Below are positions 1-46,653 of a DNA stretch of 46,653 nucleotides, piece after piece (within the stretch, counting starts at the first letter, position 1; every line of letters starts with the position of its first letter). The notes under the pieces were generated by a model. It was not told where the DNA came from. It saw nothing but the letters and a program-made list of their open reading frames with translations, and did not search any database. Source of the DNA: a virus; the IMG/VR virus record IMGVR_UViG_3300007735_000744, positions 1-46,653 of that record, one strand, 5' to 3'. The translations under genes and the position numbers were made by a program.

Positions 1-91
1 TATCAGATTGAACTGAAAATGCTGTTGAGGTTGATGCAGTTCCTGCTGTAAATGTGAATGAGGACCCAGCCCCAACTGGTCTATGCGTCAT
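1..91 (-). CDS. Partial hypothetical protein (N-terminus only)
   Basis: Hand translation from an ATG at 89-91 gives about 30 residues beginning MTHRPVGAG, rich in Ser, Thr, Ala and Phe, and running off the left edge. The composition resembles a small phage structural or decoration protein, but I do not recognise the family. It follows the 355-aa structural gene in the same direction. In T4-like phages the prohead protease, scaffold and major capsid genes would be expected further on, so this is probably another virion component. The 52 bp before it are AT-rich and include a TATAAG-like stretch that could be a late promoter, which is weak evidence. It could be a chance ORF. Confidence 0.45.
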   Translation of the reverse strand, partial: MTHRPVGAGSSFTFTAGTASTSTAFSVQSD

Positions 92-143
92 TATTCTTAT
101 AATACATTTATTAGTTATTTATAAATTTTTAATTACAACATTA

Positions 144-1211
144 CTATACAGACACCACAGTCACGATAGCAGATGGTATTGCAGGTACAACTCCATTTAC
201 AGAACGTGCTAGAATTTGAGTGTGAATATCGGTGGTACTCCACATAAGTTCATAATGATCATTTGCATCCGCAGATACTACATAATTCCAAGCAGTAACT
301 GTTTCTGATGAAGTTCCTTGAACCGCAACTTCTCCTGCACTATTTGGAACGTTCACTCCGTTTTTTCTCAACCAAATATAAACGTGTGCAAGCGAACCTT
401 GTGACTTATCAATCTGTAATGAAAACTGAATATTATAAACACCACTATTTGCAACAACAATATGAGAACTATTTGCTATTGATACTTGATTTGAGATGTC
501 TGTAGTATTTAATGCGATTGCCTGATAAGTATTAACTCCAACAGCAGTTTGGGTTGTTGTGTCAAAAAAACTACCATAATATCCGGTGACTATACCACTT
601 ATATTTCCAGAATTTATAGTAACAAATTCTGAAGTATTTGAAGAAGAGTTCCATTGTAAAAACTTATCATTATAGGAGTTTGAGTTAGTGGCAACTCCAA
701 CAACATCATCCAGGTATCTTAGACGAGTTTCACCACCCCCACCTAATGTAGAAAGTTGTTGTTGAATACGATTGATAAAAAGACGATAATGTTTTTGGAG
801 ATCATCAAGTGTTACAAACTTTTGATCTAATGGAGTAAGTGGATCTTTTTGAACTTTAGTTACAGATGGTTCAGAGAGAAGTCCTAAAGATTTTTCTATG
901 AGAGATGATTCTTCTTTAGTCTCTTCTAAAATATTATCTACGATTTCTTGAACTTCTTCAATAACATCTTCTACAACTTCTCGTATTTCTTCTATCGGTT
1001 TTTCTTTTACTATATCAGAATATAACCAACTTTCAAATACTTCTAAAGTTTTTTCTTCTTTTTTCTTTTTAATTTTAGTCTTCTTTTTTAGAGTTGTTAC
1101 CTCTTCAAAAATAGAATTTAAATTTATGTCTCCGACAATGGCATCAAATTCTTCTTTCCTTTTCTTTTTGTCTTCTGCTACGACTTTAAAAAAGTCAGAT
1201 AATTCTGCCAT
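144..1211 (-). CDS. Virion structural protein with C1q/TNF-like C-terminal domain
   Basis: 355 aa. The start ATG at 1209-1211 lies 6 bp after the stop of the upstream core protein gene. Residues 1-110 are highly charged and probably helical, with Lys-rich runs and Glu-rich stretches. A middle segment near residues 124-160 (DPLTPLDQKFVTLDDLQKHY) is a conserved linker I recognise from cyanomyovirus structural proteins. It is followed by a short Gly run and an LDDVVGV-type stretch. The last 140 residues alternate beta strands with GVYNIQFSLQID and VYIWLRKNGVNV, the pattern of C1q/TNF-like jelly rolls found in phage receptor-binding or decoration proteins. Its position between portal/core genes and the expected capsid genes suggests a head or tail surface protein. 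The exact role is unknown, and the C1q-like call is by pattern only. Confidence 0.7.
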   Translation of the reverse strand: MAELSDFFKVVAEDKKKRKEEFDAIVGDINLNSIFEEVTTLKKKTKIKKKKEEKTLEVFESWLYSDIVKEKPIEEIREVVEDVIEEVQEIVDNILEETKEESSLIEKSLGLLSEPSVTKVQKDPLTPLDQKFVTLDDLQKHYRLFINRIQQQLSTLGGGGETRLRYLDDVVGVATNSNSYNDKFLQWNSSSNTSEFVTINSGNISGIVTGYYGSFFDTTTQTAVGVNTYQAIALNTTDISNQVSIANSSHIVVANSGVYNIQFSLQIDKSQGSLAHVYIWLRKNGVNVPNSAGEVAVQGTSSETVTAWNYVVSADANDHYELMWSTTDIHTQILARSVNGVVPAIPSAIVTVVSV

Positions 1212-1217
1212 TAGTCA

Positions 1218-1382
1218 TCAATCTTCTTCAGATTCTTCATTTTCGCCAAATATAGAACTTGCTACCACAGGGCGAAAAGCATCAATTCTTTCTACAGATT
1301 TTGAGAAGAGTAAGTCTTTAATTTTATCACTAATCTGTGATGGTGATTGATCAGCGGCAATCATATCCATTAAATCATCCAT
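1218..1382 (-). CDS. Prohead core protein, gp67/gp68-like
   Basis: 54 aa by hand translation (MDDLMDMIAADQSPSQISDK...), ending in a Glu/Asp-rich tail with a double TGA stop. It lies immediately after portal gene 20, where T4-like phages encode the small prohead core proteins gp67 and gp68. The pattern of a short helix, a D/S-rich spacer, a K-rich helix and a segment with an RxxVASSIF-like motif fits the gp68-type core proteins, which tie scaffold assembly to subunits around the portal. A perfect TATAAATA late-promoter box lies 29 bp upstream of the ATG, inside the end of gene 20, so this gene and its successors can be transcribed separately from the portal. Identity as 67 versus 68 is uncertain. 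Confidence 0.7.
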   Translation of the reverse strand: MDDLMDMIAADQSPSQISDKIKDLLFSKSVERIDAFRPVVASSIFGENEESEED

Positions 1383-1411
1383 TTTTTAATACATTAAGTT
1401 GGAACTGAATC

Positions 1412-1419
1412 TATTTATA
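1412..1419 (-). promoter_or_regulatory. T4-type late promoter box TATAAATA
   Basis: TATTTATA on the plus strand reads TATAAATA on the minus strand, the full T4 late -10 consensus. It ends 29 nt before the ATG of the core protein at 1382 and overlaps the 3' end of gene 20. No -35 is expected for sigma-gp55-type promoters. The spacing to the start codon is similar to the other boxes in this window. Confidence 0.65.
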
Positions 1420-4372
1420 TCTCCCCACCCTTAGGAAGTTCTGCAATTTTTCCATCTGCTTTTGTTGCATTTCCCTGACTATCAATATTCGGTTCCATAA
1501 CTGGTTTACCTAAATCCATTCCAGGTGTAGGTGGTGCATTTGGATCCATTGGAAGTCCAGTCTGTGGATCAATTGGTTGATTTGGGTCGGGAATAATACC
1601 ATCCTTGATTTCTCTCTTCATAATTTGGTCTTGCTCAATAATCTCTTGATCAGTTTGACGAAGAATTTTTCTACGAAGATAATCTTGTGAAAAATATTTG
1701 CCAACATATGGTTCAGCAACCTGAATCATATTTAATCTTTCATTTAGAAGTTCAGCATCCTTGAGTTCAGAGAAGTGATTATCATACAGAAAGTCAAATT
1801 GAATATGCTCATCCATTATTGACCAATCTTCTGGAGTAATAATGTTCTTAAGAATTAATTGAGTTCTCAACATATCACTAAACATCGCCGAGAATCTCTT
1901 TCTCAAACGAGCAACAAATTTGGTAAACTTAACTTCGTCACGTAGAATTTCTGATGAACGTCCAAGATTAAATCCACCTTCACCATCCATTCTTGATGGA
2001 GGTACATTCAATGAACGATAAAGTTTTTTCTTGAAATATTCAATGTCGGTGATTTCTCCAAGATTTTGTCCACCCGGAAGAGTGGTGATTTCTGTTCCTC
2101 TACCACCTTCTCTACGAGGTAACCAAAAGTCCTCAAGCATAGCCATAAACTTTTTATCATCACGAATTTCTCCGGTTGCAGAATCATATACTTGCTTGTT
2201 ACGATACCTCATCATCACATCACGAAGATATTGCTCTGCCTTTACCTTTGGGAGATTACCAACATCAATGTAGAAAATTCTTCTTTCAGGAGCCCTTGAG
2301 TTGTGTACTATAATGCCATTAGCGACAAAGTTGTGCTTCTCATGAGAAACTTCAATATCATAAACTTCTTCAACTTCTTTAATTTCAATTTTTTGAATCT
2401 TTTCAAATTTTGGAAGTTCATATTCACTCAGATATAATTCCCAACACTCAGATTCTGGCATAGTTCTTTCAACTTGTTCATAACCAACAATTCTAGTTTT
2501 TGATGGGCGAATTCTATGTCTAATATGTCCGGAACAAAGACCGATAGAAGTCCAAATTTCTTTGATGTCTTCAATGAGATTTTTATTTGCAAGAGAGATT
2601 TCGCATGAGAATCCACTTACAAGATCTTTATAATGACCATCGGCATCTAATAGTCCAAGAATTAGTTCTTTCTTGATATTATCTGGTGAAGTAAAAACCC
2701 AATCGGGAATTCTTTTATTTTTTGATCCATTAACAAAACCCAATTTACCCAATAGTTCTGCAGCAAGTGTATTTGAAGATGTATAGTTGCTATACTTTCT
2801 CTTTGAGTTTATTCTTATACATTTTCCAAAGAATTTTTCCATTAACTTGGAATAATATAGATTTTGAATTTCATCCTCACCTTCGGCAAAAGTTACACTG
2901 TATCTGCTGACAGATCCATCACCCAAAAGGAATCCAAATAGTCTTGCAAATTCTTCATCAATATAATCTGGAAGATTTAGACTATTTGTGCAGAAACCCG
3001 TATACTTTTCATCAAATTCAATATCATTAAGAATATTAAGTTCTCCTTGCAGTAGAGCAACACTAGAAACTTCTAGTGATTGTGATCCATATAGGAAATT
3101 TCTAATACTACTCTTGTTTATTTTTGTAGTTTCTGAAAGTTCTTGAATTCTATCTTCTTTTCCTTGAATTTTATAAGAAGACCAAACAGAAGTATCCTTT
3201 AGTGTATAAGACTTTTCTCTAACCTCTGGGAATGATGTTAGAATATTTGTTTCTTCTGGTTTGATATAAGTCAGATGATGTCTTTTTGGTTCAAGATCTT
3301 TAATAGGAACATACTTAACATCCTTTGCCACATTATCAAAAACTAAAATTGGATGAGTATCTGTACCAATAACATCGTGATGCTTAGAAGAAACTTTATA
3401 TGTTTGCTTAATACCAGTCATCCACTTGTTAGATACCTGAGTCTCTACAAGTTTATCTACAGTGTTATCATATGTATATACCGTATCACCAACATTAATG
3501 TTTTTGATATATGAATATCCTTTATTTGTCTTTACTCTAGTATCTCCAACAAGGCATAGACGATAAATTACCAAAGAATCTTCAATCATTCTCAATTGAT
3601 TGAGAGACTTGATTGCCTTATGAAGATATGAAAGCGTTGACCCCTTATTTCTATCTACAAGACCGGAAGTGCAATATGCAATGGAATCTTTTGACATCTT
3701 GATTCCTTGACTTGAACCACCAAGAGCTCCAGGTGCAGGAGTTCCTGTTGGATAAGTCATCTTTGGATTGTAAACAAAGTATTCTTCAATTTCAGGAAAT
3801 TCAAAATCCATTGGATTATCAACAGTCCTGGATGAAATCTTATACTTATCGCTTTCTTTTTTCTTTGCCTGTCGTACATAACGCATTTTCATTGCGTCAA
3901 TGTATCTAAATTCTTGAATACCTGCTTCTGGATTTTTGAGATCAATTACCTTATGATAATAGAGTCTTCCATCAATATACCAATTTCTATAAATTTCGTG
4001 AGATTTTTTATCAAAATCTAGAAGTTCTAAAATATACTTAAACTCTTCTCTAATTTTCTTCTTAATACCGTCACTTGCATTTAGATTTGAGAGTTCAATT
4101 TGTACAGGAGAATCGTTAGCATCACTCACGATTGCTTCATTTACAATATCTTCAATTGCACTATCACATTCTGGATGAAGTGCCATTTCCCGATATCTTT
4201 TGATTAAATCAAATTCAGTCCTATAGACTCCTTCAATATCAACATACGAACCAAAAAACCCACTACTCAAATAATGATCTACGGAATCCTCACTATTGGG
4301 GGGAACCGGAGATAGAGTAGTGGGTGACAGTGCTTCAGTATCCTCAATAGAGAATCCAAACAATTTTGCCAT
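1415..4372 (-). CDS. gp20: Portal vertex protein gp20 with in-frame intein
   Basis: 985 aa from ATG 4372; the upstream TTG at 4378 is a poorer start. Gp20 forms the dodecameric portal at the head vertex through which DNA is packaged and ejected and onto which the neck docks. The exteins total about 566 aa (T4 gp20 is 524): residues 1-272 with the T4-like YREMALHPECDSAIEDIVNE region, and residues 692-985 beginning SRAPERRIFYIDVGNLPK, the most conserved gp20 motif. Between them sit 419 residues of intein, inserted exactly at VIYRL^SRAPERR. The C-terminus is Pro/Gln-rich (DPNQPIDPQTGLPMDPNAPP), common in cyanophage portals. It is followed by the core protein gene and preceded by the tube gene. 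Without splicing the portal fold would be interrupted. Confidence 0.96.
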   Translation of the reverse strand: MAKLFGFSIEDTEALSPTTLSPVPPNSEDSVDHYLSSGFFGSYVDIEGVYRTEFDLIKRYREMALHPECDSAIEDIVNEAIVSDANDSPVQIELSNLNASDGIKKKIREEFKYILELLDFDKKSHEIYRNWYIDGRLYYHKVIDLKNPEAGIQEFRYIDAMKMRYVRQAKKKESDKYKISSRTVDNPMDFEFPEIEEYFVYNPKMTYPTGTPAPGALGGSSQGIKMSKDSIAYCTSGLVDRNKGSTLSYLHKAIKSLNQLRMIEDSLVIYRLCLVGDTRVKTNKGYSYIKNINVGDTVYTYDNTVDKLVETQVSNKWMTGIKQTYKVSSKHHDVIGTDTHPILVFDNVAKDVKYVPIKDLEPKRHHLTYIKPEETNILTSFPEVREKSYTLKDTSVWSSYKIQGKEDRIQELSETTKINKSSIRNFLYGSQSLEVSSVALLQGELNILNDIEFDEKYTGFCTNSLNLPDYIDEEFARLFGFLLGDGSVSRYSVTFAEGEDEIQNLYYSKLMEKFFGKCIRINSKRKYSNYTSSNTLAAELLGKLGFVNGSKNKRIPDWVFTSPDNIKKELILGLLDADGHYKDLVSGFSCEISLANKNLIEDIKEIWTSIGLCSGHIRHRIRPSKTRIVGYEQVERTMPESECWELYLSEYELPKFEKIQKIEIKEVEEVYDIEVSHEKHNFVANGIIVHNSRAPERRIFYIDVGNLPKVKAEQYLRDVMMRYRNKQVYDSATGEIRDDKKFMAMLEDFWLPRREGGRGTEITTLPGGQNLGEITDIEYFKKKLYRSLNVPPSRMDGEGGFNLGRSSEILRDEVKFTKFVARLRKRFSAMFSDMLRTQLILKNIITPEDWSIMDEHIQFDFLYDNHFSELKDAELLNERLNMIQVAEPYVGKYFSQDYLRRKILRQTDQEIIEQDQIMKREIKDGIIPDPNQPIDPQTGLPMDPNAPPTPGMDLGKPVMEPNIDSQGNATKADGKIAELPKGGEI
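2300..3556 (-). other. Intein in gp20 (class 1, LAGLIDADG homing endonuclease)
   Basis: 419 aa (residues 273-691 of the protein from ATG 4372). Block A is CLVGDTRVKTNKGYSYIKNI, starting with the Cys1 nucleophile. Block B is GTDTHPIL, with the TxxH motif. The two LAGLIDADG helices are LFGFLLGDGSV and LILGLLDADGHY, each retaining its acidic residue, so the homing endonuclease may be active. Block F is VYDIEVSHEKHNFV. Block G is GIIVHN followed by Ser+1 of the C-extein. All splice-critical residues (Cys1, block-B His, penultimate His, terminal Asn, Ser+1) are present, so self-splicing is predicted. Removal restores an uninterrupted gp20 sequence across RL^SRAPERR. Confidence 0.95.
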
Positions 4373-4432
4373 AATCAAATTCTAATTTATTTCTACTATT
4401 TAGCAGTTAAATTATGGGGTAGTATAAGTATC

Positions 4433-5005
4433 TTAGGTTTTGGTACTGGGGGCCCAGTATTGAACCTGGAATTCTACAGTAAATTCTTCAATTGCATCTG
4501 AACTATCATACGATAAGTCAATTGCAGAGACACTTGTTGGAAAAATGTCATAAAATTTGTAACTTTTAGCAGACTCAAGTCCGGCAGTTGATGTTTTTCC
4601 TTGGTCAGAAGCCTTTCTTTTGAGTTGATCTACTTGTGCATTTACCATATAAGATTTTGGTTCAGTAACACCACTACCATCCTGATACTGACCAATAAAT
4701 TGCATCCACTCTTCCATTGCTTCTCTAATTTGGAAATTGGTATCGTTAATAACGGTGATCTGCCAAGGATCAAATGTTCTTTCTCCCGCTACCTTAAAAA
4801 CTCTTCCTCTAAATGGAATATCAACATTTCCAATATTTGATGCAGGAAGAGCTGCCGATTTGCATAATATTTTGAAGTCTGTATAAAAATTTGTTGGTGG
4901 GGTATATCCCGCAATTGTAGGTAGGGTTAACGATACTTCAAATAGATTGGCGCGAGCTCCGCCCCCTGTGAGTGTTGATTTAAAATCTGAAAGACTGTGT
5001 GCCAT
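4433..5005 (-). CDS. gp19: Tail tube protein gp19
   Basis: 190 aa (T4 gp19 is 163). It polymerises as hexameric rings into the inner tail tube through which DNA is ejected, inside the contractile sheath. The N-terminus MAHSLSDFKSTLTGGGARAN and the following NLFEVSLTLP, CKSAALPASNIGNVDIPFRGR and FDPWQITVINDTNFQIREAMEEW are hallmark gp19 features, and the C-terminus ends in a beta strand (EEFTVEFQVQYW). An AAGGAG Shine-Dalgarno lies about 10 nt before the ATG. It sits between sheath gene 18 and portal gene 20 exactly as in T4. An AATAAATA box lies 21 nt upstream. Confidence 0.96.
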   Translation of the reverse strand: MAHSLSDFKSTLTGGGARANLFEVSLTLPTIAGYTPPTNFYTDFKILCKSAALPASNIGNVDIPFRGRVFKVAGERTFDPWQITVINDTNFQIREAMEEWMQFIGQYQDGSGVTEPKSYMVNAQVDQLKRKASDQGKTSTAGLESAKSYKFYDIFPTSVSAIDLSYDSSDAIEEFTVEFQVQYWAPSTKT

Positions 5006-5026
5006 TTGTGAATTCTCCTTTTAATT

Positions 5027-5034
5027 TATTTATT
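5027..5034 (-). promoter_or_regulatory. Possible late promoter box AATAAATA before gene 19
   Basis: TATTTATT on the plus strand reads AATAAATA on the minus strand, one base off the T4 late consensus. It lies 21 nt upstream of the gp19 ATG and just ahead of the AAGGAG ribosome-binding site. The region is AT-rich, so chance is possible. Confidence 0.4.
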
Positions 5035-5039
5035 TTAAA

Positions 5040-7238
5040 TCAAACAGTTCCAGCAACTTCTTCAAAACTAACACCAGTGCGAGTCGCAACAAAAGTGAGA
5101 GTTACATAATTAATTGATTTGGTTGGTTTTAGGTAAATATCAGCACGGAATTCATTATTATCAATCACACCAGGAGTGTTATTTGTTGTATCACAAACAA
5201 CGAGAAATCCATAAAGACCTCTTTTTGCTTCTACATCACGAAGATATGGTTCAACAATGTTTCTAAAGTTTGCTCTAGTCAGTTCGTCATTGAGTTCAAA
5301 AAGTTGAGCATTTGCTGCTTTTTGAAGTGCTTGTTCAATTGTAAGAAACAGACGACGAACGTTAATAAAATTAAATGCAGATGCGTATCCAAGAGCAGTC
5401 TTATCTCCAAGAAGAAGAGTACCCACTCCAGGTTGAGTGATAATAGAATTAACTCTTAATGGATAGAGTTTATCTCTTTGTTCCTTTGAAGGATTGTATG
5501 CAAGTTTGATTGCATTATTCAGGATTCCTCTCTGCTGTCCTGCAGGAGAGAACCATGGATATGCGGTAATGTTTGTTCTACACATTAAACCTGCAATATC
5601 AGCATTGCAAGGAACATATCGGAACAGATTATTGAATCTATCATATGTGTACTTATATCCACTATCAAAGACCGCATAAGACGATGAAGGAAGTGAACTG
5701 AAGAATCTGATCAAATTGGTGGTTTGAGTATCAGTATTGGTAATATTTACTAGGTTTTCCCTATGAGGACCGATCACTGATACACAATCCTTTCTCAATT
5801 CTGCAATTGAGATTAGACTATTTGCTTTTGCTTGTGAATCCGATTCATTGGTTAGACCAGGACCCATAATTAAATAATCTACAGTAACATTATCCTTATT
5901 GTTAAAGAGATTATATGAAGTTGTGATATCACCAAGAGTTGCTGCCATTCCACCACCAGCAGTATAATCAACACCTCCAGTTAGGGTATATGTCTTATTA
6001 CCAATTGCATTGAATGTAACACCCTGTGCATTTTGCCCCCAAATCCCACCACCAGATGTTACTGGAGTAAATGACGTAGAGAAAGCAACTGCTCTTGGAG
6101 AAGTTCCCCAGAATGCATCTGTTGCATTAGATGCATTATATCCTGCGTAGATTTGTGATGAGAAATCTGCAATATAATTCTTATACCAAATTTTCTGTGG
6201 TGAATTTACAGCAGAAATTGCATCAAGTGCCTTGGAAAGACCTACGTGCTTCTCAATAATTGAACCCTGAATTCCGGTGATTTTACCAAAATCATCAACA
6301 ACAGCAATATTGATACCATCACCTTCCCCACCTCTTCCTGCAGTGTAACTTGTAGTTGTCGGTTTCGGTGCAATAGACTTCCAATAAACAGTGCCGTTAG
6401 TCAGTCCAAGAGTTTGTTGATCATACCAGTCTACAACCGTTGCAGGAGTAAAACCGGCAGATGATGTGCTTCCAGTTGCAATACCAGAGTTGTTTATAAA
6501 ACGCAAAGTCTGGGAAGTTGCAAATGACGCAAAAGTATTTCCCTGTGAATAATTGATTGGGGTTTCTGTACCAGCAGAAGAAACTCTAGAGACAACGTGA
6601 ATATCAATTGAACTGTTTCCATTTGTGGAATCAGTGGTAACTCCAGTGATAATACCTTTCAAATATCCAGTAAACGATGATGTTGATCCAACACCTGGAA
6701 TTACTGCATTTGTGAGTGCTGTTGTAACTCCAAATCCAATGGTTGCGCCATAGGAAGATGGATTTGTGGTAGCAATACCGATCGTTTGGTCAGCAAAATC
6801 ATCAATAAAACAAACCTTTAAACTGTTTGCCCAAGATCCTGGATTTTTTGCTGCAAATGTGAAATTTGTTGCAGTTGAAAAATTATTCTGATAATCATCG
6901 TAATTTTTGATGTTGAGTGTAGTGGTCGTTCCAATTCCTACACCAGCATTTGCACAATTGAGTGTGCTTCCACTAGTTCTAACAACCTTAAGAATACCGC
7001 CATATGAGAGGTAGGATGATGCACTCATCCAGTACTCATATTGAGCATCTGTTGAAAGTGGTTTACCAAAAGTATTGATTAGATCGCGTTCGTTTGCGAT
7101 ATCAATTGGGTAATCTACAGGACCAATTGGAAAAGGTCCTGCAATTGCTCCAACATTATCCAAAACATTATCAACTCTTCCTACTGTTAAATCAACCTCT
7201 CTGACGAGTACGCCTGGAGATAATTGAGGAGTCGCCAT
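5040..7238 (-). CDS. gp18: Contractile tail sheath protein gp18
   Basis: 732 aa (T4 gp18 is 659). It forms the outer contractile sheath around the gp19 tube. The N-terminus MATPQLSPGVLVREVDLT and the following GAIAGPFPIGPVDYPIDIANERDL are typical of sheath proteins. The central 150-450 region is Ser/Thr/Gly-rich and variable, corresponding to exposed protruding domains. The C-terminal third (INVRRLFLTIEQALQKAA, FELNDELTRANFRNIVEPYL, then a strand ending GVSFEEVAGTV) is the conserved inner domain whose C-terminal arm interlocks subunits. A GGAG Shine-Dalgarno precedes the ATG. Synteny is gp17-gp18-gp19-gp20 as in T4. Confidence 0.96.
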   Translation of the reverse strand: MATPQLSPGVLVREVDLTVGRVDNVLDNVGAIAGPFPIGPVDYPIDIANERDLINTFGKPLSTDAQYEYWMSASSYLSYGGILKVVRTSGSTLNCANAGVGIGTTTTLNIKNYDDYQNNFSTATNFTFAAKNPGSWANSLKVCFIDDFADQTIGIATTNPSSYGATIGFGVTTALTNAVIPGVGSTSSFTGYLKGIITGVTTDSTNGNSSIDIHVVSRVSSAGTETPINYSQGNTFASFATSQTLRFINNSGIATGSTSSAGFTPATVVDWYDQQTLGLTNGTVYWKSIAPKPTTTSYTAGRGGEGDGINIAVVDDFGKITGIQGSIIEKHVGLSKALDAISAVNSPQKIWYKNYIADFSSQIYAGYNASNATDAFWGTSPRAVAFSTSFTPVTSGGGIWGQNAQGVTFNAIGNKTYTLTGGVDYTAGGGMAATLGDITTSYNLFNNKDNVTVDYLIMGPGLTNESDSQAKANSLISIAELRKDCVSVIGPHRENLVNITNTDTQTTNLIRFFSSLPSSSYAVFDSGYKYTYDRFNNLFRYVPCNADIAGLMCRTNITAYPWFSPAGQQRGILNNAIKLAYNPSKEQRDKLYPLRVNSIITQPGVGTLLLGDKTALGYASAFNFINVRRLFLTIEQALQKAANAQLFELNDELTRANFRNIVEPYLRDVEAKRGLYGFLVVCDTTNNTPGVIDNNEFRADIYLKPTKSINYVTLTFVATRTGVSFEEVAGTV

Positions 7239-7273
7239 GTTTTTCTCCGTAAAGTCTCAGTTTATCTAAAAAA

Positions 7274-7281
7274 TATTTATT
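7274..7281 (-). promoter_or_regulatory. Possible late promoter box AATAAATA before gene 18
   Basis: AATAAATA on the minus strand lies 35 nt before the gp18 ATG, in the 54-bp gap after the terminase nuclease ORF. It is flanked by a 6-bp inverted repeat (CAGTTT/AAACTG) with a long loop. It matches the variant boxes found ahead of other genes here. Confidence 0.45.
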
Positions 7282-7292
7282 AAAAAACTGAT

Positions 7293-8495
7293 TTACATAT
7301 AATTCCACATGAAAGATCTATCTCCATACTCATCAACGTGCCATGTATCACCGTCAGCATCAGTAAAAGTACTCTCACCAAATCCATCCGAAATGAATCC
7401 AAAAGGAGACATATCTTGTTCTATTTGATTTTTTTGTTCTTCATATAATCTCTTTCTCACATCCTGATCTGTAAGTTCTTTAAAATAATCCTGTGCAACT
7501 AACCAGGAATAGATTACCAAACACATCGCTAAGTCATCATTACAACCTTCTTCCGCCTCAAATGAATTGTGTTTTTGAATAAATGTCGTTAGTTCACACA
7601 TAATTTCATAATCATTGAAGATGAGTTTATTCTCCTCAATCATTGTTTTCAGATTTAGACATCCAATTTTTTTAACAGTTTTGGACATCTTCACGCCAAG
7701 TTGAGTTTTCTTTCCTGAAAATCCTTGCCCAACAATTTGTCCTGCCCTACCTCTCATAGAACACATAAGAAGATTTTGATACTCCAAATCATATTGAAGA
7801 ATACTTGCTACTTGATCACCAACATCATTTACTTCACATAGGATATATGAATTGTTATAGTTTCTCGCAACGTCATAAATTACGCTAGGAAATAGCATAG
7901 GTTTAATTTCATTATTTCGATACTTTGCCACAACCTTATGTGGAAAACTAGTAATGTCAATAACAGTAAATGCAGAGTAATCGTTTCCTACACCTCTAGC
8001 AACGTCTACAGTGATTAGATAGTCGTTATCGTCAACTACATCTACGTGTACGTCCAAACCCCCGCTGCTTGTCTTAGGAGCATCATAGACGAGGGATCTG
8101 AGTTTTGATGGTGCAATTAAAGTATCAACTGAACCCAGAAACTCACAGTTATGTGATATTATACTGTTTGAATAATATAAGTGTTCGGTACCTGAATTTA
8201 CAATATCATATAATTCTATTTTTTCCTCTACTACTGTAGATTCTACTAAAAAACATCCTCCATCTTTAGTATATACTTCAGTATATACATCCAAATCCTT
8301 TGCTTTTATAATTCCTTCTATTGTTGATAATGGATGATCTAAAGAACACTTTAATTCTTTTTCATTAGTAAATTTTAAATGAATATACCTATCTTTTATT
8401 ATTTTGTTTATTCCATAAAAAGATACTAAACCTTCTGGTGAAAGTATTTTATGTCCTTTTTTATTTAATACTACACTTTCAGGAATTGTATGCAT
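7293..8495 (-). CDS. gp17: Terminase large subunit gp17, C-terminal part: C-intein plus nuclease domain
   Basis: 400 aa from ATG 8495, the first good start in frame. Residues 1-116 are a C-intein. Residues 117-400 are the gp17 RNase H-like nuclease domain, beginning CEFLGSVDTLIAPSKLRSL, which continues exactly where the upstream ORF's extein stops. Nuclease acidic motifs are visible: ITVDVARGVGNDYSAF, SYILCEVNDVGDQ and EEGCNDDLAMCLVIYSWLV, matching the three catalytic acids of T4 gp17. The nuclease cuts concatemeric DNA to start and end head filling. On its own this piece lacks the ATPase, so function should require trans-splicing to the product of the ORF at 8599-10464. Combined exteins total about 548 aa, a normal cyanophage gp17 length. 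Confidence 0.93.
   Translation of the reverse strand: MHTIPESVVLNKKGHKILSPEGLVSFYGINKIIKDRYIHLKFTNEKELKCSLDHPLSTIEGIIKAKDLDVYTEVYTKDGGCFLVESTVVEEKIELYDIVNSGTEHLYYSNSIISHNCEFLGSVDTLIAPSKLRSLVYDAPKTSSGGLDVHVDVVDDNDYLITVDVARGVGNDYSAFTVIDITSFPHKVVAKYRNNEIKPMLFPSVIYDVARNYNNSYILCEVNDVGDQVASILQYDLEYQNLLMCSMRGRAGQIVGQGFSGKKTQLGVKMSKTVKKIGCLNLKTMIEENKLIFNDYEIMCELTTFIQKHNSFEAEEGCNDDLAMCLVIYSWLVAQDYFKELTDQDVRKRLYEEQKNQIEQDMSPFGFISDGFGESTFTDADGDTWHVDEYGDRSFMWNYM
8148..8495 (-). other. C-terminal half of split intein (IntC, 116 aa)
   Basis: Residues 1-116 of the downstream gp17 ORF. Features are a KILSPEGLVSFYGI strand region, a block-B-like segment CSLDHPLST with the key His, block F IELYDIVNSGTEHLYY and block G SIISHN followed by Cys+1 (CEFLG). 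No endonuclease motif is present, so this is a minimal splicing domain. The size and the KILSP...G...F.GI and LYD...ESLY/EHLY pattern resemble my memory of the AceL-TerL IntC (about 104 aa), which also precedes CEFLG in a metagenomic terminase. It complements the 28-aa N-intein that ends the upstream ORF. Confidence 0.9.
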
Positions 8496-8598
8496 CTGTT
8501 TAGAAAATTTTTTTATTTAATTTATCTTTTTATTTCAAATAACAAATATTCATCATTATCATTTATACAATATTTCTAGTTGTTCCTTTGTAATATTT
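8496..8598 (-). other. 103-bp gap between the two terminase ORFs (split-intein junction)
   Basis: This non-coding, AT-rich stretch separates the stop of the ATPase/N-intein ORF from the ATG of the C-intein ORF. An AAAGGAACA sequence lies just after the stop, but no ribosome-binding site is close to the downstream ATG. There are stops in frame upstream of that ATG, so the two ORFs cannot be joined by a single frameshift. No endonuclease remnant is recognisable. Confidence 0.7.
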
Positions 8599-10464
8599 TT
8601 ATTGTTCGTTTTTGAGTTGCTCATACAAGTCTCCTATACATACATCCGCTGTGCCATCATTTATAAGAGTTGTATAGTCAAGACTTTCAAATTCAACTTT
8701 GAATTGTTGTTCACTCGTGTTAGCAATTGTTTCTGCCTTCCATTTTGAATCCCTACCAGGAACCTCACTCCAATGAACGTCTGTGAATACGTATCCATTT
8801 TTACCTTTTTCTGCATCGTGCCACATACGGTAGAAGTGATTCATACCGTGTGGTGTAGATACAACAATAACTTTGGTATTTTTACCAGCAGTAATCGTTG
8901 GATATACTGAGGCAAAAAACGATTCTGCAATATGATTTGGAACGAATGCAAATTCATCCAAAAATAAAATATTGAATGACATACCACGAACCGCAGAAGC
9001 AGAAGTAGAAGCAGCCAAGATTTTACTTCCATTTTCAAGTTCCAGAGAACCTTTATTCCAAGAGATAATACCTTGTTGCATCCATTTTGGAAGATTTTCA
9101 TATGCAGTTTGAAGACGATCTAAAAGTTCTCTTGCCGTTGCTGCCTTGTTTGCAAGAATGCCAATATTTACATTATCATTAAAGACTGCATAATGAAGCA
9201 AATAAGAAACGACAGTGGTAGAGTTATGTGTTGGGATGAAAGTATTACCACATAAGAATAGGTGATCCTCACTATCTACTTGAATACAAGCAACTGGAAC
9301 GCTATCAACTTTTTCTATCTTATGAATATAATGTCTATTTTCTTGTATTCTAGTTGTTCTTTGAGTATCGATATTATTTAATTTTCTTGGAAGATTAAAT
9401 ACCTTCTCTTTAGTTGTAAATGATACTGTATGGTAATAATTGCCTCTTATCTTTTTTTGTCTTATATTTGATTTGATTCCTAATGTTGCCAATAGTTCTA
9501 CAACTTGTAATATGAGATCATAATTTTTTTGATAAAATTCAAATGACCTGGTATTTTTTGTTACTGACCCATCAGTATCCATTAACCCGCGAAGTAGTTC
9601 TAATCTATCTTCATAAGAAGATCTTAAATAATTTTGTGGAATATGTTTGTTCTTTAATAAATTTTGTAACTTTAATTTTAATCTTAAATCTTTAACTTTA
9701 AATCTTATACAATTTCCATCATCTCTTTCATTCTCAACATCTATTTTTGTTTTATAATATTCATAGTCATCTTTATGTGCGATTATTCTTCCATCAGAAG
9801 AATATCCATCTCCCAACCAAACTCCAAGAAGATATGGATCAATATCCAATGAATTTTTGATGAAATTAATTGGTTTAGATTTATTGACATATAAAGATCC
9901 CTGAACTCCTTTCCCTCTCTTGTTTTGTACTTTTGATTCGTATTTATCATATATTTCTTGTGACGTTATAACCCTTTTCTCAGTTCTCCAATAAGAACTA
10001 TCAACTTCCCATAAATGATTTGAGTCTGCAACGATTTCTTCGCCATTATCAAAGTATAATTTATAGCAATCATGATTATGCATTGCTTCAGTTTTCATAG
10101 TTACCGAAACACTATCTCCAGAAGGAGAAAGAATAACATCTCCAACTTTTAAATCTCCCATAGTTGTCCAACCAGTCGGTGTTGGGATTGGAGTATTTAA
10201 TGCTAATGCCTTACCAGACTGTCTGGGCATCTTGCAGACGTTAAATCTGTGATCATGGAAATTTTTGATAAGTTTTTCTTGAAACTTGTACATCTTAAAA
10301 GGCACAAGACCATGATCAAGTGAAACAATTTTTATATAGTTTTTCGCAAAATATACAGGATCTTTTTTACATTTTATAAATTGCTCAATTTGATCCTTGG
10401 TAAACTCTATTGGTGTATTTGCCTTTTTTAATAGAGGATTACCCAGATATTGATCGTTACTCAT
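8599..10464 (-). CDS. gp17: Terminase large subunit gp17, N-terminal part: ATPase with P-loop intein and N-intein tail
   Basis: 621 aa. Exteins are residues 1-85 and 415-593; inteins are 86-414 and 594-621. Gp17 is the ATP-driven packaging motor docked on the portal. The Walker A motif is reconstituted only after splicing: PRQSGK (80-85) joined to STT (415-417), like T4 SRQLGKTT. Walker B is NILFLDEFAF (498-507) and the coupling motif is VVSTPHG (534-540). The extein ends SEQQFKVEFE, after which the N-intein begins and the ORF stops at TAA 8599. The nuclease half is encoded by the next ORF. The start follows the preceding 62-aa gene by 3 bp. Neither ATPase nor full-length terminase is predicted to be functional before one cis- and one trans-splicing reaction. 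Confidence 0.94.
   Translation of the reverse strand: MSNDQYLGNPLLKKANTPIEFTKDQIEQFIKCKKDPVYFAKNYIKIVSLDHGLVPFKMYKFQEKLIKNFHDHRFNVCKMPRQSGKALALNTPIPTPTGWTTMGDLKVGDVILSPSGDSVSVTMKTEAMHNHDCYKLYFDNGEEIVADSNHLWEVDSSYWRTEKRVITSQEIYDKYESKVQNKRGKGVQGSLYVNKSKPINFIKNSLDIDPYLLGVWLGDGYSSDGRIIAHKDDYEYYKTKIDVENERDDGNCIRFKVKDLRLKLKLQNLLKNKHIPQNYLRSSYEDRLELLRGLMDTDGSVTKNTRSFEFYQKNYDLILQVVELLATLGIKSNIRQKKIRGNYYHTVSFTTKEKVFNLPRKLNNIDTQRTTRIQENRHYIHKIEKVDSVPVACIQVDSEDHLFLCGNTFIPTHNSTTVVSYLLHYAVFNDNVNIGILANKAATARELLDRLQTAYENLPKWMQQGIISWNKGSLELENGSKILAASTSASAVRGMSFNILFLDEFAFVPNHIAESFFASVYPTITAGKNTKVIVVSTPHGMNHFYRMWHDAEKGKNGYVFTDVHWSEVPGRDSKWKAETIANTSEQQFKVEFESLDYTTLINDGTADVCIGDLYEQLKNEQ
8602..8685 (-). other. 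N-terminal half of split intein (IntN, 28 aa)
   Basis: The last 28 residues of the ATPase ORF start SLDYTTLINDGTADVCIG and end with a stop. This is an intein block A, comparable with CLSYDTEIL-type starts, joined to a short ...IGDLYEQLK tail. It directly follows the extein FKVEFE, which in contiguous gp17 proteins is followed by CEFLGS, the sequence that starts the C-extein in the next ORF. The first residue is Ser rather than the usual Cys. Very short N-inteins of 25-37 aa characterise the atypically split phage inteins such as AceL-TerL. Confidence 0.88.
9223..10209 (-). other. Class 3-type intein in the terminase P-loop with LAGLIDADG endonuclease
   Basis: 329 aa inserted between Lys and Ser of the Walker A GK^ST. 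It begins ALALNTPIPTPTGWTTMGDL with Ala1 instead of Cys or Ser. It carries the Trp-Cys-Thr triad that defines class 3 inteins: Trp at position 12 of block B (ADSNHLWEV, residue 152), Cys at position 4 of block F (VACIQVDSEDHLFL, residue 393) and Thr at position 5 of block G (FIPTHN, residue 412). It ends His-Asn before Ser+1. The endonuclease helices are YLLGVWLGDGYS and LLRGLMDTDGSV. Class 3 splicing starts with attack by the block F Cys. All expected residues are present, so splicing is predicted. Confidence 0.92.
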
Positions 10465-10467
10465 TAT

Positions 10468-10656
10468 TCATTCGTCCCTAAACTGCCTCAAACCAATGCA
10501 ACTTAATGTCTCTTGTTGCTTAAAATATAACTTCACATAACACTTACAAATATTCCTAAGTGTCTCAACATCTGCACATTCGTCCAAATCTCTTGACATT
10601 TTTTCGTATTCAAATATTTTAGTTAGATTTGTCAGTTCAATGCTTTTTGGGTCCAT
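10468..10656 (-). CDS. Conserved small cyanophage protein upstream of gp17
   Basis: 62 aa starting MDPKSIELTNLTKIFEYEKM. An upstream in-frame Met at 10695 exists, but the ATG at 10654-10656 has a good AGGAGA ribosome-binding site 5 nt before it, so I use that one. It overlaps the end of the 397-aa gene by 20 bp and ends 3 bp before gp17. It is predicted all-helical with charged heptads and a CADVETLRNICKCYVKLYFKQQETL segment. Small proteins of this kind sit between gp16 and gp17 in cyanomyoviruses I recall. Function is unknown. A packaging accessory role is only inferred from position. Confidence 0.75.
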   Translation of the reverse strand: MDPKSIELTNLTKIFEYEKMSRDLDECADVETLRNICKCYVKLYFKQQETLSCIGLRQFRDE

Positions 10657-11830
10657 TTGGTTCTCCTGTAAATAATAATGGTTTTGTTGGGTCATTAGTT
10701 GATGGGTTGAATAATAATACTATTGCATTTGGATAAACCTTTCTAACTTCTCTTGTAACTTCTGCTTTTGTAGGTCTGGTAAATTGTTGAAAGAACATTT
10801 GTGATGTAATATATTTACCTCTCCAATTTAGAAGTATAGTATAAGTTGTTCCACGAGACTGTATTCTTAAATAGTTTTCTTCAATATTTGTTTCTTCATT
10901 TTTTGTACTATTTCCCCAGTTTGCGGCACCTACTTTACGACATTTTACAATAGCTCCTGAGGCATAAGCTGAAGGCCAAATTTTGTATCTTGATTTGACT
11001 TTTTCTTTACATGCGTCTTCCTCTACATACTCTTCTGTTGCAACATTTATTGCCTCACCTCTTCTATCAGGATTTGGATCTTCTTCTCTTTTCCTTTTTG
11101 CTGCTCTCTCTTCCTCTTCTGGAGACATTTCTGCTGCCATTTTTGAACTGCCGCACTTTGGTTTAGTTGTTTGGCCTGGTTGGCGAGCACAAGGTTCTCC
11201 AGCATATTTTCCTCCCAGTTGAACCCATCCCGGTTTTCCACTTTTTGATTTACTTTTAGAAAACCAATCGTGTAAAGAATAATCTCCTGATTTTCTTCCT
11301 TCATTAATACTTTTTATTCTTTCTGGTTTAATTAAATCAATAACTTCTATAAATGTATTTCCATCTACATCTTCGATTGTTACTGATTCATTTGTAGGAT
11401 GTGGTCTAGTAGTATTGTACTTAATCTGATTCTGTGATAATATTTTATTCGACCCTGTATACATACTCCACATAACAGGACCATATTTGCATTCTTCTTT
11501 TGGTTCTTCTTTTTTGCAAAGATTACAATATCTTATTTCTCCTTTCTCCTCTTTTACATCTTTGAATTTTTTGTGTTCTTTTTTTGCAGATGACTCCATT
11601 TTTTTGAGACGAGTATAATAATCTGGAATTTCATCCAAATGCTGAAGAGCAATATCCATCGCAAGTGTATGGTCTTTGGTATGTTCGTGCTCAATTGGTT
11701 CTCCCATATCCAATTGCTTCTGAATGAAAGAAACACTAAGACGATGTTTCTTTGCAATCTGTTCGACTGTTTTGTATGATTTTATTTTTGATGAATGAGT
11801 TTCTTTTATAAACTGCTTAAAACTTTTCAT
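10637..11830 (-). CDS. Multidomain protein with T4-type capsid-targeting N-terminus (candidate internal head protein)
   Basis: 397 aa. The N-terminus MKSFKQFIKE closely matches the capsid-targeting leader of T4 internal proteins (MKTYQEFIAE), which gp21 protease removes after an I/L-x-E site; here I8-K9-E10. Residues 20-80 (TVEQIAKKHRLSVSFIQKQL...EHTKDHTLAMDIALQHLDEIPDYY) look like the DUF5661 family. Residues 101-114 hold a Cys cluster (YCNLCKKEEPKEEC) that could bind metal. Residues 176-260 (SLHDWFSKSKSKSGKPGWVQ, CARQPGQ, Arg/Lys-rich tail) resemble a basic DUF5872-like region, followed by DACKEKVKSRYKIWPSAYAS, a motif I recall from cyanophage proteins. Residues 319-397 are an unknown alpha/beta domain. 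It lies between gp16 and gp17. The inference is packaging into the head and ejection with DNA. Confidence 0.75.
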   Translation of the reverse strand: MKSFKQFIKETHSSKIKSYKTVEQIAKKHRLSVSFIQKQLDMGEPIEHEHTKDHTLAMDIALQHLDEIPDYYTRLKKMESSAKKEHKKFKDVKEEKGEIRYCNLCKKEEPKEECKYGPVMWSMYTGSNKILSQNQIKYNTTRPHPTNESVTIEDVDGNTFIEVIDLIKPERIKSINEGRKSGDYSLHDWFSKSKSKSGKPGWVQLGGKYAGEPCARQPGQTTKPKCGSSKMAAEMSPEEEERAAKRKREEDPNPDRRGEAINVATEEYVEEDACKEKVKSRYKIWPSAYASGAIVKCRKVGAANWGNSTKNEETNIEENYLRIQSRGTTYTILLNWRGKYITSQMFFQQFTRPTKAEVTREVRKVYPNAIVLLFNPSTNDPTKPLLFTGEPNGPKKH

Positions 11831-11844
11831 ATGAAACTTTTTAA

Positions 11845-12276
11845 CTATTTAGAAATATCTTCTGCATTTAATCCATTCTTAAGAAGTTTTTGAAGTTCTG
11901 CAGTAGAACCAATAAAGAGTGCATTTGTAACATTCTTTGGTCCAGATTTTTCTTCTTTTTTGAGTTCTTTTACTTTTTGATGTATATCCATTAGCTTATC
12001 AGTAGAATCAGCAACACTTTTAATCAACTGTCCAAAAACTTCATATGCCCTTGGTTGTTGTCCATCTTGGGCAAGTTCCAGAAGACTTGTTGCTGCTTCT
12101 TGTCCTTTTTCGATTAAATTATAAAGAGTCCCACGAATATAATCATAATCTAATTCTGAGTGATCTTTACCTTGAATACTTTTTATTTCTTTTTTTGATT
12201 CTTTAATAATTTCTTTTGCAGTAATTGTTGCTTTAATTTCCAAAGATTCATCTATCTTATCAAAATTATTTTTCAT
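11845..12276 (-). CDS. gp16: Terminase small subunit gp16
   Basis: 143 aa (T4 gp16 is 164). It recognises DNA and regulates the gp17 ATPase and nuclease, assembling as a ring. The sequence is almost entirely helical and charged. The N-terminal part (EIIKESKKEIKSIQGKDHSE) is followed by DYDYIRGTLYNLIEKGQEAATSLLELAQDGQQPRAYEVF, the conserved central coiled-coil oligomerisation core of T4-like gp16, and then VADSTDKLMDIHQKVKELKK. The ATG overlaps the gp15 stop as ATGA, indicating translational coupling. The gene order 15-16-(397 aa)-17 matches T4 apart from the inserted gene. Confidence 0.93.
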   Translation of the reverse strand: MKNNFDKIDESLEIKATITAKEIIKESKKEIKSIQGKDHSELDYDYIRGTLYNLIEKGQEAATSLLELAQDGQQPRAYEVFGQLIKSVADSTDKLMDIHQKVKELKKEEKSGPKNVTNALFIGSTAELQKLLKNGLNAEDISK

Positions 12277-13325
12277 ACATCAATACCTTTTGTTGGACTA
12301 TAAATTTTACCGTCGCCATAATCATAACGATATTCACTAAATCCAAAATCGTCATCTTGTTCAATTAGAGCATCATCTGCATTATTGATAATATTTACAA
12401 AAGTGCCAGAGGTATGTGATACAATTTGGGTTTCATCTTGCCCCCTATTAACTGTAATTGTGTTTCCAGATATCTCTTTAATGTGCATTTCTTCATTATC
12501 AATTTCAATGTAGTCATTCGCAGAAAGTGATGCTGCATTACTTACATCAAATTTGGTAATTTTGTCATCTATATGTTCTGCCAGTGAAGTTGTGTTATCA
12601 TTAGTGTAATCTTGTATTGCTCTTGGTTCGGCAACATACCGAAGTTGTCTAGAAGCATTTTTTCGGTTTGTATCTGTATAATAATCGACTTGTACTTTTT
12701 TGATAAGACCTTCGGTAGAGTCAGGTATTGGTCCAAATAGATACGTTTTTGCTGTAAAGTTTAAATCATAAATTATAATTCTTTTTTCGTCATATCCACT
12801 TTCGTAATTATCTTTAAAATTTATACTTCCAAGAACTATTGGAATGTCACGTTTTTCACCTATAGAAGATACTAAATCGATTGTTAAATTAAAAGATGGC
12901 TGAAAGTATGGAAGAATTTGTTCTACAATTTGAAGAGCATCATCATTATATTGAGAAATAATTGAAAGTTGTATACCCAAATTATAAGGAACAGGCATAA
13001 ACAGTCTATTTACTACTTTATCATCTGTGGAACTTTTTGATTTAAAGGTTTGCATAGTAGAAATTTTTCTACTATTATCGTATTGGATACTATTCATTTC
13101 AAATGCAAGTCTTGGAAGAGTTATAGCAACTCTTTTTCTTAAATCTGGTTTTTGTTCTAATCTTGCTAAAAACTTTTCGACTGGACCATATCCAATTGGA
13201 ACTTTTATAGTACTAAAACTACTATCATCTTGTTTTTTGTGTTTGATATTAATATCATTAAATAAAGTACCAAAGGCAATAATTGTCTTACGAATTATTT
13301 CGTGATAGTAGTATTGTCCTAACAT
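12273..13325 (-). CDS. gp15: Tail completion / sheath stabiliser protein gp15
   Basis: 350 aa (T4 gp15 is 272). It caps the head-proximal end of the tail tube and sheath and connects to the neck. The N-terminus MLGQYYYHEIIRKTIIAFGT, then VPIGYGPVEKFLARLEQKPD and RVAITLPRLAFEMNSIQYDN are conserved gp15 motifs. The middle FNLTIDLVSSIGEKRDIPIV also fits. Residues around 245-310 (EIDNEEMHIKEISGNTITVN) look like an inserted beta domain of the kind shared with other virion proteins here, which would explain the extra length. It ends in an acidic, Tyr-rich tail. The stop overlaps the gp16 start. Confidence 0.92.
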   Translation of the reverse strand: MLGQYYYHEIIRKTIIAFGTLFNDINIKHKKQDDSSFSTIKVPIGYGPVEKFLARLEQKPDLRKRVAITLPRLAFEMNSIQYDNSRKISTMQTFKSKSSTDDKVVNRLFMPVPYNLGIQLSIISQYNDDALQIVEQILPYFQPSFNLTIDLVSSIGEKRDIPIVLGSINFKDNYESGYDEKRIIIYDLNFTAKTYLFGPIPDSTEGLIKKVQVDYYTDTNRKNASRQLRYVAEPRAIQDYTNDNTTSLAEHIDDKITKFDVSNAASLSANDYIEIDNEEMHIKEISGNTITVNRGQDETQIVSHTSGTFVNIINNADDALIEQDDDFGFSEYRYDYGDGKIYSPTKGIDV

Positions 13326-13353
13326 AATAATACCTTTTATTGATTATTTAGAT

Positions 13354-14769
13354 TTAATAATCTCCAAAAGGGTTTCTTTCACTAAAATCTAGAATTTCAT
13401 CTGCTTCATTTTCTAATGGTATGTTATCTGCATAATCATCATATTCGTCTTGAGTATTGATTGAAACAATTTTATAATTTGCATTTGACCCTCCACTTGT
13501 TGTTCCCATACCAACTACAGATTCTCCCCGAATAAAACTTCCATTTAAAGTTTTGACTTGAAGTATTCTTGTATCATAATCCCAATCATTTACATAGGCA
13601 GTAGTTCCGGTAGAAACTCCTCTTACTATTTCGTTGAATATATAGTTGCCAGTAGATACACCAATAGGTGAAGATATTGTAACTGCTGGTATCTGGGTAT
13701 AACCTACTCCAGCATTAGTATAACGAATTGAAGTTACAACACCAGAAGAATTAATAAATGATAGTGCAGTTGCATTTGTTCCACCAACAGGTGCAGTACT
13801 TATTGTAACAATAGGTGTAGTAGAATAACCAACACCACCACCAATTAAATTTATTGGGCCCAAAGAACCAGAAGATATAATTGCTGTTGCTATTGCACCA
13901 GAACCACTATTACTTATAATACTAACAGTAGGTACAACTGTATATCCGATACCTGGATTTATAACTAAAATTTTATCAATTGAACTTCCAGTTTGACCAG
14001 AACGACTCGTCATTATTGCAACTGCTGTCGCATTTATGCCTCCAGAAGAAGCATTGCTTATTGAGACAATTGGAGTAGAAAGATATCCTGTTCCGTCATT
14101 AATTAAATCTATTCTTGATACCGAATTACCACCGGCTGGCGTAAGATTAGATGCAAGATTTACAGTTGCAGACGCTGATGTTGCGCCTAAACCAACCATA
14201 ATAAGTTTTGTAATATATCCAAAATCTTTTGCCGATTCATCAACTTCATTAATACTTGTATTAATTATATCATCTGCTTCATAGTCCATCACTTCACATC
14301 TTAATTCGTAAACATATAGATTATTTAATTGATAAAATGGTTTTTTTCCTTCTACATATTTGATTTCAAAAATTGTATTATCTAATGGGAGATAAATCAA
14401 ATCTCCTTCTTCTGGTCTTGATTTTAATTCAATTTGTGGATTTAAAGAAATAAATGGACTAATAAAATCCTCATATCTTTCTTTTGAAATTATAAATGTA
14501 ACTTCGTCAGTAGTTTTTACTCCAAATTTTGATAGAATGTCTCCTTGACCACCAAACCCTTCATAGTTAACTAAATATGCTTCAATTCTGAATGAATCAT
14601 CAAATTCCGATGCTGCTATTTCTCTTAAAATTGTATTTTTATTGATAGTATTTCTTGGAAGATATACTACATCTTGTCCATACATTTTTAATTGCTCATT
14701 AATCAAATCTTGTACTAATCTTTGTTCACTGGAAGAACCCTGCAAAAAATATGGATTAAGTGGAGACAT
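13354..14769 (-). CDS. gp14: Neck protein gp14 with inserted GxGY beta repeats
   Basis: 471 aa, much longer than T4 gp14 (256). It is a neck protein joining head and tail after packaging. Conserved gp14 features are MSPLNPYFLQGSSSEQRLVQ, DVVYLPRNTINKNTILREIA, FRIEAYLVNYEGFGGQGDIL and EGDLIYLPLDNTIFEIKYVE. From about residue 190 to 385 there are about five tandem repeats of the form G(x)GYxxxPxVxIS (for example GTGYLSTPIVSIS, GIGYTVVPTVSII, GVGYSTTPIVTIS, GVGYTQIPAVTIS) separated by Ala/Ser/Gly-rich linkers. The C-terminus (EILDFSERNPFGDY) is conserved and acidic. The same repeat occurs in the giant wedge proteins of this window, suggesting module exchange among virion genes. Confidence 0.92.
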   Translation of the reverse strand: MSPLNPYFLQGSSSEQRLVQDLINEQLKMYGQDVVYLPRNTINKNTILREIAASEFDDSFRIEAYLVNYEGFGGQGDILSKFGVKTTDEVTFIISKERYEDFISPFISLNPQIELKSRPEEGDLIYLPLDNTIFEIKYVEGKKPFYQLNNLYVYELRCEVMDYEADDIINTSINEVDESAKDFGYITKLIMVGLGATSASATVNLASNLTPAGGNSVSRIDLINDGTGYLSTPIVSISNASSGGINATAVAIMTSRSGQTGSSIDKILVINPGIGYTVVPTVSIISNSGSGAIATAIISSGSLGPINLIGGGVGYSTTPIVTISTAPVGGTNATALSFINSSGVVTSIRYTNAGVGYTQIPAVTISSPIGVSTGNYIFNEIVRGVSTGTTAYVNDWDYDTRILQVKTLNGSFIRGESVVGMGTTSGGSNANYKIVSINTQDEYDDYADNIPLENEADEILDFSERNPFGDY

Positions 14770-14773
14770 AATA

Positions 14774-15589
14774 TTATCCTATAAGGTCCATCGGTGGCAA
14801 TTCATATTCCTTTTTAAGTTGATTTTCTGCTTCTTCTATTTCTTTAACTGCATCATCAAAAAGTTGTCTCCCATTCAATTGTACACCACCAGGAAGCAAT
14901 ACACCTTGAAATTTAATCATATTTTGTCCCCATTGTCTTTTAATTAGTGCAGTTAAATATTTTTTTAACCACCAATCATTATAAACACTTGATGCATCTG
15001 CTGGATTTACCATTCTATAACAATCTAATATAAGGTAATTGGTTGGACTCATTTGGCTCCAATCAATATCCAAATACAATCTATGATTTTTTTTATTAAA
15101 ACGAATTTGAATATCAGGTGTGATTAATCTGCTCAAATCTTCCAAATATGTCTTAACCATTGCATAATTTAAAAGATCTAATGCTCCGTAATAATATAAA
15201 TCGTTTAGAAATAATTGATATTTAATATTAAATAAACCACTTGATATTGTACTTGAATCTATTTTAAATACGTTATTTACACCGATTACGTGATCTGGTA
15301 ATTTTATAAAATTATTGGTTTCTGTATAAGAAAGAGTAGCAATTCCAACAGTAGATGTAGCAGTTGTAGTAGTAACACCTGTCCTTATTGTATTTAATTC
15401 ATTTTGTGATAGTTGATGTTTTAAAAATACTTTTTCAATTCCATCATAATGTCTTTCATTAAAATATTGAATTGCATCATCAACCAAATCATCAATTTGA
15501 TCGTCATCTACATTAATTTCTACGACCGGATATCCAAGTTTTCGTAAAGAATAATCAATTAATCCTTGACGGGATGATGGTTGAGTCAT
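14774..15589 (-). CDS. gp13: Neck protein gp13
   Basis: 271 aa (T4 gp13 is 309). With gp14 it forms the neck that seals the filled head and receives the tail. The N-terminus RQGLIDYSLRKLGYPVVEIN with an acidic helix VDDDQIDDLVDDAIQYFNER is diagnostic for gp13. Further conserved segments are SRLITPDIQIRFNKKNHRLY, NYLILDCYRMVNPADASSVY and LLPGGVQLNGRQLFDDAVKE. It ends 4 bp before the gp14 start, indicating cotranscription. A GATAAATA box lies about 21 nt upstream of the ATG, inside the preceding small ORF. Confidence 0.94.
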   Translation of the reverse strand: MTQPSSRQGLIDYSLRKLGYPVVEINVDDDQIDDLVDDAIQYFNERHYDGIEKVFLKHQLSQNELNTIRTGVTTTTATSTVGIATLSYTETNNFIKLPDHVIGVNNVFKIDSSTISSGLFNIKYQLFLNDLYYYGALDLLNYAMVKTYLEDLSRLITPDIQIRFNKKNHRLYLDIDWSQMSPTNYLILDCYRMVNPADASSVYNDWWLKKYLTALIKRQWGQNMIKFQGVLLPGGVQLNGRQLFDDAVKEIEEAENQLKKEYELPPMDLIG

Positions 15590-15591
15590 TG

Positions 15592-15771
15592 TTAAATTCC
15601 TGCCTCTTCGTATTTATCTTCTGGTTTTATTTTTCTTTTTGATTTTAATATTTCATCATTATATTGTTGCAATTCAAGATTTGTTGTTGATAAAATATTT
15701 TGATTTGTTAATGCTAAAATTTTCTGATGATGTGGATTAACCAAGATATTTACAACAACTTCACTATTCAT
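15592..15771 (-). CDS. Small hypothetical protein upstream of gp13
   Basis: 59 aa by hand translation from ATG 15769-15771 (MNSEVVVNILVNPHHQKILA..., ending KPEDKYEEAGI). It begins 2 bp after the stop of the 262-aa structural gene and its TAA lies 2 bp before the gp13 ATG, so it fills the gap as an operon gene. It is probably one hydrophobic beta/helix segment followed by a charged helix. I recall similarly placed small proteins in cyanomyoviruses but know no function. Tight packing between two virion genes is the main support. Confidence 0.65.
   Translation of the reverse strand: MNSEVVVNILVNPHHQKILALTNQNILSTTNLELQQYNDEILKSKRKIKPEDKYEEAGI
15611..15618 (-). promoter_or_regulatory. Possible late promoter box GATAAATA before gene 13
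   Basis: GATAAATA on the minus strand lies 21 nt upstream of the gp13 ATG, within the coding sequence of the 59-aa gene. It is one base off the T4 late consensus, and the identical variant occurs at 17161 and 41683. Confidence 0.35.
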
Positions 15772-15773
15772 AA

Positions 15774-16562
15774 TTAGAATGTTCCTCCGTCCAAAGTATC
15801 AGTCCAAACAGGAACATTGAAAGCATTTGTAGTCAAAATACGATTCGAAGTGCTTGCCGTTCCAATTTCTGGACTATTTGTACTTATGAGTTTTCCGTTT
15901 GTGTCAAAATATGCAGATCCTCTGGCACTAATTCCAGACGAAAATAAATTAAGATTTAAAAATCCACCAATATAAACATCACTTACAATACCAACACCAC
16001 CAGTAACTGTAAGTGCTCCAGTTGTAGGAGTTGTCGAAGCAGTAGTATCACTAATGCTAATTGCAACATTATTTGCAAAATTCCAATCAGCACCCTCAAT
16101 TTCAAATCTATTGTCGGTTAATTCATCATATCTTAATTTTACATCTTTACTAGTTCCAAATGTTAAATATGTATCGTCTGGGATTACAATTTCACCAGTT
16201 CCATTTGGATCTAAATTTATATCCCCGTCTACGTTTGTGGACGAAATTGTATTTAAATCAATCGTAATATTATCTACGTTCCATTGATCGACTTTACGAT
16301 TACTGTCAAGAATAGCAACAAATCCGTTTGATGGAGTTGTTGGGTTTGATTGTCCCGCAACTAATCCAGGACCAATACTTAAAAGGTCTGTATAGTATCT
16401 ACCACCAACTACAAGTGGGTTGGAGGAATTGTCTCCGACAAATAATCTACCACCACCATTGCCGTGCGTTCCAACTCCAATTGTAAGACCAAGTTCCCCA
16501 TAATTGAGAGTTGCCGGAGCAATGCTCCCTGTGGACCTTTTAACTCTAATTATACTTGCCAT
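15774..16562 (-). CDS. Tail fibre-like virion structural protein
   Basis: 262 aa. The N-terminus MASIIRVKRSTGSIAPATLNYGE matches the start of many cyanophage fibre-like structural proteins (an RxxxPxxLxxGELA/YGE-type attachment motif). The body is beta-rich: LFVGDNSSNPLVVGGRYY, DGDINLDPNGTGEIVIPD and one TGALTVTGGVGIVSDVYIGG unit, a module that is usually repeated many times in larger phage fibre proteins but occurs once here. The end reads VPVWTDTLDGGTF, similar to the end of the neighbouring 75-aa protein (LDIDGGNF). The ATG overlap with that gene (TAATG) shows coupling. It is probably a virion surface or fibre component; the exact location is unknown. Confidence 0.75.
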   Translation of the reverse strand: MASIIRVKRSTGSIAPATLNYGELGLTIGVGTHGNGGGRLFVGDNSSNPLVVGGRYYTDLLSIGPGLVAGQSNPTTPSNGFVAILDSNRKVDQWNVDNITIDLNTISSTNVDGDINLDPNGTGEIVIPDDTYLTFGTSKDVKLRYDELTDNRFEIEGADWNFANNVAISISDTTASTTPTTGALTVTGGVGIVSDVYIGGFLNLNLFSSGISARGSAYFDTNGKLISTNSPEIGTASTSNRILTTNAFNVPVWTDTLDGGTF

Positions 16563-16789
16563 TAAAAGTTACCTCCGTCAATGTCCAAATTTTGGGCATT
16601 GTCTGGTGTTAACTCTAAAGATGCTTCCCACTTGGATGTTGCAGAATTATATACTAGGACCATACCATTCAATAATCCTCCATTAATGCTAACATCATCC
16701 AACCCATTTAAAGTTCCACTACTACCAGAAAGAGACGATACAACTTTAAATGCATTTTGAGATCCAACTCTGACTCTTATGTCTGCCAT
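16562..16789 (-). CDS. Small virion structural protein
   Basis: 75 aa (MADIRVRVGSQNAFKVVSSL...). A short beta-rich N-terminus is followed by LNGLDDVSINGGLLNGMVLVYNSATSKWEA, a segment common in cyanophage and other phage tail-fibre proteins, where the xLxDVxxxx...NGxVLxYNxxxxxW motif links repeats. It ends ENLDIDGGNF-like (NLDIDGGNF), echoing the C-terminus of the 262-aa neighbour. Its stop overlaps the next start as TAATG. It is probably a fibre or baseplate accessory protein. No enzymatic motif is seen. Confidence 0.75.
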   Translation of the reverse strand: MADIRVRVGSQNAFKVVSSLSGSSGTLNGLDDVSINGGLLNGMVLVYNSATSKWEASLELTPDNAQNLDIDGGNF

Positions 16790-16794
16790 TTTTG

Positions 16795-17133
16795 TTAACC
16801 TGTGGTAATTCCAGCAGTAACAAGTGCGCTACCTTCAACGACTCTAGTTTTTACTGATCCGTTATTTAATAATATATCATAACAATATCTTCCCGGTTTT
16901 AAACCTGATGTTATTGTTGACCCCAAAGATAACGTCAATGCTCCATTAGTTGGATCAGGAAAAGAAACAATAAATGTGGCAGCAGTAGAACTAGATGATG
17001 AATGCTTCTTCATTTTTGAAGTAGCAGCAAATCCAGTTAAATTTAATGGTGTATTCGAAGTAGTCTCAAGATAAAATGTCTGATTAAAATCAGACCCAAC
17101 ATCAATTACTATGTTACTAACATATGCTGCCAT
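16795..17133 (-). CDS. Virion protein resembling baseplate upper protein N-domain
   Basis: 112 aa, a single beta-sandwich-like domain. MAAYVSNIVIDVGSDFNQTFYL, then NLTGFAATSKMKKHSSSS, FPDPTNGALTLSLGSTITSG and GRYCYDILLNNGSVKTRVVEGSALVTAGIT follow the pattern of BppU-like N-terminal domains (DFxxTFxL, sAxxKM, G.Y.YDI...G...RVxEG). These attach other tail components to the baseplate. It is separated by only 5 bp from the following 75-aa structural gene. A GATAAATA box lies 28 nt upstream of the ATG. The family call is by pattern and synteny. Confidence 0.72.
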   Translation of the reverse strand: MAAYVSNIVIDVGSDFNQTFYLETTSNTPLNLTGFAATSKMKKHSSSSSTAATFIVSFPDPTNGALTLSLGSTITSGLKPGRYCYDILLNNGSVKTRVVEGSALVTAGITTG

Positions 17134-17160
17134 TGAATGAAAATATACTACTTTCTATTA

Positions 17161-17168
17161 TATTTATC
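17161..17168 (-). promoter_or_regulatory. Probable late promoter box GATAAATA
   Basis: GATAAATA on the minus strand, 28 nt before the ATG of the 112-aa structural gene and overlapping the end of the 72-aa gene. The spacing is almost the same as for the perfect TATAAATA box at 1412. Confidence 0.5.
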
Positions 17169-17385
17169 ATTTGGATGATATTAATTTTGTTAATATATTT
17201 TTTATTTCATCAATATCATTTTTAATCTTTATTACATCTTCTTCTATTTGTTTTGATTTTCCAATTTCTTTCATTTTATCTTCCTTTTCTTTTAGATATT
17301 TTTGATAATCAAGACTTGAGCAATTAATAATTGCATTAGTTTTTTCGTCCCTAAACAAATAATTATGATCTTTTACTGGTATCAT
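17167..17385 (-). CDS. Small coiled-coil hypothetical protein
   Basis: 72 aa (MIPVKDHNYLFRDEKTNAII...). The first 30 residues form a short folded segment ending NCSSLDYQKYL. The rest is strongly charged and heptad-like (KEKEDKMKEIGKSKQIEEDVIKIKNDIDEIKNILTKLISS), predicting a coiled coil. Its ATG overlaps the stop of the 2494-aa gene as ATGA, so it is translationally coupled. Similar short proteins with a YLFRD...AIIN...Y..Y start occur next to large structural genes in cyanophages as I recall. It could be a trimerisation or assembly helper for a fibre, but that is inference. Confidence 0.75.
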   Translation of the reverse strand: MIPVKDHNYLFRDEKTNAIINCSSLDYQKYLKEKEDKMKEIGKSKQIEEDVIKIKNDIDEIKNILTKLISSK

Positions 17386-20300
17386 GATTTAGATGCAATA
17401 ACTCTTAAATCTTTAATTCTTGGATATAATGCTTGATTTGTTCCAGACATTAATATTTTAATTTGAAAACCATTAAATAATGGAAGATTATCTGCACTAA
17501 ATTCATAACTTCCAAAATCTGAAACATTCGTGGAAGGAAGTACAAATTTATCAGATCTTCCACTGTTATTTTTTGGATCGATCACAAAATCATTATTATC
17601 TAAATTATCATATCCTGGAAATAAATCAAAAAGCTGTTGTTGGGATGCAGAATCTGATCTTAGTAATCTATACATAACTCTTATGTCACTTGTGTTGTCT
17701 CTATAAGCATCAAATAAAACTTTTAGGCTGTCTGATGATTGTTTTAGATTGATTGTTTTAGAAACATAGATTGCAGCATGAGGATCATCAAACAAGCTAT
17801 TTACTCTTGAATCGGTAGAATAATTTGCGACTGGTTTGTTCAATCTAGTCATCACAGTAATCACATTAACTCTATCAAGATCGATCATTGGTGATACTTT
17901 TGGGTCACCAGTGGAAAATTGAAGTTCAAGTGTAAATGATTTACTTCCAGGATAACTAGAAAGATATTCTAATTCATTTACTCTTGATGCAATAATTCTT
18001 GGAGAAGATAATACATAATCAGATGTTAAAGAAATATCTTCAAAACCTTGATCAACGTATGATATTGCATTTCCACCAACACTATTTCCGGAAAATGTCC
18101 TAATTTTGCAACTTATTGATGTCGTAGAAGGCATTAATGTTTGGATATTTGGTCTTATTATATTAAAGGAAATATTTTGAGTTGCTTTTGGTCCTTTAAA
18201 ATTTGAAGTGGTAGGAAGAATGGATTGGTATGATCCTCCAGATTTTGATTCATTAAAATATAAAGATGGATATCCGCCAGGGTTTCCATTGCTTCTATTT
18301 AATCCATCTGCACTTGGATCTAATACAATTGTATATTCATCTAAATCTATAGGATCTGAACCAGAAATGCTATGTGTTTTATTGATTCTTTTTAAAGAAA
18401 CACCATTTAATTCATATTTTGATACAATTTCATTTGCAACATACGAACTAGATATTGGTCCTCTTATTATACCTGTTAAGGTCTTTGTGGATGTATTTAT
18501 ACCAGTATATCCAATAACTTCTTCTTTAATTAAAATGTATCCTGTATTTGCAGCACCAACAGGATAATTTTCAAAATTATTAAAGATACTAACATCACTC
18601 AATACCATCGCATCAGTTGAGGATGAATTGTAATCAGATGCCAATCTTACAGGAGAAATGTCAGATTCAATACCACTTAATGTGACTTTATTTTGGAATG
18701 AGTACATTCCGTGATTATTATGATTTACTTTGAATTTTAATCCAGTTGAAATTGAATTTGATGATGTTGCATTTCCATTGACTATTGTTGTAATTCCCAC
18801 TGTCGTAGTATATTGAATATATTTTGTAGTATCACTAGTATCAAGTGTTCCTTGAATATTTCCAATTATTAAAGCATTCACTGAAGTAATAATTCCAGCG
18901 TTATTTGGAATTGATAATAGAAGATTTTTTCCCAACCCTCCAGTATTTGTTGAAGCAATACTAAGTACATCTCCAATTCCATAACCAATACCAGGAACAG
19001 TAACTGTTGCTGCAATTGCAACACCTCCACTCACTGCTAAATTTGCTTTTGCTCCTATACCATTTCCGGTTATAGTAGTCAAATCGACATTTGAATATGT
19101 TATTGGTCCATTTGTGTATCCAACTCCGGGATTTGTAATTGTTAATGTTCCTGTTGATCCAGTAGAAATTCCACCCAATACACTTATTAAGTTTGAAGAA
19201 AAATTGGAATTATTTTTTTGTGTGATTTTGGTTCCTTTTATTAATAGATTTTGGTCTGCACTACTAATGCTTGTTCCAATTCCAACCAATGTACTATTTG
19301 CAAACATTTGAATTGGATTTTGTCTTAAAGAGACAATTTGTTTATTTCCTACATCCAAAATTGGATTATAAAATCTTATATTTGAAGGACTTGTTGTAAA
19401 ATTTGCACGATATAAAGTAAATTTCAAATCTTCATATTGACTTGGATCCCAAGTAGCTCCATTTTGTGATTTAAATAAAGATCCCAAAAGTGGTTGTTGT
19501 GAAACAATAACTCTTTCTGATTCTGGTTTAAGAACAGTAGATATATCTGGTTCACCCATTCTTGAAATCCAAACAGTATATTGATCGGATGCAGAAAGCA
19601 AAACAAGTGAATATGCATTTGCAGTTTCGAGATATACTGGTGACGGAAAAGTAAAGGTTGTTGGTATTGATCCATCTTCTGAAATTAATATTTCTTTTGG
19701 TTCCAATACAACTTCCCCAAATGGAAGAATTGTTTGTGTTGGTAAACCAGTTGACATCGTTCTTACTTGAAGAGTTACTGGTATATTATTTGTAGATTTT
19801 GATTTAAAGAATATATCACATTTTGTAATATAAACACCATTCGAATCAGCAACTTCAAATGATTGTGCTAGTGGGTCTACCCATCTAGTATTTGTAACTG
19901 TTCTATTTGTAAATGATGTATCTGCAACAATTCTTGTATCTGTTTCTGTAGTTTCTCGGTTATCTGTTTTTACATTTCTTGAAATGTCTGCATTTCTAAT
20001 TCTTAATGTCGTTGCTTCAACATTATCCAAAGTACCACTAGATGTAAAATTAGCTTCAGCAGAACTATCAGTAAATCCAGATATTGTACTATTTACATCA
20101 CTTGTTGTTAATTTGAGTGTTTTTGTTCCAGTTCTAAATGATGGTGTTGATGGAATTGTTGGATCGGGAATAAACAATGACGCTATAAGTGTACCAGAAT
20201 TATCACTAATTAATCTTAAATCTTTTACGTTACATATTGCACCACTAGTTTGTCCAACAAGACGCATTCCGGACACGATTTGTCCATAAAAACCAGAAGA

Positions 20301-23300
20301 AGATTGAATTTCTAAACTTGCAGTATCAATATTTAAAATTGAAGTTGTTGATGAATATTGAGAAGAAAGTGAATTTGATGGGTTATATGGATCTACTGTA
20401 TATGTTTGTGTTGGTAAATTATACGGACCATATTTGTGATTTTGAGATGCTACCCTAAATCTTATTGTTTTTGATCCAAGAGAACCAACAACAACTTCAC
20501 CAACCGAAAATGATCCATTCGTCATAGTAACTTCTAAAAGTTTAGGAGTTACATACGATGTCATATTGATATTATCAAAAAATGCATAAATTCTAGTATT
20601 TGGTTTTAGTCTTCTTGCAATAATTTCAATATTTCTTGATCTCATAAATGACAAAACTTCCCTAGATACAACTCTATCTCCTAGATTTGTTGTATCAAAT
20701 CTTTGAGAAACACCATATTGAATACCCTGTCTACTTTGATTAGTAGTAGTCGTAGTTGTTTCATTTGAGAAATTGACAAAACTATCTTGGAATGTTTGTA
20801 TTGTTGTTTCTGCTCTTGGTGAACCAGTCCACGGAGTTAATGATACATCTTGACCAATTTGAGATGATCCATTTTGAATACTAGCAATTTGTTGCCTTCC
20901 TGCCCAGTGTGTACCGGTCCAATTTGTTTCCCAAGATCCCCAATCAGTTGGTGACAACCCAGTGTTTGTGTCAACACCCAATTGTTGGATAAAAGAATCA
21001 TAACTACCCTCTATATCTGCTGTTCTTTGTGAATTTCTTGTTTCTATCCACGTATCTGATGATGGATTTAATTCAATTGCACCAATCCAATTAATAACAT
21101 TAAATGGATTTATATTTTCAATTCTTGTGGCAAATTTATTTTTTACATATTCTACATCTGAATAATTTAGACATACAATATCTCCAACTCTTTTAATATT
21201 TGGAGACCCCAAATCACTCACAAATCTCAAATCCGCATCTGCATTGGATTGAGTACCAATACCAATTACAGAATCTGAACCGATTAGAAGGTCAATACTT
21301 GTTGTGTACGGTTGTGGATTCAATTCTCCAACAGCACTATCTACACTTGCTCTATAAACTGGATTGGAAATATCACCACCGTTATATGATTTAAAATTAT
21401 CTACAAAAAAACCACATTTAAATCTATCAAGTTGTGTTGTTTTATCTCTGATTGTAAGATTTTGTGTATCACTTTCAAGAAGAGATAGCGAAGTGTAGTA
21501 CTCCACATTTGACAATCTTTGATCCAAACTTGAAATGTCTTTCATTCTGTATCTTTTATGAGATACTAAATTGATTTTAACACTAGACACATTGTGCAAA
21601 TATGCAGGCAAATAAACCGTACCAATTTCCAAAGAAGAATCTAAATTATTTGGAATTTGTGGTGCCAAAGAAGGAACACCCTTATTGACAATAAAAGAAC
21701 CATCTTTATCTAAAAAGATTTTGTCAATTCTTGACAAATAATAATCATAAGAAAGATTAATATTTTTAGATTTTGCAAAAATATTAGTTGAGGAACTTGT
21801 GGTTGAATTAAATATTCGTGAAGAGAACTCAAAAGGTGATGTTGAAGAACCACTAAATGGTGTCACTCTTGGTCTACAATCAATAATATCAGAAAGTCTA
21901 ATACCATCGACCGACTTTAGTTTTCCATATATGTCTTTATCATAAGAATTTACTCCAACAAAATCTCCAGTATCGGAAGAATTTATTGTAAAATAATTAT
22001 AAATGATTTTAATTTTTTTTATCGGAGCTGAAAATTGTGGTTTTCTAATGATTTTAGAAAAATCCAAATAATCCGACCTTTGTCCAGAATCAAAAATATA
22101 ATTATTTTTAATATTTTTATCTCCGGGAAATGCAAACAACACATTTGCTTGCATATTAGATTCTTGGAAACTTATAGATTCGTTTGCGGCAAATATATTT
22201 TCATTTTGATAAACAATATCTACTTGATTTGTTCCGTTTGAAGAAATTAAAACAGCAACTGCACCACTTATTTGTCCAATAATTAATTCCCCCTTTACGG
22301 AATTTAAAATATTTGAAGATAAATTTGTTAACTGAATAAATGGTAGTGATGGGTCGCCAGTAGTTGATGATTCAATAATTCCAACAATTTCGGATACGTC
22401 TGAAATATTTAATGAAATTTCTTTATCTTGTACTCGTGTTCCGTATATTTGATCATATATTAATCCATCATTTAATGAGGTTGATCCAATTCCAGACCCC
22501 TGAAGTGATGATTTATTAACAATTATAGAAGAACATCGATTATGTATTTTTTTCTTCGTTTTTGCATTTATTTTTTTAAATGTAGCAGTTAAAACTGCAT
22601 TTCCATTTTGACTGATATTCTGTAATGTTATAGTTCTTCCACTAGGAACAAGTTTTTGGTCAGTTAGTGATTCTATTACTCCACTACTAAATGCTAAATT
22701 GTAATCTTCTTCGTCAAATGGTTCAAGAGTTAAATTTGTGTCACTTTCTAGTAATTGTGACAATCCATTGCCACTAATTGTTACGTTATAACTTTTTCTG
22801 ATTACTATATCAGATCCATTTAAATCTAAATTTGATATGTTTGATTTATTTAATTTTGTATAAAGACCAATATTTTTTATATTATTTAAAATTTCTAGAG
22901 TAACTTTTTTAAAATCATTTGTAGTTATTGTTGAAGACGGTAAACTTCCACTACAAATACCAGAAACAGAAGGAAGTGATTTTAATTCAATCACCTTTGC
23001 AGTGGTACTTATTCTGTGTACTTTATTATATGTTGGTACAATTTCACCTTGTTTGGTGTATGAAACTACATCTCCAGTATTGATTCCAACATAAAAATTT
23101 GAATTTGAATTTGTTACTGAACTTATTCCTCCAGATGCAACAGAAATTGTAAATTGTGATCCTGAAGGAGACAAAAGAATTGAATTGGAAAGTAGTGGAT
23201 CTGCTGTAAATGTTACTCCATTTCCGACTATTTGATGAACATCTGAAAAATTAAAATCACGAGACGAAGTAATAGTTCGGCTATTATCTATCCCATTAAT

Positions 23301-24866
23301 TTCAATTTGCTCATCTTTTACAAAAGAACCAGAAACTTGATATAATGTTAGTTCGTTTGAGGAAGATACATTACCGACAAGATATCCTGTCGCTCCACTA
23401 TTTTTTCCTCGAATATGTGCAGGAACTGTTTGAGATATAGTTGCATTTAAATTTAAAATTGTATAAGTTTGAACATCATACAAAGATATTTCATATTGTG
23501 TTGTTGCATTTGTATATTCGGCATTTTTTAATTTTAAATCATATATTCTTGCAACACCTATTTTTAAATCAGATGCAATACCAACAGATACCGTTCTTCC
23601 TTGGTGTAAATTTACTAATGAAGACACTCCAAAACCAACAGGAACTGATCCTGAAACATTGTTAACAATAATTTGCCTTCCTAAATTGAAAGGTATTGCT
23701 TGATTGTAATCATTAGAAGTAGATCTTGGTTTTTCTATATCAATTATTGTATTATTGATTGTTTCTACTTCATATCCTCTCACATATGCCTTTCCGGGAC
23801 CAACTGATAGACACATCAAATTGTCAGAGACTGTATTTCCTTGACTTGTTTTTTGATTTTTTAAATATATTCCATTATTTCCAATTTGATCATTTAAACA
23901 TTCCCTTTCCACAATATCAAATGGTTTTACATAATAATCTCCTGATTCATCATATGTTCTTCTTGCAAGTTCATCTCTAATTAAATTATAATTTGTTGTT
24001 TTTACAAATTTTTGTAAAATTCCATTTTCTAATCTAAGAAGTTCAATAAAATTTTCATCATTAAATTCATCAATTGATTTTTTAATCAATGAAGTAGATA
24101 TTTTTAATCTATCTGCGCCAGGAGCTGCATAATTTGAAAACCCTTGAGCATTATCAAATAAATCTTTATATTCATCTGATGCAACAACAATATCTTCGTC
24201 AATCAATAAACCAACTCTATAAGATGGTTTATTTGTATAATAATCTAGTATAACTGTTTCTGAATTTACTTTTATGAAAAAACCTCTAATAAAATATATT
24301 CCTTCTGCAATTTTTGCGGCAGAACCCACTGCGGTAGAATTTGATATAATCGTTGTGGCAAAAGATGTGCCATTTCTAATTGTTGATAAAGAATATGTAA
24401 TATCTTCCAACGCTATTAAATTTTCTCCATCAACAAAAGTTGCAGTTGAAAAATTAGTATCACTTGAACTTTGATATTTTATGTATAAAGTATTGTGTGT
24501 TACATTTGTATCATTGTTTGATACATAATTTTCAATTTTTGCCTTTACTCCACTAATTTCTCCTTGAATTAATTTTCCTACAAGATTTTCTAAATATAAA
24601 GAAATCGGAAGTCCTAAATGTGTTTCGTCAATTTGGACACAAGCATATTCTGAATCATAAGCAATTTGGCCAGGAATTACCATTGCTCCTTCTTTGAAGA
24701 AATGATTTCCAAATTTTTCTATTTGATTCTGAAGTATTGTTTGTAATGTTGTTAATTCTCTTGCCTGAACTGGTGAACCCGGTTTAAATAAAACTTTTTG
24801 ATAATTTTTTGATTCTTCAAAATCATCAAAATAAGGAGATACGTTTAAATTAGTTTTTTGGGGCAT
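17382..24866 (-). CDS. Giant DUF4815-type baseplate/tail structural protein (2494 aa)
   Basis: 2494 aa. The N-terminus MPQKTNLNVSPYFDDFEESK, then VLFKPGSPVQARELTTLQTI and QIEKFGNHFFKEGAMVIPG, is the signature of the DUF4815 family of phage virion proteins. The body is a long series of beta-rich, Ser/Thr/Gly/Asn-rich segments. Near residues 1360-1420 are repeated Trp-containing motifs (TDWGSWETNWTGTHWAGRQQ). Near 1630-1780 are Ser/Thr-rich strands followed by a jelly-roll-like domain (WVDPLAQSFEV...DIFFKSKSTNNIPVTLQVR) typical of adhesins. GxGY repeats occur near residues 1910-1990. It follows gp8 and precedes the small fibre genes, occupying the place of T4 gp9-gp12, so it is probably a baseplate-attached fibre or adhesin. 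No enzymatic motif is seen. Confidence 0.82.
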   Translation of the reverse strand: MPQKTNLNVSPYFDDFEESKNYQKVLFKPGSPVQARELTTLQTILQNQIEKFGNHFFKEGAMVIPGQIAYDSEYACVQIDETHLGLPISLYLENLVGKLIQGEISGVKAKIENYVSNNDTNVTHNTLYIKYQSSSDTNFSTATFVDGENLIALEDITYSLSTIRNGTSFATTIISNSTAVGSAAKIAEGIYFIRGFFIKVNSETVILDYYTNKPSYRVGLLIDEDIVVASDEYKDLFDNAQGFSNYAAPGADRLKISTSLIKKSIDEFNDENFIELLRLENGILQKFVKTTNYNLIRDELARRTYDESGDYYVKPFDIVERECLNDQIGNNGIYLKNQKTSQGNTVSDNLMCLSVGPGKAYVRGYEVETINNTIIDIEKPRSTSNDYNQAIPFNLGRQIIVNNVSGSVPVGFGVSSLVNLHQGRTVSVGIASDLKIGVARIYDLKLKNAEYTNATTQYEISLYDVQTYTILNLNATISQTVPAHIRGKNSGATGYLVGNVSSSNELTLYQVSGSFVKDEQIEINGIDNSRTITSSRDFNFSDVHQIVGNGVTFTADPLLSNSILLSPSGSQFTISVASGGISSVTNSNSNFYVGINTGDVVSYTKQGEIVPTYNKVHRISTTAKVIELKSLPSVSGICSGSLPSSTITTNDFKKVTLEILNNIKNIGLYTKLNKSNISNLDLNGSDIVIRKSYNVTISGNGLSQLLESDTNLTLEPFDEEDYNLAFSSGVIESLTDQKLVPSGRTITLQNISQNGNAVLTATFKKINAKTKKKIHNRCSSIIVNKSSLQGSGIGSTSLNDGLIYDQIYGTRVQDKEISLNISDVSEIVGIIESSTTGDPSLPFIQLTNLSSNILNSVKGELIIGQISGAVAVLISSNGTNQVDIVYQNENIFAANESISFQESNMQANVLFAFPGDKNIKNNYIFDSGQRSDYLDFSKIIRKPQFSAPIKKIKIIYNYFTINSSDTGDFVGVNSYDKDIYGKLKSVDGIRLSDIIDCRPRVTPFSGSSTSPFEFSSRIFNSTTSSSTNIFAKSKNINLSYDYYLSRIDKIFLDKDGSFIVNKGVPSLAPQIPNNLDSSLEIGTVYLPAYLHNVSSVKINLVSHKRYRMKDISSLDQRLSNVEYYTSLSLLESDTQNLTIRDKTTQLDRFKCGFFVDNFKSYNGGDISNPVYRASVDSAVGELNPQPYTTSIDLLIGSDSVIGIGTQSNADADLRFVSDLGSPNIKRVGDIVCLNYSDVEYVKNKFATRIENINPFNVINWIGAIELNPSSDTWIETRNSQRTADIEGSYDSFIQQLGVDTNTGLSPTDWGSWETNWTGTHWAGRQQIASIQNGSSQIGQDVSLTPWTGSPRAETTIQTFQDSFVNFSNETTTTTTNQSRQGIQYGVSQRFDTTNLGDRVVSREVLSFMRSRNIEIIARRLKPNTRIYAFFDNINMTSYVTPKLLEVTMTNGSFSVGEVVVGSLGSKTIRFRVASQNHKYGPYNLPTQTYTVDPYNPSNSLSSQYSSTTSILNIDTASLEIQSSSGFYGQIVSGMRLVGQTSGAICNVKDLRLISDNSGTLIASLFIPDPTIPSTPSFRTGTKTLKLTTSDVNSTISGFTDSSAEANFTSSGTLDNVEATTLRIRNADISRNVKTDNRETTETDTRIVADTSFTNRTVTNTRWVDPLAQSFEVADSNGVYITKCDIFFKSKSTNNIPVTLQVRTMSTGLPTQTILPFGEVVLEPKEILISEDGSIPTTFTFPSPVYLETANAYSLVLLSASDQYTVWISRMGEPDISTVLKPESERVIVSQQPLLGSLFKSQNGATWDPSQYEDLKFTLYRANFTTSPSNIRFYNPILDVGNKQIVSLRQNPIQMFANSTLVGIGTSISSADQNLLIKGTKITQKNNSNFSSNLISVLGGISTGSTGTLTITNPGVGYTNGPITYSNVDLTTITGNGIGAKANLAVSGGVAIAATVTVPGIGYGIGDVLSIASTNTGGLGKNLLLSIPNNAGIITSVNALIIGNIQGTLDTSDTTKYIQYTTTVGITTIVNGNATSSNSISTGLKFKVNHNNHGMYSFQNKVTLSGIESDISPVRLASDYNSSSTDAMVLSDVSIFNNFENYPVGAANTGYILIKEEVIGYTGINTSTKTLTGIIRGPISSSYVANEIVSKYELNGVSLKRINKTHSISGSDPIDLDEYTIVLDPSADGLNRSNGNPGGYPSLYFNESKSGGSYQSILPTTSNFKGPKATQNISFNIIRPNIQTLMPSTTSISCKIRTFSGNSVGGNAISYVDQGFEDISLTSDYVLSSPRIIASRVNELEYLSSYPGSKSFTLELQFSTGDPKVSPMIDLDRVNVITVMTRLNKPVANYSTDSRVNSLFDDPHAAIYVSKTINLKQSSDSLKVLFDAYRDNTSDIRVMYRLLRSDSASQQQLFDLFPGYDNLDNNDFVIDPKNNSGRSDKFVLPSTNVSDFGSYEFSADNLPLFNGFQIKILMSGTNQALYPRIKDLRVIASKS

Positions 24867-24871
24867 TTGAT

Positions 24872-26455
24872 TTAAAACTCTAGTATAATTTTAATGTCTT
24901 CCTTTTGACTGGATGACCTAGGTATTGGAGATCTATTATCTATGTATATAATCTCTCCAGATTTTTTATTATATTCCGCAGATGCAATACCAGAATTAAA
25001 AGTTAATCCAAGTTGATATGTTCTGCTATTAATTGTAGTGGATACACCACTAAATGTAGAATCAATTGATAATGGTGTTGTTCCATTCATAGATGAACCA
25101 TATATTGTCAAATTTCCTCCAGTTGCTGGACTTGAAGTAAAGTTTGTAAGTTTGTATCCAACAGAAGTTGTACCTAACCCAACTGGTTGATAGTATTTTA
25201 ATACTCCGGTAATATTATCCCAAGACGCAACAAATCCAATTGCAGTCGATCCAACACCAACTGTCTGCGTAATTGTTGAATCTACTGCATAAGTTGTAGC
25301 AGTTGTTGCTGATCCGGTAAATTTAAGTGCTTTTAGTCCACTTACTATAGATGTATTTAAAAGTTCTACTTGACTTCCGGTAATTGTTGGGTTTTTTATA
25401 ATACCAACTCTTGCAAAATCATTTCCAGAAATTATATCTGGATTTGATTCTAAAGTTTCATATCTAGAATAGATAAGAACTCTATATGCACCAAGTTCTC
25501 TATAGATATCATATCCATGACCACCTTTTGGTGGAATAATTACATCAAAAGAAGCAAGAGAAGATAATCCTGCGCCAACATTTGACAATGAGGTTGGTAT
25601 TCCCGGAGCACCTGGTTCAAATTTTACAGTGCCATAAGTATAACCATTCCCGCCATCAGTAATATAAACTTCTGATACTTTTCCAAAAGAATCGGTCGTG
25701 ATTGTCACTTTTCCGTCATTGCCATCTCCGAGAATAGGAATATTGGTGAATGTTGAAGATGTCGGATTATATGATATTCCTCTTTGTTTAATAACAATAG
25801 AATTTATTCTTCCATCTACTGCATTTGCTTTTGTTGAAATGCTTTCACCAGAAATTCCCCAATCTTCTGGAACTGGAATATATTCAATTGAATCAAATTT
25901 GATAATTTCTGAAGGTTTTATTGTATATAGATATTTCCAAATATATCCATCCCCAGAAGTTCCTGCAGATCTTGGTTCCAAATCAATAAATTCAGGTTTA
26001 TCATATGAAGGTCTTCCATTTAAATTTTCTGCATCAGATCCATTTTGAAGACAAATATAAACTCTAAGATCATCATTGATTACATAATAATTAGATTCAT
26101 AAAGACTTGATTGTGATGTTATGGGTGTTTTGTTGTAAATATTGTAATCGTGCCTGTACATCTCATAAGTTGTTCCTGCAGTCCAAATTATTTTTCTAAC
26201 TACTCTACGAATATCACTACTAGAAACTTGTTTCATAGCAATAATTGTATCTTTAATATCATTCTCTTCTTTAAAACCATCCACTGGAGATGGTCCAGTG
26301 CCCCAACTCAAAGATCCTCCAGCTCTTTGATCAGTCGAATTTGGTTGTCCGATAAATGTATAATAACGATTTAACGTTTGACCGATACCAACAATACTTT
26401 TGGTAAAATTTTCAGCATTTAATATTCTAAATTGATCAGATATAATAGCGGGCAT
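24872..26455 (-). CDS. gp8: Baseplate wedge protein gp8
   Basis: 527 aa (T4 gp8 is 334). A baseplate wedge subunit. The first 210 residues match gp8: MPAIISDQFRILNAENFTKS, YYTFIGQPNSTDQRAGGSLSW, YEMYRHDYNIYNKTPITSQ, YYVINDDLRVYICLQNG, then GTSGDGYIWKYLYTIKPSEI and YIPVPEDWG, corresponding to T4 GDGYVWEYLFEIPP...YIVVP. Beyond this is an extension with two GISY/GNGYTYGTVKFEPG-type repeats and a Ser/Thr-rich beta region ending SQKEDIKIILEF. It lies between the gp7-like giant gene and the DUF4815 giant gene, as T4 gene 8 follows gene 7. An AATAAATA box lies 15 nt upstream. Confidence 0.9.
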   Translation of the reverse strand: MPAIISDQFRILNAENFTKSIVGIGQTLNRYYTFIGQPNSTDQRAGGSLSWGTGPSPVDGFKEENDIKDTIIAMKQVSSSDIRRVVRKIIWTAGTTYEMYRHDYNIYNKTPITSQSSLYESNYYVINDDLRVYICLQNGSDAENLNGRPSYDKPEFIDLEPRSAGTSGDGYIWKYLYTIKPSEIIKFDSIEYIPVPEDWGISGESISTKANAVDGRINSIVIKQRGISYNPTSSTFTNIPILGDGNDGKVTITTDSFGKVSEVYITDGGNGYTYGTVKFEPGAPGIPTSLSNVGAGLSSLASFDVIIPPKGGHGYDIYRELGAYRVLIYSRYETLESNPDIISGNDFARVGIIKNPTITGSQVELLNTSIVSGLKALKFTGSATTATTYAVDSTITQTVGVGSTAIGFVASWDNITGVLKYYQPVGLGTTSVGYKLTNFTSSPATGGNLTIYGSSMNGTTPLSIDSTFSGVSTTINSRTYQLGLTFNSGIASAEYNKKSGEIIYIDNRSPIPRSSSQKEDIKIILEF

Positions 26456-26470
26456 TTTTGTGATAGTTTA

Positions 26471-26478
26471 TATTTATT
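26471..26478 (-). promoter_or_regulatory. Possible late promoter box AATAAATA before gene 8
   Basis: AATAAATA on the minus strand spans the end of the giant gp7-like gene, 15 nt before the gp8 ATG. It lies in a run of AAATAAATAAATATAAA, so the exact box is ambiguous and the leader would be unusually short. Confidence 0.3.
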
Positions 26479-29400
26479 TATTTACCTTTAAACAAACCTC
26501 TTGTTCTGGTAACTTCTGGTGCAGAAGATAAACCAACTAATCCATTATTTGTATTTATTGTAAAGTTTTTTGGAATACCAATTCCCCTATTTTGATAATC
26601 GTAAATATTACCCCAACTATATTTTCCATAAAAACCATTTGGTCTATTTAATGGATCTGCATTAACTATAATTTGATTTGCATGATTGGGACTAGGTAAA
26701 AATTTACAAAATACAGTAACAATACCAACCCCAGAAGATTGCACGTTGTCTGCATAATAAACTCCATCAATAAATGTATTTGCCGTTCCGACATTTGTTA
26801 TTGTATTGCCCGCAGTCGTAATTCCAGTCAAAGCATGTCCACATTGCACATTGCTATCGTAAATAATAAAGTAATCTCCTGTTGATATTCCACTATATGA
26901 TATTCCAAAACTGTCAAGAGCAGAATAACCAATTCCTAAAGTTGTATTATCATAAGATTCTGTTTTTAATGTAAAAATTAGTTGTGGTAGAGTTGACCCA
27001 TACCCCAAACTTGTATCCACCCCAACAATTAATCCATGATCTCCTTTTGATTTTATGGAAACTATTTGCTCGGTCAATGCTTTGTCTGGTTGTATTAATA
27101 TTTTTGGTGGATTATTTTGATTATAACCAAACCCAGGATTTGTAATTGAAATTGAAGTTACAATACCAGATGTAGCATTTGATGTCGCTGTAGCAAAATT
27201 ATAAACAGCAGTAGAATATACTGAAGTTGCTCCAGCACCAATTAAAACATAACCATCATTATTTGGAACATATAAAATATCATTTATAATATTTGATTGA
27301 TTTGTCGATCTATATGTCCAATTTATCAAATCAAAAGAATAATACAATAATCCATTTGAGTTTAATAATGTGTATAATTTATATGATGTATTATAATTAA
27401 TGTTAACAAAATTTCCATTAATATTTGGTGTTATTTGTTCCCAAGTAACACCAAAAAATGACCTAAATATAGAATTTGAATTACCCACTACAACAAATTT
27501 TACCCCATCCCAAATAATTTTATTTAAATGATTTGATGTAATTACATCTGTATCCCAAAATTCTCCACTTGATGATGTCGAAACCGTGCCATCGTCACCT
27601 ACTGCAACTAGTTTTGATGCTCCATATGCTACAGATTTAAAATTACTAGAAGTATTTGATGCGACTTTAGTAAATGCAGTCGATCCAACACCAACTGCAG
27701 AAAAAATTGCCCCAACGTATCCGACAGAAATCCACTTACCAATATCTGAAAAATAATTAACATTAGTTAAAGATGAAATATAAGAACTTTCAGATCTTGT
27801 AATAATACCAAATTGTGAAAATTCTTCATATTTTTTCATTTCTGTCCAAGAAGATATTGTCGTTCCATAACCAATTGCTTTAATTATTTTTCCATTATTG
27901 CCAACAGCAATATAGGTATTGGTCGATGCAAAAGAAACTGAATTGAATGATACAGTTCCCGCAAAACCTACATTCGAAAATGAACTATAATTTTTCGCAT
28001 CTGTTGTAATTGCAACAACACCACTTTGGCCCACAGAAACTATTGGATTTCCATTAGTAATTGAAAGCAGGGAGGTATTAGTAGAAAGACCAGAAGATAA
28101 TGTCCAGTTTAAAATTGGATCTTTTAATTGCACAGAAATTGATGAAATAGCAACATTTGGTGATGTTGTGTACGCATATCCAATTCCACCTGTTGAAATT
28201 GCAATTGAAGAAATTGTACTAGAAATAGAAACTATTGCTGTTGCTATCGCAGGATTTGTGTCCCTAGTTTCAACAATTAAAATATTGGCATCTTCTTCTG
28301 GTAATGAGTCCAATGTATTAAATAATGGAAATGCACTGCTTACATATATTGAAGTATCTTCGATATTTACATTTTTAATTATTCTTGTTGTTGGTCTAAT
28401 TGTTGGTATTAAACTTGGTCTTGCTTTGGATACTAAAGATCCATTAATAATTCTATCTTGTTTTTGTTTAGACCATTTAAGAGGTCTTTGTTTATTTGTA
28501 TTCGTATTAATACCTACACTGTCATAATTATAAGTGTCAAGTTGATCACTTGAAACAATTTTTTTAACAATTCGGTCAAACTGTTCGATATCTAAATTGT
28601 CATAAATGTTTTCTCCAATTTGAACACCATCACCATCTTTAATTGTTTTTACAGGAGTAATGGTTTCAACATCTCGAACAGATCCTTTAAAGAATAGAAC
28701 ACTACATTTTGAACCAGGTTTTGGTGGTTCTTTGAAGAATATCCTACTTCCTAAAACAGTATATGATTCATTTGGTATTTGTAGTATATCATTTAAATAT
28801 ATGAATAAGTTATTTTCCAATTCTATATCAGAACCTGGATTTTTCTTTAAATCTATAACATCAGTAACACCACTTACGGTTTGTGTTAATGTAAATTTGG
28901 TTCTTGATCCATTAAAATATTCAGAAATATCATCAAATGATATAAATTGTCCAACAAAAAATCCACTAAATTTATCTGTTGACGTTTCATTTATTGTAAT
29001 TCTAAATTCACTAAATGATGCTCCTATGTTTGGATTTGTGGTCAAACCCACAACAGATAACACATCTCCAACTTTATATCCAATTCCTGGGTCGTCTATA
29101 TTGAACTGAATAATACTTGAACCATTTCCAACTTGAACTGAAACCTTTGCCCCTATTCCACTTCCACTAGATCCTCCTGTGTAAGCAACGCCCAGATTGC
29201 TGTAAGGTAATGGCAAACTTATTACTGCCACTGGCAATGATGTGGAAGTATATCCAATACCTCCATTTACAATAGACAATGAGGTAATTGTTCCTCCAGC
29301 ACCAACAATCGCAGAAATTGAAGCACCAGATCCGACAGTCGATGCAATACTTATACTCGGAGACGTTCTATACCCACTCCCAGCGCCTTTCAGAGTGATT

Positions 29401-32400
29401 GAATTGATTGTTCCACCCGCTGACACAGAAACAGTCGCTGCGGCACCAATCAGGGGTTGATAACCAAATCCAGTTGTAATTGCAACATTTACAATTTTAC
29501 CTGCACTTGGAGCACCAGTTAAAAATTTAATCGTATTTGTATTTGGTGTATCAATTGTATAATCAACTTCTGGAGTTTGGAAAATATTATTAATTAGAAT
29601 GAATGGTTTGTTGTTTATATTTGTGCTACTATTTGTATTTGTAAAAATTCCAGCAACTGATTGATTGTTTGATGATAGTACAAATGTTGTAGCTGCAATA
29701 CCAGTAAATTGATCAGATACATCGTCCAAAATTAAATTATTATCAACTGGATTATATGCATCCAACTGTCTCGAAAATACTCTTCCAGAAAAAGATGAAT
29801 TCTGAATTAATTGCGGATCCGTTGATGCAATTGATGGACCATATGGAGGAGTTGAAAAATATATTGTATCATCAATAATATTAAAATCTCCTTTCATTAT
29901 TGTTATAGCTGCCCCAACAGTATGCCCAGCAGCAACAGAACCCATAAATGCTCTAGATACATTTAAAACATTAGTAGAACCAACACCAACAGAATTAACT
30001 TTTAGATATTCATTATCAATTTGAAGAATGTCATTATTAAAAACAGAACCAATTCCGGAAGATATGTATACACTTGTAGAACCAATACCAATAGGTGCAG
30101 AAAGACTCAATGATATTTTTTTTCTATAAATTGGACTTTGAATAATATTATCAATCGAAATGATCACATTTTCATTTGGATTCTTAAAACTAAATGATTG
30201 AGTTCCTATTCCAAGTGCTGTCAAATTGAACGGAGTATTCAAAGTTGTTGAAAAACCAGAAACTTGAAAATTATTTGTATCAATTTTTTTGACAAATATA
30301 TTTGATGGAAGTTTATTAGTTCCTAATAAGGTTGGAGATAGGTAAATATTATCTGCTGGAGTAGATCCACCAACATTAGAACCAGAAATTATAATTTGAT
30401 CTGTTGATGTATATCCTGTTCCTCCATTTACAATTCTTACTTCAGAAATATCTTTATTTGCGTCTCTTGTTACATTAAATATTGCACCAGTTCCAATTCC
30501 ACTAGAAGTAGACGCAATACTTACATATGTTGTATTTGCAGTTCCAGCTCTGGTTGTAGAAACTCTTGATATTGTAAAATATAAATTATTTGTGGGAGTT
30601 GCCCCACCCATATAAGTTCCAGCAATTGAAATTTGTTGCCCAACGGAATAACCACGTCCTCCATCAATTAACTGAACTGATGTTACAATAGGATTTCCAG
30701 TTCCACTATTATAAGTAATGAGAACTTGAAATAATGCTCCAGTACCAATGCCGGTATTTACATTTCCTGGAATTGGATTTCCAAATCCAAAATATTGCGA
30801 AAAAATACCAGGTGAAACTGCACTACTAATGCCAGTAACAATCCCAGTGTATGGAACATAATTATTGTATCCATTTTCATATATTGCACTTCCTATTCCT
30901 GCACCAACTTTCATTAATATATCAAGAGTTCCCGTTGCATAAGATGTTGTTGCAATGCCGATTCTTGTCCCAACGCCAGGATTGTAGATTATCTCTTGTC
31001 CAGATTGAAATCCATGATTTGGAATAATAAATTTATCATTTGATAAATCAATAATCGTGCTAGCAGATCCAACAAATTCTTTATAAAAAATTGGATCACC
31101 TTTACTTTTTAATTTAAAACTCGACAATCCAACAATCGATCCACCTAAAGTTGTTGTTATTCCAGTAAATTGACTGCTAATGTCATCAATCATATAAACT
31201 TTATTTGTTTTATTTAAGGTATAAGATCTAAGAGCAGTTCCTTCTAAGAAATATATTCTTTCAACTGACCCATCATCCAATTGATCATCTTCATACACCA
31301 TAGCAAAGTTATTTTTAACAGACAAATCTGCGGTATTATCTATATTTACAAGTAAAAATGGATCTGGATTTACAACTTTTACTTTCATATTTGTTGATTT
31401 TCCAACACCAAGATTTAATGGACCAGAAGTTACTATTCCCGTAATAACTAAATCGGAAAATTCTTTAAATCCAGATGGATGCACAATTGATTTTACAGAT
31501 TCTTTCCAAGTTGAATATGGTATTTGTCCTTTAATCGAATATGAGAATTTTTGATAGTAATCATTATCAGAAATTCTTTGTTGATAATCATTTAAAAATC
31601 CAACCTTATCACCAAAATCATTAATTTTTTCTCTAAAAACATTTAAGTCAGAATCCAAAGAAAATTTACTTACATACTTAACTGTTCCATTTAATTTTGA
31701 TTTCTCTCCATAAAGTTTATCTTCAACATTTAACGTTCCCTGAACATCTATTAATCTTAATTGATTGGTATCATTATCCCACCCATTTTCCATAACTTTT
31801 GCAGAAAATGTAGATCCAGAAATGACTCTTTCGCCAGAATGATAATTTGCATCATCAGTTAGAACCATTTCAAATTCTGCCATATCTTTTTTATTAACAA
31901 CATATCCAAGTGTTAATAAGTTATTATAATTTCCAAATGTTCCTGTCTGTAAACCAGACATTGAATAGTTTACAACAAAATTTGTAGTGTTTACGCCTGT
32001 TACTGTGAAAAAATTATACCCATAATCTTTTGAATTGAAATTTGACAATCCAGAAGATGAGGGAGTCAACCTACATTTTTCAATAAATATTTTATCTCCT
32101 ACAGAAAATGGAAAATCAATTTCAGTAGTTCCATATCCTGTTGAAATGTATGGATATAAAGCAGGATCATTAACTAATTCAATTGTTCCTATACCACTAG
32201 AAACACTAGCATAAATTGAATCTATTTCATATCCATTTGAGTTATTATATGGAACAATTCTAAGTGGTTCTTTTAAACTATAAGAGTTTTTTAAAATATT
32301 TACAGAAACAACTGATCCTCCTTGAATTCCTGCATATATTTCAATATCATTATTTCCTATTATTTTTAATTTGGGTGGTGTATTATAATTTTTTCCAGAT

Positions 32401-35400
32401 GTTAAAATTCCAACATAATCTATTCTAGCAATATCTTTAATAATACAAACCGATGGAATACTTAATTGCGGTAAAGTTGTAGGATCTGTTGGATAATCAA
32501 ATCCATCCTTTATCCTATCAATTGATATTATTTTTCCAATTTCTTCTGAAATTGGATATAAAATTGCGCCACTTCCAGTTGTACTTGCAATTGAAACAAT
32601 TGAAGGAATTTTTGAATAAGATTTTCCTTTAGAATTGATTCTTATTTTCGATATTGAACCAGTAGAATTAATTGAATCTGTATCATAAAAAACCGATGAA
32701 ATGCCCGATGTTTGTGTGTATGAAGTATCTTCTGGTTTTTGTTTTAAATTGAATTTAAATGAAGTAGAATTAATTCCTATTATTGAATAGTCGCTATTCA
32801 ATAAACTTTGCCTAATATCAATTTTATTATTTCCAAATACTTCATAATCAGAAGACAATCGAAAGGCATCGATATCAAAAAGAGAAGTTGAGGAAAACTT
32901 ATAATAAAGCAAATTTGGAATATTTCTTTGATTTGTTGTTATTGTGACAGCAACACCAGATCTACTAATAGATAATGAATTTGTTTTCTTTTTATCTATT
33001 TCGAATTTTTTTTGAAAATTTTGATCTTTATAAAATTCTAATTTTAAATCATTTAAAGATGAATCCGATACATCAAAAGTAATTGTATCTCCTTTGGTAA
33101 AGGATAATGGAGGATTTATAAGTGCAATATTATGAGTACCTACACCAACAGAGGTAAATGTGATTCCAATTCCAATGGATGCATCATATGCATAATTTGA
33201 TAATTGTATTTTGTCTGGATTTTGTTTAATTACATAATAAATCGCACTATCAACCAATCCTCCAATGCCTACATTTCCTGCATAGTATATTACTTTATCT
33301 CCTGTTTTTAAATTATTATTTGGAATATTAATATTTGATGTTCCCCCTATGGAAACAAAATTAGTAGAAATACCTATCAAATCGGTTGTTATTTTTTTAT
33401 TTTTTCTATCAAATCTAAATTTAATATTTTCTTCTCTTGACGGAAGAACTGTAAATTTAATTTTATCTCCATTAAACAAACCATGAGGTTCAGAAGTTGT
33501 TACAATTCCTGCATAGTTTTGAACTCTTCCGGTAATTTTTGGATAATATGTTGACAATGAATGCGAATAACCAACTGAAGAATTATATAAAAATGTTACC
33601 GAATTTAATGTTGTTCCAATACCAACAGAAGTAGTAAATCCTAGAGTCGAAATTCCAAGAAAATTATTTCCAAAATTTACAGCATATACGATTTGATTAT
33701 TATTTAATGTTATTGGTGCTCCAGTAGACTCCGAATATGCACTAATTCCAACTCCTGCAGAATAATTATATACTAATGGTTGTCCAGTATAAAATCTATG
33801 ATTTTCTAGATATATGGATTTTTTTGGAACAGATCTAATATTTATTGTGCTTGTTCCAATACCCACAACAGAATAAGTAGATCCAGATTGTCCGTATCCA
33901 ATAGTATTTGTCGGATCAAAGTAAATAGTTTTATTTTCTGGAATTGTATACCCAATTGCCTTTGGTTCAAAAAATTCAAATTTATTTGTAAGAAGTCTTA
34001 CGCTTTCAATTCCTACTGTATGAATTCCTCCACCAGATTGCCTATTGACTAAAATTTGAGATTTTTTTGAATCAATGCCAGTGATGGTCATATATTCCGT
34101 TCCGACACCAATATTATCACTTACCTCAAATCCAACAACATCTTTAACTGTAAGATATGTTGATATACCTGTCGTAGACGTATTTTGTAATGTTTCTACC
34201 AATTCTGTCGTTTTTTGATTTACGAAAATATTTTTAACACCTTCTAATTGTGAAAGAGAAATTGTAGATATCCCAGAAATAACTACTTCATCACCTGTGG
34301 TTAAATTGTGAATAACTGATGTTATTCCTACAATTTGATTCGAACTATTTTCTTTTGAATAAAAAATTACATCATTAAAGGTAGTCACTCCAACTGTAAG
34401 ATTTGATATATTTTTACCAGATATTCTTGAAATTTGGGCACTTACTCCTGTTCCGTCTGGTGTATTGGAAAATTTAATTACATCATTTACAGAATAATTT
34501 GAACCAAAATTATCAATAAAAATAGAAGAAATACCAGATTTTTTAATATCTTTTACAATAAATTCTTGTTTTAAATTTGGAGAAATTTTTTCAATAATTT
34601 CATACCCAGAATTTACAGAATCTACATAATAATTACTAAAATTTCTAATCAGATTATAATTAGAAATGTTTGTTTTTTGTGAAAAACTTGGATCAAAGTT
34701 TTCTAAAATTGGTGTGTCTTTAAATTTTTGGCTAATTACATACGGATATGATGGGTTTAATATATTCGTTATTAATTCAAATGTTGTAAAATAAGCATAT
34801 GTCCCATATGGATATTCTGGAGTAATGCAATATCTTCCATTATATTCATCCAAATCACCGGAAGAATTATATTCATAATCATTAATAAAAAATCCATTTA
34901 CAAAATTATTTGGTCTAAGATCATTAGTTGGTAATGATTTTTTACTATAACTAGATGAAATTAATTTAATGGTAGTATCATTTAAATTTTCATATCCATA
35001 TGGACCATAAATTGGATTTCCATCATATGCCCATCCTACAATTGGGGAATGACGAAATGAAGAATTTTGTTCTTGATTGTTGTCTAAAATATTATCTGAA
35101 AGATTTTTTCTAAATTGTCTTGGCAAATAAAAATTTATTGGCTGTAACCCCAAATTCAAATCTAATGCTGGATATGAAAGTGTCTCGTCATCGCCACCAT
35201 TTACTAGAATTGTATTTTTATTTTTCTCAACTTGATCAATTTTCCATTCAAAAACGTCTACTACAAATTTTAAATCGGACCCTCTTCTTACTGCGCTTAA
35301 TATTGTATTCGATGAAGCATACCCAACTCCACCATCAACAATAGAAAAATTTACAATTGATCCATTTTGAATTATTGGTTTTAAATCTGCATATTTCCCC

Positions 35401-38400
35401 TCACCATAAATTATTACTTGTGTTCCATTATCATATCCATTACCACCAAAAATAATTTGAACATCATTAATAGATCCATTTACAATTACCGGTTTAAGTA
35501 GTGCTTTACTAATTGAAGATAATTCTACATTGGGTCTTCTATGGAAATTGATAATGTTTGGACTTCCATAAGAATTTCCTCCATTTTCGATATATACACT
35601 TTCGACAGAACCCAAAACAACAGGAGTCAATATCGGTGCAACAATAGCGGTAGATCCAATTCCAGAAACTGTTTCTATATTAATTTGTATTGGTGGATAA
35701 TAAAAAGTATGAGTCCCAACACCCAAAGAATTAAATTTTACGTATTTTTTATTTAAATAATTTTGTTTAATTGAATCGGTTTCTATTCCAGTTTCTGAAA
35801 GTTTAAATTTATTTTCATCAACTACTGTTACTATGTAATCTGTTATCGATGATAACCCAGATATTGATGTATTAGTGTAAGAATATTTTATAAAATCTTG
35901 ATTTTTAAATCCGTGATTTTTTGCAAAAATATAATTATCTGCAGTATTAATTCCAGATATTTCCATTCCAAAGCTAGGATAAAAACTAGAAGCAACTTTA
36001 ACAAGTCTATTTGAATAATTTTTTCCTTTATTTTTTACATATATTTTAGTAATTGTATTTTTTGAATTTAAAGTATTAAATTGATGAAAACCAGAACTAA
36101 TTCCAGTAATATTGATTGTATTAATACCAACTATAGAATCATTTTTATTTTTATGTAATTTTACTGATTTTGAATTTACAATTTTTATAAAGTAATTAGA
36201 TTTATCAATTAATCCCGAAATATTCGCATTTCCATTTGTCGAATAGATTACTTCTTCATGATTGTCAAAATTGTGATTATTTAAAAAGGTAATAGTGTCT
36301 GTATTAATGTTTACTGATGTTCCATCAGCTTTTAATTTAGCAATAATTTTAGATTTAACTAAATTTGTTTCTAATACGGCACCTTCGCCATTTCCACCAG
36401 AAATAGTTACTTTTGGTTTTCTGTCATATCCAATTCCGGGAGAGTTGATTTTTACTTCTTCAATTGAACCAGAAAGAATTAAATGTGCATTACACCCAGA
36501 CCCAATAGAATCTGAAATAATTAAATTTGGTGAATTTATAACGTCATAATTTTTTCCTGGATTTGTTACCGTAATAGAATCAACCATTCCATAATAGATA
36601 TTTTCATCAAATAATGTAGGTGAGTATATTTCTACACCATTTGCAAGAATACCTACTTGTCGATTAAAAGTAGTTCTACTTTCTGGATCATCAAAATAAT
36701 CAATAGAATCATTTAATTTAATTTTTTTTAATAATTTTTGATCTTTAATTATTTTATTTTCAAAACCAAGTTTATATACTTGATCTGATGTTATAGGATA
36801 ATCAATTTGAACAAATTTTTCATTAAAAATATCACTATTACTATATGACAATTTAATTTGGTTGTCATTTATTTTTGTTACAAAATATACTCCTGTAGAA
36901 ATTCCAACAGAATTTGAATTGTAATATATTTTATCTCCTGTTAAGAAATTATGATTGTTCGCAGTTAAAATGGTCGTACCAGACCCAACAGAACTAATAT
37001 TTTTTTCTGTTGATGTGCATGTAATTTGATAATCAGGAAGACCAGAACAAGCAACATATAAGTATTCTTCATTTTTGTCGATATATGTATTTTGAACTGA
37101 TGAAATTATATTTGAAACATTTGAAAAAATATTAGAACTTGATTTTATAAGTTTTCTTTTAATTTTACTTACATTATTTAAATTTAATGTTTTTGTTGTT
37201 TCTATGATAAATCTATTTTTAATTTCTCTTTTATCGCCATCTTCTACATTTGTAACTGTTGCTTCAATCTGTTCTTCGTCATCAAATATATAAATTTTTT
37301 GATTTTTATGTACAATTAAATTATCTTTTAAATATATTCTATAAGTATTATTTGTGAGAATTTCAATATTTTGAATATCATGATGAGTTGGAATATTATA
37401 AACCCAACTTGTAAATTTATAATCTTTTGAAATATTTTTACCAAAAGAACTTAAAGATATTTTATCTCCTTTTCTTAAGTTTGAAGATTTGTCAAAATTA
37501 ACATTTCCTATTACATTAATAATTCTAAATTTTATTGGAGATATATTGTCAATATCAGATTCTACATAAGAATAAGCTAATTTATTCTCATAAATCAAAT
37601 CACCAAATTGCAAATCATAAATGAGACCAGTAATATTTAATAATTGAGTATTTGTTTTATCTGTGTAATTTATTTCAATATTTCCATTATTTGTTTTTGC
37701 AATTACAGTACCAGAATATGCAAATCCAACTGTAGAATCTACATTAATAACTGTTGAATTTTTTGATATAGAATCAATTACTTTTGTGGTTCCGGTAAAT
37801 TCAAAACTATTAATAAAGGAAGTTGAATCTAAAGAAATTTCATATAAATTCTTACCTTGAACGGGTCTATATTCAACATTATAAATTGAAGCCGAAGCAG
37901 TTCCAGAAGAAACTTGTTGATATAAAGTAGATCCATTAAGAAATAAAGGATCATCTCCGGAAACTTTTTCTACTAAAATATTTTTTGTTATGAAATAATT
38001 ATTATCAGATGGCCTCAACATATATTCTTGAGGTTTGATTACTTCAATATCTTCACCAAAGAGAACTTTAAATAATATTTTAAAAGAGGTATCAGTTCCC
38101 TTTGATGTATAAAAATCTTTTGCTCTCGATAAAATATTTTCGACAGATATATTGGAAGTGAAACTTCTTTCTTCAAATCCTGGCAAAAATTGGTTTTTGA
38201 ATTTTTTAAAAAATTCAAAAAAGAAAATATAATTTAAATTATTAATTATTGTTCCGGCAGAATGGTCTTCTGCTAAAGTTTTTGTAAAAGTTAAAAATTC
38301 TGGATTATTGTTATTTTCAAGATTTTCAATACCACTAAAACCACGTATACATCCAAGAAAAGAATTTTGTGTTTTTGATGTATATGTAATGATTTCATCG

Positions 38401-38711
38401 TTAATTTTTAATATACCATATTTGTCTGGATATCCAATTGTATGAGATGCATAAATTATATCATCAAATGATAAAATAGAAGATGTTAATTTTGATTGTA
38501 ACTGAGAGTCTATTAAAGTTTCATTATTAAAATTTTCAATACTTTTATATTTTACAAGATTATTTGATAAATCAACTATACCCGTTTGATGTTCTTGTGA
38601 AATATAGTATTGATTTAAAAATTGTTTAAATGTGGGCGATTCTTCATTTAGAAACTCTGGTATTTGAGAATCTAAAATGTGATTAATTTTAACTCTTTTA
38701 ATCTCAGACAT
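26478..38711 (-). CDS. Giant gp7-like baseplate wedge protein (4077 aa)
   Basis: 4077 aa from a 12.2-kb ORF, about four times T4 gp7 (1032 aa). It directly follows gp6 with no gap and precedes gp8, the exact place of wedge initiator gene 7. The N-terminus (KINHILDSQIPEFLNEESPTFKQFLNQYYIS, IFFFEFFKKFKNQFLPGF, FYTSKGTDTSFKILFKVLFG) is the phage wedge N-domain. The rest is modular: many GxGYxxxPxVxIS repeats; a YHYH-like motif (VGWAYDGNPIYGPYGY, about residues 1217-1243); paired HxFxxGxxVxY and YYVIxxxxxxIxL modules; and at about 3540-3825 a propeller-like run (KFVVVGNSNSIFRSFFGVTW, KLVAVGDDGTVSTSSSGEFW). The C-terminal 200 residues contain ITTAGNTITNVGTANTFIDG and ANQIIVNADPLNRPNGFYGKY. Identity as gp7 rests on synteny and the N-terminus. 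Confidence 0.85.
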   Translation of the reverse strand: MSEIKRVKINHILDSQIPEFLNEESPTFKQFLNQYYISQEHQTGIVDLSNNLVKYKSIENFNNETLIDSQLQSKLTSSILSFDDIIYASHTIGYPDKYGILKINDEIITYTSKTQNSFLGCIRGFSGIENLENNNNPEFLTFTKTLAEDHSAGTIINNLNYIFFFEFFKKFKNQFLPGFEERSFTSNISVENILSRAKDFYTSKGTDTSFKILFKVLFGEDIEVIKPQEYMLRPSDNNYFITKNILVEKVSGDDPLFLNGSTLYQQVSSGTASASIYNVEYRPVQGKNLYEISLDSTSFINSFEFTGTTKVIDSISKNSTVINVDSTVGFAYSGTVIAKTNNGNIEINYTDKTNTQLLNITGLIYDLQFGDLIYENKLAYSYVESDIDNISPIKFRIINVIGNVNFDKSSNLRKGDKISLSSFGKNISKDYKFTSWVYNIPTHHDIQNIEILTNNTYRIYLKDNLIVHKNQKIYIFDDEEQIEATVTNVEDGDKREIKNRFIIETTKTLNLNNVSKIKRKLIKSSSNIFSNVSNIISSVQNTYIDKNEEYLYVACSGLPDYQITCTSTEKNISSVGSGTTILTANNHNFLTGDKIYYNSNSVGISTGVYFVTKINDNQIKLSYSNSDIFNEKFVQIDYPITSDQVYKLGFENKIIKDQKLLKKIKLNDSIDYFDDPESRTTFNRQVGILANGVEIYSPTLFDENIYYGMVDSITVTNPGKNYDVINSPNLIISDSIGSGCNAHLILSGSIEEVKINSPGIGYDRKPKVTISGGNGEGAVLETNLVKSKIIAKLKADGTSVNINTDTITFLNNHNFDNHEEVIYSTNGNANISGLIDKSNYFIKIVNSKSVKLHKNKNDSIVGINTINITGISSGFHQFNTLNSKNTITKIYVKNKGKNYSNRLVKVASSFYPSFGMEISGINTADNYIFAKNHGFKNQDFIKYSYTNTSISGLSSITDYIVTVVDENKFKLSETGIETDSIKQNYLNKKYVKFNSLGVGTHTFYYPPIQINIETVSGIGSTAIVAPILTPVVLGSVESVYIENGGNSYGSPNIINFHRRPNVELSSISKALLKPVIVNGSINDVQIIFGGNGYDNGTQVIIYGEGKYADLKPIIQNGSIVNFSIVDGGVGYASSNTILSAVRRGSDLKFVVDVFEWKIDQVEKNKNTILVNGGDDETLSYPALDLNLGLQPINFYLPRQFRKNLSDNILDNNQEQNSSFRHSPIVGWAYDGNPIYGPYGYENLNDTTIKLISSSYSKKSLPTNDLRPNNFVNGFFINDYEYNSSGDLDEYNGRYCITPEYPYGTYAYFTTFELITNILNPSYPYVISQKFKDTPILENFDPSFSQKTNISNYNLIRNFSNYYVDSVNSGYEIIEKISPNLKQEFIVKDIKKSGISSIFIDNFGSNYSVNDVIKFSNTPDGTGVSAQISRISGKNISNLTVGVTTFNDVIFYSKENSSNQIVGITSVIHNLTTGDEVVISGISTISLSQLEGVKNIFVNQKTTELVETLQNTSTTGISTYLTVKDVVGFEVSDNIGVGTEYMTITGIDSKKSQILVNRQSGGGIHTVGIESVRLLTNKFEFFEPKAIGYTIPENKTIYFDPTNTIGYGQSGSTYSVVGIGTSTINIRSVPKKSIYLENHRFYTGQPLVYNYSAGVGISAYSESTGAPITLNNNQIVYAVNFGNNFLGISTLGFTTSVGIGTTLNSVTFLYNSSVGYSHSLSTYYPKITGRVQNYAGIVTTSEPHGLFNGDKIKFTVLPSREENIKFRFDRKNKKITTDLIGISTNFVSIGGTSNINIPNNNLKTGDKVIYYAGNVGIGGLVDSAIYYVIKQNPDKIQLSNYAYDASIGIGITFTSVGVGTHNIALINPPLSFTKGDTITFDVSDSSLNDLKLEFYKDQNFQKKFEIDKKKTNSLSISRSGVAVTITTNQRNIPNLLYYKFSSTSLFDIDAFRLSSDYEVFGNNKIDIRQSLLNSDYSIIGINSTSFKFNLKQKPEDTSYTQTSGISSVFYDTDSINSTGSISKIRINSKGKSYSKIPSIVSIASTTGSGAILYPISEEIGKIISIDRIKDGFDYPTDPTTLPQLSIPSVCIIKDIARIDYVGILTSGKNYNTPPKLKIIGNNDIEIYAGIQGGSVVSVNILKNSYSLKEPLRIVPYNNSNGYEIDSIYASVSSGIGTIELVNDPALYPYISTGYGTTEIDFPFSVGDKIFIEKCRLTPSSSGLSNFNSKDYGYNFFTVTGVNTTNFVVNYSMSGLQTGTFGNYNNLLTLGYVVNKKDMAEFEMVLTDDANYHSGERVISGSTFSAKVMENGWDNDTNQLRLIDVQGTLNVEDKLYGEKSKLNGTVKYVSKFSLDSDLNVFREKINDFGDKVGFLNDYQQRISDNDYYQKFSYSIKGQIPYSTWKESVKSIVHPSGFKEFSDLVITGIVTSGPLNLGVGKSTNMKVKVVNPDPFLLVNIDNTADLSVKNNFAMVYEDDQLDDGSVERIYFLEGTALRSYTLNKTNKVYMIDDISSQFTGITTTLGGSIVGLSSFKLKSKGDPIFYKEFVGSASTIIDLSNDKFIIPNHGFQSGQEIIYNPGVGTRIGIATTSYATGTLDILMKVGAGIGSAIYENGYNNYVPYTGIVTGISSAVSPGIFSQYFGFGNPIPGNVNTGIGTGALFQVLITYNSGTGNPIVTSVQLIDGGRGYSVGQQISIAGTYMGGATPTNNLYFTISRVSTTRAGTANTTYVSIASTSSGIGTGAIFNVTRDANKDISEVRIVNGGTGYTSTDQIIISGSNVGGSTPADNIYLSPTLLGTNKLPSNIFVKKIDTNNFQVSGFSTTLNTPFNLTALGIGTQSFSFKNPNENVIISIDNIIQSPIYRKKISLSLSAPIGIGSTSVYISSGIGSVFNNDILQIDNEYLKVNSVGVGSTNVLNVSRAFMGSVAAGHTVGAAITIMKGDFNIIDDTIYFSTPPYGPSIASTDPQLIQNSSFSGRVFSRQLDAYNPVDNNLILDDVSDQFTGIAATTFVLSSNNQSVAGIFTNTNSSTNINNKPFILINNIFQTPEVDYTIDTPNTNTIKFLTGAPSAGKIVNVAITTGFGYQPLIGAAATVSVSAGGTINSITLKGAGSGYRTSPSISIASTVGSGASISAIVGAGGTITSLSIVNGGIGYTSTSLPVAVISLPLPYSNLGVAYTGGSSGSGIGAKVSVQVGNGSSIIQFNIDDPGIGYKVGDVLSVVGLTTNPNIGASFSEFRITINETSTDKFSGFFVGQFISFDDISEYFNGSRTKFTLTQTVSGVTDVIDLKKNPGSDIELENNLFIYLNDILQIPNESYTVLGSRIFFKEPPKPGSKCSVLFFKGSVRDVETITPVKTIKDGDGVQIGENIYDNLDIEQFDRIVKKIVSSDQLDTYNYDSVGINTNTNKQRPLKWSKQKQDRIINGSLVSKARPSLIPTIRPTTRIIKNVNIEDTSIYVSSAFPLFNTLDSLPEEDANILIVETRDTNPAIATAIVSISSTISSIAISTGGIGYAYTTSPNVAISSISVQLKDPILNWTLSSGLSTNTSLLSITNGNPIVSVGQSGVVAITTDAKNYSSFSNVGFAGTVSFNSVSFASTNTYIAVGNNGKIIKAIGYGTTISSWTEMKKYEEFSQFGIITRSESSYISSLTNVNYFSDIGKWISVGYVGAIFSAVGVGSTAFTKVASNTSSNFKSVAYGASKLVAVGDDGTVSTSSSGEFWDTDVITSNHLNKIIWDGVKFVVVGNSNSIFRSFFGVTWEQITPNINGNFVNINYNTSYKLYTLLNSNGLLYYSFDLINWTYRSTNQSNIINDILYVPNNDGYVLIGAGATSVYSTAVYNFATATSNATSGIVTSISITNPGFGYNQNNPPKILIQPDKALTEQIVSIKSKGDHGLIVGVDTSLGYGSTLPQLIFTLKTESYDNTTLGIGYSALDSFGISYSGISTGDYFIIYDSNVQCGHALTGITTAGNTITNVGTANTFIDGVYYADNVQSSGVGIVTVFCKFLPSPNHANQIIVNADPLNRPNGFYGKYSWGNIYDYQNRGIGIPKNFTINTNNGLVGLSSAPEVTRTRGLFKGK

Positions 38712-40580
38712 TTATCTTGTGTACAATCCGTTAAGGTAACTTGAAGTGGAAGTGTATTGTGTAGCTGAAGTATTTTCTCCAGATTCAATAACATCTTCTA
38801 TAGTATTTACCACAGTATTTGAAATATCTATTTGAAGATATATATCTTTCAATGCAATTATATCATTTGACTCTGGAACTGCTTCAATTTGAATAACACC
38901 GGTTTCAAGAGATGTGGAAGTAATATTAATTATATCTAGTATAATTTCGCCTTTTATATAATCAACTGTTCCTGCATTATTTTTTACAATTACTGGATTA
39001 TTATCTATAAGTTTAAATAAAATAATTCTACCAGATGATAATGAAATTGGAAAATCTGTAATATATAAAGTTTCAGCAAATTCATTAATTTTAAATCCAG
39101 AGGATTTGATGCTATAATTATTTGTTTTTTGGTGAAATTTATTACCAAAACATATTTCATAAGTTGCAAATGTATTAAATGCTGGTTGTAAGTCTCTTCT
39201 CATTTTGACTTTTGTAATATTAGATGTAATTGCTCGATTTGTATTATCAATTAAACTATTAACTTTACTATACTTAAATCTTCCACCAAAACTATTTACG
39301 TCAGTTGATCTTGAATATATGTTCAAGGTATTAATGACTTGATTGCGAAGTACACTTGCATTTGCAGTAAATGACTGGTTGTAATATATTGTCGTATCCA
39401 ATTCCACATAAAGATATTTCAAATCAATGATTTCAGGTCGAATTCCAGCAATACTATATTGTTTTAATTTTTTTCTAATTTCATTTTTTTTAATTTCTGA
39501 TAAAAAGTTTCCATTTCTTGGTTTGATTGATATGAATACTTTTCCGTACTGTGGTGGATCCAATTCGTCTCCACCATAAGCAGATACTGAATCTACATTT
39601 GAATAGATATGTGGTATTAGTGCTTTATAGTCGTTTGCTGTGACTGCTCTGTATTGTGATGCATATATTCTTGGTGCAAGATATTTTATAGAATCTAATG
39701 CTTCGATGTCATCTCCATTTTGAGCAGATGCTGTTGTGGTTAATAGTGAAATTCCCGACGTAATTGTAATTGCGTTATTGTCCACAATTGAACCAGAAAA
39801 TGTAAAATTGGATGCACCATTTGCAGTTTTTCCATTAGTTACAATATATGAAACCAGTACGATGCTTCCGTTATCTGGTTTCTTTCCTAATAAATTATCA
39901 CCAAAAAGAATTTGATATTTTTCATCATTGATTTCTTGAATTAAAAATACTTTAGATTTTTTGTCAATATTTAAAATATTATCATAAAGTGAATATTTTT
40001 CGGTTGATGTTAAAGATACACTTACTCTGATCGTAGATGTGTCAATATCGGTGTTATCTAAAATGTATTTTTGGTTTGGTTGACTATAATCAATCGTAAA
40101 GGATTTAGTTAAATATGTTCCTTCATAAATTGATATATCATTAAAATATGCAATACCAGAATTATCAACTGTGGTTGTTATATCCGAAGGAATTGAAAAT
40201 ATATAATTGCCAGATTCAACAGCACCCAAAGCAACAATTCCTGCCTTTAATGTAACTGTTCTTGAATTTAAAGATCCCGTATTTACTGTAAATGATATTT
40301 TAGATTCGGCTGATTTTTTAGAACGAGGAACGTAACCAATATTTCTTGCAAGAGATACAACATTTTCTCTTAATGTTGCAGAATCAATAAATGACTCATT
40401 TGCTTGCATATTAGTATTATATGCAGTAATATAACTATTATAGGCTAAAACATCTATTAGAATTGAAAAATTAGATCCTTCAAAATCAAAATCACTAAAA
40501 TCTGTATTTGCTCTCAGATAATCTTTAATCTGAGTTCGCAAATCATTAAAATCTAAATTTGTAAATTGATTAAATGACAT
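38712..40580 (-). CDS. gp6: Baseplate wedge protein gp6
   Basis: 622 aa (T4 gp6 is 660). Two gp6 copies per wedge form the iris ring of the baseplate inner core. The N-terminal half is diagnostic: MSFNQFTNLDFNDLRTQIKD, SDFDFEGSNFSILIDVLAYN, TAYNTNMQANESFIDSATLR and ENVVSLARNIGYVPRSKKSA. Centrally LAPRIYASQYRAVTANDYKA and PPQYGKVFISIKPRNG match the baseplate J/gp47-like core fold shared with gp6. The C-terminal part is beta-rich. The ATG overlaps the gp25 stop as TAATG and the stop abuts the gp7-like start, so 25-6-7 is one coupled operon. Confidence 0.95.
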   Translation of the reverse strand: MSFNQFTNLDFNDLRTQIKDYLRANTDFSDFDFEGSNFSILIDVLAYNSYITAYNTNMQANESFIDSATLRENVVSLARNIGYVPRSKKSAESKISFTVNTGSLNSRTVTLKAGIVALGAVESGNYIFSIPSDITTTVDNSGIAYFNDISIYEGTYLTKSFTIDYSQPNQKYILDNTDIDTSTIRVSVSLTSTEKYSLYDNILNIDKKSKVFLIQEINDEKYQILFGDNLLGKKPDNGSIVLVSYIVTNGKTANGASNFTFSGSIVDNNAITITSGISLLTTTASAQNGDDIEALDSIKYLAPRIYASQYRAVTANDYKALIPHIYSNVDSVSAYGGDELDPPQYGKVFISIKPRNGNFLSEIKKNEIRKKLKQYSIAGIRPEIIDLKYLYVELDTTIYYNQSFTANASVLRNQVINTLNIYSRSTDVNSFGGRFKYSKVNSLIDNTNRAITSNITKVKMRRDLQPAFNTFATYEICFGNKFHQKTNNYSIKSSGFKINEFAETLYITDFPISLSSGRIILFKLIDNNPVIVKNNAGTVDYIKGEIILDIINITSTSLETGVIQIEAVPESNDIIALKDIYLQIDISNTVVNTIEDVIESGENTSATQYTSTSSYLNGLYTR

Positions 40581-40981
40581 TACACTTTTGTTGATTGTAA
40601 AATAAATTCTATATTCTGAGTCGCAAAAGGCATACCAATAATGTCATAAGAAATACTAATATTTAGATCATTACTATCTAATTCAGATTCAATGATCACA
40701 TTATTTAATTTAATCCTATATTCATAATTATTAATTAAATTTGTTATTTCTTGTTCTAAAAATGTAGATATCTCAGAACTTTGTATTTCAAAAAGGGAGT
40801 TTTCAATAGATGTTCCTAATAAATTATTAAAAAATCTTTCTCCAATGCGAGTTCTTACTAAATTCATTACCGATCTTTTGATCGAATCTTCATTTTTTAA
40901 AACAGTTAAATCATTCGTAATTGGATGTCTAGTAAAAGACAAACTAATATCTTTAAAACTACGAGAAATTGTTACTGCCAT
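40580..40981 (-). CDS. gp25: Baseplate wedge protein gp25
   Basis: 133 aa (T4 gp25 is 132). A small wedge subunit homologous to lysozyme-like gpW/Gp25 sheath-initiator proteins; its position at the top of the baseplate starts sheath polymerisation. Conserved segments are FTRHPITNDLTVLKNEDSIK, SVMNLVRTRIGERFFNNLLG (the hallmark RxGER motif followed by F.P/N..G) and DLNISISYDIIGMPFATQNI at the C-terminus. It is directly coupled to gp6. An AGAG-type ribosome-binding site followed by an A-run precedes the ATG. Confidence 0.95.
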   Translation of the reverse strand: MAVTISRSFKDISLSFTRHPITNDLTVLKNEDSIKRSVMNLVRTRIGERFFNNLLGTSIENSLFEIQSSEISTFLEQEITNLINNYEYRIKLNNVIIESELDSNDLNISISYDIIGMPFATQNIEFILQSTKV

Positions 40982-41016
40982 TCATTTTTTTCTCTTTTAT
41001 ATATCTATAATACTTT

Positions 41017-41256
41017 TTACCAAATTTTTCCATAAGTTGGTTCAGTTCCATATTCCCAATCATCATAGTCTTCATCATTACGAATTTTTTCGTGAAGATC
41101 AGTTTGTTTTTTTAAACTATGATTGGGTGCCAAATCATGCATAATTTCTTGAATAATTCTTTTTGGTGGTTCTGTTTGATAATCCGTAATCAAATGAGTA
41201 GTTCCCCACATTTGACGCATATATTCTTTGTCTCTATCAACTGGCAAATTAGACAT
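41017..41256 (-). CDS. Small conserved cyanophage protein
   Basis: 79 aa (MSNLPVDRDKEYMRQMWGTT...). Highly polar and acidic, with a DLAPNHSLKKQTDLHEKIRNDEDYDDWEYGTEPTYGKIW tail and no membrane segment or catalytic motif. I recall very similar proteins just upstream of gene 25 in T4-like cyanophages. Function is unknown. An AGGAG ribosome-binding site lies 5 nt before the ATG, and its first two bases belong to the 3' arm of a 7-bp hairpin at 41265-41284, so folding could tune translation. It is between speD and the baseplate operon. Confidence 0.8.
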   Translation of the reverse strand: MSNLPVDRDKEYMRQMWGTTHLITDYQTEPPKRIIQEIMHDLAPNHSLKKQTDLHEKIRNDEDYDDWEYGTEPTYGKIW

Positions 41257-41264
41257 TTTAACTC

Positions 41265-41284
41265 CTGTTTTAAAAATAAAACAG
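41265..41284 (-). promoter_or_regulatory. Hairpin overlapping the ribosome-binding site of the 79-aa gene
   Basis: CTGTTTT and AAAACAG arms (7 bp) enclose a 6-nt loop. On the minus strand the 3' arm ends at the AGGAG Shine-Dalgarno of the 79-aa gene. There is no U-tract after it, so it is not a standard terminator. It could stabilise the leader or mask the ribosome-binding site. Confidence 0.4.
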
Positions 41285-41320
41285 AACTTTTATGATGGAG
41301 GTTTCTATCTCCAAATATAT

Positions 41321-41647
41321 TTAACGATTTAATATTTTAAGATTATAATTATAAGAATTGAAATATTTTAAAAGTTCAATTGCAACAATTTTTGGATTTC
41401 CTTCGCCACAAGTGTAAATGTCAATTGCAATACATCCCCTTTCCGGCCAAGTATGTGCCGAAAAATGACTTTCTGATAGTGCAATTACTATAGTAAGACC
41501 TTGTGGTTCGAATTTATGAGTGAAAATATTTAACATAGTCATCTTTGCACGAGAAATCCCTCTTTGGATTACTTCCAATAGAGGGATTGACTCATTTAAC
41601 AAATTGTATTCTACATCATACACCTCTAATAAGAGATGATTTCCCAT
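41321..41647 (-). CDS. speD: S-adenosylmethionine decarboxylase proenzyme (SpeD), phage-encoded
   Basis: 108 aa from ATG 41647; a TTG five codons upstream is less likely, and MGNHLLLEVYDVEYNLLN fits the family start. It decarboxylates AdoMet to supply aminopropyl groups for spermidine, with a covalently bound pyruvoyl group made by self-cleavage. The site LSES^HFSAHTWPE is intact: cleavage is between Glu59 and Ser60, with His65 and Cys80 matching the Ser63/His68/Cys83 spacing of the Thermotoga enzyme. KFEPQGLTIVIAL and AIDIYTCGEGNP are further family motifs. speD is a known auxiliary metabolic gene in cyanomyoviruses. A GATAAATA box 35 nt upstream suggests late expression with the structural genes, unlike host-takeover genes. 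Full length and probably active. Confidence 0.93.
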   Translation of the reverse strand: MGNHLLLEVYDVEYNLLNESIPLLEVIQRGISRAKMTMLNIFTHKFEPQGLTIVIALSESHFSAHTWPERGCIAIDIYTCGEGNPKIVAIELLKYFNSYNYNLKILNR

Positions 41648-41682
41648 AGAAAATTGTTCCAATAATTATGATGCTAAAAATT

Positions 41683-41690
41683 TATTTATC
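41683..41690 (-). promoter_or_regulatory. Probable late promoter box GATAAATA before speD
   Basis: GATAAATA on the minus strand, in the 55-bp gap between the 44-aa basic protein gene and the speD ATG. It is the same variant as at 15611 and 17161. Confidence 0.48.
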
Positions 41691-41702
41691 TTATCTTAAA
41701 TA

Positions 41703-41837
41703 TCAGCGTCCTTGACCTCGATACTTTTTTCGAGCGGAATTCCGACTTGTCTTCGAATACTTTGTATTCTTTCCTTGTCCTTGAAGTGTATTCTTAGGTA
41801 TACTATCAATCTTTTGATCTTTCTTGTTCAGTGCCAT
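41703..41837 (-). CDS. Small very basic protein
   Basis: 44 aa by hand translation (MALNKKDQKIDSIPKNTLQG..., ending SARKKYRGQGR), too short for routine ORF calling. It has about 13 Lys/Arg and almost no acidic residues, so it probably binds nucleic acid or packs with DNA. The ATG has one of the best ribosome-binding sites in the window (AAAAGGAGA, 9 nt upstream), which strongly supports expression. I recall short basic proteins ending KKYRGQGR in cyanophages. It lies between the glycosyltransferase terminator and speD. Function is unknown. Confidence 0.72.
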   Translation of the reverse strand: MALNKKDQKIDSIPKNTLQGQGKNTKYSKTSRNSARKKYRGQGR

Positions 41838-41944
41838 TTTAATTTTTTCTCCTTTTGGTTCAAAAAACGGGTTTTGACGGGGTTTTTGCGTATTTTTTAT
41901 AAGGACATCATAAGAAGTAGTTCCTATAACATCTCTGAGATATA

Positions 41945-41988
41945 GAAAAATACCTTCATAAGACTTATTTAAATCTCATAAAGGTATT
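41945..41988 (-). terminator. Rho-independent terminator after the glycosyltransferase gene
   Basis: Minus-strand arms at 41974-41988 and 41949-41963 form a 15-bp stem with two non-Watson-Crick positions (AATACCTTTATGAGA against TCTTATGAAGGTATT) and a 10-nt loop, followed by TTTTTC. It lies about 48 bp after the glycosyltransferase stop and before the 44-aa basic gene, separating that transcript from the late block. Confidence 0.75.
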
Positions 41989-42035
41989 CTAAGTTAAACC
42001 ACTGAAAACGTCAAGAAATGTCTGAGAGATAATGC

Positions 42036-42788
42036 TCAGATCACTCTCATCTTTTCATGTCCGACACGAATCTGTGGATCACACCAAATCTCAAATCCTG
42101 CTTCTTTTGCATCAAGACAGAAAGATACATCTTCTCCACACATATCTTGTACTTCACCAGATTCAAAGACTTGCATCTTAGGAGCAAACCAAGGATATTC
42201 GAGATTTTCAAATACTCCTTTCTTAATCAATACCCAACCAAATCCTGTATAATCAACTGTAAATGGTTTACGTCTCTTACTCATTGTATCTAATGTTTCA
42301 TGATTCATGACTCCTCCATTGCCTCTAAAATCGTCCTCCTCTAACCAATGAGCAACTGAGGTTGTATGACCATCCTCTGTACAATACCACCCTGCTGCGA
42401 TGTCTTTATCCATTGCTACAAGACGATAAAACTTTTCAGTGTCAAATACAATATCACTATCAATCCAAAGTTGATAATCATAATTCAATTTTCCATCCCA
42501 TGGAATTTGTTTAGGTCCTCTGAGAACATTTGCACCTAAACATTTGCAACGTGCAAAGTTGACCATGGAAGAATAATCCTGGGATATTTGAATGCTTGCA
42601 CCATTCTGCACAAGATCAAAACATAACTGAACAAAATTCTTTAGATATGTATATGATACTCCACGACCTGGAAGACAAAATACAACCGATTTTCCTCTGA
42701 TTAATTCTTTAGCTGCCTGTAAATTAAAATCACCTTCTGATGATGTACTTAATGGTGCCTTTGCTTTTACTGTAAATCCTTTTGCCAT
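42036..42788 (-). CDS. Glycosyltransferase-like protein (GT-A fold)
   Basis: 250 aa. SVVFCLPGRGVSYTYLKNFV near the N-terminus is followed by a Rossmann-like region, then YDYQLWIDSDIVFDTEKFYR, whose Asp110-Ser-Asp112 is the DxD metal/nucleotide-sugar motif of GT-A glycosyltransferases. The acceptor-side GWYCTEDGHTTSVAHW and DYTGFGWVLIKKGVFENL, and GEDVSFCLDAKEAGFEIWCD, which ends VGHEK, complete the usual pattern (GxGxxLIKK, ED..FC..A...G). Related proteins are common in cyanomyoviruses near the structural cluster. Its substrate is unknown; phage DNA, virion proteins or host surface glycans are possible. The gene ends before a strong terminator, so it forms the end of a separate transcript with the two small upstream genes. 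Confidence 0.8.
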   Translation of the reverse strand: MAKGFTVKAKAPLSTSSEGDFNLQAAKELIRGKSVVFCLPGRGVSYTYLKNFVQLCFDLVQNGASIQISQDYSSMVNFARCKCLGANVLRGPKQIPWDGKLNYDYQLWIDSDIVFDTEKFYRLVAMDKDIAAGWYCTEDGHTTSVAHWLEEDDFRGNGGVMNHETLDTMSKRRKPFTVDYTGFGWVLIKKGVFENLEYPWFAPKMQVFESGEVQDMCGEDVSFCLDAKEAGFEIWCDPQIRVGHEKMRVI

Positions 42789-42828
42789 AAAAATTGAAAT
42801 AGTAACGTTTACATTCTACCACCGCAAA

Positions 42829-42999
42829 TCAAATTTTGCAAGGTGAATTTGTTTTATTTAGAGTAACTTCAATATCCTTGTCATTTCCCCCAGAAGTCCA
42901 TACAAGTCCTCTGATAAGTTTCAGATTCTTCTGCAAATCATTCTGAGGAATTTGACTTAATATTGTAATTCCTTTTACATCAATATTATAAGTATTCAT
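42829..42999 (-). CDS. Small conserved hypothetical protein
   Basis: 56 aa by hand translation from ATG 42997-42999 (MNTYNIDVKGITILSQIPQN..., ending NKTNSPCKI). A beta-strand, helix, strand pattern with LKLIRGLVWTSGGNDKDIEV resembles a short cyanophage protein I recall. The ATG lies inside the end of the 50-aa gene (14-bp overlap), supporting coupling. It ends 41 bp before the glycosyltransferase start. Function is unknown. Confidence 0.7.
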   Translation of the reverse strand: MNTYNIDVKGITILSQIPQNDLQKNLKLIRGLVWTSGGNDKDIEVTLNKTNSPCKI

Positions 43000-43138
43000 C
43001 TTCTTCGACTTTTCGAAGTAATTCTGTCAGTTCTTCTTTTAGTGAATTATTAATTACTAATACCTCATCTGTATCCAATCTTTGTTGAATTGTATCAATT
43101 AATAAATCTTTTTCAAATTCGTCAAATTCTAATTTCAT
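42986..43138 (-). CDS. Small acidic hypothetical protein
   Basis: 50 aa by hand translation from ATG 43136-43138 (MKLEFDEFEKDLLIDTIQQR..., ending RKVEEDEYL). It is very acidic and predicted all-helical, probably two helices. It overlaps the following 56-aa gene by 14 bp. Small acidic helical proteins of this kind are frequent between early and late modules of cyanophages. No function can be assigned. Confidence 0.62.
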   Translation of the reverse strand: MKLEFDEFEKDLLIDTIQQRLDTDEVLVINNSLKEELTELLRKVEEDEYL

Positions 43139-43177
43139 CTTTTTATTTGTTTTGAGTCTTCAAAAATTATATAGGCA

Positions 43178-43228
43178 TTATGATACTTTGATTTGTGTGA
43201 TATTATGAGAGATAGACCTTTTTGTCAT
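43178..43228 (-). CDS. Possible 16-aa leader peptide
   Basis: MTKRSISHNITQIKVS, preceded by CCGAGG about 7 nt before the ATG, a better ribosome-binding site than most genes nearby. It sits alone 39 bp before the 50-aa gene. It may be a leader peptide or a chance ORF. Confidence 0.25.
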   Translation of the reverse strand: MTKRSISHNITQIKVS

Positions 43229-43384
43229 ATTTTTTTCCTCGGAAATTTTTTTATAAAAGAGGTAAACACTTATGCGATTTGAAATGAACTCGTAATCACT
43301 CGCTCTCTTATGGTCCGTTGTAGGTTAGGGTAGTTTGCCTTTTTTATATCGGGGCATCGGTTTATAATAACAAACAAACAACGT

Positions 43385-43430
43385 TGAATATAACTGTCAA
43401 ACAGTGCTGAATATAACTGTCAAACAGTGC
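43385..43430. repeat. Perfect 23-bp tandem repeat with inner palindrome
   Basis: Two exact adjacent copies of a 23-bp unit. Each contains ACTGTCAAACAGT (5-bp inverted arms, 3-nt centre), an operator-like shape, and on the minus strand a TTGACA hexamer. No fitting -10 exists at 17 bp on either strand. The second copy is followed by TATAAT. The CAGTGCTGT at its end recurs in the spacer of the promoter at 44005. Confidence 0.75.
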
Positions 43431-43499
43431 TGTATAATAATATACACGAACAACAAAATGTTGTTTATTACACTAAACTATTTGATGTTATTGGAAACT

Positions 43500-43536
43500 A
43501 TACCCAGGGTATATAAAATAACTATACCGGGGGTAT
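43500..43536. promoter_or_regulatory. Pair of GGTAT palindromes (operator-like)
   Basis: ATACCCAGGGTAT (43500-43512) and ATACCGGGGGTAT (43524-43536) are 13-bp palindromes with a non-palindromic centre, 24 bp centre to centre, each preceded by ACT. The regular spacing on similar helical faces suggests a dimeric DNA-binding protein, but none is identified. Confidence 0.4.
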
Positions 43537-43559
43537 TATAATTGGAAGAGCACGAAGAG

Positions 43560-43872
43560 TTTTCCACAGGACAATAGAGGTTTTCCACAGAACAATAGAG
43601 GTTTTCCACAGGTATTCCACAGGTTTATGAGGTTTTCCACAGGACGACGAAGAGTTTTCCACAGGTTTATCAGAGTTTTCCACAGGACGACGAAGAGTTT
43701 TCCACAGGTTTATCAGAGTTTTCCACAGGTTTATCAAAGTTTTCCACAGGGCAAATCTCATAAACCCTTACAAACACTACAATTAATTATAAACCTGTGG
43801 AAAACTTTTACAACGAACAGTTCTTATACTCTATACTACCACGAACAACCTGTGGAAAACTATTTTTCCACA
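43560..43872. repeat. Array of twelve TTTTCCACA boxes (cyanobacterial DnaA-box type), iteron-like
   Basis: Perfect TTTTCCACA occurs on the plus strand at 43560, 43581, 43602, 43633, 43655, 43676, 43698, 43719, 43740 and 43864, and reversed at 43796 and 43851; a variant TATTCCACA is at 43613. Most are followed by GG. Successive forward boxes are 21, 21, 31 (variant box in between), 22, 21, 22, 21 and 21 bp apart, so they lie on one face of the helix. TTTTCCACA is the DnaA-box form reported for cyanobacterial oriC. The spacer sequences are themselves two alternating types (ACGACGAAGAG and TTTATCAGAG). A replication origin or DnaA-binding decoy is inferred. Confidence 0.88.
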
Positions 43873-43900
43873 GGACGAAGTAGTATCATACTCACAAATA

Positions 43901-43950
43901 CACGAAGTTATTATCTCAGTTCACGAAGTTATTATATCACACGAAGTCGG
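43901..43950 (+). repeat. CACGAAGTTATTAT direct repeats
   Basis: Two exact copies of CACGAAGTTATTAT at 43901-43914 and 43922-43935, followed by a shorter CACGAAGTCGG at 43939. They are 21 bp apart, the same period as the neighbouring DnaA boxes. The second copy overlaps the -10 hexamer of the leftward promoter. Confidence 0.6.
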
Positions 43951-43960
43951 GAGTTGTCAA
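43931..43960 (-). promoter_or_regulatory. Leftward consensus sigma70 promoter TTGACA-N18-TATAAT
   Basis: On the minus strand TTGACA (43955-43960) and TATAAT (43931-43936) are separated by 18 bp. Its -35 is inside ACACTTGACA, the mirror arm of the rightward promoter. Transcription would run through the DnaA-box array toward the genes at 43.2-42.0 kb. Both hexamers are perfect, so host RNA polymerase should use it early in infection. Confidence 0.72.
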
Positions 43961-44010
43961 GTGTCTCATAATGTGTTGGAAATCTTATAAACCCTTGGAA
44001 ACACTTGACA
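43955..44010. repeat. Perfect 10-bp inverted repeat TGTCAAGTGT/ACACTTGACA
   Basis: Arms at 43955-43964 and 44001-44010 with a 36-bp centre. Each arm contains the -35 TTGACA of one of the two divergent promoters, so one DNA-binding factor recognising the arm could control both. Confidence 0.75.
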
Positions 44011-44033
44011 AATAAGCAGTGCTGTCTTATAAT
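44005..44033 (+). promoter_or_regulatory. Rightward consensus sigma70 promoter TTGACA-N17-TATAAT
   Basis: TTGACA (44005-44010), a 17-bp spacer and TATAAT (44028-44033): a perfect consensus. It points right, where no plus-strand gene is found; downstream are AT-rich tandem repeats, then genes on the opposite strand. It may make a non-coding or antisense RNA, or an origin primer. Confidence 0.8.
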
Positions 44034-44050
44034 TAACAGGCTTAGAAGAC

Positions 44051-44183
44051 TATAAGAACTTATAATACTTCATAATAACACACATTACTCTATAAGAACT
44101 TATAATAACACACATTACTCTAGAAGAACTTATAATACTTCATAATAACACACATTACTTCACAATAACACAATATAACACAT
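44051..44183 (+). repeat. AT-rich 40-bp tandem repeats (possible unwinding element)
   Basis: Units at 44051-44090 (40 bp), 44091-44120 (30 bp, lacking 10 bp in the middle) and 44121-44160 (40 bp) share TATAAGAACTTATAATAC and AACACACATTACT segments, followed by a degenerate half copy to 44183. They are almost only A/T apart from ACACAC stretches and lie just after the rightward promoter. The TATAAGAACTTATAA core is itself near-palindromic. Confidence 0.75.
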
Positions 44184-44324
44184 ATGTTTTTAATAACATT
44201 AATTAACAATTTCCAATTGTATCAATAGTAACCACATATACTAATTTTATTGTGCATCACAGATAAGTGTAGTCAACAATATACACTGACCAAATGAATG
44301 AAGTATTCTAAATCATCTTTTTAC

Positions 44325-44483
44325 TTAAAGTAGTGAGACTTCAGTGATATTGGAATTTGACTTTAACAATTGATCTAATAACTTTTTTCGATTAGACTTC
44401 TTTGACATATTCAACTCAACTTGAATTGGAATCTCTTCTGAAACTCTGTTCTCATAAGAGAATCTAACGTATACAGTTTGCAT
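44325..44483 (-). CDS. Small hypothetical protein
   Basis: 52 aa by hand translation from ATG 44481-44483 (MQTVYVRFSYENRVSEEIPI..., ending SNSNITEVSLL). A beta-rich N-terminus is followed by a basic segment (NMSKKSNRKKLLDQLLKS). It is the last gene of the run that starts at 45375, and its start lies inside the 45-aa gene (20-bp overlap). It ends near the control region. No known family is recognised. Confidence 0.6.
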   Translation of the reverse strand: MQTVYVRFSYENRVSEEIPIQVELNMSKKSNRKKLLDQLLKSNSNITEVSLL

Positions 44484-44601
44484 TTTCAGTAAATTCATCT
44501 AAGTTGATAGTATTATCTTGATATACAGGTGCATATAACAATGTATCATTCTCATCTATAGAGAATACACAACCACAGTTTTCTTTGTAAAGTAATATCA
44601 T
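44464..44601 (-). CDS. Small hypothetical protein with CGC motif
   Basis: 45 aa by hand translation from ATG 44599-44601 (MILLYKENCGCVFSIDENDT..., ending NANCIR). It is beta-rich with a Cys-Gly-Cys pair and a third Cys near the end, possibly a small metal-binding or redox knot. The ATG overlaps the preceding stop as ATGA, indicating translational coupling. Function is unknown. Confidence 0.58.
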   Translation of the reverse strand: MILLYKENCGCVFSIDENDTLLYAPVYQDNTINLDEFTENANCIR

Positions 44602-44774
44602 TGTGATTCAGTAACTAAACGTGCAGGAGAACCACAAGAGCGATAGAACTTTATCATTCTCTCTGCTTCATCAAGAGTTGAGAATGTTTGAGTTCTCCAC
44701 TCTTCGATAAGTCCAACTGAAGGATAAGGTACTTGGTAACTAATGCGAAAAGTTGTTGCTGTTGAAGAAATCAT
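44598..44774 (-). CDS. Small hypothetical protein
   Basis: 58 aa by hand translation from ATG 44772-44774 (MISSTATTFRISYQVPYPSV..., ending SPARLVTESQ). Two N-terminal strands precede an amphipathic helix FSTLDEAERMIKFYRSCG and a final strand, a beta-alpha-beta pattern seen in many small phage proteins. Coupled by ATGA to the next gene. No known family. Confidence 0.6.
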   Translation of the reverse strand: MISSTATTFRISYQVPYPSVGLIEEWRTQTFSTLDEAERMIKFYRSCGSPARLVTESQ

Positions 44775-44813
44775 TTTAGTAAGACATTGATTGATGGTAG
44801 AATAACTTACAAC

Positions 44814-45002
44814 TTATATCAGTTCCAAATAACTTATAAGACAGTGACTCTTTGTATGAAAGGGATCTGCAATTACTACTTTTCTCACAATACCTAAATT
44901 GACTAATACATTTATCGAATTTTGTCTTTGTGCTAAATTATGTAATTGAACTCCGTTTGCCAGATCTTCTACGATTGATGATTGTGCTTTTGTGAGTTTC
45001 AT
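44814..45002 (-). CDS. Small protein, possibly helix-turn-helix
   Basis: 62 aa (MKLTKAQSSIVEDLANGVQL...). The arrangement LTKAQSSIVEDLANGVQ, then NSINVLVNLGIVRKVVIADPF, suggests three helices followed by a beta wing, as in small winged-helix DNA-binding proteins; the fold call is weak. It follows the 111-aa gene by 37 bp. The ATG has no clear ribosome-binding site. Confidence 0.6.
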   Translation of the reverse strand: MKLTKAQSSIVEDLANGVQLHNLAQRQNSINVLVNLGIVRKVVIADPFHTKSHCLISYLELI

Positions 45003-45039
45003 TTAGATTGAATGAGTTTGTATAAGAGAATTAAAGAAA

Positions 45040-45375
45040 CTAACCTTTGAGAATATCATCAATGATTTGATTTGCTGTAACTGCTAACTGATCTACTTTC
45101 TTTCTATTAGGTATAAATGAATTAGCATCAGGTACAGGTGCTTTATCTTCTACTGTGAGAGTATTAGATCCCATTGGTGCTTTAGATACTCTTGCAGACT
45201 GTGTGAGAGTGTTTAGAATACGTTCTGCCCTTTCTTGTATCATATCTTCTTTCTTCTGTTTATTGCGAATTGAGAGTTGTTGAGCATTAGTCATCACTCG
45301 TCCTTGAGCATTCAATTCAGCAATACGTGCCCAACGTTCTTGTTTCTGTTGAAGAGATTTTGTGATGATAGTCAT
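45040..45375 (-). CDS. Hypothetical charged helical protein
   Basis: 111 aa (MTIITKSLQQKQERWARIAE...). The first 60 residues are a long, charged helix (RWARIAELNAQGRVMTNAQQLSIRNKQKKEDMIQERAERILNTL), followed by a Pro-rich linker (EDKAPVPDANSFIPNRKK) and a final helix. It is the first gene after the intergenic cassette at 45397-45470, so it is likely transcribed from that cassette's promoter together with the four small genes that follow. No known family. Confidence 0.65.
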   Translation of the reverse strand: MTIITKSLQQKQERWARIAELNAQGRVMTNAQQLSIRNKQKKEDMIQERAERILNTLTQSARVSKAPMGSNTLTVEDKAPVPDANSFIPNRKKVDQLAVTANQIIDDILKG

Positions 45376-45396
45376 TGTGAGGGGTTGCTTTTGGTT

Positions 45397-45470
45397 GATT
45401 ACTCCGTAATCATAGCACGGGAGAGGGTGCTTTGGTCGATGTTATGTGCCAGAAGGATTACTGGCACAAG
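45397..45470 (-). repeat. Intergenic regulatory cassette, copy 1
   Basis: A 74-bp element almost identical to 46353-46425. In the direction of transcription it has a GTGCCAG/CTGGCAC hairpin (45446-45467, 7-bp stem, 8-nt loop, no U-tract), a variable 4-5 nt, CCAAAGCACCCTCTCCCGTG and an extended -10, TGCTATGAT (-10 at 45409-45414), then ATTACGGAGTAAT, a 13-bp palindrome. It lies just after the 67-aa gene's stop and 22 bp before the 111-aa gene's ATG. Confidence 0.78.
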
Positions 45471-45473
45471 GTA

Positions 45474-45677
45474 TCATTGAATCAACACAAGTTCTGCTAC
45501 ACGTTTCTCAGGAACTTTTTCTTGCAACTTAACATAAACATGATCAAGTTGGTCTATGATATTATGATAGTAATTTGCAAGATGAAAGTTAGCGTTCTCC
45601 TCAAGATTTTCTGCTTTATCAGTTAAAGTGCTGATAATATCCAGCAACTCACCAGAAGTAAGAGAAATTGAAGTCAT
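45474..45677 (-). CDS. Small helical hypothetical protein
   Basis: 67 aa (MTSISLTSGELLDIISTLTD...). Helical and acidic: LLDIISTLTDKAENLEENAN, FHLANYYHNIIDQLDHVYVK, then EKVPEKRVAELVLIQ. Last gene of the run that starts at 46339, with its stop 4 bp before cassette copy 1. No known family. Its genuineness is supported by the position between the 85-aa gene and the hairpin. Confidence 0.62.
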   Translation of the reverse strand: MTSISLTSGELLDIISTLTDKAENLEENANFHLANYYHNIIDQLDHVYVKLQEKVPEKRVAELVLIQ

Positions 45678-45718
45678 AGTTAAAAATGAATTGTGTTTTG
45701 CTGAATAAATTATCAGGT

Positions 45719-45976
45719 TCAGGATAGTTTCTTCAGGTGCAGAAATGCCAGTTGAATAGGTTGCTCCTGAATATGAAAGAACACATAGTTAGGATGAACT
45801 TCAATGTCACCATCTACAGTGGAAAGATCAACATAATCATTTCCATCATTATCGGCAATGTAAGGATTTTCGTCAGTATCATAACCAACGAAATACAAAG
45901 TATCATTCACAGACACAGCATAAGCATCAGCAAGCAGGTCGTGAAATTGATCAAGAGTGATAGTGGTGTTAGTCAT
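45719..45976 (-). CDS. Small acidic hypothetical protein
   Basis: 85 aa (MTNTTITLDQFHDLLADAYA...). An N-terminal helix is followed by acidic beta strands (VNDTLYFVGYDTDENPYIAD, DGNDYVDLSTVDGDIEVHP) and a hydrophobic end. Many acidic residues suggest DNA mimicry or a metal-binding role, which is speculative. The ATG overlaps the preceding stop as ATGA. Confidence 0.62.
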   Translation of the reverse strand: MTNTTITLDQFHDLLADAYAVSVNDTLYFVGYDTDENPYIADNDGNDYVDLSTVDGDIEVHPNYVFFHIQEQPIQLAFLHLKKLS

Positions 45977-46149
45977 TGAATATCAAAAAGAGTGAAGAGT
46001 TCTTGTTGTGTTTTGGTGAATAAAGTATCAGGTTCAGGATAGTCATAAAGTTCTTCCTGAAACTCTTTGTAGTGATACAACATATCACGCAAAGTAGTCA
46101 GTTGTTTGTCAGTCAGTGCTTCTTCAATCATTAGAACTTTATCAAGCAT
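45973..46149 (-). CDS. Small helical hypothetical protein
   Basis: 58 aa from ATG 46147-46149 (MLDKVLMIEEALTDKQLTTL...); an in-frame start at 46191 exists, but the later ATG overlaps the preceding stop by 8 bp and gives a cleaner helical protein. LRDMLYHYKEFQEELYDYPE and TQQELFTLFDIQ are amphipathic. Coupled at both ends (8 bp upstream, ATGA downstream). Unknown function. Confidence 0.6.
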   Translation of the reverse strand: MLDKVLMIEEALTDKQLTTLRDMLYHYKEFQEELYDYPEPDTLFTKTQQELFTLFDIQ

Positions 46150-46339
46150 TGTAAATGGCATCACGGCAGGCATTAGAAAACTTATCAGCAACTTTGGTAT
46201 AATCTTCTAAACGTTTCATCCAATAACTTTTATTATCTACAGATTCTTCTTCATAACGTTTCATCAGTGCAACAGCACTATACAATGCGGAAATCATTTC
46301 AGTTTCCTCATTGAAAGTAAAACCAGGAATCACAGGCAT
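46142..46339 (-). CDS. Small hypothetical protein
   Basis: 65 aa (MPVIPGFTFNEETEMISALY...). Helical, with EMISALYSAVALMKRYEEES and KSYWMKRLEDYTKVADKFSN. First gene after cassette copy 2, with a GAGAG Shine-Dalgarno before the ATG. It starts a run of four coupled genes down to 45474. No known family. Confidence 0.65.
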   Translation of the reverse strand: MPVIPGFTFNEETEMISALYSAVALMKRYEEESVDNKSYWMKRLEDYTKVADKFSNACRDAIYNA

Positions 46340-46352
46340 TTGTTTTTCTCTC

Positions 46353-46425
46353 GATTACTCCGTAATCATAGCACGGGAGAGGGTGCTTTGGGAGTGTTAT
46401 GTGCCAGAAGGATTACTGGCACAAG
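46353..46425 (-). repeat. Intergenic regulatory cassette, copy 2
   Basis: A 73-bp element near-identical to copy 1, differing only in 4-5 bases between the extended -10 part and the hairpin (46401-46422). The -10 TATGAT is at 46365-46370 with TGC before it. It lies 10 bp after the stop of the gene at 46436 and 13 bp before the ATG of the 65-aa gene. Confidence 0.78.
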
Positions 46426-46435
46426 TGCGTCTGTA

Positions 46436-46600
46436 CTAGGACAGATTTGAAATATATTTTCGCATCAAATGAACTCCCTTTGTAGTATCAAATCTTGTAT
46501 CATATACCTTCAATAACTCTTCTACTAATTCTGCATATACAATCGGAACTCGAATTAGTTTTGTATCACCCGAGTTCTTGTATTTTGGTTGAAATACCAT
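46436..46600 (-). CDS. Small hypothetical protein
   Basis: 54 aa from ATG 46598-46600 (MVFQPKYKNSGDTKLIRVPI..., ending KYISNLS). The reading frame continues to the window edge through TTG codons, but the internal ATG is the first conventional start. IRVPIVYAELVEELLKVYDT has the look of a short RHH- or antitoxin-like segment (VPxxL/Y...vxxLL), which is speculative. Followed by cassette copy 2. Confidence 0.55.
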   Translation of the reverse strand: MVFQPKYKNSGDTKLIRVPIVYAELVEELLKVYDTRFDTTKGVHLMRKYISNLS

Positions 46601-46653
46601 AGTTTTATATGTAACACATATATTATGTAGTAACTGTCTCACCCTCAACAAAA

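What the first reader, a model, noticed from the sequence alone, without database searches (positions are those of the whole stretch)
7293..10464. Terminase large subunit is split in two by a trans-splicing intein with a 28-aa N-half
The ATPase ORF ends FKVEFE plus a 28-residue intein block A, then stops. 103 bp later a new ORF starts with a 116-residue C-intein ending SHN, then CEFLGSVD and the nuclease domain. Joining the exteins gives a contiguous gp17. By memory, the geometry and the CEFLG insertion site resemble the atypically split AceL-TerL intein from an Antarctic lake metagenome. The 28-aa N-half makes this a natural example, here in its full genomic context, of a packaging motor rebuilt from two polypeptides.
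Basis: partly seen in the sequence, partly recalled or inferred. Interest (0 to 1): 0.92.

Follow-up and report, generated by a model that had tools for sequence, protein, structure and literature searches.

The report
Split-intein terminase with lost homing gene
A cyanophage-like virus makes its DNA-packaging motor as two separate proteins that a split intein should stitch together; the splitting element belongs to a known family, but relatives show that it jumps between phages with a DNA-cutting gene in its gap, and here that gene has been deleted down to a 103-base scar.

Summary
On the minus strand the T4-type terminase (TerL, gp17) is encoded by two ORFs carrying a 28-aa IntN and a 116-aa IntC. 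The spliced product is 548 aa. Each half matches its counterpart in the solved Cat intein (6DSL), the consensus of the atypically split TerL inteins. The catalytic pair is Ser1/Cys+1, so the closest characterised intein is GOS-TerL rather than AceL-TerL (Cys1). This is a new member of a known kind.

1. The 103-bp gap is the scar of a deleted ~1.1-kb homing endonuclease gene (Vsr-like/EDxHD). Relative L001 (IntC 98% identical) still carries the gene there, its ends overlapping the two intein halves.
2. IntC is 96.8% identical at DNA level to L001, while the flanking terminase is only 70-75% identical. The intein therefore moved horizontally.
3. At this one site relatives are unsplit, or carry a GIY-YIG or Vsr-like gene, fused or free-standing, at the split point, or show independent deletion scars. 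The atypical split point appears to be the nuclease-gene insertion point.
4. In several relatives a second split intein at Walker A leaves TerL in three genes.

Splicing and homing activities are inferred, not shown.

The parts
8599..10464 (-). TerL N-terminal ORF (621 aa): ATPase domain interrupted by a cis intein, ending in IntN
   Evidence: ORF; Pfam Terminase_6N 7.3e-16 and LAGLIDADG_3 1.4e-13
9223..10209 (-). 329-aa contiguous class 3 intein with LAGLIDADG domain in Walker A (GK^S); separate from the split intein
   Evidence: phmmer to class 3 Msm DnaBi1 6BS8 1.6e-25, Ala1 and the W and C of the WCT motif aligned; 67.6% identical to the intein at the same place in Synechococcus phage B23
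8602..8685 (-). IntN, 28 aa, Ser1; stop codon 8601..8599
   Evidence: sequence; family profile hits CatN 6DSL_A 5.9e-7
8559..8624 (-). remnant 5' end of the deleted homing endonuclease gene (21 codons MSNSKTNNKNITKEQLEILYK*), overlapping IntN in another frame
   Evidence: frame translation; the intact gene has the corresponding ATG in L001
8496..8598 (-). 103-bp deletion scar of the ~1.1-kb homing endonuclease gene; three collinear blocks (8598-8580, 8575-8510, 8505-8496)
   Evidence: collinear alignment to L001 insert, score 118 against shuffle mean 55, max 73 of 300; alignment
8148..8495 (-). IntC, 116 aa, ends ISHN^C
   Evidence: phmmer 6DSL_B 8.4e-16; AlphaFold pLDDT 93, Foldseek 6DSL 9e-9
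7293..8147 (-). TerL C-extein: CEFLGSVD... RNaseH-fold nuclease domain
   Evidence: Pfam Terminase_6C 9.9e-16; 79.5% identical to intein-less cyanophage TerL

Best explanation
This is an atypically split class 1 intein (Ser1, Asn116 of IntC, Cys+1) at the conserved FE^CEFLG site between the ATPase and nuclease domains of a T4-type terminase. Two precursor proteins are made; the 28-aa IntN docks into the nearly complete IntC Hint fold and trans-splicing ligates ATPase to nuclease (inferred from intact catalytic residues, purifying selection and characterised homologues). The element is the immobile descendant of a mobile three-gene cassette, IntN - homing endonuclease - IntC: the nuclease would cut intein-free terL and repair would copy the whole cassette in, while trans-splicing keeps terL working. 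In this phage the nuclease gene was later deleted to a 103-bp scar, leaving the split intein stranded but still required. Shown: anatomy, family, scar, horizontal transfer. Inferred: splicing, nuclease activity, homing.
For: Both halves match the Cat intein by sequence, and IntC by fold. 31 close relatives in IMG/VR, all followed by the C-extein CEFLG or CSFLG, and preceded by the FE N-extein where the contig reaches it. In L001 (IntC 98% aa) a 381-aa ORF fills the gap, overlapping IntN and IntC in other frames; it has HTH motifs, a DUF559 nuclease domain (3.5e-7) and its profile finds the EDxHD homing endonuclease I-Bth0305I 3R3P (4.8e-4; same match by fold, prob 0.98). The window's gap is three collinear pieces of that gene. 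Window and L001 differ at 11/348 nt in IntC but 253/855 in the C-extein (p = 2e-29; synonymous 9/70 vs 102/172, p = 1e-11). The window sits inside a nuclease-bearing clade. pN/pS in IntC is 0.05 against L001.
Against: No splicing or cleavage assay. The scar is seen in one contig only, without read support. No obvious Shine-Dalgarno before the IntC ATG, so its translation is unexplained. Part of the low IntC divergence could have accrued before the deletion. The nuclease identification rests on a modest PDB profile match plus a Pfam domain.
Confidence: 0.88

Rival explanations
1. The two ORFs are a contiguous intein broken by an assembly or sequencing error, or by a recent inactivating mutation.
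For: The scar is in one contig; reads are not available; a contiguous form exists at this site in distant relatives (L080).
Against: The IntN stop and separate IntC start are shared by dozens of contigs from different metagenomes; the gap has stops in all frames and matches a real intervening gene; other scars recur identically in three datasets each (L044-046, L054/056/058).
Confidence: 0.03
2. The gap is an RNA intron, or is skipped by ribosome bypassing, so TerL is made as one chain.
For: The 103 bp lie between two parts of one protein, and phage terL genes can carry introns (PMC10448857).
Against: Removing the gap alone would still leave 144 aa of intein; no Rfam family matches anywhere in the window; the halves match known trans-splicing partners; relatives have gaps from about 0 to 1.1 kb, filled or not by a nuclease gene.
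Confidence: 0.02
3. The two halves no longer splice and act as a two-subunit terminase held together without ligation.
For: Some phage genes work in pieces after homing endonuclease insertion (ribonucleotide reductase case cited in PMC10448857).
Against: Ser1, block B His54, Asp97, His115, Asn116 and Cys+1 are all kept, and IntC is under purifying selection.
Confidence: 0.07

Closest known systems
GOS-TerL split intein (Bachmann and Mootz 2015)
   Same: Terminase host, short IntN, Ser1/Cys+1, IntC 115 vs 116 aa (geometry as tabulated in PMC11766414); contigs L014-L018 have exactly its 37+115 geometry
   Different: IntN 28 aa instead of 37; IntC 73-74% identical to L014-L018. The GOS-TerL sequence itself could not be compared here
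AceL-TerL and its consensus Cat (PDB 6DSL)
   Same: Atypical split after the first helix, TerL host; both halves match Cat by sequence and IntC by fold
   Different: AceL and Cat use Cys1; IntC about 40% identical to Cat
[quoted passage not shown] 2009); AceL NrdHF with GIY-YIG gene (PMC7891396)
   Same: Free-standing homing endonuclease gene between the two intein-half genes in L001 and others
   Different: AceL NrdHF splits at the canonical endonuclease position (98+48 aa); here the gene sits after only ~28-47 aa of intein, and in the window it is deleted
Aeromonas phage PX29 gp17A/gp17B
   Same: Same TerL site, short IntN, nuclease at the split point; already annotated as N-intein and GIY-YIG plus C-intein
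   Different: GIY-YIG nuclease fused to IntC; Cys1; about 30% IntC identity
VidaL and gp41-1 inteins
   Same: Hint fold
   Different: Sequence matches marginal (E 0.28 and 0.048); VidaL splits earlier, after strand beta2 (PMC13014065)

Membership tests
Atypically split TerL inteins (AceL/GOS/Cat group) | Inserted in phage terminase large subunit between ATPase and nuclease | tested here: met
   Terminase_6N and Terminase_6C flank it
Atypically split TerL inteins (AceL/GOS/Cat group) | Short IntN (15-37 aa, PMC13014065) ending after helix alpha1, long IntC with Hint fold | tested here: met
   28 + 116 aa; IntN family aligns to CatN to its end; Hint fold
Atypically split TerL inteins (AceL/GOS/Cat group) | Homology of both halves to the group | tested here: met
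   6DSL_B 8.4e-16, 6DSL_A 5.9e-7 with family profile
Atypically split TerL inteins (AceL/GOS/Cat group) | Protein trans-splicing activity | not testable with these tools
   Needs co-expression
GOS-TerL type | Ser1 / Cys+1 nucleophiles | tested here: met
   SLDY... and SHN^CEFLG; 33 distinct pairs in the collection share it
GOS-TerL type | Sequence identity to GOS-TerL itself | not tested
   Paper PMC4661395 not held
Fractured-gene mobile split intein | Homing endonuclease gene between the two half-genes | tested here: not met
   Only a 103-bp remnant in the window; intact in L001 and others. A derived form of that arrangement, not a present example
EDxHD/Vsr-like homing endonucleases (for the lost gene) | Vsr-like nuclease domain with conserved acidic and His residues | tested here: met
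   Tested on L001-type genes: DUF559 3.5e-7; 3R3P 4.8e-4; invariant D320, E329, H336 columns. Activity not tested
Class 3 intein (Walker A element) | No Cys/Ser at position 1; W and C of the WCT triplet | tested here: met
   Ala1, W and C aligned with 6BS8; +1 is Ser rather than Thr
VidaL family | Split after beta2, VidaL sequence similarity | tested here: not met
   E 0.28; IntN runs on through helix alpha1 as in CatN

The most novel reading that the evidence does not exclude
The odd 'atypical' split position of TerL inteins is the footprint of homing endonuclease gene invasion: at one terminase site, unrelated nuclease genes (GIY-YIG, Vsr-like) entered an intein after its first helix, created split inteins that spread horizontally as IntN-nuclease-IntC cassettes, and were repeatedly deleted. 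In some relatives two such split inteins interrupt one gene, so the packaging motor must be assembled from three polypeptides by two orthogonal trans-splicing reactions, with Ser1/Cys+1 chemistry the rule at the second site rather than a single oddity.
Probability: 0.7. Interest if true: 0.68.

Novelty: new member of a known kind. Interest (0 to 1): 0.55.

Why it matters
The intein itself adds one more member to a protein-ligation family in use as a tool. The larger value is the comparative series: it gives a testable origin for atypically short split inteins, puts the family in its genomic context, and turns the Ser1/Cys+1 pairing (called the only known case in PMC10189870) into a group of more than 30 distinct pairs. 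If the three-gene terminases in relatives work, they are natural examples of one enzyme assembled by two split inteins, so far met by me only as an engineered scheme.

Tried and rejected
A 28-aa IntN query alone finds nothing in PDB; a family profile was needed. NCBIfam gave only incidental matches. A T4 late-promoter reading (TATAAATA) of the gap was dropped: the exact motif is rarer than chance in the window and absent from the gap. Rfam: nothing, so no known intron. The exact scar sequence was sought in all IMG/VR contigs: none. The AlphaFold model of the L001 nuclease is fair per residue but poorly packed (pTM 0.44), and its fold search gives no E-value below 0.001, only high-probability local matches to 3HRL and 3R3P. 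Kuja and SRB7757 proved to carry inteins at other TerL sites and were left out of the site comparison. Original papers on GOS-TerL, Cat and fractured genes are not held and the AceL-TerL paper was not looked up, so whether they already describe nuclease genes at the atypical split point is unknown.

Full report
WHAT IS THERE. The window is an IMG/VR virus record of 46,653 bases with T4-type structural genes on the minus strand (portal, tail tube, sheath, terminase, sheath stabiliser, head closure, baseplate). The nearest isolates by the TerL nuclease domain are Synechococcus myoviruses such as SynMITS9220M01 and S-SM2, ~79% identical, whose match starts only at the extein: no similar IntC there. 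TerL is in two ORFs. The first (10464..8599) holds the ATPase, a 329-aa contiguous intein in Walker A, and a 28-aa IntN. The second (8495..7293) holds a 116-aa IntC and the nuclease. Removing both inteins gives 548 aa.

WHAT THE SPLIT INTEIN IS. IntC matches CatC (6DSL_B) at 8.4e-16, its predicted fold (pLDDT 93) matches Cat best of all PDB entries, and a profile of 25 IntN sequences finds CatN at 5.9e-7. Cat is the consensus of GOS-TerL and AceL-TerL (PMC11766414). The nucleophiles are Ser1 and Cys+1. [quoted passage not shown] Among the sequences collected here, 33 distinct pairs are Ser1/Cys+1 and 12 are Cys1/Cys+1.

WHAT THE GAP IS. In L001 (IntC 98% identical) the same gap holds a 381-aa ORF whose first codons overlap IntN and whose last codons overlap IntC, in different frames. 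Its family has helix-turn-helix motifs, a cysteine-rich middle and a C-terminal DUF559/MTES_1575 nuclease domain; the profile finds the homing endonuclease I-Bth0305I (3R3P) at 4.8e-4. The window's 103 bp are three collinear pieces of this gene: gap bases 1-19 identical to insert 1-19, 24-89 matching insert 855-918, and 94-103 identical to insert 1086-1095. The chain scores 118 against a maximum of 73 in 300 dinucleotide shuffles. The gene's start survives as a 21-codon remnant overlapping IntN. Other scars look independent: L028 keeps different ends, L026 the 5' part, L044-046 an in-frame deletion, L054/056/058 and L063 others. On the IntC tree nuclease presence or absence needs about 12 changes, and the window is sister to nuclease-bearing L001.

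MOBILITY. Between the window and L001, IntC DNA is 96.8% identical and IntN 89%, but the N-extein is 74.5% and the C-extein 70.4%. The IntC against C-extein contrast has p = 2e-29; on synonymous changes alone p = 1e-11. Among 1,378 pairs of relatives, 267 have IntC more than 0.1 more identical than the extein and 2 the reverse; the pairs are not independent. This points to horizontal transfer of the intein cassette into distinct terminase backgrounds, as homing would produce; homing itself was not observed.

COMPARATIVE SERIES AT ONE SITE. Unsplit intein: L080/L081. A single long TerL-intein frame with a GIY-YIG ORF in another frame exactly at the split point: L070. GIY-YIG fused to IntN: Vibrio phages VP-1 and 1.244.A. 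GIY-YIG fused to IntC: Aeromonas PX29. Free-standing, probably GIY-YIG (SegE-like, E 0.0024, below Pfam's cut-off): Serratia 92A1. Vsr-like fused to IntC: Vibrio Va1. Vsr-like free-standing: L001-L010 and others. None or scar: the window and others. The simplest reading is that the atypical split point is where nuclease genes enter; the direction of each step is inferred.

RELATIVES IN THREE PIECES. In L016, L044-046, L054, L061/062, L090 and L099 the Walker A intein is split too, with Cys1 and a 38-53-aa IntN. L016 has TerL in ORFs 854-1234, 2218-3213 and 3218-4420; the assembled 551 aa share 425 identities with the window's gp17, and the first gap holds its own Vsr-like nuclease gene. In the window the Walker A intein is instead a contiguous class 3 intein.

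LIMITS. No splicing, cleavage or read data. Several original papers were not available, so novelty of the split-point explanation cannot be settled here. IMG/VR loci include near-copies.

Noticed in passing
window 2300-3556, minus strand: The portal protein (gp20, ORF 4378..1415) contains a 419-aa LAGLIDADG intein (Cys1, ends VHN^S), so portal and terminase, both packaging-motor parts, together carry three inteins in this phage.
   Followed up: partly
window 9223-10209, minus strand: Contiguous class 3 intein with LAGLIDADG domain in the TerL Walker A motif, 67.6% identical to that of Synechococcus phage B23.
   Followed up: yes
L016:854-4420: TerL encoded by three genes with two differently placed atypically split inteins (39+115 and 37+115 aa); the first gap holds a 348-aa Vsr-like nuclease gene. 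Similar layout in L044-046, L054, L062, L099.
   Followed up: partly
L070:2063-4714: A single open TerL-intein frame in which a GIY-YIG nuclease ORF (2898-3527) lies in another frame at the split point; possible intermediate between contiguous and split forms.
   Followed up: partly
L044:4968-7277: The TerL nuclease domain appears to carry a further large intein-like insert, which would make three inteins in one terminase.
   Followed up: no
L074:3144-4713: A distant TerL with an IntC-like segment at the Walker B region as well as a split intein at this site, and an intervening ORF with no Pfam match that looks Vsr-like by eye.
   Followed up: no
window 17382-24866 and 26478-38711, minus strand: Two giant ORFs of 2,494 and 4,077 aa in the baseplate region; the first has only a DUF4815 match.
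   Followed up: no
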